Assembly: GCA_019347675.1 (NCBI GenBank) | Contig: JAHWKW010000021.1 | Location: 1 to 48,340, forward strand | DNA from: Actinomycetota bacterium | Lineage (GTDB): Bacteria > Actinomycetota > Nitriliruptoria > Nitriliruptorales > JAHWKO01 | Length of the DNA: 48,340 nt | Reading direction: 5' to 3' | Shown here: positions 1-48,340 of the stretch, one piece after another | Layout: each line of letters opens with the position of its first letter | Numbering within the stretch: position 1 is the first letter of the stretch | Translations under genes and position numbers: made by a program | Notes under the pieces: model-generated | What the model was told of the DNA's origin: nothing | The model's input: only the letters and a program-made list of their open reading frames with translations | The model's database searches: none

Positions 1-87
1 AAGCCACCGTCACCGCCGACGCTGCCGGGCACCGTCTGGATCAACCGACCCAACGACACCGCCGACAAGGAGCAGCCGACTCAGTAG
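1..87 (+). CDS. C-terminal tail of an unidentified protein (partial)
   Basis: Frame 1 is open from the first base to a TAG at 85-87 and encodes 28 residues: a proline-rich start, then TVWINRPNDTADKEQPTQ. It looks like the tail of a longer protein that begins before the window. No family can be named from so little. Its stop lies about 160 bases from the converging coupling-protein fragment, and I see no gene in that gap. Confidence 0.35.
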   Translation, partial: KPPSPPTLPGTVWINRPNDTADKEQPTQ

Positions 88-246
88 TTCCTTGAAGATC
101 TTGTCTCAAGAAGCTTGACAGGTTCCGGGCTGCGCGCGGCACCTCCGTCTCGGAATGCACTCCTAGTGGGCGGTGACCTGTGCGGGGAATGGCGTCGTTC
201 ATCGCCCACTCGACGCGAGCCTTGCCCGTCACCTCTTGCCGGCGCC

Positions 247-780
247 TCACTCGGCCGATCCGATGGGTTGCCACCGGTCGGCCAGCTTTCGCCACTGACG
301 CTGTCGGTAGTAGGGCCGCAGACGGATCCGAGCGGGCCGCGTCGAGGTGTGTACGAGCACGGCGCGGTCGGTCGGGAGCCGCCGGAGCTCGTCGACGGTG
401 GCCAACGGCCGCCACGTTTCGGACTCGGACAGGTTCGAGGCCCGTCCGGTGGTGGATCGCTGGAGAATCCGTTCGTCGCCGAGCAGGCCCGACAGGTACT
501 CGAGTAGCCCTCGGTCGGTGACGCCGGACAGCACGACCTTGGCCTGGTGGTTGTTGAGGATGGTGCGGGCCCGGTCACGGCCGTAGCGGTCCTCGATCTG
601 GGCGAGGTCCTGCCAGACCGTGACGAGTTGCACGCCGCGGTCGCGGCTAACGAAGGCGTAGCGGTCGAGATCCTGCAACGGCGCCGAGTTCGCGGCCTCG
701 TCCAGCAGCACCATCAGCGGCCGCCCGGCACGGACACCGCGGTTCACTCGGTTGGCGGCGTGGCGCATCACCGCGTCCAC
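247..780 (-). pseudogene. C-terminal fragment of a TraD/TraG-type coupling protein
   Basis: The 177 residues match the C-terminal half of conjugative type IV coupling proteins (TraG/TraD/VirD4-like ATPases). There is a Walker-B-like LLDEAAN near residue 25, a VTVWQDLAQIEDRYG segment around residues 53-67, and an ILNNHQAKVVLSGV segment near residue 75. The N-terminal half, with the Walker A loop and membrane anchor, is missing. The frame stays open only to about 876, where a stop blocks it, just short of the end of the replication-like gene. In a full protein this ATPase would feed DNA to a conjugation channel. Here it is best read as a truncated remnant, although a short expressed product from the GTG at 780 is possible. 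Confidence 0.7.
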
Positions 781-897
781 CAGACCGACGAACAGTGGCC
801 GGAGGATCCGCTGGTTGTCCTCGTCGTTTGCCTCATGCTGCGAGCGCCGATCTGGCCGGCGTCGGCGACCAAGCCATCAACTGACCGACGCTCGCGT

Positions 898-2742
898 CTA
901 TGCGACGCTCGGTCCACGGATGCCCACCGACCCCTCGTCCGGCGGCCGGCTGCGACGCCACAGCAGCAACTGTGACACCGATGATCCCTGCCGCCGGGAC
1001 GCACGACCATGGGCCACATCAGCCACTGCCGGGGGAGCGGGCCCATCGTCACGCATCGTCGCCCACTGCGCTCGCTCGTCGATGTAGCGGCGTTGCCGCT
1101 CAGCCAGCACCCCGCCAGTACCCAGCCGTACGGCTGCGGCGTCCAGCAGCTCCGCGACCAGCGGCCCGCTTGCCGCCACCCACGCCCCGCGCTCCTCGTA
1201 GACCAGCCCGTAGCACTCCAGACGGCGCAGTATCCGCCGCGCGTACACCCGCGCCCATTGCAATGCCTGGGCCAGCTCTGCCGCCGTCACCGTCCCCATC
1301 CGCTCCAGCTGCAGCCACATCCGTCGTGCCGCCGATCCCAGCAACGCACCGACGCTCGGGCTCCCTGAAGGGCGGTGCGCCCACGCATCGTGCGCTCGTA
1401 GCCCCTCAGGGGTGTGTACATCTGGTGTGGCAGTTAGGTCCCTGGGCAGAAGCCGCCCGAGCGGGGTCGGCTCGATCGTGACCGCGGCGATGTTCCCGTC
1501 GACGTCGAGGTCCAGGCGGAGCACGCCGTGGTCGGCCCAGCGCCGGTAGCTGCGCCCGACCGTGCGGGCAGACACGCCAGCGGCGACGGCGATGGTGCGT
1601 TGGTCGGCGCCGATGGTCAGGTGGCCAGTGCGGGCGGCTTCGGCGGCTAGAGCGCCGAGCACCGCCCGGCCGGACTGGGTCAGCCAGCGGGGCCGTGACC
1701 CGTCGGGCAGCTCGATGAGGTCCCAGTGCGCGGCGACGGCCGTGACGGCGGCCGGTATCGGTGGACGCGGGGCGCGCCGGTGCTTGCCGGCGATTCTGGC
1801 CACGTCGTTGCGCACACGGGTGTGGAGGTCGGCCCGGCCGAGCCGGTCTCGGAGGTAGTCGACCGCTGGGGAGTCGACCAGCCGGTCGGTGATCCGCGCG
1901 GGGTCCCAGCCGCGCGAGAGCAGATGGCCGATGAGGCGACAGCCCTCCACCGACCGGTTCGCCGCCGGGCCCGGGCCGCACTCGAGCAGGTGGCGAGCCC
2001 ACGCAGCCGGGGCAGCGGCGCCGGCGGTGGGTCTGGGGCGCCCGGCGGCTTGGACAGCGCTAGTGGGCGCGAGCCGGTCCAACAGCAGCGCCCAGCCGGC
2101 TGCGGTCGGGCCCGGCCCGGCAAGCGCTTCGAGGATCTCGTCGGGACGCTCGAGGGTGGGCCACCATCCAGAGCGGTGACGTGACCCGGGCGGTCGAACC
2201 TGCTGCGCCGCCGGTGGGCCGTCCACCAGCCCGCCGATTGCGCTCAGGTCCGGGTACCGGACGCGCAGCAACTCGGCGAGCCGCTGCCGGTGCTCCAGCC
2301 GCAACGTGTGATGGCCTGTGACCAGCCACACGTGCTCGTTGGCCCAGCGGCCGTGGCCGCCTCCCGACGGGACCCTCACGACCGCCACGCCGCAGGGCCG
2401 CACGAGCGCGATCAGGTCGTGCACCTGCCCGCGCATGCGGTCGCGGGCCGCGTCGGTGAGCGCCCGGTCGTAGTCGACGTCGAGCACCATGTAGGCGTAC
2501 GACGGGGTCACGGTCAGAGGGTGGTTGATCGCGACCATGGCGACGCGGTCGGGCGGGACCGAGCCGGCCAGGACGTTGGCGCCGCCGGCGGCGTAGCGGC
2601 GCCCGTGGGTGTTGCCCGGCCGGCGCACGAGTTCGGCCAGCCCGGCCGCGATCAGGGCGGGCTCGCCACTGGCCACGAGCTGGCGGGCCTGGGCGATCTG
2701 GGTCCGCCGCTCTTGCCCGCGCGTGTAGCGGTTGGCGGTCAC
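898..2742 (-). CDS. Putative plasmid replication / primase-like protein with helix-turn-helix regions
   Basis: The protein has 614 residues and starts at a GTG. Residues about 80-145 carry YMVLDVDYD (acidic pair D88/D90), a Gly-rich SGGGHGRW (126-133) and an H137 followed by a hydrophobic strand. This resembles the archaeo-eukaryotic-primase fold used by several plasmid replication initiators. The C-terminal half contains helix-turn-helix-like stretches: TIAVAAGVSARTVGRSYRRW near residue 400, and a second one around residues 490-530. It sits next to the coupling-protein fragment and is divergent from an AlpA-like gene, as expected of a plasmid or integrative element replication region. The family assignment rests on motifs only, so a regulator of another kind cannot be excluded. 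Confidence 0.55.
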   Translation of the reverse strand: MTANRYTRGQERRTQIAQARQLVASGEPALIAAGLAELVRRPGNTHGRRYAAGGANVLAGSVPPDRVAMVAINHPLTVTPSYAYMVLDVDYDRALTDAARDRMRGQVHDLIALVRPCGVAVVRVPSGGGHGRWANEHVWLVTGHHTLRLEHRQRLAELLRVRYPDLSAIGGLVDGPPAAQQVRPPGSRHRSGWWPTLERPDEILEALAGPGPTAAGWALLLDRLAPTSAVQAAGRPRPTAGAAAPAAWARHLLECGPGPAANRSVEGCRLIGHLLSRGWDPARITDRLVDSPAVDYLRDRLGRADLHTRVRNDVARIAGKHRRAPRPPIPAAVTAVAAHWDLIELPDGSRPRWLTQSGRAVLGALAAEAARTGHLTIGADQRTIAVAAGVSARTVGRSYRRWADHGVLRLDLDVDGNIAAVTIEPTPLGRLLPRDLTATPDVHTPEGLRAHDAWAHRPSGSPSVGALLGSAARRMWLQLERMGTVTAAELAQALQWARVYARRILRRLECYGLVYEERGAWVAASGPLVAELLDAAAVRLGTGGVLAERQRRYIDERAQWATMRDDGPAPPAVADVAHGRASRRQGSSVSQLLLWRRSRPPDEGSVGIRGPSVA

Positions 2743-2775
2743 CGGCGGGGTGCCTGCCGGCCGTGTTGCGCGGCG

Positions 2776-3027
2776 CTAGGACACGTTCGCGGCGGTCGTC
2801 GGCCGCGCGGCCCGTCGCAGGCGGCCGCCGACCCTGGTGGGTCGATCATCGGGTCGGTACTCCTCGGGTGTGAGGGCGTACTCGACCTGCACCAGGACTC
2901 CGGGTATACTCACGACCACATCGGTATCGTGAGCTCCTTCTGCGCCCGGAGCTCTGGCCAGATCCAGAGACCAGACCCCGGTTGCCGCCGGGGTCGTCTC
3001 GTATCTACGCCCGTTCTTCAACGTCAC
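2776..3027 (-). CDS. Small hypothetical protein upstream of the replication gene
   Basis: A GTG at 3027 opens an 83-residue frame beginning MTLKNGRRYETTPAATGVWS and ending 34 bases before the start of the primase-like gene, which it would precede in an operon. The middle holds a plausible beta-rich segment (VVVSIPGVLVQVEYALTP) and the tail is basic. No strong Shine-Dalgarno sequence is visible, and I recognise no family. The hairpin at 2967-3000 lies inside its coding region, so the conserved object here may be the DNA structure and not the protein. Confidence 0.35.
   Translation of the reverse strand: MTLKNGRRYETTPAATGVWSLDLARAPGAEGAHDTDVVVSIPGVLVQVEYALTPEEYRPDDRPTRVGGRLRRAARPTTAANVS
2967..3000. 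repeat. Long GC-rich inverted repeat
   Basis: GAGAC (2967-2971) and GACCCCGG (2974-2981) pair with CCGGGGTC (2988-2995) and GTCTC (2996-3000). This gives a 13-bp two-part stem with a 6-base loop and a 2-base bulge. It lies between the divergent replication-like and AlpA-like genes. There is no T-run, so a simple terminator is unlikely. It could be an operator or an origin-associated structure. Confidence 0.45.
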
Positions 3028-3211
3028 ACGGGGCGTTCCGCAGGCGTGTGGGCTCCTGTCGTCACGCAACGCCGCACCCCGTCCTGTCTCCCCATCTGTA
3101 AGAAGGGCGGGCGCGGACGGCGAACGTGACAGGCACGCGCCGACAGCTTCGTCATATTGCAGTATGCTGGCGGTGTGGCCGTCGACGCCGTGATGAATAG
3201 GGTCCGCCCGT

Positions 3212-3592
3212 GTGGGGCGGACCGTGGATGTCGACGACCTGGTGACCGCGGGTGTGATCGTGGTGCGGATGGGTCTGACGCGGGTGCAGCGCGTCCATGA
3301 GCTGCTGCGACACAGCACGGCGCCGATGCCGCCGCCGGTCTACACCGGCCCGCGCATCCACCTGTGGCTGTGGTCGGAGGTGGCCGCCTGGGCGCGGCTG
3401 GCGGGCCGTGAGGCGGTGTCGCCCGACGACTGGGTGCCGGCCGGGCTGCTGGTCGAGCGCCTGGATGTCGACCCCGACGACCTCACCGACGATGAGCACG
3501 TCGCCGCTAGGCGCACCCGCGAGGGTCGGCGGTGGCGGTGGGGGGACGCCGAACAGGTGTGGATCGACCGGATCAACCGTCCACGCCGGTGA
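3212..3592 (+). CDS. AlpA/excisionase-like DNA-binding protein
   Basis: This is a 126-residue protein starting at a GTG. Residues about 5-62 read as a MerR/AlpA-type winged helix: a hydrophobic N-terminal strand, a helix-turn-helix (VVRMGLTRVQRVHELLRH), a short P-P turn, then IHLWLWSEVAAWARL, typical of the wing and final helix in excisionases and AlpA-like regulators. The remaining half is acidic and then basic (RRTREGRRWRWG). It is divergent from the replication-like gene and lies just before the pilus operon, so it may control an integrated element or one of these operons. A GTG at 3224 is an alternative start. Confidence 0.6.
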   Translation: MGRTVDVDDLVTAGVIVVRMGLTRVQRVHELLRHSTAPMPPPVYTGPRIHLWLWSEVAAWARLAGREAVSPDDWVPAGLLVERLDVDPDDLTDDEHVAARRTREGRRWRWGDAEQVWIDRINRPRR

Positions 3593-3724
3593 CTCGCCTG
3601 CCCGGGGAATGAGTCGCTCGACGCGGTGCGCCGAACCTTCTTCCCACCGGCACGGACCACGGTTACCGTACGAACCCGACGAGACGGGCCGTGCGTCCTG
3701 TAGGCGGGGGAGCGGGGGGCCGAC

Positions 3725-4414
3725 GTGACCAGCACCGGACCAACAATCGCGCCGTTTCGCTCCCGGGCGGCCAGCCACACGCCGCCGGACGGTGGCGTGG
3801 CGGGCATGCCGTCCCCGGCGCGGCGCCGTCGGCCGGTGCTGGTGATCGTGGGGCTGGTGCTGGCGGCGCTGGCCGCCACTCTGGTCGCGGCCGCGCTCAA
3901 CGCCGCGTCGGCCCGCACGCTGGTGTGGGCCACCGCCACCGCCGTAGCCCGCGGCCAACCGGTCGAACCCGACGGCCTCCAACCGGTGGAGGTGGCTGCC
4001 GACGCCGCCGCGGGGCTGGTGCCCGCCACGGTGACGTCGCGCGATGAGCTAACCGGCCGGGTGTGGGCCGCGGATCTGCCCGCCGGACAGCTGGTGTCGT
4101 CGGCTCTGACCGTGCAGCAGCTGACGGTGGCCGACGGGATGGCGCTGGTCGGGGTGCGGCTGGATCCGGGCGGGTTCCCCTCGGCCGGGCTGCGGCCAGG
4201 CGACGCGGTCCAGGTCGTTGCGAGCGCCGGACCGCAGGGCGGCGACGACAGCCAGGTTCTGGTCGAGCGTGGCCTGGTTGAGGCGGTCGTGGTGCTGTCC
4301 GACCAGGGGGCCGCAGCCCCGCGGCTGGTGACCCTGTCCGTGCCGGCGGCGCGGGCCGCAGCGGTGGCGGCAGCCGGCACGGCCGGACGCGTCTCGCTGG
4401 CGGTCGTGCCGTGA
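3725..4414 (+). CDS. SAF-domain pilus assembly protein (CpaB/RcpC-like)
   Basis: The 229 residues have a cytoplasmic Pro/Arg-rich start, one transmembrane helix at about 37-58 (PVLVIVGLVLAALAATLVAA), and a SAF domain from about residue 65 (TATAVARGQPVEPDGLQPVE, then LPAGQLVSS). SAF/CpaB proteins stabilise the outer part of Flp/Tad pilus machines. It is the first gene of the Tad operon, is preceded by a purine-rich GGGGGAG ribosome site, and overlaps the next gene by a GTGA. It is short compared with CpaB of didemosomal bacteria but normal for the SAF proteins of actinobacterial Tad loci. Confidence 0.75.
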   Translation: MTSTGPTIAPFRSRAASHTPPDGGVAGMPSPARRRRPVLVIVGLVLAALAATLVAAALNAASARTLVWATATAVARGQPVEPDGLQPVEVAADAAAGLVPATVTSRDELTGRVWAADLPAGQLVSSALTVQQLTVADGMALVGVRLDPGGFPSAGLRPGDAVQVVASAGPQGGDDSQVLVERGLVEAVVVLSDQGAAAPRLVTLSVPAARAAAVAAAGTAGRVSLAVVP

Positions 4415-5118
4415 CTTCGGCGGCGGTGGTGTCCGTGGCGGGAGCGCCGGGGGTGTCAACGCTGGTGGCCGCCGCCGCGGCGGCGTCGACCGTCGACGAT
4501 CCGCTGCTGGTGGTGGAGGCGGCCCCGTCGGGCGGGGTGGTGGCGGCCCGGTGGGGCTGGCCGCGCGAGGAGACGATCGCCGAGCTGGCAATGGACGTCG
4601 CCGGCGGGGTGGACCTGTGGGGGCGGGCCCGCCCGTGGCTGGCAGGCTCCCGGGTGTTGCCAGGCGATCCGGCGGCGACGGTGATGCGTCAGGCGCAGGT
4701 GGGTTCTTGGCTGGCGTCCCAGCTGGCGGCGATCGCCCACCCGGTGCTGATTGACGCCGGCCGGGTCGACGGGTCGGCCGATCAGCTCGAGCTGCTTTCC
4801 GCCGCGGAGCACGTGTGGGTGCTGATCGACCCGACGGTCGCGCAGGTGACAGCCGCCAAGGCCGTCGCCAGCTGGCTGCACCGCGCCGGGCCGCTGGCGT
4901 TGCTGGTACGCGAGCAGACGACCGGGCCCGGCCGGTACCCCGCCGCCGAAGCCGCCGCCACCTTGGGCTGGCCGCTGGTGGCTACGGTCCCGGTGGACCG
5001 GCCGTCCGCCGCCGCGCTGTGCGGGCTGGCGCCGGCTCGCCGCGAGTTTCGCCGGGCGCCGCTGGTGCGCACCGGCCGGGAGCTGGCCGGCCGGCTGACG
5101 GCGGAGGTGGCGGTGTGA
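4411..5118 (+). CDS. CpaE-like ParA/MinD-fold pilus protein with a degenerate P-loop
   Basis: The 235 residues follow the CpaE/TadZ layout, a MinD-like fold that places the Tad machine at a cell site. The N-terminal P-loop reads VAGAPGVST (residues 9-17). The pattern of the deviant Walker A is kept, but both lysines are missing, so ATP hydrolysis is doubtful. Later come a VLIDAG strand (about residue 112) and an LIDPTVAQVTAAKAV stretch that resembles MinD folds after their switch regions. It overlaps its neighbours by GTGA on both sides, so translation is coupled with the SAF protein and the TadA ATPase. Confidence 0.7.
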   Translation: MTSAAVVSVAGAPGVSTLVAAAAAASTVDDPLLVVEAAPSGGVVAARWGWPREETIAELAMDVAGGVDLWGRARPWLAGSRVLPGDPAATVMRQAQVGSWLASQLAAIAHPVLIDAGRVDGSADQLELLSAAEHVWVLIDPTVAQVTAAKAVASWLHRAGPLALLVREQTTGPGRYPAAEAAATLGWPLVATVPVDRPSAAALCGLAPARREFRRAPLVRTGRELAGRLTAEVAV

Positions 5119-6443
5119 CCTTGAGCTGGTCGCATCCGACCGTGCGGCCGGTGGTCCGTGCGGTGGTCGACGGCGTTCGTCGGCAGATGGGCGCCCGGTT
5201 CGACCGTCAGGTGGCCGAGCAGCTCAACCGCGACCAGGTCGCCGAGCTGATCGCCGACGAGGTCCGCAGGCTGCGCACCGACGACAGCGGGTTGCTGCCG
5301 GCAACGATGACGCCCGACGGGCGGAACGCGGTTTGGGCCACCGCCCTGCACGCGGCGCTGGCGGAGCTGGTCGGGCTGGGCCGGCTGCAGCCGCTGCTCG
5401 ACGACGACCTCACCGACGCCCACATCAACGGCTGCGACCAGGTGTGGGTTGTGCGCGCCGACGGCAGCAAGCATCGCGCCGACCCCGTCGCGGACAGCGA
5501 CGCCGACCTGCTCGAGCTCGGCCGGACGATTTCGCGCCGCTACGGCCAAGAGGGCGAGCAGGAATGGTCCGAGACCAGCCCGACCGCCGAGGTGACACTG
5601 ACGTCGGGGCACCGCGTCGAGCTGGTCCGCGACGTCACGCTGCGGCCCTCGATCACCATCCGCCGCCTGGACCTGTCGATCTTCCGTGTCTCCCAGCTGG
5701 TCGGGTTGGGGACGCTGCACGAAGCAGTAGCCGACTTCCTGTCAGCGGCGGTGCGCTATGGCTGCAATCTGTTGGTCGCCGGCGGCACTGGCGCCGGCAA
5801 GACCGTCACCACGCGGTGCCTGATCAACGAGATTCCCCCGGCCGAGCGGGTGATCACCATCGAGGACGTCCGCGAGCTGGCCGTCACCGATCCCAGGACT
5901 GTCGACCGCGACGGCAACCGGCTGCACCCCGACGCCGTGGAGATCCTAACCCGCCGCCCCAACGCGGAAGGAGCCGGCGGGTTCAGCCTGGCGGACGGGC
6001 TGCGCGCCTCCAAGCGCATGAACCCCGACCGGCTGATCGTGGGCGAGGTCCGCTCGGTCGAGGCCTCGGACATGATCGACGCGATGCTGGGCGAGGCGGG
6101 CGGGTCGCTGTGCACCGTGCACGCCGCATCGGCCCGCGCTGCGCTGGACCGGCTGGTGTACCTGGCCGCCAACAGCTCACAGCTGACCGAGTCCACCGCC
6201 CGCAAGATGGTCGCCGACGCTGTCGACCTGGTCGTCTGGCAACGTCGAGATCCGGCAACCGGCCGCCGGTACGTCGCCGAGGTCATCGAGATCGACGGGG
6301 TCGACGACGGCGTGCTCGCCCTGCACGAGGCCTACCGCACCGACACGGCCGGTCGGCTTGTGGTCGCGGACGGCCCGACCCTGCGGCTGCACCAGCGGCT
6401 GGTCGAACACGGCTGGATCACCCCGGTCAGGCAGGTGGGCTGA
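5115..6443 (+). CDS. tadA: TadA/CpaF secretion ATPase
   Basis: This is the 442-residue hexameric motor ATPase of the Tad (Flp) pilus. Walker A is GGTGAGKT (223-230), followed by an Asp box (RVITIEDVREL) and a Walker B-like RLIVGEVR (306-313). The His box is LCTVHAAS. The N-terminal region (about 30-180) is the usual CpaF N-domain, including DAHINGCDQVWV. The start is the GTG at 5115, which overlaps the CpaE-like stop; the longer open frame upstream is out-of-frame shadow over the previous gene. All catalytic motifs are intact, so this motor should be active. Confidence 0.93.
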   Translation: MTLSWSHPTVRPVVRAVVDGVRRQMGARFDRQVAEQLNRDQVAELIADEVRRLRTDDSGLLPATMTPDGRNAVWATALHAALAELVGLGRLQPLLDDDLTDAHINGCDQVWVVRADGSKHRADPVADSDADLLELGRTISRRYGQEGEQEWSETSPTAEVTLTSGHRVELVRDVTLRPSITIRRLDLSIFRVSQLVGLGTLHEAVADFLSAAVRYGCNLLVAGGTGAGKTVTTRCLINEIPPAERVITIEDVRELAVTDPRTVDRDGNRLHPDAVEILTRRPNAEGAGGFSLADGLRASKRMNPDRLIVGEVRSVEASDMIDAMLGEAGGSLCTVHAASARAALDRLVYLAANSSQLTESTARKMVADAVDLVVWQRRDPATGRRYVAEVIEIDGVDDGVLALHEAYRTDTAGRLVVADGPTLRLHQRLVEHGWITPVRQVG

Positions 6444-6444
6444 C

Positions 6445-7296
6445 GTGGGCACCACCGTCGTGGCGCTGCTGTCCGGGCTGCTGGTCGCAGCCGCCACCGT
6501 CGCGGTCGGCGTCGGGCTGGCCGGCACACCCCAGCCGGCGGCCGAGCGCACCATCGACTGGCGGCGGGCAACACGCCGCTACGGCACCGCCGCCGGGGTC
6601 GGGCTAATCGCGGTTGCCGCGTGGCTTGCGACCGGCTGGCCGGTCGCAGGGATGCTCGCCATCGCGCTCGTGTGGTTGGCACCCCATGCCGCGCGCGCCG
6701 CGGCCGCCCAACGCCGCGAACGTCAGATGCTGGACGCCACCCGGATGTGGCTGCTGCAGCTGCGCACCAGCCTCCAGGCCGGCGTCGGCCTCGAGTCGGC
6801 GCTGCGCGAAACGGCACGCCTGGCCAGACCGGACTCGCCGCTGGCCGCACCGCTGCGGCGAATGGTCGAGCGGCTCGACTGGATGGGTCCCACAGCGGCG
6901 CTCCAGGCGCTGGCCGACGAGCTCGACAACCACGTCGCCGATGGTGCCGCCACCGTGCTGCGCTCGGCGCTGACCCACTCCAGCCAGGGGGTGACCGCGG
7001 CGCTGCAGGCGCTGGGGGCCTGGGCCGACGAGGACCTCCGCCACCTTCGCCACGTCGAATCCGAAGCCCGCGGGCTGCGGCTAGCCAAACGGCTGGTGCT
7101 GGCCGTGTGGGCCACCATGGCCCTCTACCTAGTGGCGTCCTCGCCGGACCTGATGGCCCCCTACGCCACACTCGAGGGCCAGGCAACCCTGCTGGTGCTG
7201 CTGGGCCTGGCCGGGCTGGCGCTGTGGCTGCTGACCTGGTGGTCCGCCGTCCCCCGACCCGAGCGGTTCTTCCGCCAGCGGGCGGTACGCCCATGA
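6445..7296 (+). CDS. tadB: TadB-like inner-membrane platform protein
   Basis: The 283-residue membrane protein has two N-terminal helices (about 1-25 and 49-75), a cytoplasmic T2SF domain (about 85-215, containing LLQLRTSLQAGVGLESALRE), and two C-terminal helices. This is the GspF/TadB topology. The start is a GTG one base after the TadA stop. It overlaps the next gene by 4 bases. TadB and TadC form the membrane platform on which the TadA motor works. Confidence 0.88.
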   Translation: MGTTVVALLSGLLVAAATVAVGVGLAGTPQPAAERTIDWRRATRRYGTAAGVGLIAVAAWLATGWPVAGMLAIALVWLAPHAARAAAAQRRERQMLDATRMWLLQLRTSLQAGVGLESALRETARLARPDSPLAAPLRRMVERLDWMGPTAALQALADELDNHVADGAATVLRSALTHSSQGVTAALQALGAWADEDLRHLRHVESEARGLRLAKRLVLAVWATMALYLVASSPDLMAPYATLEGQATLLVLLGLAGLALWLLTWWSAVPRPERFFRQRAVRP

Positions 7297-8141
7297 CCTT
7301 GTTCGTCGCGGTAGCCGCCGGACTGCTGGTGGGTGCCGGCACGGTGGCGGCGGTCTGGGGGATCCGCCCGCCGCTGGCGCCGCTGGACCAGCGGGTCGAG
7401 GCGGTCCTGTCCGGACGCTACGCCGCCCACCGATCCGGACCGTGGCGGCGCTGGCGCGACAAGCTTGTGGCTCGCACTCCCACCGCGGTGCTGCCCGACC
7501 TGGCCCTGCTGGGCCGCACCCCAGCCGAGTTCGTCACCGGCCGGCTGGCCTGGGCCGCGGGTGGGCTGGTGGCCGTGGTGCTGCTGGCCGGTCTGCTCGG
7601 CGTGCCGTTGCAGATGCTGCCGCTGTTCGCCGCCGCCGGGACCGTCGCCGGCTGGTACCTGGGGCTGCACGAGCTGCGCGACGCGGCCGCCAAACGGCGG
7701 CGCACCATGGCACTGGCCATCGCCGCCTGGACTCAGATGGCCGCGATGATGATCCGTGCCGGGCTCGGCGTCGAACAGGCCATGCGCCAGGCCGCCACGG
7801 CCGGCACCCACTGGACCTTCCGAATGCTGCACTCCTCCCTGGTCCGGGCGGTCGAGGACCGCCGCCCGACCTGGCACACGCTGGCCGCCCTGGGTGACGA
7901 GACCGACGTGTCGGAGCTGCGGCAGCTGGCCGCCGAGCTACGGCTGATCGACACCGTCGGCGGCAGCCCCACCGAGGCGCTGCTCACCCGCGCCCAGACA
8001 CTGCGCGAACAGGAACTGGCCGACCAGCTGGCCGCGATCAAAGCCGCCGAGGTCAAACAGGCCGTCCCGCTCGCACTGCTCGGGATCTGCCTCACCGCGT
8101 TCGTCGTGTACCCGGCCGTCCAATCGTTCCTCAGCCCCTGA
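7293..8141 (+). CDS. tadC: TadC-like inner-membrane platform protein
   Basis: This is a 282-residue T2SF-family protein. An N-terminal helix (MTLFVAVAAGLLVGAGT) is followed by a pair of helices around 88-125, then a cytoplasmic helical T2SF domain (about 135-255, with MMIRAGLGVEQAMRQAATAG), and a final membrane helix (VPLALLGICLTAFVVYPAV). It is encoded immediately after tadB with an ATGA overlap, and partners with it in the pilus platform. Confidence 0.87.
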   Translation: MTLFVAVAAGLLVGAGTVAAVWGIRPPLAPLDQRVEAVLSGRYAAHRSGPWRRWRDKLVARTPTAVLPDLALLGRTPAEFVTGRLAWAAGGLVAVVLLAGLLGVPLQMLPLFAAAGTVAGWYLGLHELRDAAAKRRRTMALAIAAWTQMAAMMIRAGLGVEQAMRQAATAGTHWTFRMLHSSLVRAVEDRRPTWHTLAALGDETDVSELRQLAAELRLIDTVGGSPTEALLTRAQTLREQELADQLAAIKAAEVKQAVPLALLGICLTAFVVYPAVQSFLSP

Positions 8142-8152
8142 AAGGAGACCCG

Positions 8153-8422
8153 ATGACCACCCACTCCCGCACCGCCGCCGCGCTGCTACCGGCTGTCACG
8201 GCCGCCACCACGCTGCTGACGGTCCTGGCCGCCCCCACCATGCTTCTTCCATGGCTGGCCGGCCGGCTCCGCGAGGCACACCGCGACCAGACCGGCGTCT
8301 CTGAGCTGGCCGTGGTGGCCCTGCTCACCGGCCTGGCGGCGCTGATCACCGTCGCCTACATGAACATCATCTCGGGCAAGGTCACCACCGAGGCCAACAA
8401 CCTGCCCACGTCCAGCGGCTAA
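8153..8422 (+). CDS. Small Flp-type pilin candidate
   Basis: The 89-residue protein starts 11 bases after tadC with a good AAAGGAG ribosome site. Residues 48-51 (GVSE) precede a single hydrophobic helix (LAVVALLTGLAALITVAYM). This is the short basic leader, glycine, nearby glutamate and hydrophobic stretch expected of Flp pilins cut by a TadV-type prepilin peptidase. The leader is unusually long and itself hydrophobic, as in several actinobacterial Flp proteins. It is probably the main pilus subunit. No prepilin peptidase gene is present in the window. Confidence 0.7.
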   Translation: MTTHSRTAAALLPAVTAATTLLTVLAAPTMLLPWLAGRLREAHRDQTGVSELAVVALLTGLAALITVAYMNIISGKVTTEANNLPTSSG

Positions 8423-8425
8423 CGC

Positions 8426-8806
8426 ATGGCTTCGGCGGCACGACACGGTGAGGACGGCGCAGTCCTGGTCCAAGCGGCCCTGATCATGCCGCTGCTCGCG
8501 TTGGCCCTTGGCGCGGTGCTGCACCTGGGCCTGTACCTGCTGTCCCGCCAGGTCGTGGTCACTGCCGTGCAGCAGGGCCTAACCGCCGCCACCGCCGCCG
8601 ACGGCACCACCGCCCAGGGCAAGGCCATCGCCAGCCAGCTGATCGCCGCCCACTCGGCCGCCGAAATCCTGGAGCTGACCGCCACCGCGGCCTCCAGCAC
8701 CGTGACCCTGACTGCCACCGTGCGCACCCCCGCGGTCGTGCCCGGCCTGACCCGGACCGTCACCGTCGCGCAGAGTGCCGCCAAAGAACGGTGGGTCGCC
8801 CCGTGA
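8426..8806 (+). CDS. TadE-like pseudopilin
   Basis: The 126 residues begin with a short cytoplasmic stretch ending in GEDGAVLVQ, followed by one hydrophobic helix (AALIMPLLALALGAVLHLGL) and an exported domain rich in Thr and Ala. This is the TadE/TadF layout. The glutamate normally found after the glycine is replaced by glutamine (Q16), which may affect processing or docking. It overlaps the next gene by GTGA. Confidence 0.65.
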   Translation: MASAARHGEDGAVLVQAALIMPLLALALGAVLHLGLYLLSRQVVVTAVQQGLTAATAADGTTAQGKAIASQLIAAHSAAEILELTATAASSTVTLTATVRTPAVVPGLTRTVTVAQSAAKERWVAP

Positions 8807-9204
8807 GCTGGCGTCTGCACGACCAGGACGGCTCAGCCCCGGTGGTCGAGCTCGCACTGGGCGCACCGCTGATCCTGGCGATCCTCTGGCTGGTGATCTG
8901 GGCCGGCGCCGGCGCCCAGACCCCCAGCGACGTCGCGCTGGCCGCCCAGGATGCTGCCCGGGTGGCCTCCCGCATCCGCACCGCCGCCGACCGGCCAGCA
9001 GCCGCCGCGACGCTGGTCGACGGCCGGCTGGCCAACGGCGCCTGCAGCAGCTGGTCGACCGCCACAACCTCGACCGACGAGGTCGTTGCCGTCACCGTCG
9101 ACTGTGTGCTCGACACCCCGCAGATGGCGGGGCTGGACGTGCCCACCCGCACCGTCACCGCGACCGGCCGGTCGACCATCGATCGTTTCTTCGTCCAGGA
9201 CTAG
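8803..9204 (+). CDS. TadE-like pseudopilin
   Basis: This 133-residue protein starts at a GTG coupled to the previous stop. It begins with DQDGSAPVVELALGAPLI, which carries the typical glycine, glutamate and proline of TadE proteins before and within the hydrophobic helix. The exported part contains a pair of cysteines (NGACSSW and TVDCVLD) that could form a disulphide. It would act as a minor pilin of the Tad pilus. Confidence 0.7.
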   Translation: MSWRLHDQDGSAPVVELALGAPLILAILWLVIWAGAGAQTPSDVALAAQDAARVASRIRTAADRPAAAATLVDGRLANGACSSWSTATTSTDEVVAVTVDCVLDTPQMAGLDVPTRTVTATGRSTIDRFFVQD

Positions 9205-9208
9205 CCAC

Positions 9209-9625
9209 ATGGGCCCCAGCCTCTGGCATCGTGCCATCGCCGACCAGGCCGGCGGGTTCGTGATCTGGTGGCTGATCGCCTTGGCCGGCGTCGGCATGCT
9301 GATGTTCGCGCTGGTCGCCGACGGCTCGCGCGTACTGGCCACGCTCAACGAGACCTCCGACGTCGCCCAGGTCGCCGCCCGGGCGGGCGCCCGGGCGGTC
9401 GACCCCGACACCGGACTGCTCGACGGGGTCCGGGCCCAGGCCGCCGCCCACGCAGAGTTGGCCGCCGCCGGCATGACCGGCGAGGTTTCTGCCGACGCCG
9501 CCACCGTCACCGTCACCGCCCGCCGTAACCTCGCCCTGCCCCTGCTCAGCCTGGTTGGCGTCGACCGGCACACGGTCACCTCCACCCGCACGGCCCAAGC
9601 CCTTGACCCGACGGCGACCCAATGA
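9209..9625 (+). CDS. TadG-like pseudopilin (N-terminal part only)
   Basis: The 138 residues start at the ATG 5 bases after the previous gene. The order is DQAGGFVIWWLIALAGVGML (helix), MFALVADGSRVLATLNETSD, then an Ala/Val-rich exported region. This matches the Flp pilus assembly TadE/TadG N-terminal domain; the long von Willebrand-like C-terminus of true TadG is absent. The gene overlaps the following lipoprotein gene by ATGA. Confidence 0.68.
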   Translation: MGPSLWHRAIADQAGGFVIWWLIALAGVGMLMFALVADGSRVLATLNETSDVAQVAARAGARAVDPDTGLLDGVRAQAAAHAELAAAGMTGEVSADAATVTVTARRNLALPLLSLVGVDRHTVTSTRTAQALDPTATQ

Positions 9626-10623
9626 CCCACCCCACCCGCAACCTACGGCTGGTCACGCTGACCGCGACCGCCGTCCTGCTTGCCGCTGCCTGCAACGGCT
9701 CCGGCCAAGCCGACCCGGCCACACCGAAGACGCCGGCCGACACGCCCACCGCCGCGGCCAGCCCCACCCCGGCCGGCCCCACCGAGGCCGAAGTCGACGC
9801 GCTGGTCAACGACTACCGCAAGATCCTGCTCAACCTGCCCCCCATGCCCCCCGAGCAGGTGCCCGGGCACGTCACCGACCGCCTCGCCGAGCTCACCACC
9901 CCAGACGGCGATGCGCGCCACCACATGCTCGCCCAGGCCAACGAGATCAGCCAGAACGCCGGCCTGTCCTTTGTTCCTGTGCTGCGCGGCACCCCGCACA
10001 CCGCCCTGCTCAGCGACCCGGTCCGCGACGGTGACAGCTGGGTGACCACCGGCTGTGTCGCCGTCGACGGGCAGCTCACCGACGTGGCCACCGGCCGTCC
10101 CGGCGAACTCGACCCCTTCACCACCACCTACACCAAGGTGGCCCTGCGCGCCGTCCCCGACCTCGACGGCGGCGGCTGGCTGCTCGACGAGTACACCCCG
10201 CCCGACGACCCCGAAGCGGCCTACGCCAAATGCGTGCCGCCCGACGTTGCCGACCAGATCGAGATCAACTGGCAGGCCCTCGTCCAAGCTTTCGACGATT
10301 GGGCCCGCCGCGGCCGTCCCGGCAACGACCTGGGCCGGCTCGCCGAACTCACCACCGGCCAGCTGCTGGCTGAGCTACGCGAGTCGCCCGGCGACTACGT
10401 GTACAGCTTCGACCTCGCCCAGGCCATCCGCGGCCACGAGATCGTCTCGGCCACACCCGCACATGTGACCAGCGAGAACTGCTTCGTCGCCCCCGAGCAG
10501 CCTCCCGCCTTCGAAACGAACATCTGGCAGCAGGTCGACGGCGAATGGCTGCTGGCCAGCACCGAGACCACCCACCCCGATGAGCCCGACGCCCCGGAGA
10601 ACCACCGATGCTTCGCCGGCTGA
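9622..10623 (+). CDS. Secreted lipoprotein of the Tad locus
   Basis: The 333-residue protein has an N-terminal export signal ending in a lipobox (VLLAAACNGSG; modified Cys at position 24), then a Pro/Thr/Ala linker, then a folded region from about residue 50. The linker suggests a surface-exposed domain tethered to the membrane. No enzymatic motif is visible. Its place inside the Tad operon, coupled to the preceding pseudopilin and overlapping the next gene by 16 bases, points to a role in pilus assembly or anchoring. That role is inference. Confidence 0.72.
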   Translation: MTHPTRNLRLVTLTATAVLLAAACNGSGQADPATPKTPADTPTAAASPTPAGPTEAEVDALVNDYRKILLNLPPMPPEQVPGHVTDRLAELTTPDGDARHHMLAQANEISQNAGLSFVPVLRGTPHTALLSDPVRDGDSWVTTGCVAVDGQLTDVATGRPGELDPFTTTYTKVALRAVPDLDGGGWLLDEYTPPDDPEAAYAKCVPPDVADQIEINWQALVQAFDDWARRGRPGNDLGRLAELTTGQLLAELRESPGDYVYSFDLAQAIRGHEIVSATPAHVTSENCFVAPEQPPAFETNIWQQVDGEWLLASTETTHPDEPDAPENHRCFAG

Positions 10624-11474
10624 CCATCCTGGCCCTCACGGTCGCCCTCGCCGCACTCGCAACGCCCGCGTCGGCCGACGGGCACTGCCGTAACACGCAG
10701 CGCCAGGGTAAAGACAGCGCCGGTCTAGTTGAGACCTGTGACCCGCACACCCCGAAGCAGACCAGCCCTGTCGCCCCCCGGAAGGGGCCGGTCGTGACGT
10801 GCACCCCCCGGGGTGGCGGGTCCGAGTTCAGCCCGTCGCGGATCACGGAGCATGCGGACGGGTCGGTGTGGCTCTCGGTGCCACACAACTGCTCGGACGG
10901 CACCACCCAGAGGCGCCGAACCTGCGTCGACAACTGCCCAGTCGGCGCTGCCAGGACAGGCACGACGGTCCCGGGGCTGCGGCTGGAGGCTCTGGCGAAG
11001 ATCGACCCGCCCCTGCCGGGTATGCGGCACAGCTTTGACCGGCCTGCCGCCAACGGGCAGATCAGGGCCATCGTGCTGGCGGAGACCTGGTGGTGGTCGG
11101 AGGGGTCGTACGATCCGGTCGTGGTGCGGGCCGAGGACGGCCCGTTGTGGGTACAAGTGACCGCAACACCGGGGTCGATGACGATTGACCCGGGGGACGG
11201 CTCGCAGCCGCTGGTGTGCCCGGCCCCGGGGGTGGCGTATAACCGCCACGCGTCCTACTACGACCAGATCCCCGGTGAGCGGCGCGGGGCGTGCGTGCAC
11301 GTCTACGGGCAGACGTTCAATGAGGTCACGGCGACGATGGCCGTGACTTGGACGGTCACGTGGGAGGGCTACTCGCCGTCGCAGGGCAGCGTCGGTGGGA
11401 CGCTGGCGCCGATGGTGCGACGCCAGCAGGTGTCGTTCCCTGTGCGCGAGATCCAGTCGGTGATCGTCTACTGA
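10608..11474 (+). CDS. Secreted protein of the Tad locus
   Basis: The 288 residues begin with a clear Sec signal peptide (MLRRLTILALTVALAALATP, cleavage after ASA). The mature part holds six or more cysteines (including GHCRNT, VETCDPH, VTCTPRG, HNCSDG and CVDNC) and Trp-rich beta segments (AETWWWSEGSY, TWTVTWEGY). This suggests a disulphide-stabilised, beta-rich exported domain. It starts inside the end of the lipoprotein gene and precedes the LysM-BTAD gene. I do not recognise a family beyond its recurrent position in such loci. Confidence 0.7.
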   Translation: MLRRLTILALTVALAALATPASADGHCRNTQRQGKDSAGLVETCDPHTPKQTSPVAPRKGPVVTCTPRGGGSEFSPSRITEHADGSVWLSVPHNCSDGTTQRRRTCVDNCPVGAARTGTTVPGLRLEALAKIDPPLPGMRHSFDRPAANGQIRAIVLAETWWWSEGSYDPVVVRAEDGPLWVQVTATPGSMTIDPGDGSQPLVCPAPGVAYNRHASYYDQIPGERRGACVHVYGQTFNEVTATMAVTWTVTWEGYSPSQGSVGGTLAPMVRRQQVSFPVREIQSVIVY

Positions 11475-11487
11475 CGAAGGCGGCGAG

Positions 11488-14400
11488 ATGAGCTCGACAC
11501 TGCGGACCCGGGTCGGCGGGGCGGCGCGGCTGGTCGGGATCCTGGCCGGGCTGGCGACGCCACCGGTGTTGCTGGCCACAGTGATCGGCGACCCGTTGCC
11601 GGCGTGGCCGGTCGACTGGGCGGCGGCCGTGGCGGCGGTGCGGGCCGGGATGGTGGCGTCGTCGGTGTGGGTCGATGTCCTGGCGTTTGTGGCCTGGACG
11701 GTGTGGGCGGTCTTGCTCGCGATGCTGGCCCTGGAGGTCGTAGCGGTCGTGCGTGATCGGCCGTCGCCGGCCGGTGTGCCCAGCTGGGTGCGGTGGCTCG
11801 CGCAACTGCTGGTGTCGGGCGTGCTAACCGTGGCCGGGCCGCCCCAACCCGTGCTGGCTGCCGCGACGGCCGGGACGGGGGTTCCGGTGGCCACGGCGAA
11901 GCCGACCGTGCCAGGGCCCACGTCGCCGGCGTCGCCGGCCGACGGCCGGCTGGTGACGGTGGGGGAGGGCGACTCGTGGGCCGGGCTGGCCGCCGACGTG
12001 CTCGGCGACCCGTCGCTGGGAGGCGCACTGCGCAACGCCAACATCGGCCGTCAAGTCGGCCACGGGCACACGATCGCCGACGACACCGCCTTCGTGGAGC
12101 CCGGCTGGCAGCTGCTGGTGCCGGCCGCATTGGACGTCCAGTCCGTCGATCCGCCGGCACCCTCACCCGCTGCCGGCGAGACCAGCCGGCACCAGGCCGG
12201 AGACGTGGTCGAGGTGCAGCCGGGCGATCACTTCTGGTCCATTGCCGAGGACACCCTGGCCGGCGAGCGCGGTCGGACCCCCACCGATGCCGAGACCGCC
12301 GACTACTGGCGCGGCCTGGTCGACGCCAACCGTCACCGGCTCGCACCGCCGCACGACCCGGATCTGATCTACCCCGGCGAGCATTACGTGCTCCCGCCCG
12401 CCGACGCCGAGACCACCGACGCCGCCGCAGCCGAGCCGAGCGACCCGCCTCCCGACCTGCCTGCCGCCGCCGGGACCGACGGTGCGCGTGCGGCCGCCGA
12501 CACCATGGGGCTTTCCGGCCCCACCGACCAGCAGGACGAGGGGCGCGTCGAAGACCCCACCTGTGCGGCCCAAGATGTGCCTCACCTGAATGGCACACCG
12601 GATCTGGCCGGCCCGCCGCCGGGGCGTCCTTTGCCCCAACCCGGCCAGGCCGCCCCGCACGCCGGCGCCCACCCCCGCCCGACGGTGGCCTCAACCGCGG
12701 CGGCGGTCCGGTCGGCCGACAAGGCGCACGGATACGGCACTGCGGCCAGGGTGGTGGTCTTCGCGGGGTTGGGAATCGCGGCCGCCGGGGTGATCGCGGT
12801 GCTTCGCCGGCTGCGTACGGTTCGGCTGCGGCGGCGTCCTCCCGGAACGGCTCCTTCCCCACCGCCGCCCACCGGCACCGAACGGCAGCTGCACGCGGCC
12901 GCGGATCCCGACACCGTCTACGCCATCGACCGGGTGCTGCGCGACCTGGCGTCCAAGCTCGACCCTGAGGCGCCACCGCAGATCGTCGGGGTGCACTACA
13001 CCGGCCAGCAGCTGACCGTAATGCTCGAACAGCCGGCCCCCCCGCCCGACGGCTGGCAGGCCCCCAGCGACCTGGAGTGGATCCGCCGGCTCGACGAAGT
13101 CGACCAGGCCACCCTGGCGGACGCCGCTCACTATCCGGGGCCGCTACCCACCCTGGTTACCATCGGCCACATTCGCGAAGCAATCCTGCTGCTGCACCTC
13201 GAGCAGCTGACGGTCACCGAGCTGCACGGCCCGCCCGATCAGGTGGCTGACATCCTGGCCACCATCGCCGTTGAGCTGGCGACCTCACCGCTGGCCACCG
13301 ACGTGCGGGTCGTGTGCGTCGGGTTCGGTAGCGAGCTGGCCAGCCTAGATCGCATCGACGTCGTCGACGTCGACGACTCGAGCCGGCTGCTGGACGACCT
13401 GGCGGATCTGGTCGACGAGACGCTGCCGCTGGCCGCGGCCCGGCCGGCCACCGCACCAGCTCTGGCCGGCCGCATCGACGGGGTCGCCGACAGCTGGATT
13501 CCGACCGTGGTGCTTGACCCTGTCGGCGCGGTTGCCGCGGAGGTCGCCGAACTGGCCCGGCGCATTCCCCACGCGGGACTGGCGGCGGTGGCCGGCAACG
13601 TCACGCTGGACGCCGACTGGCAACTTGAGGTCGACGCTGACCGCATCCGTATCCGCCGGCCCGACCAGCTGGCGGATCTGACACGTCAGCGCACCAGCCT
13701 CACAGCCGCGCAGGTCGCCGACATCGGCCGGCTCATCGACCACGCTCGAAACAGCGACGAGGTCGCCTACCCGGACCTGACCATCAGCCACGAGCCCAAC
13801 GGCAGCGTCCTCTCAGACCAGCCACCGGCTGCCGCCCAGATCGAACAGGGACCGGTCGAGGTCCACGTGCTCGGGACCGTCCGCATCGACGGCACTGAGC
13901 CCTTCCGCCGCTCCCGGTCGGCTGAGCTGGTGGCCTACCTGGCGCTGCACCCGCGCGGGGTCGCCGCCGACACCCTCATGGAGGCCCTGTGGCCGGGCGA
14001 GCCGCCCGACAACGACCGGCTCAACCGGGTCACGTCCGACGCGCGCACGACCCTGGACGCTGGACCCGACGGCCGCCGGCACCTGCCCCGCATCGAAGCC
14101 GGGCTGTACCGGGTGGCCAACAGCGTCGGCTGCGACCTCCACCGCTTCCACCAGCTGGTCGAGGCCGCCAAACACCAGTGCGACGACCACAAGCGGGCAA
14201 CGCTGAAGGCCGCCCTCGAGCTGGTCGACGGGGAGCCCTTCTCCGGCACGCGGCCCGGGACCTACAGCTGGGCGCACGCAGAAGGACACGTCACCGCCGC
14301 GTGCGTGGCGATCGACGAGGCCGCCCGCACCCTCGCAGAACTATGCCTGGCCGTGGACGACTACGAGGGGGCGCGCTGGGCCGCCACCCGCGGACTGGCC

Positions 14401-14601
14401 GGCAACCCCGGCTCCATCAATCTGTACAAGATCCGTCTCCGGGTCGCCGGCGCCACCGGCAACCTTCTCGAAGCCGAAGCGGTCATGGCCGAAGCCCGCG
14501 CCAAGCTCGCCGAAGACGACGGCCCCGAGTTCACCGACATCCTCATCGACGACCTCACCGACCTGTACAACCAGATCCAAACCGACCGCATCGCCATATA
14601 G
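11488..14601 (+). CDS. Membrane protein with LysM-like repeats and a BTAD regulatory domain
   Basis: This protein has 1037 residues. Membrane helices come near the N-terminus (about 15-35, 65-90, 100-125). Two LysM-like regions follow: 155-213 (VTVGEGDSWAGLAADVLG) and 238-300 (VEVQPGDHFWSIAEDTL). After a Pro/Ala-rich linker there is another membrane helix near 427-446. The cytoplasmic part ends in an OmpR-like winged helix (about 791-870, VEVHVLGTVRIDG) and a bacterial transcriptional activator domain (about 880-1030). Such proteins recur at the end of actinobacterial Tad operons and could link cell-wall contact to gene regulation; that function is inferred. It is the last gene of the operon. 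Confidence 0.78.
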   Translation: MSSTLRTRVGGAARLVGILAGLATPPVLLATVIGDPLPAWPVDWAAAVAAVRAGMVASSVWVDVLAFVAWTVWAVLLAMLALEVVAVVRDRPSPAGVPSWVRWLAQLLVSGVLTVAGPPQPVLAAATAGTGVPVATAKPTVPGPTSPASPADGRLVTVGEGDSWAGLAADVLGDPSLGGALRNANIGRQVGHGHTIADDTAFVEPGWQLLVPAALDVQSVDPPAPSPAAGETSRHQAGDVVEVQPGDHFWSIAEDTLAGERGRTPTDAETADYWRGLVDANRHRLAPPHDPDLIYPGEHYVLPPADAETTDAAAAEPSDPPPDLPAAAGTDGARAAADTMGLSGPTDQQDEGRVEDPTCAAQDVPHLNGTPDLAGPPPGRPLPQPGQAAPHAGAHPRPTVASTAAAVRSADKAHGYGTAARVVVFAGLGIAAAGVIAVLRRLRTVRLRRRPPGTAPSPPPPTGTERQLHAAADPDTVYAIDRVLRDLASKLDPEAPPQIVGVHYTGQQLTVMLEQPAPPPDGWQAPSDLEWIRRLDEVDQATLADAAHYPGPLPTLVTIGHIREAILLLHLEQLTVTELHGPPDQVADILATIAVELATSPLATDVRVVCVGFGSELASLDRIDVVDVDDSSRLLDDLADLVDETLPLAAARPATAPALAGRIDGVADSWIPTVVLDPVGAVAAEVAELARRIPHAGLAAVAGNVTLDADWQLEVDADRIRIRRPDQLADLTRQRTSLTAAQVADIGRLIDHARNSDEVAYPDLTISHEPNGSVLSDQPPAAAQIEQGPVEVHVLGTVRIDGTEPFRRSRSAELVAYLALHPRGVAADTLMEALWPGEPPDNDRLNRVTSDARTTLDAGPDGRRHLPRIEAGLYRVANSVGCDLHRFHQLVEAAKHQCDDHKRATLKAALELVDGEPFSGTRPGTYSWAHAEGHVTAACVAIDEAARTLAELCLAVDDYEGARWAATRGLAGNPGSINLYKIRLRVAGATGNLLEAEAVMAEARAKLAEDDGPEFTDILIDDLTDLYNQIQTDRIAI

Positions 14602-14800
14602 TCCTGGCCACGCAGCAGCCGGGAATCCCTGCGCCAGGCTTGCGGCGTTGCACACAGCAAACACGAAGTCGCCCCGCAAGGGTCTGCGCGGAGATCGTCG
14701 AACTTCCCGGTGAGGCGGCGGGGGAGTGGCAGGCCCCGGGGATGCATCCGGCTACGACCGGGGCCGGCCTCCCAGCACCAAACCCCGGAGACTGGCCGGG
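14602..14800. other. Convergent intergenic gap
   Basis: This is the gap between the end of the Tad operon and the end of the coiled-coil gene. It holds several short GC-rich inverted segments (for example CCCCGGGG at about 14735-14742) that could stop transcription from either side. No T-run, RNA gene or convincing frame is visible. Confidence 0.4.
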
Positions 14801-16042
14801 CTACTCGCCGGTCTCGCCAGCCCCGGGGTCGCTGGCGTGGTCGCGATCGCCTTCGCGCTGCCGCGTGGCACGCAGTTCGGCTAGCTGCTCGCGAGCTTTG
14901 GCGTGGGCGGTGCGTTCCTCATCGAGGGTTGTACGGACGCTGTCGAGGCGGGCTTCGAGGTCGGCGGTGCGTGACCGTTCGCGTTCGAGGTCCTGGCGCG
15001 CCTCGGCCAGCTGGCGACGCTCCTCCTCCAGCGCGCCGCGCAAGTCGTCGATCCGGGCTCCCGCCTCCTCGAGTCGCCCGCGAGCGGTGGCGAGCTCGCC
15101 GTCGAGCCGGACGTTGTCGACCTCGAGGCGGCTGGCCGCAGCAGCTGAGGTCCGCGCCTGCTCCTCAGCCGTCTGACGGGCCTCATCGGCCCGAGCGCGG
15201 GCCAGCTCGGCGTCGCGTCGCTCGCGCTCCGCCTCCGTTGCGTCGCGCCGAGCGGTGTCACGCTCCTCGCCGGCGCGGGTGGCGTCTCGACGCGCTGCGT
15301 CGGCGTCGGCGAGCGCTTGGTCGCGCGCGGCCTCGGCGGCCTGTGCCCGCTGCTCCGCCGACTGCTGGGCGGCCTGTGCGGCTTCGGCGGCCGCGGCCGC
15401 CTCCGCGCGATGCTCTTCGGAAGCGCGGGCCTCCTCGCGGGCGTCGTCACGCTCGGTCAACGCCACCTCCAGCTGGTCCTCCGCCTCGCGGCGCTGACGA
15501 TCGGCGATCGCAGCCGCCTCACGCTCGGCGTCGGCGGCGGCCTCGGTGGCGCGGCGGGCGGCTTCGGCGGCGTTGACCTTGGCGTCACGGTCGGCCTTGG
15601 CGGCCTCGGCCTCTGAGCGGGCGATGTCCAGTTCCACCTCGGCGCGGTCGAGCAGCTCATCGTCGACGATCTCGGCGATCGTGGTGACGGCGGCGTCGAC
15701 ACTGACGCGGCTGCGGCGTAGCTCGTCGACGGTGGCGCCTACCACGTCGCGCAGCCGCACCGACGGGCCCGTGAAGGGCTGGGACAGCCGCGGGTCGTCC
15801 TCGTCGAGTGTGACGCCCGCAGCCTCGGCCTCACGCCGGATGCGTTCGCGGTGGGCGCGCAGGGCATCGTGGCGCACACCGTCGACGTCCCGCTCGCAGT
15901 AGATCCGCGGGCGGCCCCCGGGACGGCTCTCAGCGGGGGAGTGGGGACACTCGCTGTTCCAGTGGCCGCCCGGCCAAGCACACCGCGCGGCAGACAGCGT
16001 CTGAGCATGCGCCTCGGGGTCGCGTCCGGGCTGATCGCTCAT
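14801..16042 (-). CDS. KfrA-like coiled-coil protein with a Cys/His-rich N-terminus
   Basis: The protein has 413 residues. The start at 16042 is chosen because AGGAG lies 8 bases upstream; an in-frame GTG-type start 39 bases earlier lacks one. The N-terminus has C21, H27, C32, H34 and C49 spaced like a small zinc-binding module (CAWPGGHWNSECPH ... IYC). A helical region with charged segments follows to about residue 125. From about 130 to 400 it is an almost unbroken Ala/Glu/Arg coiled coil. This is the layout of KfrA-type plasmid proteins, which bind DNA at their N-terminus, self-assemble through the coil and repress their own promoter. It converges on the Tad operon. Confidence 0.7.
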   Translation of the reverse strand: MSDQPGRDPEAHAQTLSAARCAWPGGHWNSECPHSPAESRPGGRPRIYCERDVDGVRHDALRAHRERIRREAEAAGVTLDEDDPRLSQPFTGPSVRLRDVVGATVDELRRSRVSVDAAVTTIAEIVDDELLDRAEVELDIARSEAEAAKADRDAKVNAAEAARRATEAAADAEREAAAIADRQRREAEDQLEVALTERDDAREEARASEEHRAEAAAAAEAAQAAQQSAEQRAQAAEAARDQALADADAARRDATRAGEERDTARRDATEAERERRDAELARARADEARQTAEEQARTSAAAASRLEVDNVRLDGELATARGRLEEAGARIDDLRGALEEERRQLAEARQDLERERSRTADLEARLDSVRTTLDEERTAHAKAREQLAELRATRQREGDRDHASDPGAGETGE

Positions 16043-16071
16043 AGGCGGCTCTCCTAGACGAGTTCTGCCGG

Positions 16072-16100
16072 ATTGTTTCATCGCGAGACGTGGAAGTCAA
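16072..16100 (-). promoter_or_regulatory. Predicted promoter of the coiled-coil gene
   Basis: Read on the minus strand, TTGACT (16095-16100) is followed after 17 bases by AACAAT (16072-16077), a reasonable -35/-10 pair. The start codon at 16042 is 30 bases downstream with an AGGAG site between. This is sequence pattern only. Confidence 0.5.
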
Positions 16101-16106
16101 CTATGC

Positions 16107-16135
16107 GACGAAAGTAATGGAAGTAGTGACGAAAG
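16107..16135. repeat. Direct repeats upstream of the coiled-coil promoter
   Basis: GACGAAAG occurs at 16107-16114 and 16128-16135, exactly 21 bp apart (two helical turns), in an AT-rich patch just upstream of the predicted -35 box. A related GGAAGTA occurs at 16119-16125 and 16148-16154. The placement fits an operator or activator site, possibly for the KfrA-like protein itself. Confidence 0.4.
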
Positions 16136-16207
16136 ATATAACGATAGGGAAGTACCCCATGGCCGGCGCAACAGAAGCCCGAGCACAGACGCGGTGGGGG
16201 ACTCCCG

Positions 16208-16654
16208 CTAGCCGCGCTCCGCAGCTGCGCGAACACGATCGGAAGTCACTCCGAAAATCTCTGACAACGCCGCCCGGTGACGTTCGTCGAGGGCGCGCTC
16301 ACCACGCTCGATCGCCGCATACAGCGAGCGGGAGACGTCGAGCTTGTCGGCAACCTGACCTTGGGTCAGACCGGCCCATTGGCGCAGGTCGACGAGGGTC
16401 GCCTGGTCAGGGTCGACATCCGTCAGCTCGTGCGGTGCGACCCCGAGCAGTGCGGCCAGTCGAACCAACGTCGCTGGCGACGGTGTCCGACCGCCGTGCT
16501 CCCAGGCCAGGTAGTTGGTGCGCTCCACACCGAGCAGCTCGGCAACGTGTTCCTGGGTCCACCGGCCCGTGGCGTGACCTGTGCGGGCTCGACGTTCCTC
16601 ACGTGCGGAGCGCAACCGGCCCGGGTGGAACCCGCGGACGCCCTTCCTCACCAT
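16208..16654 (-). CDS. Double XRE-family helix-turn-helix regulator
   Basis: The 148 residues contain two Cro/CI-type helix-turn-helix domains in a row. The first is at about 12-78 (WTQEHVAELLGVERTNYLAW, then TPSPATLVRLAALLGV). The second is at about 86-142 (LRQWAGLTQGQVADKLDVSR, then a helix ending in FGVTSDRV). The start at 16654 excludes a longer frame that has no protein-like character. It is divergent from an HExxH peptidase gene 46 bases away. The arrangement resembles repressor/anti-repressor peptidase pairs (ImmR/ImmA) that control mobile elements, but the functional link is inferred. Confidence 0.75.
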   Translation of the reverse strand: MVRKGVRGFHPGRLRSAREERRARTGHATGRWTQEHVAELLGVERTNYLAWEHGGRTPSPATLVRLAALLGVAPHELTDVDPDQATLVDLRQWAGLTQGQVADKLDVSRSLYAAIERGERALDERHRAALSEIFGVTSDRVRAAAERG

Positions 16655-16700
16655 TGCCGGATAGCATACGTGTCGGACCCAGGCGAAAGCGGGCTCTGGC

Positions 16701-17105
16701 GTGTGGATGCTCGATGACGTCGACGCCGACCAGGTCGAGACGGTGGCCCGAGCATGGGTGGACCGGTTGGGGCTGCGCCCCCGCACCCGGCTGCGCTACC
16801 ACCGCCACTGGAGCCAGTTCGAAATTCACGCCCGAGACTTGCGCCCGTTGAGTAGCCAGACGCGTGGGAGCTGTGCCCGCGGCAGCGACGCTGGCACACG
16901 GCATATCTGGGTTGCAGACCACCCCAGCCGCGAGCAGCTGCTGGAAACGCTCACCCACGAGATCGCTCACGGGTTGATGCCATGGCGGGAAGATCACACC
17001 GCCCGATGGCTACAGCTGCATGTGGCCACCCTCGAGGCGTTCACCGGCGCGGCCCACGCAGCCGCGGTCGGTAACGTCGCGGCGGTGCAGTACCACCTTC
17101 GGTGA
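16701..17105 (+). CDS. Small zinc metallopeptidase-like protein (HEIAH)
   Basis: The 134 residues contain a central LTHEIAHGL (HEIAH at 86-90) and a further histidine at 99 in REDHTARW. This gives the HExxH plus downstream H spacing of SprT-like or ImmA/IrrE-like minimal gluzincins. The stretch around 30-45 (LRYHRHWSQFEIHARDL) resembles the SprT beta-strand region before the active helix. The start could be GTG 16701 or ATG 16707. It is paired divergently with a double-HTH regulator. Likely roles are cleavage of that repressor or an unrelated housekeeping peptidase; sequence alone does not decide. Confidence 0.62.
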   Translation: MWMLDDVDADQVETVARAWVDRLGLRPRTRLRYHRHWSQFEIHARDLRPLSSQTRGSCARGSDAGTRHIWVADHPSREQLLETLTHEIAHGLMPWREDHTARWLQLHVATLEAFTGAAHAAAVGNVAAVQYHLR

Positions 17106-17280
17106 AGCGGGACAATCCTACGGCGAACCGGCCGACTGAGAACGCCGCGCTCTACCTGGAAGCTCCAGGACGGTTCGTAGGCGTCCACGTCACGGCTGGA
17201 CGTGACCTGGCGTGCACGCAGGGCCACGGCGTCTACGGTCCGGGCTGACCAAAGCGAGATCTGCGACTGTGGAGGGCTTG

Positions 17281-19533
17281 GTGGGTCGGCTCGTGCTCGT
17301 GTTGGTCGCTGTGGCTGCGTTGCTGCCGGCCGTCCCGGCGGTGGCGGCGGACACGTTGCAGATCGTTCAGTTGGCGGTGGGGCAGAACGACGCGGCGTTG
17401 TTCGTCGGCCCGTGCGGTGAGGTCGGGATGGTGGATGCCGGTGCCGGTGCCCGCGATGAGGTGCTGGGCTGGCTGGACGCCCGCAACGCGCGCGGCAGGC
17501 TGAAATGGGGAGCGGTCTCTCACTACGACCAAGACCACGTCCGTGACATGGAGCATGTCGGCGGGGCTGCTGGGGTGGGGTTGGAGGCGGTGTACGACCG
17601 CGGCGGCGACCGGACGGTCAAGGACTCGGACACCTACCGCAGCTACTACGACTGGGTGACCGCTGCCGGGATTCGCCGGCCCGTGGACATCGGTGCGGTG
17701 TTCGCCCTGTGTGCGGGCGCCCAGCAGGTGACGTTCACGGTGGTGTCGGCAGGCACCGACGGCACCGCCGCCGACGGGGTGGCGGTATCGGAGGAAAACG
17801 ACCGGGGCCTGTGCCTGCACGTCGAGTACGGCCAGTTCGACATGGCCACCTGCGGCGACATCAACGGCAGCAACGAAGGGGCCCGCACCGACGTGGAGTC
17901 GGCGGTGGCCGACGACATCGGCGACGTCGAGGTCGCCAAGGTCAACCACCACGGGTCACGCTTCTCGTCCAACACCACCTACACCTCGACCCTGTCGGCC
18001 CAGGCCGCCATCATCTCGGTGGGCGCCAACAGTCACGGGCATCCCACCGGCGAGGCGATCAGCCGACTCAACCTGGCCGGCACGGCCCTGTTCCAGACCC
18101 AGTCACCCAACGGCGCCGTGGTGGATGGGGACGTGACCGTCACCGTCCAGGGCGACCTGGTGGCGATCTCGACGTCCGGGCGGCCCCACCATCTGCGGTT
18201 CCGTGTGGACGAGGCCGGCGGTCACGCCGGGCACGACGGGGTCGCCCGCCACGCCGGAGCCGACCGGATCGCCACCGCAATCGCGGTGTCCCAGGCTGCG
18301 TTCCCGAGAGCCGACACGGTGGTGTTGGCCCGGGCGGGGGACTTCCCCGACGCGCTGTCGGGCGCGCCGCTGGCCGCGTCGCTGGCCGCACCGGTCCTGC
18401 TCACCGCCCAGTCGGCGCTGGTCGACGAGATCGCCGGCGAGATCCGCCGCCTCAACCCCCACACCATCGTGCTGCTGGGCGGCACCGCCGCGCTGTCACC
18501 CGCGGTCGAAGACCGTGCCCGACAGCTGGCGCCCACCGTGGCCCGCATCGGGGGGGCCAACCGGTGGGAGACCGCCGCGCTGATCGCCAAGCAGACCTCT
18601 GGGGGTACGACCGACGTGGCCTACCTTGCCGCCGGCGACAACTTCCCCGACGCGGTGTCGGTGTCGGGTCTGGCAGCCATGCAGCACCGTCCGATTCTGC
18701 TCACCGGCCCCCACGACGTGCCCGACGCCACCATGCGCGCCGTTGCCGACCTGAAGGTCAACACGGTCATCCCCGTCGGGGGGCCGGCGGCTATCGGCGA
18801 GGCGGCGCTGGATGAGCTGCGCGCCGCCGGCGTGGCGGTCGCCGGCCGGCTGGCCGGCGCCAACCGGTTCGAAACGTCCCACGCCGTCGGTCAAGCGTCG
18901 ATCGCCGCGGGGGGATCACCCGATCACGTGTGGATCGCCACCGGCGGGGCGTTCCCCGACGCGCTGTCTGCCGGGCCGGCCGTGGCCGCAACCGGCGGGA
19001 TCCTGGCGCTTAGCCCCACCGACAGCATGGACATCGATGGCACCACCCGCGACGCCGCCGGGCTGCTCGAAACCCTCGGGTGCCGGATCCGGTCGGTGTC
19101 GCTGGTCGGGGGCCCCGCCGCGCTCACGGACAACGTGCAGGCTCAGGCCGACCGATCCCGCGACGGCACCTGCGACCCGCCCGCAGCCGACAACGGCGCC
19201 CGGGCCGCGCCGCTGGCGATCACCCAGATCGTGGCCGACCCCGACGGTGACGACGTCGCCTTCGACGGCGGCGAGTACATCGCCGTGCGAAACGACGGCA
19301 CTTCTGCTGTCTCGATGGACGGTTGGACCGTCCGTGACCAAGCCGGCCACGTCCTGGCCTGGTGCCCGATCACCGTCAACCCCGGCCAGACCGCGCGGCT
19401 GTACACCGGGCCCGGCAACGACGGGGCCGACCATTGCCACGCCGGGCGCGGCACCGCCGTATGGAACAACACCGGCGACACCGCCCAGCTCATCGCTCCC
19501 GACGGCACCATCGTGGACACCTTTTCTTACTGA
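17281..19533 (+). CDS. Secreted metallo-beta-lactamase / CWB2 / lamin-tail protein
   Basis: The protein has 750 residues. The start is GTG 17281, with GGAGGG 4 bases upstream. It has a Sec signal peptide (residues 1-22, cleavage after AVA). A ComEC/Rec2-type metallo-beta-lactamase domain (about 23-300) has SHYDQDH (80-86) and VNHHGS (221-226) as metal-binding motifs. Three cell-wall-binding-2 repeats follow (about 325-640), each with the FPDALS or FPDAVS signature and a Gly-Gly turn such as LLGGTAAL. A lamin-tail domain (about 641-750, EYIAVRNDGTSAV ... MDGWTV) closes it. The fusion suggests a cell-wall-attached nuclease or phosphodiesterase acting outside the cell. The substrate is unknown; DNA is a fair guess, because ComEC-type beta-lactamase domains and lamin-tail domains are both seen in extracellular nucleases. 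Confidence 0.85.
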   Translation: MGRLVLVLVAVAALLPAVPAVAADTLQIVQLAVGQNDAALFVGPCGEVGMVDAGAGARDEVLGWLDARNARGRLKWGAVSHYDQDHVRDMEHVGGAAGVGLEAVYDRGGDRTVKDSDTYRSYYDWVTAAGIRRPVDIGAVFALCAGAQQVTFTVVSAGTDGTAADGVAVSEENDRGLCLHVEYGQFDMATCGDINGSNEGARTDVESAVADDIGDVEVAKVNHHGSRFSSNTTYTSTLSAQAAIISVGANSHGHPTGEAISRLNLAGTALFQTQSPNGAVVDGDVTVTVQGDLVAISTSGRPHHLRFRVDEAGGHAGHDGVARHAGADRIATAIAVSQAAFPRADTVVLARAGDFPDALSGAPLAASLAAPVLLTAQSALVDEIAGEIRRLNPHTIVLLGGTAALSPAVEDRARQLAPTVARIGGANRWETAALIAKQTSGGTTDVAYLAAGDNFPDAVSVSGLAAMQHRPILLTGPHDVPDATMRAVADLKVNTVIPVGGPAAIGEAALDELRAAGVAVAGRLAGANRFETSHAVGQASIAAGGSPDHVWIATGGAFPDALSAGPAVAATGGILALSPTDSMDIDGTTRDAAGLLETLGCRIRSVSLVGGPAALTDNVQAQADRSRDGTCDPPAADNGARAAPLAITQIVADPDGDDVAFDGGEYIAVRNDGTSAVSMDGWTVRDQAGHVLAWCPITVNPGQTARLYTGPGNDGADHCHAGRGTAVWNNTGDTAQLIAPDGTIVDTFSY

Positions 19534-19795
19534 ACCCCTGCCGGGAGAGCACGACGGCGCGTGCCCGGACCACTGGACGCTGACGCCTGCCCAGCTCTTA
19601 CCGCCGCCCGACGTTGTTGCCGCCCCAGCCGAGTCGCAGCCGCCAGGTAGCGCCGGCGCGACAACAGGCTTACGCCGAAGTTCGACACGAGCTGGCGTTA
19701 CAGCTTTCTCGCATGCTAGCAATGACGCATTCCGTATAGACGTATGGTTGGCAAGCGAGCGAGACAGTACGGTTCACCCGAGCGAGGAGACTGGG
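19534..19795. other. Upstream region of the BREX operon
   Basis: No gene is supported here. The last 110 bases are AT-richer than the surroundings and hold TATAGA (19735-19740), which could serve as a -10 box, the palindrome GCATGC, and a tandem 8-bp repeat (listed separately). The strongest ribosome site is GCGAGGAGA just before 19796. Confidence 0.4.
19733..19748. promoter_or_regulatory. Tandem repeat, candidate operator of the BREX operon
   Basis: CGTATAGA (19733-19740) is followed at once by CGTATGGT (19741-19748). Ribbon-helix-helix repressors commonly bind short tandem or inverted sites of this size. The site overlaps a possible -10 box (TATAGA) and lies 47 bases before the small regulator gene. 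It is an inferred site for autoregulation. Confidence 0.35.
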
Positions 19796-19972
19796 ATGGC
19801 AGGTCACGAAGCCTTAGAGCTCGTTCCCCTTGCTACTCGGGTCACCGATCCTCTCCGACGTGCCGTCAAGGCGCGTGCTGCTCTAGAAGGCCGTTCCGTC
19901 CAGGACCTGGTGACACAGGCCTTGGAGGAGTATCTCGAGAACCACAAGGCGCCGGAGCAGGTGGCACCGTGA
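19796..19972 (+). CDS. Ribbon-helix-helix regulator of the BREX operon
   Basis: The 58-residue protein starts at the ATG after a good GAGGAGA ribosome site. A short beta strand (ELVPLATRV) is followed by two helices (PLRRAVKARAALEGRS, then VQDLVTQALEEYLENH), the standard ribbon-helix-helix fold of CopG/Arc-type DNA binders and antitoxins. Its stop overlaps the brxA start by a GTGA, so it is translated in step with the defence genes. I infer an autoregulator of the operon; an orphan antitoxin is the alternative. Confidence 0.7.
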   Translation: MAGHEALELVPLATRVTDPLRRAVKARAALEGRSVQDLVTQALEEYLENHKAPEQVAP

Positions 19973-20808
19973 AGCGGCTTCTGCCGTCACAGGCAATCCA
20001 TATTCCGTGCCCACCATCCAACACCCGTCGTGGAGAAGCTGTGCTAGACGATGAGATCGTGCCGGAGCACGAGCGGCACAGCGCGATCACCAGCCAGTCC
20101 ATCGGCGTGCCTGAGCTCGAGACGCTCCTCGACGTCGTTCCCGCGGATGCGGATGAAGTCGCCTACGGGTCCGCGATCGTCGACGACAACGTCCTCGGGT
20201 TGAAGACCGCCACGTCGCGCGAGTGGCGGTTCAAGACCCTGCGGCGCCTTTACCTCCTCACCCCCGAGTCCGTCTTGTTCCGCGCTCTACGCGACTTGTG
20301 GGCCGGGGACCCAGAAGCTCACCCCCTGCTGGCGTGCTCGTGCGCCATGACTCAGGACACGGTCTTCCGAGCGACCGCCGCGTTAGTGCGTGACATGCCG
20401 ATCGGAGAGGAGGCCTCCTCCACCGACTTCATCGAACCCATCGAGAAGCAGTTCCCAGGGGCGTACCAGGAGTCCACGATCGCGACCATCGCGAAGAAGG
20501 CCTACGCCTCGTGGGCACAGACAGGACACTTCGGGGAGCCGAGCGCAGGCGTGCGTATCCGCAAGCGAACGACGTGCTGCCCCGAGAACGTCGCCTACGC
20601 GCTGCTGATCGGCCACCTGGAAGGGGCCCGCGGCGAGGCGCTGTTCGAGACGCTGTGGACCGACATCCTCGATCACCCACGATCACATCTCTTCGACCTG
20701 GCGTTCATGGCATCCCAGCGGGGGATGATCGAGTTCCGCAACGCCGGTGGCGTTGTGGAAGTTGGGTTCCGACAGCTCCTGCGGCCGATGGAGGGCCAGC
20801 TGCTGTGA
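19969..20808 (+). CDS. brxA: BrxA-like BREX protein (DUF1819 type)
   Basis: The 279 residues start at a GTG coupled to the RHH stop. From about residue 75 the helical core resembles BrxA: EWRFKTLRRLYLLTPESVLF, then ALVRDMPIGEEASSTDFIEP, then TIATIAKKAYASWAQTGHF, where the last segment matches the W..tG.l turn of this family. BrxA is a small DNA-binding protein of type 1 BREX systems, needed for defence. The protein is longer than usual (about 200 residues); the extra 70 residues are N-terminal and include a GTG at residue 25 (position 20041) as a second possible start. Position directly before brxB supports the call. Confidence 0.75.
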   Translation: MKRLLPSQAIHIPCPPSNTRRGEAVLDDEIVPEHERHSAITSQSIGVPELETLLDVVPADADEVAYGSAIVDDNVLGLKTATSREWRFKTLRRLYLLTPESVLFRALRDLWAGDPEAHPLLACSCAMTQDTVFRATAALVRDMPIGEEASSTDFIEPIEKQFPGAYQESTIATIAKKAYASWAQTGHFGEPSAGVRIRKRTTCCPENVAYALLIGHLEGARGEALFETLWTDILDHPRSHLFDLAFMASQRGMIEFRNAGGVVEVGFRQLLRPMEGQLL

Positions 20809-21365
20809 GCTACGTCGACGATCTCATCGAGTCCTACCGGAAGTTCGTGGACCTTCCGTGGCCGGACAGCGTCGCGCCTCCTCAACGGGTGTGGATGGCC
20901 ATTTACCCGCCGCTGTACGAGCGTCGGGTCCGGCTCAACCTCCAGGAGTTCGCCAACGCCACGATCAAGGCGGGCCACTCCTGGGGCTGCATCGACATCA
21001 CCACGTCGTTCGAGCGGTGGATGGCCGGTCACGAGTACGCCGAGTCCTACTTCGAAGAGCCCGACCTGCTCGGGACCGCTCTGCCGGCGTTCTTCTCGGC
21101 CCTCGTCAACGAGGTCCGAGAACAGCTCGAGGAGCATGACGACCCGAACGGTGTCGTCGCGCTGCTCGGGGCCGGGACGATGTTCGGGCTCGGGGACAGC
21201 GTTCGGGTGTCGGCGCTCGTCAACGAGATCAACGCCTCGATCGCCGGTCGGCTGCTGGTTTTCTTCCCAGGCCAGTACGAGCACAACAACTACCGGTTGC
21301 TCGACGCGAAGGACGGCTGGAACTACCTCGCAGTACCGATCACCACCGAGGGGGCGACGCGGTGA
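20805..21365 (+). CDS. brxB: BrxB-like BREX protein (DUF1788 type)
   Basis: The 186 residues start at the GTG overlapping brxA and end overlapping brxC. The C-terminal half is characteristic: RLLVFFPGQYEHNNYRLLDA, then DGWNYLAVPI, matching the conserved end of BrxB. The N-terminal part (APPQRVWMAIYPPLYERRVR) also fits the family. BrxB is essential in studied type 1 BREX systems and is thought to sit in a complex with other Brx proteins; its biochemical activity is unknown. Confidence 0.88.
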   Translation: MSYVDDLIESYRKFVDLPWPDSVAPPQRVWMAIYPPLYERRVRLNLQEFANATIKAGHSWGCIDITTSFERWMAGHEYAESYFEEPDLLGTALPAFFSALVNEVREQLEEHDDPNGVVALLGAGTMFGLGDSVRVSALVNEINASIAGRLLVFFPGQYEHNNYRLLDAKDGWNYLAVPITTEGATR

Positions 21366-24300
21366 CGAAGAACAAGGAACTCTTCGTTCAGGATCCCATG
21401 CAGACGAAGATCCCCAACGATGGGGTCTCCAAGGTGGTGCGACCTGAGACACAGCAGCAGTGGGAGGTCCTCGAATGGGAGCTCCGCAGCTTCGTCTGTG
21501 AGGGCGAGTACGCACGCGGTCTCGAGCGGATCCTGGACAGCTTCCTGCGGAACCTCGGGCAGGCGCAGCAGCCCGCCGTTTGGGTCAGCGGCTTCTATGG
21601 CAGCGGCAAGTCGCACCTCTGCCGCGTGCTGGAGTACTTGTGGCGGGATGTGACACTCCCTTCAGGGGAGTCCGCACGTAGTGTGGTCAACCTGCCCCAC
21701 GAGATCGACGCGCACTTCCGGGAGCTGTCCACCGAAGGGAAGCGCCAAGGCGGGCTGTGGTCCGCGGCGGGAACGCTCGGGGCCGGGAAGTCGCAGGCCG
21801 TTCGGCTCGCCTTCCTGTCCGTTCTGTTCGACGGTGCCGGCCTTCCCCAGCAGTACCCGCACGCGCGATTCGCCATCTGGGCCAAGGACAACGGCTACCT
21901 CGACAGGGTGGTGGCGGCGGTCGAGGCCGAGGGCAAGTCGTTCGAGCACGAGGTCCACAACCTCTACGTCTCACCGATCATCGCCAAGGCGCTCCTGGAG
22001 GAGGACCCCACACTGGGGGAGTCCGTCAAGGACGTCCGCGGGCTCCTCCAGGCACAGTTCCCAGCGCGCATCGAGGACATCAGCGACGAGGAGATGTTCG
22101 AGGCCATCGAGGACGTACTGCGGCTGCAGTCCGACACCGAAGGTCGCTACCCGCTGACGTTGATCGTCCTGGACGAGATGCAGCAGTACCTGGGCGACGA
22201 CAACACCAAGACGCTCGCGGTGCAGAACATCGTCGAGGGGGTCACGGCACGGTTCGACAATGCCGTGATCTTCGTCGGGACCGGTCAGTCGGCGATGGGA
22301 GGCACCCCGACGCTCCAGAAGCTCACGGACCGGTTCCCCGTCCACGTTCACCTCTCCGACAAGGACGTCGAAACCGTCGTCCGCCAGGTCATTCTCCGCA
22401 AGAAGCCCGATCGTCGCGCCGAGCTCGAGAGCGTCCTTGAGGACGTGTCCGGGGAGATCGACCGGCACCTCGGCGGAACCAAGATCGCCCCCGTCACCGC
22501 CGACAAGCAGGACCTCGTCGCTGACTACCCGCTCCTGCCTACGAGGCGTCGCTTCTGGGAACTCGCACTGCGTGCGCTCGACAAGGCCGGCAAGGCCGGG
22601 GTCCTGCGAACCCAGCTACGGATCGTCCACGAAGCTACGAGGGAGGTGGCGGAGGAACCCGCCGGCTACGTCGTGGGCGCCGACTTCCTCTACCACCAGC
22701 AGGCACCCACGTTGCAGCAGAGCGGTGAGCTGCTCAAAGAGATCAGCGAATCCATCCTCGCGCTGAAGGACGAGGGTGGGCCCGCCGGCGAGCTGAAGTC
22801 CCGGATCTGCGCACTGGTGTTCCTCATCACCGAGATCCCGGCCCAGATGATCGGCACGGGTGACACCGGGCTGCGAGCTACCGCGCCGTACATCGCCGAC
22901 CTACTGGTGGAGGACCTGCCGCACGGGGGGGCGCAGATCCGCAAGCGCGTCCCCGAGCTGCTCGATGAGCTGACCGAAGCGGGTCGGCTCATGCGGATCG
23001 ACGACGAGTACCGGCTGCAGACCGAAGAAGGAGCGGAGTGGGAGAAGGACTACCGGACCCGGCTGACCGCAACCCGCGACGAGCCGGGCAAGCTCGCCAC
23101 GCTCCGCAACGAGCGCCTGCTCCGCGCCGTCGACGAGGCACTTGTGGGACTTCGCCTGACCCATGGGCAGAGCAAGACGCACCGGAAGGTGGTCCCCCAC
23201 TACGGCACCGATGAGCCGACCGCGGACGAGGGCGACATCCCCGTGTGGGTCCGCGACGAATGGACGGTCACGGAGTCGGCCGTCAAGAACGCGGCCGCAC
23301 AAGCCGGCGACGCCGACCCGGTGGTCCACGTCCTGCTCCCCAAACGCGATGCCGAGACGATCAAGGACGCACTGGCGTCGTACGCCGCCGCCCAGGAGAC
23401 GCTGCACTCGAAGCCGACCCCGCAGACGGATGAGGGCAAGCAGGCGCAACGGGCGATGAAGGGCCGTGTCGCCGCCGAAGAGGACAGGCTGACCAGCCTC
23501 TTCCAGGAGGTCGTCGCCAACGCTCGCGTCTACCAGGGGGGCGGCAACGAGGTGAACGCGCCGACCCTCCGAGAAGCCGTCGAGATCGCCGCGCAGCGAT
23601 CGCTGGTGCGGCTCTTTCCGAAGTTCGACGTAGCCGACGACGCGAACTGGGGCAAGGTCGTTAACAAGGCGCGCGACGGCGCGCCCGACGCACTCCAGGC
23701 CGTCGGCTACGCCGGTGAGGTCCCGGCCCATCCCGTCTGCAAGGAGGTCCTGGCAGCCATCAGCGCCGCAGGAACCAAGGGCACCGAGATCCGGGCACGG
23801 TTCTCAAGTCCACCGTACGGCTGGGACGAGAACGCCGTCCGCGGCGCGCTCATGGTGCTGCTCGCAACACGCCACATCCGCGCCGCGCAGGACGGCGTCG
23901 CCCTGAGCGGACCGAAACAGCTCGAACCACGCCAGATCGGCAAGACGACCTTCTACAAGGAAGAGGAACCGCCGACGACGTCCCAGCGGATGGCCGTCCG
24001 GGGACTGCTCGCTACGGCCGATATCCCGTACGAGAACAGCCAGGAGCAGACCCAGATCCCAGCCCTTCTGCAGAAGCTGCTCGACCTGGCGTCCGACGCC
24101 GGAGGAGCTCCTCCACTTCCCGAGCCGCCGGACACCTCCCACATCGAGGCGCTGCAGTCGTTGGCTGGCAACCAGCAGTTCCGCGAAGTGGCCGACGACC
24201 ACGAACAGCTGAAGAAGAACCTCAACGACTGGCGCGCCGCGGCCCGTCGCCGTGAGGAACGCCAGAAGGAGTGGGCCGCGCTCGAAGCCCTCCTCCATCA

Positions 24301-24835
24301 CGGAAGAGAGCTCGACGTCACGGCCGAGATCGCCGCCCAGCAGGACGCGATCAGAGACGACCGCCAGCTGCTCGACGATCCCGACCCCGTCCGACCCCTC
24401 CTAGATGCGATCACGGATCCACTTCGCGAGGCCGTCACCGCAGCGGCGGAACAACTTCGCTCGCATCACGACGAGGTGATCGCCGACCTTGAGGCGTCCG
24501 ACGAGTGGCGGCACCTGGGAGACGACGACTGGGCGGAAATCATCGCCGAAGTGGGACTCCAGCGGCCCGGCGACATCGACGTCTCCACGCAGGACAAGCT
24601 GCTGGCCGTTCTCAACGACGCACCATTGAGTAGCTGGAAGGACCGCACCGAGGTCGTTCGCGCACGCGCCAAGCGCGCCCGCGAGCTGGCCGCCAAGAAG
24701 CTCGAACCGGAGGCGGTTCGCGTCACACTGGACTCCGCAACGCTGAAGAGCAAGGACGACGCCAACTCCTACATCGCCGACGTCCGTCAGCGGATCATGC
24801 AACACATCGACGACGGCCACACCGTCATCATCTGA
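21362..24835 (+). CDS. brxC: BrxC-type large P-loop ATPase
   Basis: The 1157 residues start at a GTG coupled to brxB. Walker A is GFYGSGKSH (77-85), within VWVSGFYGSGKSHLCRVL, the hallmark of BrxC/PglY. Walker B is LIVLDEMQQYL (about 267-277). FVGTGQSAMGG near residue 315 fits a sensor strand. The long C-terminal half is helical with charged segments (for example around 930-1000). The family is an AAA+-like ATPase common to nearly all BREX types and needed for both phage blocking and methylation. The N-terminal signature preceding the P-loop (IPNDGVSKVVRPETQQQWEV) is unlike the usual type 1 opening, so this is a divergent branch. pglX follows after 17 bases. Confidence 0.9.
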   Translation: MTKNKELFVQDPMQTKIPNDGVSKVVRPETQQQWEVLEWELRSFVCEGEYARGLERILDSFLRNLGQAQQPAVWVSGFYGSGKSHLCRVLEYLWRDVTLPSGESARSVVNLPHEIDAHFRELSTEGKRQGGLWSAAGTLGAGKSQAVRLAFLSVLFDGAGLPQQYPHARFAIWAKDNGYLDRVVAAVEAEGKSFEHEVHNLYVSPIIAKALLEEDPTLGESVKDVRGLLQAQFPARIEDISDEEMFEAIEDVLRLQSDTEGRYPLTLIVLDEMQQYLGDDNTKTLAVQNIVEGVTARFDNAVIFVGTGQSAMGGTPTLQKLTDRFPVHVHLSDKDVETVVRQVILRKKPDRRAELESVLEDVSGEIDRHLGGTKIAPVTADKQDLVADYPLLPTRRRFWELALRALDKAGKAGVLRTQLRIVHEATREVAEEPAGYVVGADFLYHQQAPTLQQSGELLKEISESILALKDEGGPAGELKSRICALVFLITEIPAQMIGTGDTGLRATAPYIADLLVEDLPHGGAQIRKRVPELLDELTEAGRLMRIDDEYRLQTEEGAEWEKDYRTRLTATRDEPGKLATLRNERLLRAVDEALVGLRLTHGQSKTHRKVVPHYGTDEPTADEGDIPVWVRDEWTVTESAVKNAAAQAGDADPVVHVLLPKRDAETIKDALASYAAAQETLHSKPTPQTDEGKQAQRAMKGRVAAEEDRLTSLFQEVVANARVYQGGGNEVNAPTLREAVEIAAQRSLVRLFPKFDVADDANWGKVVNKARDGAPDALQAVGYAGEVPAHPVCKEVLAAISAAGTKGTEIRARFSSPPYGWDENAVRGALMVLLATRHIRAAQDGVALSGPKQLEPRQIGKTTFYKEEEPPTTSQRMAVRGLLATADIPYENSQEQTQIPALLQKLLDLASDAGGAPPLPEPPDTSHIEALQSLAGNQQFREVADDHEQLKKNLNDWRAAARRREERQKEWAALEALLHHGRELDVTAEIAAQQDAIRDDRQLLDDPDPVRPLLDAITDPLREAVTAAAEQLRSHHDEVIADLEASDEWRHLGDDDWAEIIAEVGLQRPGDIDVSTQDKLLAVLNDAPLSSWKDRTEVVRARAKRARELAAKKLEPEAVRVTLDSATLKSKDDANSYIADVRQRIMQHIDDGHTVII

Positions 24836-24852
24836 GTACCGGGGACAGTCCG

Positions 24853-27800
24853 ATGCGAGCACTCTCCAGCGACCTTCGACGGCAACTCGAGTCGGCGGTG
24901 TTGGCCGGGCGTGGTGCTGCTGAGGTCGGGGTGCGGGCCGCGATGCAGCGGCTCGGACTGCCTGACCAGCCCAAGCCGTCGTACCTGGATGAGCGCGAGG
25001 CGCGTCTGCGTAAGGCGCTACTTGCGAAGCGCCGTCAGCTGGGTGGCGACTTCGAGGTGCTGGTGTGGGAGGCCGCCTACGAGCAGTGGCACCGGCTGCT
25101 GTTCGCACGGTTCTTGGCCGAGAATGGGTTGTTGCGGCACCCGGAGTTCGACGCGCCGGTGACGCTGGCGGAGTGTGAGGAGCTGGCCGAGGAGCTGGCC
25201 GAGCCGGACGGCTGGTCGGTGGCGGCGCGGTTCGCGGCGGAGATCCTGCCGGGGATCTTCCGGCTGGAGGACCCGTGTGTGCAGCTGCGGTTAGCACCGG
25301 AGCATCGGGTGGGGTTGGAGAGGATTGTTGAGGGAGTGCCGGTCGAGGTGTTCGCGGCGGACGATAGTCTGGGGTGGGTCTACCAGTACTGGCAGTCGGA
25401 GCGGAAGGACCAGGTCAACACGTCCGAAGTGAAGATCGGGGGGGCGGACCTTGGGCCGCTGACGCAGTTGTTCACCGAGAACTACATGGTGCGGTGCCTA
25501 TTAGAGAACTCTCTGGGAGCGTGGTGGGCGGCCCGGCATCCGGACTCTCCACTGGTCAAGGAGTTCGAGTTCCTCCGGTTCGACGACGACGGCCAGCCAG
25601 CAGCCGGCAGCTTCGACGGGTGGCCGGACACGGTCGCCGAAGTGACAGTGATGGACCCGTGTTGCGGCTCGGGACATTTCTTGGTCGAAGCGTTCGGGAT
25701 GCTGCGGCGCATGCGCGCCGAGGAAGAAGAGCTAGGTCCGGTCGCGGCGCAGGATGCGGTGCTGGCTGACAACTTGTTCGGGTTGGAGCTGGACCCGCGG
25801 TGTGTACAGATCGCGATGTTCGCGGTCGCGTTGGCGGCGTGGAAGCAAGGTGGCGGCTGGCGGCGGCTGCCGACCCCGAACATCGCCTGCTCGGGTATCC
25901 CTGCCAAGGCGCCCCTAGAGGAGTGGACAGCGCTAGCGGACGGTGACGAGCGGCTCCAACGGGCGTTGGAGCGGCTTCACGCTCTGTTCAAAGATGCTGA
26001 CACCCTGGGGAGCCTGATCGACCCCCGGCGCGTCGCCGAGATGGCCAATGCCGCCGGCCTGCAGCGATCGTTCCAGGACGTGGACTTCGACGAGGTCGCT
26101 CCGCTGCTGGAGAAGGCCGCCGCCCGAGAAACCGACGATCCCGCCACCGCCGTCCTCGGAGCGGATGCGGCCGGAATCGCCCGCGCCGCGAGCCTTTTGT
26201 CACGCTCATACACGTTGATTGCCACCAACCCCCCATACCTAGGGCGAGGGTCACATGGCGAGCTGCTTCAGCAGCATCTAGACCGCAACTATCCGGCAGG
26301 TGCCGATGAACTCGGAGCTGCGTTCTTCCTGCGTTCGCTCGACCTTCTGACGCTAAACGGTTCCGCATCGGCAGTCCTCCCCCAGAATCTCTTGTATCTC
26401 AAGGCCCACTCATCTTTGCGTTCGCGCCTTCGCGATCTCGATCTTTCCATGATTGCGCGGCTCGGCGCGGGCGCCTTTGGCTCGATCAGTGGGCAGGTCG
26501 TCCAAGTCGCTCTCGTAATCGCCTCGCTGCTCATTCCTGAAAGTGGCTCCCGAATCGCTTGGATCGAAGCAAGAGAGGAACCGTCACCGCCACGCAAGGC
26601 GCGGCGGCTCGCCACTGGGAACCCCGTCCGCGTACAGCTTCAGCAACCTGACAAGGAAATGCCATTTTCTCCTATACAGCGGGCCGGTCTCAGCCAGCTC
26701 TCAGACTTTGGTAGGGCCTGGCAGGGACTTGTGACGGGGGATACAAACCGCTACGTCCTCAACTTCTGGGAGGTAACTACGGATCCAGATGTTTGGCAGA
26801 AGTATGTGATCGCCCCCGACTTCACCGCTCCTTACCGGGGCCGTACGTCCCTCCTGAGGTGGGAACGTGGGAGGGGGGCGCTGGTGAAGTCAGGGAAGGC
26901 TCACAATTTCAACCCTGAACGGGTGCTGGACCGCCGAGGCGTGTTGATTGCTCAGAGCGGAAGCTTGTCTTCCACAATCTACGATGGGGAACCCTTCAAT
27001 GATGCCTCGTGTCCTCTCATCCCAAAGTCTGATGACGACTTGCCAGCGCTCTGGGCGTACTGTTCTTCGGATGAATATGCGGAAGCCATCCGGTCAATCA
27101 ACCAATCGATAGTTGTTCGACCTGGTTACCTCACCGCGGTGCCGTTCGACGTGGAGCGGTGGCGTGCGGTTGCGACGGAGGAGTTCCCGGACGGTCTGCC
27201 CGAACCGTGGTCGGATGACCCGACCCAGTGGTTGTTCGAAGGGCGTCCGGAGGTGGCGACGGAACCGTTGCAGGTCGCTGTCGGCAGGCTGGTGGGGTAC
27301 CGGTGGCCGGAGCAGCCCGGCGAGGACGACCTCGACGAGTTCTCGGATGCCGACGGGATTGTGTGCCTGCCTCCGGTGGGTGGGGAGCTCCCGGCCGCGG
27401 ATCGGCTCACCGCGTTGCTGGCCGGGGCATACGGCGATCAGTGGTCACCGGCGCTACTACGGAAGCTGTTGGAGCAAGCGGGCTCGAAAAAGAAGAGATT
27501 GGCGGGTTGGCTCCGGGACGACTTCTTCAAGCATCACTGCAAGGTGTTCGACAACCGGCCGTTCGTCTGGCAAATCGCGGATGGGCGTAAGGATGGGTTC
27601 TCGGCGCTGGTGAACTACCACGGGTTGAATCGGTCCGGTCTGGAGAAGCTTACCTACACATACCTGGGTGATTGGCTGGAGCGCCAGCGTGCTGACGCGG
27701 CCGAGGATGTGGCTGGAGCGGACGTTCGGTTGGGGGCAGCGCGGAAGTTGAAGGACAAGCTCGAGCGGATCCTGGAGGGTGAGCCGCCGTTCGACATCTA

Positions 27801-28041
27801 CGTGCGGTGGAAGCCGCTGCCCGAGCAGCCGATCGGTTGGGACCCGGACCTCGATGACGGGGTGCGGTTGAACATCCGCCCGTTCGTCGAAGCCGATGTG
27901 TTGGCAGGCCCGTCGTCGGTGCCGCGGGTGCATTGGAGGAAGGATCGGGGCAAGAACCCAGACGGGTCCGACCGGCGCAACGACCTGCACTACACCATCG
28001 CCGAGAAGCAACAAGCACGCCAGAAGGCCGGCAAGGCATGA
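24853..28041 (+). CDS. pglX: PglX-type BREX adenine methyltransferase
   Basis: The 1062-residue N6-adenine DNA methyltransferase has the SAM-binding motif DPCCGSGHF (268-276) and the catalytic NPPY (459-462, in IATNPPYLGRG). N-terminal helices (about 1-260) are followed by the methyltransferase core, then a target-recognition region (about 550-760) and a C-terminal helical part. PglX marks host DNA at a non-palindromic site and also helps recognise phage DNA in BREX. The stretch at about 26180-27120 has a clearly lower GC content than the rest (some 60-base lines below 50%, against about 75% upstream), pointing to an exchanged recognition domain. It overlaps pglZ by ATGA. Confidence 0.92.
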   Translation: MRALSSDLRRQLESAVLAGRGAAEVGVRAAMQRLGLPDQPKPSYLDEREARLRKALLAKRRQLGGDFEVLVWEAAYEQWHRLLFARFLAENGLLRHPEFDAPVTLAECEELAEELAEPDGWSVAARFAAEILPGIFRLEDPCVQLRLAPEHRVGLERIVEGVPVEVFAADDSLGWVYQYWQSERKDQVNTSEVKIGGADLGPLTQLFTENYMVRCLLENSLGAWWAARHPDSPLVKEFEFLRFDDDGQPAAGSFDGWPDTVAEVTVMDPCCGSGHFLVEAFGMLRRMRAEEEELGPVAAQDAVLADNLFGLELDPRCVQIAMFAVALAAWKQGGGWRRLPTPNIACSGIPAKAPLEEWTALADGDERLQRALERLHALFKDADTLGSLIDPRRVAEMANAAGLQRSFQDVDFDEVAPLLEKAAARETDDPATAVLGADAAGIARAASLLSRSYTLIATNPPYLGRGSHGELLQQHLDRNYPAGADELGAAFFLRSLDLLTLNGSASAVLPQNLLYLKAHSSLRSRLRDLDLSMIARLGAGAFGSISGQVVQVALVIASLLIPESGSRIAWIEAREEPSPPRKARRLATGNPVRVQLQQPDKEMPFSPIQRAGLSQLSDFGRAWQGLVTGDTNRYVLNFWEVTTDPDVWQKYVIAPDFTAPYRGRTSLLRWERGRGALVKSGKAHNFNPERVLDRRGVLIAQSGSLSSTIYDGEPFNDASCPLIPKSDDDLPALWAYCSSDEYAEAIRSINQSIVVRPGYLTAVPFDVERWRAVATEEFPDGLPEPWSDDPTQWLFEGRPEVATEPLQVAVGRLVGYRWPEQPGEDDLDEFSDADGIVCLPPVGGELPAADRLTALLAGAYGDQWSPALLRKLLEQAGSKKKRLAGWLRDDFFKHHCKVFDNRPFVWQIADGRKDGFSALVNYHGLNRSGLEKLTYTYLGDWLERQRADAAEDVAGADVRLGAARKLKDKLERILEGEPPFDIYVRWKPLPEQPIGWDPDLDDGVRLNIRPFVEADVLAGPSSVPRVHWRKDRGKNPDGSDRRNDLHYTIAEKQQARQKAGKA

Positions 28042-30347
28042 CCGAAATCCTCCTCGACCAGATCGAGACCCACCTCCAGCAGGCGTTGACCTACAACGAG
28101 AACGCGGAGGTGGCTCCCGTGGCCCTGCTATGGCCCGACGGGGACGAGCAGTTCGTCGAGACCGTCGATGCGCTGCGCGATCGTCTGCCGTTGCTCACGC
28201 TTGGCGACCTCGACGAAGACATGCGGCGAGGGCCTTCCTACTGGCTCAGGTGTGCAGTGGCAGGGACGGTGGAGGTCGACCGCCCTGAAGGGGTGCCCGT
28301 CGTCTACTTGCCAGGCGTCCGCAGAGAAGATCTGCGTGCGATCGAGGACTGCCCCCGAGAACTCGCGCCGATTGCGGAGCTCCAGTACCGAGGGCAGTGG
28401 TTCGCGCATCCCAACGGCAGGGACTGGACCGTTCGAGGCTTGCTCTCGAACCGTGAACGTGGGCTCGGCCTCCAGCTGGCTGGCGACGCCGCGACCGGTG
28501 ACGCACTCCTCAATGCATTCGAACAGCTCCTCGCACTTCCGAGTCGGCGGCTCGCAGCCCAGTACATCGATGCCGAGTTCCTCCACCGGCTGCTCAACCC
28601 CGACCCGGTGGCGCGCCTCCTGGAGTGGCTCGATGACCCCACAGGTTTCCAACAGCGGCTCGGCACCAGGGAGTGGAAGGCGTTCGTTGGCCTAGGCCAG
28701 AGCGAGTTCGACTTCGACCCTGGGGCGGAAGGCGAGATTACCGGCGGCCGCCTCCTTGGTGAGCGTCGAGGGCGATGGTCGGAGGTGTGGAGCCGCTTCG
28801 AGCAGAGCCCTGAGCGCTACAGCGGTATCGAGGCGCGTCTACGCAAAGGAAAGCCCACGGACCAGCTGTTCGCTGGCCAGCCGGGTGCGTGGCCACAGGA
28901 CAACGAGGAAGCGGAGACCAGGCTCCGCCTTGCACTCCAGGATCTTGCCGAGGTCCCCGCCAGCGATGCGCGAGAAGCAATCGACAAACTCTGGAACGAG
29001 CACCGCGACCGGCGCAACTGGGTCTGGGCCAAGCTCGACCAGGCCCCGCTTGCTTTCGCGCTGGAACAGCTGCACCGACTCGGGCAAGCCACAAGTTCCG
29101 CTGTGACCGGGGACGTCGACGTCCTCGCCAACGCCTACGCTGACGACGGCTGGAAGGCTGACGATGCGCTTATAGCGGCCCTTCAGGCCGCGACGGGCGC
29201 ATCGGACCGCGAGGCGGTGGTGGCGGCCGCCAACGCGATCTACCGGCCCTGGGTCGACGCGAGCGCGCGTGCACTCCAACGCGCGATCGGTCCACTCGCG
29301 AACTCGGGCACCTACAGCCCGGGACCCAGTGCTTCGACCGACCCGGGGACCGTGACGGTGTTCGTCGACGGTCTGCGGCTTGACCTCGCTCACCGGTTAG
29401 GCGAACGTCTGGGCGGCCTGGACGTGCTGATCGAGATCGCCTTGGCGGCGCTTCCCACCGTGACCGAGACCGCGAAGCCCGTCCTGACACCCGTACCGGC
29501 GGGAAGTCTCGCGCCCGGCAAGGATCTCGGGCCGGTTCGGGCGAGTAGCGGGGCCAAGGCCACCATCAACGTCCTTCGTGGCTTCATGGCCGAGGCGGGC
29601 GTCCATGTCCTTCGAGGTGCCGAGACCGGCGACCCATCCGGGACCGCCTGGACCGAAACCGCGGACATCGACAAGCGCGGGCACGACTTCGGCGTGACCT
29701 TCGTCGACGAGCTCGACCGAGAGCTCGATGACATCGCCAAGCGCGTCAAGACGCTGCTCGATGCCGGGTGGGAACAGGTCGACGTGGTCACCGACCACGG
29801 CTGGCTGCTCCTGCCTGGGGGGACGGAGAGGGTAGATCTGCCGGCGGCGACGGTGGAGGTCAAGAAGGGCAGGTGCGCCCGCTTGAAGGACGGCGCAGAT
29901 GTCTCGGTGCCGACCGTCCCATGGCACTGGGACAGCAACGTTCGCATCGCCCTTGCCCCGGGTACGAGCTGCTTTCAAGAGAGCAAGGGGTACGAGCACG
30001 GGGGCGTGAGCCTGCAGGAGTGCGTTGTCCCGCGGCTCTCCGTCCGGCCTGGAGCTGTTCAGACGACGACCGGCGGCGCGGCGATCACGAAGGTCAAGTG
30101 GCTGGGCCTGATGTGCCGCGTCGAGTACGAGAACATCGCCCCCGGCGCCAAGGTCGACATCCGTGGCCGACCCGCGGATCCCAGCACGAGCGTCGCCGAG
30201 ACCGTCAAGGAGACCATCGGGTCCGGACGCCAGTCCCTCCACATCCCAGACGAGGAACTCGAGGGCGAGCCGGCGTACGTCGTGGTCGTCGCGGACGACG
30301 GCAGCATCCTAGCCCAACGTGATGTGGTGATCGGAGCCAACCGATGA
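28038..30347 (+). CDS. pglZ: PglZ-type BREX phosphatase-fold protein
   Basis: The 769 residues start at the ATG overlapping pglX. The PglZ domain lies in the C-terminal half. VFVDGLRLDL (D444, D449) supplies the first metal-binding strand, and VVTDHGWLLLPGG (D586, H587) the second cluster of the alkaline-phosphatase superfamily fold. The N-terminal 400 residues are mainly helical. The wording of these motifs resembles the type B group of type 1 PglZ proteins, which I hold as likely rather than certain. PglZ forms a complex with PglX in studied systems. It ends with an ATGA overlap to the brxL-kinase gene. Confidence 0.9.
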   Translation: MTEILLDQIETHLQQALTYNENAEVAPVALLWPDGDEQFVETVDALRDRLPLLTLGDLDEDMRRGPSYWLRCAVAGTVEVDRPEGVPVVYLPGVRREDLRAIEDCPRELAPIAELQYRGQWFAHPNGRDWTVRGLLSNRERGLGLQLAGDAATGDALLNAFEQLLALPSRRLAAQYIDAEFLHRLLNPDPVARLLEWLDDPTGFQQRLGTREWKAFVGLGQSEFDFDPGAEGEITGGRLLGERRGRWSEVWSRFEQSPERYSGIEARLRKGKPTDQLFAGQPGAWPQDNEEAETRLRLALQDLAEVPASDAREAIDKLWNEHRDRRNWVWAKLDQAPLAFALEQLHRLGQATSSAVTGDVDVLANAYADDGWKADDALIAALQAATGASDREAVVAAANAIYRPWVDASARALQRAIGPLANSGTYSPGPSASTDPGTVTVFVDGLRLDLAHRLGERLGGLDVLIEIALAALPTVTETAKPVLTPVPAGSLAPGKDLGPVRASSGAKATINVLRGFMAEAGVHVLRGAETGDPSGTAWTETADIDKRGHDFGVTFVDELDRELDDIAKRVKTLLDAGWEQVDVVTDHGWLLLPGGTERVDLPAATVEVKKGRCARLKDGADVSVPTVPWHWDSNVRIALAPGTSCFQESKGYEHGGVSLQECVVPRLSVRPGAVQTTTGGAAITKVKWLGLMCRVEYENIAPGAKVDIRGRPADPSTSVAETVKETIGSGRQSLHIPDEELEGEPAYVVVVADDGSILAQRDVVIGANR

Positions 30348-32794
30348 TGGCGCTCGACGACCTCGACCAGCTTGCGGCACGTGTCTTCGAGGGCTACCTC
30401 GTCAAGAAGGACCTCGCCCAACAGTTCCGCGGTCAGTACCCCGTACCGACCTACGTCGGCGAGTTCCTCCTCGGGCGTTACTGCGCCACCACCGACCCGA
30501 ACGAGATCGCCGAGGGGCTGGAGATCGTGCGGCGGTCGATGAGCGAACGCACCGTCCGGCCAGGCGAGGAGGAGCTGTTCAAGTCGCGGGCGCGGGAGAA
30601 GGGCGCGATCAAGATCATCGATCTCCTCCGCGCGCGCCTCCACGCGTCGTCCGACAGTTACAAGGCCGAGCTGCCAAGCCTGCAGCTGAAGAACATCCAC
30701 ATCTCCGCGGACCTGGTCAACCAGCACGATCGCATGCTGACGGGCGGGTTCTACGCAGAGGTCACCCTCAACTACATGGCGGCCTTCGCGCGCGAGGATC
30801 GGGACTCACCGTTCATCATCGACTCCATCCGGCCGATCCAGATGTCCACTCGCGATGCGCTGCTGACGTTCATCGAGGGGCGCAGAGAGTTCACGTTGGA
30901 GCAGTGGCGCCATCTGCTGTTGCGCAGCGTGGGGTTCGAGCCAGCAAAGCTGACCGCCCGCCAACAGGACATCCTGCTGTGCCGGATGGTCCCGTTCGTC
31001 GTTAACAACTACAACATGGTGGAGCTCGGACCGCGGGGGTCCGGCAAGTCCCATCTTTTCCAGCAGATCTCACCCTACTCGCACCTCGTCTCGGGGGGTC
31101 GGGCGAGTGTCGCCAACATGTTCGTCCACCTCGGCACCGGCAAGCGCGGTCTCGTCGCGCAGTACGACGTCGTCTGCTTCGACGAAGTGTCCGGTGTCCA
31201 GTTCGACTCCAAAGAAGGGGTGAACATCCTCAAGGGCTACATGGAGTCGGGGGAGTTCAGCCGTGGTCGCGAGTCGATCAAGGCCACCGGCGGAATCGTC
31301 ATGGTGGGGAACTTCGACGTCGACGTGGAGGACCAGCTGCGCAAGGGTCACCTCCTCGAGTCGTTGCCCAAGGAGATGCGTGACGACACCGCGTTCATGG
31401 ATCGCCTGCACGCCTACCTGCCCGGTTGGGACGTCCCCAAGCTCGGCCCGGCGTACTTCACCGACCACTTCGGTTTCGTCAGTGACTTCCTCGCTGAGTG
31501 CTGGACGCACCTGCGCAACACGAGCCGGCTCGACGCGATCCGGGGCCGTGTTGAATGGGGCAGTCACCTCTCGGGCCGCGACCGCAAGGCTGCGGAGAAT
31601 ACGATGAACGGCCTCCTGAAGCTGCTCTACCCGGATCCGGAGACCGAGGTCCCCGCCGAGTTCCTGGACTGGGCCGCCCGCCTCGCCGTCGAGCTTCGCC
31701 GGCGCGTCAAGGAACAACAGGCGTTCATCGGAGAGGCCGAGTTCGGCAACGTCGACCTTTCCTACTCCGTCGACGGCGGGCCACAGAACGTCGTCGTCTG
31801 CGACGAGTCGCTCCGTTACCGGCGCGCGGCCCGCGACTCGGTGTCGCAGGCAGACGAAGAGCCCTCGCTCCCAGCGCCGGATCCCCAAGAGGTTGCCACA
31901 TCCGCAGCCACCGTCTCACGTGCCTACGACGTCGGGGACGCGGTCGCCGCCCGGTTCGAAGTTGAGGCGGTCTTGGGCAGCGGCGGGTTCTCGCGCGTCT
32001 ACAAGGTCCGCGACCGGGTGGAAGACGTCCCACGAGCGCTCAAGCTGTTCGAAAGCGCGGCCGGTTACGACGCCGTCCGTCGCGAGATCAACGCGTTGAG
32101 GAGGGTGAACCACCCTCACGTCGTGGAGGTGATCTGGGCCGACAAGACCCCGGAGGGCGAGTGGTACCTCATCATGGAGTTCGTCGAGGGGGACCTGCTC
32201 ACCGAGTACGCATCCGGCGAGAAGCACCTCCGAGACCGTGAGGCCGTCGACCTTGCCCTCGACATCCTCGACGCGCTCGTGGCGATCCACCCGGACTCCT
32301 CGAGACTCGAGGAACTGGAAGAGAAGCGTCGCGACGGCGAACTCTCCCCGGACGAGTACTACGAGAAGCAGGAACTGCACGACCAAGGACTGGTACACCG
32401 CGACATCAAGCCCCAGAACATCGTGCTGACGCGGTCGGGCGCCAAACTGCTCGACTTCAACATCGCGTCGCGCGTCGGTGATCCGGTCCGGACCGTCTCA
32501 GGCACGCCCCCGTACCAGCCGCCCGACGTCGACTACACCCGCTGGGACGTCTCCACGGACCTCTTCGCTGTGGGCGTCACCCTGTACGAGCTGCTCTGCA
32601 ACGGCCAGCACCCGTATCCGGGCGGGCAGCCCATGACAGGTGAGCAGGTACGCGACCCACGGGGCACCAGGCCCGAGCTCGACGCCAAGCTCGCCGAGTT
32701 CCTCGTCCGCGCTTGCGCCCCCTACCGGGAGGACCGGTTCGCCACCGCAGCTCAAATGAAGAGTGAGCTTGAGGTCATCAGGACCGAGATGTAG
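30344..32794 (+). CDS. brxL: BrxL AAA+ domain fused to a Ser/Thr protein kinase
   Basis: The protein has 816 residues. Residues 1-480 are a good BrxL: FEGYLVKKDL at the start, Walker A GPRGSGKSH (229-237), Walker B VVCFDE (276-281), GYMESGEFSRG (298-308), and HAYLPGWDVPK (356-366). In ordinary BrxL the AAA+ part is followed by a Lon-like domain. Here a linker (about 480-535) leads to a kinase: glycine loop GSGGFSRV (545-552), K567 in ALKLF, E581, HRDIKPQN (685-692), D704 in a DFN variant of DFG, and GTPPYQPPD (720-728). All catalytic residues are present. A charged insert of about 30 residues (about 650-680) precedes the HRD motif. No Lon Ser-Lys dyad region is seen. The kinase resembles PglW-type enzymes, which is inference. 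Confidence 0.93.
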   Translation: MMALDDLDQLAARVFEGYLVKKDLAQQFRGQYPVPTYVGEFLLGRYCATTDPNEIAEGLEIVRRSMSERTVRPGEEELFKSRAREKGAIKIIDLLRARLHASSDSYKAELPSLQLKNIHISADLVNQHDRMLTGGFYAEVTLNYMAAFAREDRDSPFIIDSIRPIQMSTRDALLTFIEGRREFTLEQWRHLLLRSVGFEPAKLTARQQDILLCRMVPFVVNNYNMVELGPRGSGKSHLFQQISPYSHLVSGGRASVANMFVHLGTGKRGLVAQYDVVCFDEVSGVQFDSKEGVNILKGYMESGEFSRGRESIKATGGIVMVGNFDVDVEDQLRKGHLLESLPKEMRDDTAFMDRLHAYLPGWDVPKLGPAYFTDHFGFVSDFLAECWTHLRNTSRLDAIRGRVEWGSHLSGRDRKAAENTMNGLLKLLYPDPETEVPAEFLDWAARLAVELRRRVKEQQAFIGEAEFGNVDLSYSVDGGPQNVVVCDESLRYRRAARDSVSQADEEPSLPAPDPQEVATSAATVSRAYDVGDAVAARFEVEAVLGSGGFSRVYKVRDRVEDVPRALKLFESAAGYDAVRREINALRRVNHPHVVEVIWADKTPEGEWYLIMEFVEGDLLTEYASGEKHLRDREAVDLALDILDALVAIHPDSSRLEELEEKRRDGELSPDEYYEKQELHDQGLVHRDIKPQNIVLTRSGAKLLDFNIASRVGDPVRTVSGTPPYQPPDVDYTRWDVSTDLFAVGVTLYELLCNGQHPYPGGQPMTGEQVRDPRGTRPELDAKLAEFLVRACAPYREDRFATAAQMKSELEVIRTEM

Positions 32795-32872
32795 AGGCAG
32801 GGGCGGGCATGCGGCGACGGTGATTTCCAACGCGGCGAGGGCAGCGACGCGCCAGCCCGGCGTCGACTGTGC

Positions 32873-33529
32873 TTACCAATCGGCCTCTCGAGCCATCGCG
32901 GCCTGGAACTCAGCGATGTTCTCCAGGGCCGACATCACACCCCCGGACAGAAGGTTGAACGCTGACCGGAAGTGCTCGTGCATCGCGACGATGTCTACGT
33001 GAGCCTGGAGATCATCCGGCTTGGAGAGAAGCGGCCGGGGTGCGTCCACGAATGTCCCATTAGCAGCCCTCACCTTGGCGTACCTAAATGTTTCGCCAGT
33101 GGGATCGAGTTCGTGAATCGATATGAGAGCACTGTGAGTTTCCGGCGGCAGCTTCTCCTCGCCGAGCCGAGTCAGGAGCCCATCCAAGCGGGTCGTAAGC
33201 CGATGAAGATTGTGCCTGGCTTCCCGCGCCAACCAGTCGTCGATGGCAGCGCGGTCAACCTTCGCATCGCGGTGGCCCTCGGCACGGAGTCGGGCTCCGC
33301 ACTCTCGTATTGCAGCCTTGAGGACGAGTTCAAGGGCGTGCCTATGGTTGAACACCAGTGGTTCGAATAGCAGGTCGTTTGGGCCACGGTGGACCCAGTG
33401 CTCGACGATCAGATCAGCGGCGTCAGCGAAGCCGAGGGCGATCGCATGGTCATCGTGCCGTTCGACTACGGCGTTCAGGCGCCAGTTGCCAGCCGGCCCA
33501 ACGGGTCCGAACACTCTCGGCTTCGTCAT
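32873..33529 (-). CDS. Helical hypothetical protein, possibly HEPN-like
   Basis: The 218 residues start at an ATG with AGGAGG 13 bases upstream. The central helix LVFNHRHALELVLKAAIREC followed by a second helix with HNLHRLTTRLDGLL resembles HEPN-type four-helix proteins, in which a mobile H-x-x-E-L helix packs against a later R/H-bearing helix. No full R-x4-H motif is seen, so nuclease activity cannot be claimed. It converges on the BREX operon with 78 bases between. It may be a BREX passenger gene or simply a neighbour. Confidence 0.55.
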   Translation of the reverse strand: MTKPRVFGPVGPAGNWRLNAVVERHDDHAIALGFADAADLIVEHWVHRGPNDLLFEPLVFNHRHALELVLKAAIRECGARLRAEGHRDAKVDRAAIDDWLAREARHNLHRLTTRLDGLLTRLGEEKLPPETHSALISIHELDPTGETFRYAKVRAANGTFVDAPRPLLSKPDDLQAHVDIVAMHEHFRSAFNLLSGGVMSALENIAEFQAAMAREADW

Positions 33530-33931
33530 TTTCGGAGTATTCCCTCCTGTGAAGCGGTAGCTAGGTGAGCGGCCGACGTCAGGGTCGTTGACTGCACGAC
33601 GGCGCCGACCGCAGCGCCTCCCGCGCTGCGGTACTTCCGGGAACCTTTGCCGTTAGATGAATGAAGAGGCCAGGAGCCCAGCCGCACTTCCGCTCTGGCG
33701 GTGCGCTGACACCGATTCCGGCCCCATTTTGGCTTGAAACATCACCTCTCATGGTTGGCTGGTGGCCCGAGGCCGAGCCCGCGGTGTTAAAGACAAGGTT
33801 GCGTGACGTCATGCTGTCTCTGGCGGCGCCATCCGATCCGACAAGGATACGGAATCGGAAGTAGCAAGGCGGAAGTGCGCGTGCTGCTGCCTGCAGCCCG
33901 GAGGTCCTCGTTCCTCTTACACTCACCTCAT
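33530..33931. other. Gene-poor stretch before the group II intron
   Basis: Frames here lack protein-like composition in both directions. The first bases hold the ribosome site of the leftward gene. A minus-strand frame runs through from inside the intron to 33579 but has no start of its own outside the intron, and looks accidental. The stretch may be degraded exon sequence. Confidence 0.4.
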
Positions 33932-34435
33932 GTTGCGTCCTGGAAGCTGCGTCGTACCCGCGGGTGGAAGTCCCGACCGGGTAGACACCGGAGTGCCCGG
34001 CAGCAGGCCCCAGTTTGTCGTCGAGAGGCGGCAGGCCGAGCGGGGTGTCGAAAGCCTCTTTGGAGGGAGCGGGCACGCGGGCCGTAGCGTGAAGCGAATC
34101 CTGCAGCCTCGTCAGAGAAACAATGGGGAAGCCGAGCCGCTCATGTCACGGCGAAGGCCATGTCCCGCAGGCCCGGTTCCGCGGTCAGCCTGTGGGATTC
34201 CTCCGGGGTACGGGGAGCGGCACGTGTGCAAGGGACGGCGCGGAACAGGAGAGGCCCGTCTGCCTGGCCTACGTCGGGCGAAGACCGATGCGATAAGCCG
34301 ATGGTGAAACGCAGCGGAGGGCAGCGGGAGTCCGACGGGGTCGTAGTACCGCTACGAGCCGGGGGACAACACAACCCCCGGTCAGGGAAGGGCCCTGACT
34401 TTGGTCACGTGAGCGACGCGGGTACGCGCAAGGGC

Positions 34436-35172
34436 ATGGCCGGGACCGCCCGGTCCAACCACCCCGGCTCGGATAACCGGGTCGAACTTCATCAGTTGGC
34501 GCCGGTGGACAACGTGCGACGCCTGCAACGCAAGCTATGGGCTGCGGCCAAGCAGTCCCCGGAGCGGCGTTTCCCGACCGGCGCTGGCATCCACGCGACG
34601 GAGTGCTGGTCCGCTACGCGGACGACTTCGTCGTGATGTGCCGCAACCAGGCGCAGGCCGAGTCCGCGCTGGCAAGGCCCGGGCCATCCTGGCCGGGCAG
34701 GGTCTGGAGCTTCATCCGGAGAAGACGAAGGTCGTTGACCTACGGGAAGGCACCGACGGGTTCAACTTCCTGGGCTGCCACTTCCATGCTCGTGTGTCGG
34801 GTCGGCTGCTGGAGCGCGGCATCCGCCGCTACTACCTGCACCGGTGGCCCTCACAACGGTCGATGAAGCGCGCACGCGCCAGGATCAGAGCCCTCACCGG
34901 CCGCAACCGAGCCCACCAGGACATCCGGGACGTGATCGCGCTGATCAACCCGATCCTGCGTGGGTGGGGCAACTACTTCCGCACCGGAAACGCCTCGAAG
35001 AAGTTCAACCAGCTCGATGGCTACGTCTGGCGGCGGCTGCGACGGCTCATGGTGGCTCGTTACGGTCGCAACCTGCACGCCGGTCGGGCTGACGCCTGGA
35101 CTCGCGAGTGGGTTCGAGGAACACGGGCTGCACCGCCTCCGAGGCACCGTCCGCTATCCGGGAGCTGCGTAA
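34436..35172 (+). pseudogene. Broken group II intron reverse transcriptase/maturase
   Basis: The protein is spread over all three frames. The N-terminal segment VRRLQRKLWAAAKQSPERRF lies in one frame. After a deletion of RT blocks 1-4, VLVRYADDFVVMCRNQ (catalytic YADD) lies in a second. LHPEKTKVVD, FNFLGCHFHARV and the maturase segment ILRGWGNYFRTGNASKKFNQ lie in a third. The true C-terminus GLHRLRGTVRYPGAA returns to the second frame and ends at 35172. The junctions are near 34580, 34675 and 35110. The enzyme cannot be made. Confidence 0.85.
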
Positions 35173-35194
35173 CCATGCCAAGAAGACCATCGGT

Positions 35195-35228
35195 AAGCCG
35201 TGTGCGGGAGAACCGCACGCACGGATTG
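35195..35228 (+). ncRNA. Group II intron domain V
   Basis: The AGC catalytic triad (35196-35198) opens a hairpin. CCGTGTGCGG (35198-35207) pairs with CCGCAC and ACGG (35213-35224), separated by the conserved two-base bulge, with a GAGA-type loop. This 34-nt shape is the most conserved part of group II introns and fixes the 3' end of the element. It appears intact even though the intron's protein is dead. Confidence 0.85.
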
Positions 35229-35279
35229 AAAGGGGAAAGCGGAAACGGGCCCTCATGGGCACCGCGCCGCTGACTACCA

Positions 35280-35759
35280 ATGGATCCGGGCCCTGACGCT
35301 GTTGAGCGACGGGATCAGCTAGTTCGCGAGGCTTGCCGACAGGCAGGTCTACGGCTCGCTGCTTCGACGACTCCAGACACCGCCCTGATCGCCACCGGCG
35401 AAATCCTCTTCTGGGTCGTAGCGGCTGACGACAGCATGTTGAGATCTCGCCCCGGCTATGCCGCCTACCGCAACGAGGAGAGCGAGGATCGGAGGCTACT
35501 GATGCAAGGGCTCCGGTACCCGCGAAATGTCCTGGCGCATGAGTCTGAAGCCTGGGAGTTCGGTACCGCCGACGTGTACATCGACGTCTACACGAACATC
35601 TACGGGGTGTGGGTGTGGACGGATCTCGGCCCTCCGCGCCGTGCCGTGGACAGCGTCCTCGCCCAGCACGCCGCCTACCACACGCGCCTTGCAGGTCAGC
35701 CCGTGATTACGACAACGCGACAGGCCTTGGCGATGCTCGAGGAGTACTGGAATCGCTAA
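35280..35759 (+). CDS. Hypothetical protein with an RNxxxH (HEPN-like) motif
   Basis: The 159 residues start at the ATG that lies 2-3 bases after the group II intron. The helix LIATGEILFWVVAADD and the segment GLRYPRNVLAHESE (R82, H87) form the R-x4-H signature seen in HEPN ribonucleases and related domains. The C-terminal half is Trp/Tyr-rich with a final helix. The intron may have inserted just before this gene, or may have split it and left only this exon. I do not recognise a named family. Confidence 0.55.
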   Translation: MDPGPDAVERRDQLVREACRQAGLRLAASTTPDTALIATGEILFWVVAADDSMLRSRPGYAAYRNEESEDRRLLMQGLRYPRNVLAHESEAWEFGTADVYIDVYTNIYGVWVWTDLGPPRRAVDSVLAQHAAYHTRLAGQPVITTTRQALAMLEEYWNR

Positions 35760-36023
35760 GCATCTCTGGCCTCCGTCCCGTCACGCAGGTGTGTCGCCGG
35801 CCTGGGGGGAGGCCGACCCGAATTCCAACAGGACCCCCTCGGCCCTCCGATCGTCAAGTCGCCCCGGTCGCGCACAAGCATAGGGACATACGTTCAGGCC
35901 CAACTGGGGAAGCCTCCGGAAGTTCCCCCAACGCCATCGAGGATGTTGCGTTGACGATCACATCGGCGACCGCCCGCGCGGGGCTGTAAGGGCGAAATCC
36001 ATGTCGGGTCGGTGGAGCATCGC
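35760..36023. other. Convergent intergenic gap
   Basis: There are 264 bases between the HEPN-like gene and the convergent recombinase gene. I see no supported gene, RNA or strong hairpin. Confidence 0.35.
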
Positions 36024-37073
36024 TTATCGTCCGTCGGGGGAGGGGTGGGGTTGGTGTTGGCGTAGCAGGTGGGTGATGGGTGCGGCGCGAGCGGTTTCGT
36101 GCAGCCCGGCTCCTGACAGGCGTAGGTAGATCGAGGTGGTTGAGATGTCGGCGTGGCCCAGCAGGGCTTGTAGTTCGGCGATGGTGGTGCCGTTGTCGAG
36201 CTGACCCAGTGCGTAGCTGTGGCGGAACGCGTGGGCCTTCTCACCGGGGCGGATACTCACCCCGGCGGCGGCCAGCCACCGGTCGACCAGGTGGTCTAGC
36301 GCTTGGGTGTTGAACCGGCGCCCGTCGGTGCGCACGAACAGGTGCTGGTCGCTGGCCTGCCCGCCAAGCTGGCGGGCACGGCGGTCGGTGAGGTAGGCGT
36401 CGATCGCGTCGAGGACCTCGACGGCAACCGGCACGACCCGCTGCTTGCCGCCCTTGCCGGTGACCCGCAGCCGGTAGGCGTCGTCGCGTCCGACGTCGCC
36501 GATCTTCATGGCGGTCAGCTCGCTGGCGCGCAGCCCCGCGCCGGCCAGTACCGCCACCAGCGCGATGTCACGGGTGGGCCACGCCGCCGTCGAGTCGGGG
36601 TCGGGGGTGGCGGCAGCCTTCAGGATGCGGGCCAGCTCGGCGTCGGAGAACGCCACCGGCAGCTGGGAGGGCGCAGCTGGCGTCTCGAAGCCCAATGTCG
36701 GGTCGGACGTCAGGTGGCCGTGACGGACGAGCCAGCGGCACAGGCCCCGCCACGCCGACAGCATGCGCGCCCGGGTGGAGGCCGCGTAGCAATCGGCCAC
36801 GAGCGCCGAGGCAACGGCTGCCAGGTTGTCCTCGGTCAGGTCGGCGACGGTGACGCGCGCCAGCTGACGGTTGGTCGCCGCGTTGGCCCCGGCCGCGTCG
36901 TCGCCGTCGGGCGGGTCGGGATCGGCTCGGCCGTGGGCGTCGGCGGCGCGGCGGGCCAGACCGGCCAGATCCGAGCGGTACGCACGTTCCGAGGCGGGCG
37001 ACAGCCCACGCCGAGAGCGGGCGCGCTTGTCGTCCACCCAGGCGTCCACCAGCTCGACCAGGCCGCCGTCCAC
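36024..37073 (-). CDS. Tyrosine recombinase (XerC/XerD-like integrase)
   Basis: The 349 residues start at a GTG. The N-terminal SAM-like core-binding domain (about 5-125) is followed by a catalytic domain with all key residues: R182 (GAGLRASEL), K207 or K210 (TGKGGKQR), H281 and R284 (HAFRHSYA), H307 (LLGHADISTT) and the nucleophile Y316 (SIYLRLSG). It should therefore be active. The N-terminal domain contains a low-complexity Asp/Pro stretch (about 50-63) that is absent from the truncated second copy at 42.6 kb. A palindrome lies directly upstream, and both are duplicated at the far side of the next gene module. Confidence 0.92.
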   Translation of the reverse strand: MDGGLVELVDAWVDDKRARSRRGLSPASERAYRSDLAGLARRAADAHGRADPDPPDGDDAAGANAATNRQLARVTVADLTEDNLAAVASALVADCYAASTRARMLSAWRGLCRWLVRHGHLTSDPTLGFETPAAPSQLPVAFSDAELARILKAAATPDPDSTAAWPTRDIALVAVLAGAGLRASELTAMKIGDVGRDDAYRLRVTGKGGKQRVVPVAVEVLDAIDAYLTDRRARQLGGQASDQHLFVRTDGRRFNTQALDHLVDRWLAAAGVSIRPGEKAHAFRHSYALGQLDNGTTIAELQALLGHADISTTSIYLRLSGAGLHETARAAPITHLLRQHQPHPSPDGR

Positions 37074-37109
37074 ACCCCAACCTAGCCGAAATAACGCTGG
37101 TTATTACGG
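36800..37109. repeat. Direct repeat A (recombinase 5' end and upstream site)
   Basis: The 310-bp segment holds the first third of the recombinase gene and the palindrome upstream. It is matched at 42601-42874 in the same orientation, with only scattered substitutions, small indels and one deletion of about 36 bp in the second copy. The 5.5 kb between the copies hold a deaminase-fusion operon and a pentapeptide-repeat gene. Confidence 0.9.
37090..37105. promoter_or_regulatory. Palindrome upstream of the recombinase (candidate recombination site or operator)
   Basis: AATAAC (37090-37095) and GTTATT (37100-37105) form a perfect 6-bp inverted repeat around GCTG. It lies 16 bases before the recombinase GTG. 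The 4-base centre is short for a Xer core (6-8 bp), so it could instead be an operator. A nearly identical site is at 42854-42869. Confidence 0.5.
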
Positions 37110-37221
37110 AAGCGTGGTGGAAGAGCATCGCCAGGTCGCGCCCCCGCCGCAACCGTGCCAATGCGATTGCGTTCCCACGATGGACGAACGCGTGCTGTCA
37201 CCATCGCCGGCGAACAGCCCC

Positions 37222-39273
37222 TTATTCCACATAGCCTTCATTCTCCGCCTGTTCTTCGGCTTCGAGGAACTTGTGTAGCGCCCGATGTTCGTGCTGTCTT
37301 GGAAATGCTGTTCGCGCCTTCGTCTGCGCGCTGTAAGCAGCCGTCGGTTTATCTTCGTACGGCAGTACCACGTCTCTGACGGGAAAGAATGCAATCTGGG
37401 CAACCCTCAGCCCGGGAGAGAGTACGAGGGGAAGCCGCCCGGTGTTCTGCAGTTCGAGGGTGATGTACCCCTTGAACCCTGCGTCGATCATCCCGGCAGT
37501 TGCATGCACCTGCAGACCCAGGCGTGCCCAGGTGGACCGTCCTTCGAGGTTGCCCCACAGGTCGTTGGGCAAGTGGAGATATTCAAGCGTCAGAGCAAGC
37601 AGCAGTTCCCCTGGATGCAGGATTACGTCCTGCTTCTGGCCAGTTGTTAAACGGAACTCCTCAACCGAAGCATCCAAGAGTGAACGGATGGTGTTGGGAT
37701 CCGCGCCCGGGTTTAGCGACTCGAACCGCGAGGTTCGCAGCACTTCCCATTCGGTGCCTAGCCGCAGATCGACGGTAGTCCCGCCGACCTGACCGTAATC
37801 CATCAGGGGCCGGATCACCAGACGTCGATCCCGGCCGGCATGCGTCAACCGCCTCACCAGGTGATAGTCGGTGAGGGGACTGGTCTCCTCCGGGTCGTCT
37901 GACGTCGACGGGATCGCGACGTCGACGGATCTGATCTGTGCTCGCTCGCGGATATCATCATCCCATTGCAGAAGCCATCGATGGACAGCGGCGGCCTGAA
38001 GCGAGCGGGACAACGCAATGTCCCGGCTGGCCAGCTTCGCCACCGCGTTCTCGATTCCTGCTTCGCCATCCTCGTCTCCGAGCCCGGGTAGTTCGAGCCA
38101 TCCGAGTTGTGTCGCCGGATCCGCGAGCTCCTCCTCCCACGCGGCCCGCAGAATTTCCGCATCAGTGCAGGGCGTGTCAATTGCAGCTTGGAAGAACCGT
38201 TCTCGAAGCGCGGCGTGGGCGCGCAGCATCTCAAGATTCGCCCTAACCGGCTCGATGACTTGAACGCTGCTCGCTGGTTCGTGGGCGCCGAGAAGCCGCC
38301 TCGCTCGCGCGACGACGTTATTCCGAGGTGACTGAGGACTGAAGCCCTCGACCAATCCGGCTGCGAGCTCAGCCAAGCTCACCGCGAAGTCTCTCTGCTC
38401 ATCAGTAACCTCTACTTCATAATCCCACTCGTCAGGAAGCCCTGCAGCAACGGCGTTGCCTTCGTCCCCCAACTGTTGCAGCCGAATGAGGATCCTCGGT
38501 GGTCTGTCGGCGTGGCCGCCCCGCAACGCGAGGTGGCCCTCCGCTGCAAGCGCGTAGAGGTAGGCGAGACCACATGCGCGGTAGGCGATAAGGTCGGCAA
38601 GAATCTCATCGAAGGCGTGCTCCTTCTCCGCCGAGACAGCGTCCCCATACCGTTCCTGGAGTGCATCATCGATCTTTGATTTCAGGGGTTCGCCACCTGG
38701 CCCGAGCCAGTGACCGAACTCGTGGACGAGCAGTGGCCAACGCAGGGGTGTAAATGTTTCCGCGAAGGGAATCGGCAGCGCGACGACAGATTGGGCCGAC
38801 GATTCGAAGACCCGGCTGTTCCAGTCGGAGAAGGGGCTGTAGCTGACCGTAAAGCGCCGCTGGTGAGCAGGCCGTGTAGGAGACATGTCAACTACACGGG
38901 CGAGGAAGAACATCAGGTCCGCTGACGGTCGCGGCCCGAGAGGGAGGTAGGGGAAGAGCTCAAGTTGAGTTGTTGCGAGCTTGTCGAATCCTGTTCGGGT
39001 CAGGTTCGCCAGCGATCGCCTGATCGCAGGCGGCCAGGACTCCGGAGCAGATGGATCGGAGGTTTCCAGGAGCAGCTCGACCAGCTGGTCAATCTTGGCC
39101 TGGTAGCTCCGCAGCGTCTGGGCCATGCGGGCCCTGGCAATGCCGAGGAACGACTCCTCACCGGGTAACGTCGCTCGTCTTAGCTCCTCGAGAGCTCCGA
39201 GGAAACGCAAATGTCGGTCGCGTACATCGCGTACCCCGAATAAGAGGAGCCGGTCCGCGAGGCCGTCCATCAT
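37222..39273 (-). CDS. Metallopeptidase-like region fused to a dCTP-deaminase-like domain
   Basis: The protein has 683 residues. The N-terminal two thirds are helical and contain LLVHEFGHWL (HEFGH at 184-188) and, 35 residues on, FDEILADLIAYR with a possible third ligand (E223 or D227). This fits a gluzincin-type zinc peptidase. From about 490 to 640 the protein matches the dCTP deaminase/dUTPase trimer fold: TVDLRLGTEWEVL, EGRSTWARLGLQVHATAG (577-594), and ITLELQN with E607 in the position of the deaminase catalytic glutamate. dCTP deaminases deplete nucleotides in known phage-defence systems. It follows the helical gene after 31 bases. In-frame coding-like sequence (NNLFDILN) precedes the chosen ATG without any ATG, GTG or TTG, so the start is uncertain. 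Confidence 0.85.
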   Translation of the reverse strand: MMDGLADRLLLFGVRDVRDRHLRFLGALEELRRATLPGEESFLGIARARMAQTLRSYQAKIDQLVELLLETSDPSAPESWPPAIRRSLANLTRTGFDKLATTQLELFPYLPLGPRPSADLMFFLARVVDMSPTRPAHQRRFTVSYSPFSDWNSRVFESSAQSVVALPIPFAETFTPLRWPLLVHEFGHWLGPGGEPLKSKIDDALQERYGDAVSAEKEHAFDEILADLIAYRACGLAYLYALAAEGHLALRGGHADRPPRILIRLQQLGDEGNAVAAGLPDEWDYEVEVTDEQRDFAVSLAELAAGLVEGFSPQSPRNNVVARARRLLGAHEPASSVQVIEPVRANLEMLRAHAALRERFFQAAIDTPCTDAEILRAAWEEELADPATQLGWLELPGLGDEDGEAGIENAVAKLASRDIALSRSLQAAAVHRWLLQWDDDIRERAQIRSVDVAIPSTSDDPEETSPLTDYHLVRRLTHAGRDRRLVIRPLMDYGQVGGTTVDLRLGTEWEVLRTSRFESLNPGADPNTIRSLLDASVEEFRLTTGQKQDVILHPGELLLALTLEYLHLPNDLWGNLEGRSTWARLGLQVHATAGMIDAGFKGYITLELQNTGRLPLVLSPGLRVAQIAFFPVRDVVLPYEDKPTAAYSAQTKARTAFPRQHEHRALHKFLEAEEQAENEGYVE

Positions 39274-39304
39274 ATTGAGGATGTCGAACAGGTTGTTACA
39301 GCGC

Positions 39305-39793
39305 TCAGGCCCGGAGTCCCCTCAGCTTTTTCGAGGAGAAGCTCTGCAGTCGAGAGCTGAGATACTCCAACATCTCGGACATCTGCTGTAGATTAGCTGG
39401 GCGCTTGTTGTGCTCGATGGCCTCAAGCAGTGAAGACAGCGACTCCGCTAGTTCCGAGGCGTTCGTCGACTCCGGGGCGGTGGATGCTTCCCAGACACGC
39501 ACGGGAATCAATTGTCGGTACGGAAGGTCGCGATCGTCTTTGCCCACTCCGGAGGCAATCTTCCTTAGTCTCTCCGTCAGCTCATGGCCACTTGAGAGAA
39601 GGCTCCGTATGGGAGGGACGATGTCTATGTTCTCATCGGTTAGAAGACTCAATAGCAATGCGGTGCTCGAACTGAGATCGGCGAGTTCAGTAGCTTGTTT
39701 GGCGTCCTCAAGTCGTTCAGCCTCATCACCATGGGATCGTGTTTCCCAGGTTCGTCCAGCAATCGAAGTCTTCGCAGATGCGTGAAAGCTCAT
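39305..39793 (-). CDS. Helical protein preceding the deaminase fusion
   Basis: The 162 residues start at an ATG with a full AGGAGG 4 bases upstream and a strong promoter. The sequence is almost wholly helical and charged, with helices such as AERLEDAKQATELADLSSS and LAESLSSLLEAIEH. There is no signal peptide, membrane helix or catalytic motif. It is the first gene of a two-gene operon with the peptidase-deaminase fusion and probably acts with it, as sensor, regulator or peptidase substrate. This role is inferred from position only, and I recognise no family. Confidence 0.65.
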   Translation of the reverse strand: MSFHASAKTSIAGRTWETRSHGDEAERLEDAKQATELADLSSSTALLLSLLTDENIDIVPPIRSLLSSGHELTERLRKIASGVGKDDRDLPYRQLIPVRVWEASTAPESTNASELAESLSSLLEAIEHNKRPANLQQMSEMLEYLSSRLQSFSSKKLRGLRA

Positions 39794-39814
39794 CCGACCT
39801 CCTCGAACGATCCT

Positions 39815-39843
39815 ACCGTAGTCACACTCATGTGGTTCGTCAA
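39815..39843 (-). promoter_or_regulatory. Predicted promoter of the helical protein / deaminase-fusion operon
   Basis: On the minus strand, TTGACG (39838-39843) and TACGGT (39815-39820) are separated by exactly 17 bases. Transcription would start near 39808, followed by AGGAGG (39798-39803) and the ATG at 39793. The leader is very short. This is the best sigma-70-like promoter I see in the window. Confidence 0.65.
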
Positions 39844-39993
39844 GGGTTAAAGTCTCACCTCAGTTGATCTGTGACCACAGGCACTCGCCGTGGCGCGGCG
39901 GCCGTGACCCTTGGTACACGCCGATAAGGAACATTACGTAAACTAGCGCGTCATTCCACGTTGTTGCTCGGCCTTGTATCTTGCTAATCCTTG

Positions 39994-42030
39994 CTAGCGT
40001 TTGACGCGGCCGCGGACAGACAAGACGGCGAAGGCGAGCAGGACAGGCCCGAAGAACCTGAGCAGGTTCACGGTGATCCGGCCGGGTGTTGTCAACGCGC
40101 CCTGTTGTGGTCCACGGAACACGACCGATTCGAGGCTGGCCCAGAACGCGTCATTCCATCCCGGCTTGGTGGGTTCAGCAGCCTCCAGGACGACCTCGTA
40201 CGGGCCGGCTCTCCCGCTCAGGGTTTCTCGTGAGGTGAGAGACGGGTCTTGGTAGCCGAAGAGACCTAGCGTTGCCCAGCCGACAACGATAACCATTGCA
40301 AGAGCGAAGAGGGCACGGCTGGCGCGTAGCGCGTAGCCGGACAGCGCCCAGTAGAAGAACAGAATGACCCGTTCCCACCGTGGGGTCAACGACGAGTGGC
40401 GGCGCATCTCCATCTCGCCGTAGTAGAAGTCAGCTGCGCCAGGTTCGTCACCACGGGCCTCACGGCCTGTGCGCAGCGCCCGGTAGAGCTCCGCGATCTC
40501 GGACGGAGAAGGGCTCTCACCGTTCTCGATGGCCGCCCCTTGAACTTTGAAGGGGTCCAGTTTCAGTCGCTGCCAGGACCGGTTGACTGGCCAGTCACGA
40601 CGCTTCCACTCCCGTTGTCGCCACACGATCTCTTCGGCCAGTACCCGTCGGGATGCGAACAACCGCGATGGGGGTCGCTCAAGCTCGGCGGCGTGCGGGA
40701 CTCTCAGCTGGTCGAGGTCGTGGGCGCCGGCGAACCGGCAGGCGGTCAGGTCGATGGCGCCGAGGACGAGCCCCGTGACGGTCGCACGCTGTAACGATTC
40801 CAACGAGGATGTCCAGGTGAGGGCTTGCGGCAGCGGCTGCGAGTTGTTCGACGGTGGCGTCTGCGATTCTGCTTCGTCGTCGCGCTCTGGCTCGAGGTGC
40901 CACGCGAATCGTTCCCACAGGTGGTTCTGGTCGCGGAGTAGGTGGGCTGCGTCCTCGAGGATGCACGGTTCAACGATCTCTGCCTCCGTGAGGTCGATGT
41001 GTGCCCACCCCACTCGTAAGTGTCCCCCGCCGAGGATCCGGGCTCGGCGTAGCTGGAGCACAGGCGTAGCGGCCTGCAGATCGAGTCGCGCAGGGAACGT
41101 CGCCCCGGTGAGGTCGACGCTTTCCGCCGCGAGCATCGGTCCGAAGTAAGCAGACCGTCCGAACGTCGCCGCGGCGAACCCCGCGCCGCCTTGGAACGTC
41201 GCCTCGCCGAACCCCGCGTCGCCTTGGAACGTCGCCGAGTTGAACCCCGCGTCGCCTTTGAACGTCGCCCCGTCGAACTCCGCGCCGCGCTGGAACGTCG
41301 CCCAGTCGAACCTCGCGAACTCTGTGAACGTCGCTCCGGCGAACCCCGCGCCGCCTTGGAACGTCGCCCGGACGAACCCCGCGTCGCCTTGGAACGTCGC
41401 CCAGTCGAACCCCGCGCCTTCGAACGTCGCCCAGTCAAACTCCGCGTCGCCTGTGAACGTCGCTCCGGCGAACCCCGCGTGACCTTGGAACGTCGCCTCG
41501 CCGAACTTCGCGCGGCCTGTGAACGTCGCCCCGTCGAACTCCGCGCCGCCTTCGAACGTCGCCGCGGCGAACTCCGCGCCGCCTTCGAACGTCGCTTCCA
41601 CGAACCCCGCGCCGCCTTCGAACGTCGCCCCGTCGAACTCCGCGTCGCCTTGGAACGTCGCCCAGTTGAACCCCGCGAACCCTGTGAACGTCGCTCCAGC
41701 GAACCCCGCGCCGCCTTGGAACGTCGCCCGGACGAACCGCGCTTCCCCTTGGAACGTCGCCGCTCTGAAGTCAGGTTCTGTGATCCGTGGGGAGTCCTGG
41801 TCGTCCTGTGGAGCTCGCTTGAGGAGCTGGTCGAGCTGCTCACTGGTGAAGGTCAGGCCGCGGGCGTCCAACGGCTCACCCCGTCCGAGCTTGTGCCACC
41901 AGCGTTTGCGCGCGTCGTCGTCTTCCGTGTGGAAGACGCAGCCCTGATCGTGGGCGTTCTCGAGGTGAACGCCGCTGCAACCGTCTTCGGCCTGGCAGGT
42001 CGTCCAGTCGGGTTCGTGCTGCTGGTGCAT
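39994..42030 (-). CDS. Pentapeptide-repeat protein with a membrane-anchored C-terminus
   Basis: The protein has 678 residues from the ATG at 42030; a TTG at 42084 in the same frame is an alternative, and neither has a clear ribosome site. The N-terminus has four cysteines and several histidines (TTCQAEDGCSG ... GCVFH), a possible zinc site. Residues about 91-298 are 19 tandem units of the form ATFxGxAxFxx, which should fold as a right-handed beta-helix. A mixed region with a DLTACRFAGAHDLDQLRV pentapeptide-like tail follows. Near the C-terminus are a hydrophobic helix (ALFALAMVIVVGWATLGLF) and a final one (LLRFFGPVLLAFAVL), making it a likely membrane protein. Proteins of this kind occur as effectors of defence systems, but no function is proven here. 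Confidence 0.85.
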   Translation of the reverse strand: MHQQHEPDWTTCQAEDGCSGVHLENAHDQGCVFHTEDDDARKRWWHKLGRGEPLDARGLTFTSEQLDQLLKRAPQDDQDSPRITEPDFRAATFQGEARFVRATFQGGAGFAGATFTGFAGFNWATFQGDAEFDGATFEGGAGFVEATFEGGAEFAAATFEGGAEFDGATFTGRAKFGEATFQGHAGFAGATFTGDAEFDWATFEGAGFDWATFQGDAGFVRATFQGGAGFAGATFTEFARFDWATFQRGAEFDGATFKGDAGFNSATFQGDAGFGEATFQGGAGFAAATFGRSAYFGPMLAAESVDLTGATFPARLDLQAATPVLQLRRARILGGGHLRVGWAHIDLTEAEIVEPCILEDAAHLLRDQNHLWERFAWHLEPERDDEAESQTPPSNNSQPLPQALTWTSSLESLQRATVTGLVLGAIDLTACRFAGAHDLDQLRVPHAAELERPPSRLFASRRVLAEEIVWRQREWKRRDWPVNRSWQRLKLDPFKVQGAAIENGESPSPSEIAELYRALRTGREARGDEPGAADFYYGEMEMRRHSSLTPRWERVILFFYWALSGYALRASRALFALAMVIVVGWATLGLFGYQDPSLTSRETLSGRAGPYEVVLEAAEPTKPGWNDAFWASLESVVFRGPQQGALTTPGRITVNLLRFFGPVLLAFAVLSVRGRVKR
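41137..41760 (-). repeat. 33-bp tandem coding repeats
   Basis: Nineteen consecutive 11-residue (33-bp) units encode the beta-helix of the pentapeptide-repeat protein. One unit (ATFEGAGFDW, the eleventh) is one residue short. Units 1-4 and 12-15 have nearly the same order of variants (..FVR, ..FAG, ..F.W, ..FDG), which points to an internal block duplication. Confidence 0.9.
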
Positions 42031-42208
42031 GGGTTCCGGCTTGTCGGGTGCCCGATGATGCCCACGGCGCACCCCGCAGTTCAACGGGATCGCTAGGACG
42101 GCGTTCGCCAGGGGTGTTCGGAGATCCGGCCTCGGTGCACGGCGTCCAGATCCGGTGCTGGATGGTCTGGAGGTGGAGGTCGACCTGATGGCGGGTCCTC
42201 TGGGACAG

Positions 42209-42313
42209 TCAGGCGCCGTCGGTTGCGGTGAGCTGATCGACGACGTCCAACACGGCCACGGCGACAGCCGCGGCCTGGCGATGCAGCTGCTCGGTGGTGG
42301 GCACGGTCCGCAT
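42209..42313 (-). CDS. Short ORF coupled to the coiled-coil remnant
   Basis: The ATG at 42313 shares its first base with the stop of the coiled-coil fragment (TGATG) and is preceded by a strong GGGGGAGGGG site. It encodes 34 residues, mostly one helix (TEQLHRQAAAVAVAVLDVVD). It may be the last gene of the former coiled-coil operon and might still be translated if that transcript is made. No family is recognised. Confidence 0.4.
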   Translation of the reverse strand: MRTVPTTEQLHRQAAAVAVAVLDVVDQLTATDGA

Positions 42314-42600
42314 CACTGCCCCTCCCCCGTTTCCCGAAGCTGCTGCTCGAGATCGGTGACCCGGGTCTCGAGCCGTTGGGCGCGCTGATCGGCGTCGCGG
42401 CGGGCCTGCTCGGCGTCTGCGCGGGCGGCCTCAGCCGCGTCGGCGCGTTCCCGCTGCGCGTTCGCGGTTTGCTCGGCCTGAGCCGCATCTGGTCGGCGGC
42501 GGCCGCCCGGTCCGCGGCACGTTCGGCACGGTGGCGAGCCTCTTCGGCGGCCGCCACCGGCTCGTCCCGATCGGCGTGAGCCCGGTCGCGGGCCTGGTGG
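42313..42600 (-). pseudogene. C-terminal remnant of a KfrA-like coiled-coil gene
   Basis: Two adjoining frames, with a shift near 42495, encode an Ala/Glu/Arg coiled coil: EARHRAERAADRAAAAD, then NAQRERADAAEAARADAEQ and DQRAQRLETRVTDLEQQL. The composition matches the coiled coil of the complete gene at 14801-16042, so this is probably a paralogue. Its 5' part is missing and it abuts the recombinase fragment exactly at 42600/42601, which marks a recombination joint. Confidence 0.7.
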
Positions 42601-42837
42601 CGAGCGCCGAGGCAACGGCTGCCAGGTTGTCCTCGGTCAGGTCGACGACGGTGACGCGCGCCAGCTGACGGTTGGTGGCCGCGTTTGGCCCGGCCGTGGG
42701 CGTCGGCGGCGCGGCGGGCCAGACCGGCCAGATCCGAACGGTACGCACGTTCCGAGGCGGGCGACAGCCCACGCCTCGAGCGCGCACGCCTGTTCGTCCA
42801 CCCAGCCGTCCACCAGCCCGACCAGGCCGCCGTCCAC
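42601..42837 (-). pseudogene. Truncated, frameshifted copy of the recombinase 5' end
   Basis: From the GTG at 42837 the copy starts like the intact recombinase (MDGGLVGLVDGWVDE). It is frameshifted after about 15 codons, then matches again in another frame (RGLSPASERAYRSDLAGLAR). It lacks the whole catalytic domain. Together with the upstream palindrome it forms direct repeat B (42601-42874). Confidence 0.9.
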
Positions 42838-42853
42838 ACCCCAACCTAGCCGA

Positions 42854-42869
42854 AATAATGCCGGTTATT
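42854..42869. promoter_or_regulatory. Second copy of the recombinase-linked palindrome
   Basis: The copy reads AATAATGCCGGTTATT. Compared with the copy at 37090 it has two changed bases, which weakens the outer pairing. It could be the partner site of a recombination event or a decayed operator. Confidence 0.45.
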
Positions 42870-43045
42870 ACGGATGCATGATCGCGAAGCGTAGCCGGGG
42901 GCGTATGTGGCCGCCGAGTAAGCTGTGGTCGAAGACGTCCAACGTGTTCCCCCGCCCGCGGACGGTCCCCGGCCGACTCCCTGAAATGAAACGGCTGACA
43001 CAGAGCAGCTCTTTGCTTTGCTAGCGAGAACGTCCTTTCCCGGCC

Positions 43046-43240
43046 GTGACGTACGCGTTCATCGAGCGAGAGAAGGCCGATTTCCCGGTCCGCTTCGCCT
43101 GTCGTGTGCTGGGCGTGTCACCGTCCGGCTTCTACGAGTGGCGGGCCCGCCAGCAACAGCCCTCGCAGCGTGCGCGTGACAACGCGGCGCTGGTTGCCAC
43201 CATCCGCGAGATCCACACCGCCTCGCGGGGGCCTATGGTT
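43046..43240 (+). pseudogene. IS3-family transposase (OrfB) N-terminal fragment
   Basis: From a GTG, the frame reads YAFIEREKADFPVRFACRVL, GVSPSGFYEWRARQQQPS and NAALVATIREIHTASRG. This is the helix-turn-helix and linker of IS3-family OrfB. The AYGSP motif that should follow appears one frame off (near 43231), and the DDE catalytic core is missing. OrfA and terminal inverted repeats are not visible. It is an insertion sequence relic at the edge of the large unknown gene. Confidence 0.8.
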
Positions 43241-43562
43241 CCCCGCACACGCTGGGTTAGTCCCTCGCCGGGGACATTTCGGGTCCTCCTGCTCGCCCCG
43301 CCGCCGCGCAGCCTGCGTGCCGCAGCGACCGCCGGGGGCGAGGCCCAGGCACCGGGAGCTCAGCGCACCCCTGGAGTACTCGGTGGTGCTGTCATCACCA
43401 TCAGTTGGACGCTACCACCCACGCGGGTTCACAGGCCTCCCTCCTCGCGCTGCGCCGACGGATCCGCAAGTGTGTCAGCGGTTCAACATACGGCAGCGGA
43501 GACGGCGGCGACCTGCGAACGACGACGCGGCGGGCGCTCCCCTCGGTAGGCGGGAGAAGTCG
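43241..43562. other. Non-coding stretch before the 1336-aa gene
   Basis: This 322-base stretch lies between the IS3 fragment and the large gene. Frames are open but have no protein character. Only the purine-rich CGGGAGAAG just before 43563 is recognisable, as a ribosome site. Confidence 0.4.
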
Positions 43563-46500
43563 ATGAGTTCTTGGGATGGGAAGTTCAGGTCGCAAGCGGT
43601 CATCGACACGCTGCAGGAGGCCTTGCAGGCGGATGTCGGGCTGCTGCTGGGGGTGTCGAAGGCGGCGTCCGACGTGCTCGCCCACATCGGCGTCCACACC
43701 GTCCTCGACCTCGCCGTCAGCCGCGTGTTCGCCGCGGCGCGAAGCGTCGCGGGTGACGGCGAGGATTCCCTCGCGCTGGCGCGGCTGGGTGAGCGGCCAG
43801 AGCAGCTGATCGACAGCGCCCACCGGCACGGGGACGGCGACGTGGGGGCGCTGAAGGTCGATGCGCTGGACGGGATCGGCTCGGCGACGGGCGCCCGACT
43901 GCGCGACGGCCTGGGAGTGGAGACGATCCACGACCTGGCCAACTGGCCTCCGTACACCGTGGCTCGACAGCTTTTGCACACGGCCGCGGTGCCCGACGCG
44001 ATGGCTCCGGACGCGCCTCCCGCGGATCTCGTCCCCGGCTCTGGCACGTACCCGACCGAGCGCGTCTTCTACGAGCGGCTGGTCCTGGACCGCGAACTGG
44101 ACGCCGGTCCGCAGCAGAAGCGGGAGGGGTTGTCTCTCGCTCCGGGCCTGTCCGCGCCCCTGCCTATGGACGCGCTGATCCCGTCGCGCAGGAACGACGA
44201 CAGCTTGGTGAGCGCCGGGGCGCTGGACGTCGCGAACGGCGACGACGAGGTGGGCTTCGCCCGGCCGGCGGTGGGCGCGATGCTCCGCTACTCGCAGTCG
44301 TGGTATCGAGAGGGGCTGACGTTGGGGCAGCTGCTCCACGCCGTCGCTCTCGCGCCTGGCGAGATGACGCGCATCGCCGTCATCGACTGGTCCCGCCGTA
44401 CCTTCGGCGCCCAGCGGGAGGACGTGTCGGAGACAGAGGCGCTCGCGAACACGACGGCGCACAACCGCTCGATCGGCGAGGTGACGAGCGCGGTGGCCCG
44501 CGAATCGCAGCAGGGGCGATCGGCGACCTCCGCCACGAGCGCGAGCGTAGAGGCGGGCGCCGCAGGTGTCGGCCTCCTTCCCGGGCCCGGCCTTGTCGCC
44601 GGCTCCGTCGGGATGGCCTCGACGGCGTCCGTTGGTATGGGATGGTCGAGCTCGAGCGGCTTCCGCAGCATCGGCGCGTCGATGTCTCAGGACATTCGCG
44701 ACTCCACGCAGCAGGCCGCCAACGCAGCGCGCAACCGGCGTGCGACGGTGGTGAAGGAAGTGTCACAGAGCGAGAGCGAGCAGCTGTCGACGCGAGTGCT
44801 CGTCAACTACAACCACATGCACGCCTTGACGATCCAGTATTACGAGGTCGTCCAGCTTTACCGGGTGGCGGTGCGCCTGGAGGCCGCCGAGCGCTGCTTG
44901 TTCATCCCTGTCCGTCTGATCGACTTCCACGATCCCGTCACGGTGCAGCGCTTCCGGCACGTGATCGCCGCCGCCGCGCTCGACGGACAGGTGCGCACCG
45001 TCATGCAGGATCGACCGGACAGCGTCGCCGTGCGGGCGCCGGCATTGAACGATGAGGCGCCCCCGTGGTCGCCCGCCGCCGCAGCCGACCTGTCCCGCAC
45101 GCTCTCGCACCCCGTAGGCCCCCGCCCCGCGCACACGGTTCACCTCCCCGCGGACGCGACGTTGCGCCCCGAAGACATCACCGTGGTCCCAGCCCATTCG
45201 ACGCACCAGCGCCTGTGGTGCAGGGCGTTCTCGCGGAGCGGCGTGCGCTATGCATGGCAACCGGGCTACGCGGACGAGGCGCCGCAGAGCTGGCCGGTGA
45301 AGGGCAATCGGCCCGAGCCGCTCCTGTTGAACGACCTGCGCGAGCTGGAGTTCATGCTGTGGGGGGACGAGGACGATTCGTCAGGCGACATGCAGCGCGT
45401 CACCGTAGAGATCCGCTTCCAGACCGGGGGACGCACTGCCGCGCTGCCGCTCACCGTGGACGTGCCGGTGAACTACGGCACCGTGCGCTTGCAGTTCCGC
45501 GGAGGGACCGCGTCGACCGCCGAGGTGTCGGCACACCTGAACGCGCACCGACTGCACTACAGTCAGGCGGTGTGGCGGAGCCTCGACTCCGTACAGCTGG
45601 CGTCCGTGCTCGCCCCGTATCGGCTGGGCGGGCGTCCCGTGACCGAGATCATCGACCCGATGCCCGCGGCCATCGCCGGCAACTACCTCATCTTCCGGAT
45701 GCATACCGATCCGAGTGAGGACAGCGGCTGGGCGTCGTGGCTCGACGAGCACGGCGTTAGCGTCGGCCGCGTGGATCAGGATCTCGTGCCGCTGCCGTCG
45801 GGTGGGGTCTTCGCTGAGGCGGTGTTAGGACGGGCGAACTCGGCCGAGAAGCTCGACATCACGAGGTTCTGGAACTGGCAGGACTCACCCATCCCCGTGC
45901 AGGCCCCCGAGATCGCACCGCTCCAGGCCGGCTCACGCGCCACGCCGGAGAATCTCCAAGCGTCGCCGTTCAGCGCCCCCCTCGTCAACATCGTCGCCCC
46001 GACGTCCCTGCCCGACCCGCAGGGCTTGGCCGCGACGCTCGCCGCGGTCGCAAACGGCTCGATGTTCAGGGATATGAGCGGTCTCGCGGCCGTCGCGCAA
46101 CTCACCGACGCCGCGCTCAAGGCATCGAGTGCGGGTGCGGGGCACGCGGCGGAGCAAGCTACGGAGAACCTGAAGGTCGGGGCGGACGTGCTAAAGGCTG
46201 CGCTGGCCGCCGCCGCGACCTACGCGACCGGCGTGCCGGTCAGCCCCGGGCCCTCCCTGAGCTCCGCCAGCCCGTCGAAGGTCGGGGCCCTGATGAACCA
46301 GGGCGCCAAGCTCGACGCGAAGGCGCGGAGCGACGGTGACGGCGGCGTGTCGATCGCGAACGGTCATGGGGGCTCCTCGACAGGAGGCAGGATGGTCGGA
46401 GGCGCCGGCGGCAGCGGGAGTGGAGGCGGGTCACCGGACGACTGGGCGCCGTGGCCGGTCGGCTCGAGCAGCGGCTCCTACGAGTCCGACGCGTTCGTGA

Positions 46501-47573
46501 GCGCCATTGGCAGCACGACCGACGCCCGCCCGCCCTCGTCCGGCACCGGAACGGCGGAGCGAGCGCCGACCGTCGAGCGGCCACAGCTTCCACAGGAGGA
46601 CGTGGACGAGCTCCGGTTCAGCCGTGACGTGCCATACGGTTTGCAGGGGCAGATGCCGCGGATCGACACGGACGCGGCCCCGGACGGAGCTACCGCTTGG
46701 CTCGACTGGACACTGTGGAACTTCGCGATCGGCGGGACGGAGATCGTCCCCCGCTTCGACGACGTGCTCGGCCTGAACTACGCGTTCCCTTCGTCGATGT
46801 CGAGTTGGCGTGAGCGCGGTTACGACGTGAAGGTCGTGGGAGTGGCGAGCTTCTCCGGGGATCCCTCCTACAACCAGGCCCTCTCACAGCAACGGGCGGA
46901 GAACTCGAAGAAGCTACTTGTCGAGCGTTTCGGGTTCCACCCGGCCAAGGTGGAGGTCGTCGGGGGTGGCCAGCGGGGGTCGGCGCCGCCCGATGACGTG
47001 TTCCACAAGCAGCAGATGCGGGATAACCCGATGGGCGCGTGGCGGGCGTGGAACCGACGCGTGGAGTTCCGCGCCGTTCCTCGCGCGTGGAAGGCGGAGC
47101 ACTGGCGAGAGGTGCGCGCGCACATCACGGACAACGAGCCGAACGAGGCGCGGCGCGACACGCTGGAGCGCCTAATCTACAAGCTGGCCGACGCGGGTGT
47201 CGACGACGGCTTTGTCTCCAGCTACCAGGCCCTGTTGCACGACATGCGCTGGTACTTCAGGACGTCGCCAATGACGCCTGAGGAACAGGCGGTCAAGGGC
47301 TGGTTCTACCGTCCGAGCCGCTGGGGCCGGTTCTCGTTCTTCAGCCGCATGCGCGAGTCGGTGGCCGCGCACGCGCAGCCCGACGCCGCGATGGAGCGGA
47401 AGGTGGACGCCGTGCACGCGGTGCTGAATGCGATGCGAGCGGTGCCGGAGAAGATCCAGCGAGAGCGTGAGAGCCGCGAAGGCCGCCTGGTGAAGCCGAT
47501 GCAGGCGATCAACGACTGGATCGTCGAGCAGCGCAATAATCCGGGGAGCGTGTACTCGGTGGACAATCAGTAA
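43563..47573 (+). CDS. Large protein with a helix-hairpin-helix-like start and an OmpA-like C-terminal region
   Basis: The 1336 residues start at the ATG after CGGGAGAAG. Residues about 100-126 (DGIGSATGARLRDGLGV) look like a helix-hairpin-helix or related helical repeat. Around 240-440 there is a conserved-looking region with LAPGEMTRIAVIDW, a Ser/Gly/Ala-rich stretch and RRATVVKEVSQSESEQLSTR. Beta-rich segments follow to about 800. A Gly/Ser linker (about 933-963) leads to an OmpA-like peptidoglycan-binding signature (about 1087-1140: VVGVASFSGDPSYNQALSQQ, then RAENSKKLL). No signal peptide or membrane helix is seen. It might be part of a cell-envelope or injection-type machine; I do not recognise the family. 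Confidence 0.75.
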   Translation: MSSWDGKFRSQAVIDTLQEALQADVGLLLGVSKAASDVLAHIGVHTVLDLAVSRVFAAARSVAGDGEDSLALARLGERPEQLIDSAHRHGDGDVGALKVDALDGIGSATGARLRDGLGVETIHDLANWPPYTVARQLLHTAAVPDAMAPDAPPADLVPGSGTYPTERVFYERLVLDRELDAGPQQKREGLSLAPGLSAPLPMDALIPSRRNDDSLVSAGALDVANGDDEVGFARPAVGAMLRYSQSWYREGLTLGQLLHAVALAPGEMTRIAVIDWSRRTFGAQREDVSETEALANTTAHNRSIGEVTSAVARESQQGRSATSATSASVEAGAAGVGLLPGPGLVAGSVGMASTASVGMGWSSSSGFRSIGASMSQDIRDSTQQAANAARNRRATVVKEVSQSESEQLSTRVLVNYNHMHALTIQYYEVVQLYRVAVRLEAAERCLFIPVRLIDFHDPVTVQRFRHVIAAAALDGQVRTVMQDRPDSVAVRAPALNDEAPPWSPAAAADLSRTLSHPVGPRPAHTVHLPADATLRPEDITVVPAHSTHQRLWCRAFSRSGVRYAWQPGYADEAPQSWPVKGNRPEPLLLNDLRELEFMLWGDEDDSSGDMQRVTVEIRFQTGGRTAALPLTVDVPVNYGTVRLQFRGGTASTAEVSAHLNAHRLHYSQAVWRSLDSVQLASVLAPYRLGGRPVTEIIDPMPAAIAGNYLIFRMHTDPSEDSGWASWLDEHGVSVGRVDQDLVPLPSGGVFAEAVLGRANSAEKLDITRFWNWQDSPIPVQAPEIAPLQAGSRATPENLQASPFSAPLVNIVAPTSLPDPQGLAATLAAVANGSMFRDMSGLAAVAQLTDAALKASSAGAGHAAEQATENLKVGADVLKAALAAAATYATGVPVSPGPSLSSASPSKVGALMNQGAKLDAKARSDGDGGVSIANGHGGSSTGGRMVGGAGGSGSGGGSPDDWAPWPVGSSSGSYESDAFVSAIGSTTDARPPSSGTGTAERAPTVERPQLPQEDVDELRFSRDVPYGLQGQMPRIDTDAAPDGATAWLDWTLWNFAIGGTEIVPRFDDVLGLNYAFPSSMSSWRERGYDVKVVGVASFSGDPSYNQALSQQRAENSKKLLVERFGFHPAKVEVVGGGQRGSAPPDDVFHKQQMRDNPMGAWRAWNRRVEFRAVPRAWKAEHWREVRAHITDNEPNEARRDTLERLIYKLADAGVDDGFVSSYQALLHDMRWYFRTSPMTPEEQAVKGWFYRPSRWGRFSFFSRMRESVAAHAQPDAAMERKVDAVHAVLNAMRAVPEKIQRERESREGRLVKPMQAINDWIVEQRNNPGSVYSVDNQ

Positions 47574-48055
47574 GGGCCGTCAATCTCGCTTCCCTGGCTA
47601 GTGTCGCGTCGCTGAAGTGTGCTTCCAGGTGCGGACCTTGGCCGAAAGGGTTGAACCCTCTGGGCACGCCGCAAGTGCGGCCCTACGGCAAGAATCCAAC
47701 CGTTTCGCCGCCACGGCTCAACCGCCGTTAGGCCGCCATGCTCCCGGCCCGTTCGCCATCACCCTTCGTGACTGAGCGGGCCGCTGGTCGTGCGTTCCCG
47801 CAGCCCTCCAATTGCCTGCTCTCGCGATGTGGTCAATCTCCTGGTCGGGCTGCACTCCTAGTAGGAGCAGATACCAGCGCGCGTGGATGGCTGCGGCGCG
47901 GTGAAGAAGGGGGGTCTTGTTAAGAACCCGACGGAGTTTTACGGTAGAGGCCCTTCCCCGACTTCCCCGGCCGTGGTTGCTGCATGGGGTGCCAGGAGGG
48001 GGGCGGGGTGGACGGAGGGGCCCAAGATCGGGGCGGGGTTGCCGGACGGCAGGTC
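47574..48055. other. Gene-poor stretch with small hairpins
   Basis: After the large gene there is a palindrome AGGGTTGAACCCT (47647-47659) and a hairpin GCCGCAAGTGCGGC (47668-47681), neither with a T-run; together they could end transcription. The rest has no supported gene except a faint HNH-like remnant on the minus strand (listed separately). Confidence 0.4.
47718..47888 (-). pseudogene. Faint HNH-endonuclease-like remnant
   Basis: The minus strand encodes IHARWYLLLLGVQPDQEIDH followed by IARAGN and a basic tail. This resembles the H...L..G..P...IDHI core of phage-type HNH endonucleases. The asparagine-rich second half of the motif is not recognisable and no start lies close by. It may be a chance match. 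Confidence 0.22.
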
Positions 48056-48340
48056 GTGCTTGCCGGGAGTCCTGCTTTCCGGCGGCGGAAGTGGTCATCG
48101 GTCCGCACCGGCGACGGTTGGGACGAGCAGCGACTGCGGGAGTTGTGGACGCTGGTGCCCGAGGACCTCGAACTCATTAGCAAGGCACGCGGCGACCACA
48201 ATCGGCTGGCGCTGGCCCTGTTGCTGACCTGCGCGCGGGGTGAGCGTCGGCTGATCTCTGATGTCGCCACCTTGCCGGCGGTCGTGGTGGGGTTCGTGGC
48301 CGCCCAGGTTGGTGTCGATCCTAGGGCGCTTGCCGACTAC
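48056..48340 (+). CDS. Tn3-family transposase, N-terminal part (cut by window end)
   Basis: The frame is open to the last base. From about 48110 it reads DEQRLRELWTLVPEDLELIS, then GDHNRLALALLLTCARGERR, then VVVGFVAAQVGVDPRALADY. This is the N-terminal domain (DUF4158) of Tn3-family transposases, with the NRL..AL..L and FVA.Q.G..P..L..Y signatures. The start is uncertain (GTG 48056 or upstream). The catalytic part lies beyond the window, so its integrity is unknown. Confidence 0.8.
   Translation, partial: MLAGSPAFRRRKWSSVRTGDGWDEQRLRELWTLVPEDLELISKARGDHNRLALALLLTCARGERRLISDVATLPAVVVGFVAAQVGVDPRALADY

What the first reader, a model, noticed from the sequence alone, without database searches (positions are those of the whole stretch)
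30344..32794. BrxL whose Lon-like domain is replaced by an intact Ser/Thr kinase
Residues 1-480 carry the BrxL AAA+ motifs (GPRGSGKSH, VVCFDE, HAYLPGWDVPK). In known type 1 BrxL a Lon-like domain follows; here a linker leads to a kinase domain with glycine loop, K567, E581, HRDIKPQN and D704, and no Lon part. Type 2 BREX uses a separate kinase, PglW, so this looks like a hybrid: a DNA-remodelling AAA+ ring directly coupled to phosphorylation. It could switch the BREX complex on or act as an effector. The DFN variant of DFG and the charged insert before HRD are further marks of a special kinase group.
Basis: partly seen in the sequence, partly recalled or inferred. Interest (0 to 1): 0.92.

Follow-up and report, generated by a model that had tools for sequence, protein, structure and literature searches.

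The report
BrxL DNA-ring protein carrying a kinase
In a complete BREX anti-phage operon of an actinobacterium, the DNA-encircling protein BrxL has had its usual Lon-like tail replaced by an apparently active protein kinase, an arrangement shared with a few mycobacteria and relatives, which suggests that binding phage DNA could switch on a phosphorylation response.

Summary
ORF 30344-32794 (816 aa) is one intact reading frame: BrxL_N, then BrxL AAA+ ATPase, then a complete Ser/Thr kinase domain. No Lon-like domain is detectable. It is the last gene of a full type-1 BREX operon (brxA-B-C-pglX-pglZ-brxL) in an actinobacterium. It is not a joining error: the same protein, 72% identical end to end, ends the same operon in Mycobacterium triplex and M. 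kyorinense, and also occurs in a Mycobacterium MAG and (with assembly gaps or frame breaks) in Phytoactinopolyspora and a MAG of the window's class. These BrxL cores form one clade (support 100) inside Lon-tailed BrxLs, so one domain swap explains them. The kinase keeps all catalytic residues and is under purifying selection (dN/dS about 0.07). Its nearest model is the MADS kinase MAD6 (most MADS kinases share 'DFN'), rather than PglW. A 28-residue insert before HRD was seen only in these fusions. The same BrxL position also carries HKD/PLD nucleases (published) and Schlafen AlbA_2 domains (seen here), so it looks like an effector slot. Most likely mechanism (inferred): ring assembly on unmodified DNA clusters and activates the kinases. 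New variant of a known kind.

The parts
30344..32794 (+). brxL-kinase fusion gene, 816 aa, last gene of the BREX operon; ATGA overlap with pglZ
30383..30775 (+). BrxL_N domain (residues 14-144)
   Evidence: Pfam PF20442, E 1.6e-43
30812..31759 (+). BrxL AAA+ ATPase (residues 157-472), Walker A GPRGSGKSH 229-237, Walker B VVCFDE 276-281 intact
   Evidence: Pfam PF13337, E 2.8e-120; PDB 8emc/8emh phmmer E 8e-123, Foldseek E 2e-31
31784..31930 (+). linker, residues 481-529, fast-evolving and predicted disordered (488-525)
31931..32791 (+). Ser/Thr protein kinase domain (residues 530-816) in place of the Lon-like CTD; G-loop 545-550, K567, E581, D687, N692, D704, P+1 T721, R798
   Evidence: Pfam PF00069, E 1.3e-33; alignments
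32291..32374 (+). 28-residue charged insert (residues 650-677) between kinase helix E and HRD; predicted helical hairpin, weakly SHOCT-like (E 0.09-0.5, not significant)
19744..20808 (+). brxA (BrxA match in the C-terminal two thirds of the ORF)
   Evidence: PADLOC E 5e-65
20511..21365 (+). brxB (match from residue 100; true start probably downstream)
   Evidence: PADLOC E 3e-65
21362..24835 (+). brxC
   Evidence: PADLOC 1352 bits; NCBIfam NF033441 above cut-off
24853..28041 (+). pglX (brxX) adenine methyltransferase
   Evidence: PADLOC 1201 bits
27933..30347 (+). pglZ, BREX-1 type B
   Evidence: NCBIfam NF033450 E 7e-239, above cut-off

Best explanation
A type-1 BREX operon whose BrxL had its inactive Lon-like C-terminal domain replaced, once in evolution, by a defence-type Ser/Thr kinase. 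Shown: the architecture, its conservation in at least five genomes, its single origin on the BrxL tree, intact catalytic residues, purifying selection, and the operon context. Inferred: as in solved BrxL, the N-terminal and AAA+ parts assemble with ATP as a hexameric ring around DNA, probably after the BrxABCXZ complex meets unmodified phage DNA. The six kinase domains sit on flexible linkers where the CTDs normally are. Ring assembly brings them close together so that they phosphorylate one another (conserved T717, S719 and T721 in the activation segment) and become active. The active kinase then acts as an effector, phosphorylating host or phage proteins to block phage growth, in the same slot where other BrxLs carry an HKD nuclease or a Schlafen AlbA_2 domain. 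The mechanism step is about 0.5 likely; the domain-swap reading about 0.97.
For: Domain make-up. The Lon tail is absent by HMM both ways. Colinear fusions occur in M. triplex (L014), M. kyorinense (L016) and a Mycobacterium MAG (L015) at about 72% identity, and in Phytoactinopolyspora (L017), whose three frame breaks coincide with N-runs. The same-class genome G060 has both halves but with frame breaks through most of its BREX genes. BREX genes precede brxL in the same order wherever the flank was held. Kinase-type BrxL is one clade, support 100, nested in Lon-type BrxL. Catalytic residues are invariant, and dN/dS is 0.07 for the kinase against 0.03-0.04 for the BrxL core in M. kyorinense comparisons. 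The kinase groups with MADS defence kinases. The CTD slot also carries Lon_C, MIT_C/PLD and SLFN_AlbA_2 domains. In solved BrxL, the N-terminal and AAA+ domains make the DNA contacts and the rings, and the CTD joins two rings tail to tail (PMC10164562). HKD-tailed BrxL is interpreted as an effector (PMC12839542).
Against: No experiment shows kinase activity, DNA-triggered activation or a substrate. Losing the Lon-like CTD removes the known ring-ring contact, so ring assembly itself may differ. The AAA+ and activation-loop parts of the AlphaFold model are of low confidence. BrxL is dispensable for defence in some BREX systems (PMC12839542).
Confidence: 0.5

Rival explanations
1. The kinase is an internal regulator: it phosphorylates BREX proteins (PglX, PglZ, BrxC, BrxL) to switch the complex between methylation and restriction, and does not attack phage or host proteins.
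For: It is coupled to the BREX complex in the last gene of the operon. Kinases do regulate immune operons elsewhere, e.g. CapK is activated by single-stranded DNA (PMC13373217). In type 2 BREX the kinase PglW is a separate core component (PMC12839542).
Against: The same BrxL slot carries nuclease or Schlafen domains in other lineages, which reads more like an effector slot. No conserved phosphosite in other BREX proteins was tested.
Confidence: 0.3
2. The kinase mainly replaces the structural job of the Lon-like CTD (joining two rings, perhaps through kinase dimers), with catalysis secondary or limited to autophosphorylation.
For: The known CTD role is tail-to-tail ring pairing (PMC10164562). 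The helical insert could be a dimerization surface.
Against: All catalytic residues are kept and the domain is under purifying selection. A purely structural role would not be expected to keep a full active site.
Confidence: 0.12
3. Artefact: two neighbouring genes joined by a sequencing or assembly error.
For: Some relatives show frame breaks at or near the junction (L017, L109).
Against: Three other genomes carry the same uninterrupted ORF. The break in L017 is an assembly gap of Ns. Codon-position G+C is unbroken across the junction.
Confidence: 0.01

Closest known systems
BrxL of type 1 BREX with Lon-like CTD (TIGR02653; PDB 8EMC/8EMH, Acinetobacter)
   Same: BrxL_N and AAA+ domains, about 44% identical to typical plasmid-borne BrxLs and 62-68% to the nearest Lon-tailed ones; same operon place
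   Different: The Lon-like CTD (residues about 498-679 in the solved BrxL) is absent and a 287-residue kinase stands there; TIGR02653 covers only 5-475 and stays below cut-off (512 against 628 bits)
BrxL-HKD endoDNase variants of type 1 BREX (PMC12839542)
   Same: Lon-like CTD replaced by a catalytic domain on the same BrxL core
   Different: Nuclease (PLD/HKD fold) instead of kinase
MAD6 kinase of the methylation-associated defence system (NF047741)
   Same: Best curated kinase match; shares the DFN motif (three of four compared), the PD in place of PE, and the WD..D.FA.G...EL stretch
   Different: MADS-type kinases fetched here are frames of about 1270-1415 aa with tandem kinase units, beside an N-6 methylase on the plasmids; no BrxL fusion, and no 28-residue insert
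PglW of type 2 BREX (NF033442)
   Same: Ser/Thr kinase in a BREX system
   Different: NERD + pseudokinase + kinase + C-terminal sensor, 1400 aa; no AAA+ BrxL; lower score (85-100 bits)
PD-T4-6 stand-alone defence kinase (PADLOC)
   Same: Defence-associated Ser/Thr kinase fold; best PADLOC kinase model (153 bits)
   Different: No AAA+ partner domain; many PD-T4-6 models match this kinase about equally, so the match may be general

Membership tests
BrxL (BREX type 1/4) | BrxL_N + BrxL AAA+ core with Walker A and Walker B | tested here: met
   Pfam PF20442 and PF13337 far above cut-off; TIGR02688 447 bits against cut-off 329
BrxL with Lon-like CTD (TIGR02653) | Lon-like C-terminal domain | tested here: not met
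   TIGR02653 512 bits, below cut-off 628, coverage stops at profile position 467 of 675; Lon-tail HMM E >= 0.5; Lon-type L025 scores 636 bits
Type 1 BREX operon | brxA, brxB, brxC, pglX, pglZ, brxL in one operon | tested here: met
   PglZ is the BREX-1 type B equivalog
Active protein kinase | G-loop, VAIK Lys, helix-C Glu, HRD Asp and Asn, DFG Asp, activation-segment Thr, subdomain XI Arg | tested here: met
   All present and invariant in four fusions; DFG reads DFN
Active protein kinase | phosphotransfer activity | not testable with these tools
   needs biochemistry
MAD6 (MADS) | whole-protein match to NF047741 above 460 bits | tested here: not met
   191 bits; kinase portion only
PglW (type 2 BREX) | whole-protein match to NF033442 above 990 bits | tested here: not met
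   85 bits; kinase portion only

The most novel reading that the evidence does not exclude
BrxL is a DNA-loaded ring with an exchangeable effector slot. In this lineage it is a DNA-sensing kinase: assembly of the AAA+ ring on unmodified phage DNA activates six clustered kinases, which stop infection by phosphorylation instead of DNA cutting.
Probability: 0.45. Interest if true: 0.82.

Novelty: new variant of a known kind. Interest (0 to 1): 0.66.

Why it matters
How BrxL contributes to BREX defence is unknown, and its Lon-like tail has no known catalytic activity. Lineages in which that tail is swapped for a kinase, a nuclease or a Schlafen domain give a handle with a measurable output: if DNA and ATP switch the kinase on, BrxL ring assembly is the activation step of BREX restriction. 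It would also link phosphorylation to a type 1 BREX system. No paper found in the searched library mentions a BrxL-kinase or BrxL-Schlafen fusion, but preprints and most subscription journals are not held there and supplements could not be read.

Tried and rejected
(1) Joining error: rejected. (2) Hidden or separate Lon-like domain: none found. (3) Kinase from PglW: disfavoured, not excluded. (4) Insert as a real SHOCT domain: only E 0.09-0.5, not claimed. (5) Kinase fusions on plasmids or viral contigs: none; no plasmid record covers 80% of the query in one place, the four viral-contig BrxLs match only residues 1-488, and plasmid hits that seemed to reach residue 596 belong to BrxLs of ordinary annotated length. 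The kinase part alone has only distant matches in phages. (6) The kinase family outside BrxL: no match at E <= 1e-38 in 396 genomes of the phylum except the window's own; in a sample of 198 at 1e-22, two others match only one lobe, one of them the MADS kinase of G164. (7) Flavobacterium L037, matched to residue 760 at first, is a Lon-tailed BrxL followed by a separate kinase gene, not a fusion. (8) AlphaFold of full length (pLDDT 61) and kinase alone (63) were of modest quality; they served only for fold assignment and the linker/hairpin hints. (9) Searches of the paper library for MADS/MAD6 gave nothing relevant.

Full report
What is there. Window 30344-32794 (+) is a single open frame of 816 codons. 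Pfam finds BrxL_N at residues 14-144, the BrxL ATPase at 157-472 and a protein kinase in the C-terminal 287 residues. The BrxL part is the clear relative of the solved BrxL, PDB 8EMC (phmmer E 8e-123; Foldseek E 2e-31). The kinase part is closest in the PDB to M. tuberculosis PknB. The gene overlaps pglZ by ATGA and closes a full operon of brxA, brxB, brxC, pglX, pglZ (type B) and brxL. Six WhiB genes put the genome in Actinomycetota (WhiB as an actinobacterial marker is from general knowledge, and only Corynebacterium among the 14 control genomes rang).

Is it an artefact? No. A scan of one genome per species (84,980 species) found 295 relatives; the best 80 were kept. Four of them match over the kinase: Mycobacterium triplex (L014), a Mycobacterium MAG (L015), M. 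kyorinense (L016) and Phytoactinopolyspora endophytica (L017). The first three have one uninterrupted ORF, about 72% identical to the window protein (in L015 the contig starts at residue 27). In L017 the frame is broken, but each of its three frame breaks (BrxB, PglX, BrxL) lies at a run of Ns in the assembly. A genome of the window's own class (G060) has both halves in the same order, with frame breaks through most of its BREX genes, so a poor assembly is likely but not shown. An Acidobacteriaceae contig (L018) ends at BrxL residue 443; it sits in the same clade, but its tail was not seen.

Domain swap. The nearest non-fused BrxLs (62-68% identical over residues 1-488) carry a Lon-like tail of about 190 residues: L025 has Lon_C and scores above the TIGR02653 cut-off. 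An HMM of 18 such tails does not find the fusion tails (E >= 0.5), nor any other ORF in the window or the fusion loci. In a tree of 59 BrxL cores, the seven rows labelled kinase (L018 by position only) form one clade with support 100, inside the Lon-tailed BrxLs of Actinomycetota and others. One replacement followed by spread between lineages is the simplest reading.

The slot is not unique to kinases. Among BrxLs found in about 300 genomes of the window's phylum, tails other than Lon were common. Four look like PLD/HKD-type tails (one tested by Pfam and confirmed as MIT_C) and five like AlbA_2 tails (three tested and confirmed as SLFN_AlbA_2), in L098, L101, L102, L103 and L108. In the tree the AlbA_2 tails need two changes. 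The HKD tails were described in print by 2026 (PMC12839542, 1030 of 2913 taxa). That paper discusses Schlafen RNases near BREX loci, but the passages read do not report a BrxL-Schlafen or BrxL-kinase fusion.

The kinase. The glycine loop, K567, E581, D687, N692, D704, T721, D739 and R798 are all present and identical in four fusions. Between M. kyorinense and the other two mycobacterial copies the kinase dN/dS is about 0.07, against 0.03-0.04 for the BrxL part (0.13 against 0.055 for the closest pair, L014-L015), while the linker evolves faster. So the kinase is maintained. The DFN variant is shared with three of four MADS-type kinases compared, as is PD in place of PE after the activation loop, so DFN does not mark a group special to this protein. 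Curated models rank MAD6 (191-195 bits) above PknB (135-155) and PglW (85-100). The kinase tree places the fusions with MADS kinases (85/89, not a strong branch) and apart from the genome's own PknB-like kinases. The 28-residue charged insert between helix E and HRD occurred in all five fusion kinases and in none of the other kinases aligned. Models suggest a helical hairpin, but confidence is modest.

How it may work. In solved BrxL, the N-terminal and AAA+ domains bind DNA and make the ring, ATP promotes assembly on DNA, and the Lon-like CTD lies away from the DNA and pairs two rings (PMC10164562). With that CTD replaced by a kinase on a flexible linker, a DNA-loaded ring would hold six kinases together, a usual way to switch on kinases of the HRD type (general knowledge). 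The activation segment keeps T717, S719 and T721. Since the same slot holds nuclease or Schlafen domains elsewhere, an effector role is favoured (about 0.5) over regulation of the BREX complex (about 0.3) and over a mainly structural role (about 0.12). These are inferences; no activity has been measured.

How common. In 396 sampled genomes of the phylum, only the window's genome carries this kinase subfamily at E <= 1e-38. In the species-level scan, four of the 80 best BrxL relatives have the kinase. That scan used a few short peptide patterns and keeps contigs of at least 3 kb, so it is a lower bound. No fusion was seen in plasmid or viral collections.

Verdict. It is a new variant of a known component (BrxL) in a known system (type 1 BREX), with a testable mechanism.

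Noticed in passing
L098:1498-3480 (+); L101:886-3012 (-); L108:880-2988 (-); also L102, L103: BrxL proteins of the same phylum whose C-terminal domain is a Schlafen AlbA_2 domain in place of the Lon-like one; L098 arose apart from the others on the tree.
   Followed up: partly
L037:12070-13791 (+): In a Flavobacterium MAG, a separate kinase gene (574 aa) lies directly behind a Lon-tailed brxL; its C-terminal part looks TPR- and FHA-like by eye, not tested by profile.
   Followed up: partly
L109:4190-10380: Two pglX copies in tandem in the BREX operon of the same-class genome G060, with part of a pglZ-like stretch between them.
   Followed up: no
window 34638-37073: A group II intron maturase-specific domain (34638-35273 +) and a tyrosine integrase (36024-37073 -) just downstream of the BREX operon, so the operon may lie on a mobile island; no tRNA gene was found in the window.
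   Followed up: no
window 37222-39273 (-): 683-aa ORF with a dCTP deaminase-like domain at its C-terminal part (residues 477-630), an enzyme type also known from phage defence; the N-terminal 470 residues have no Pfam match.
   Followed up: no
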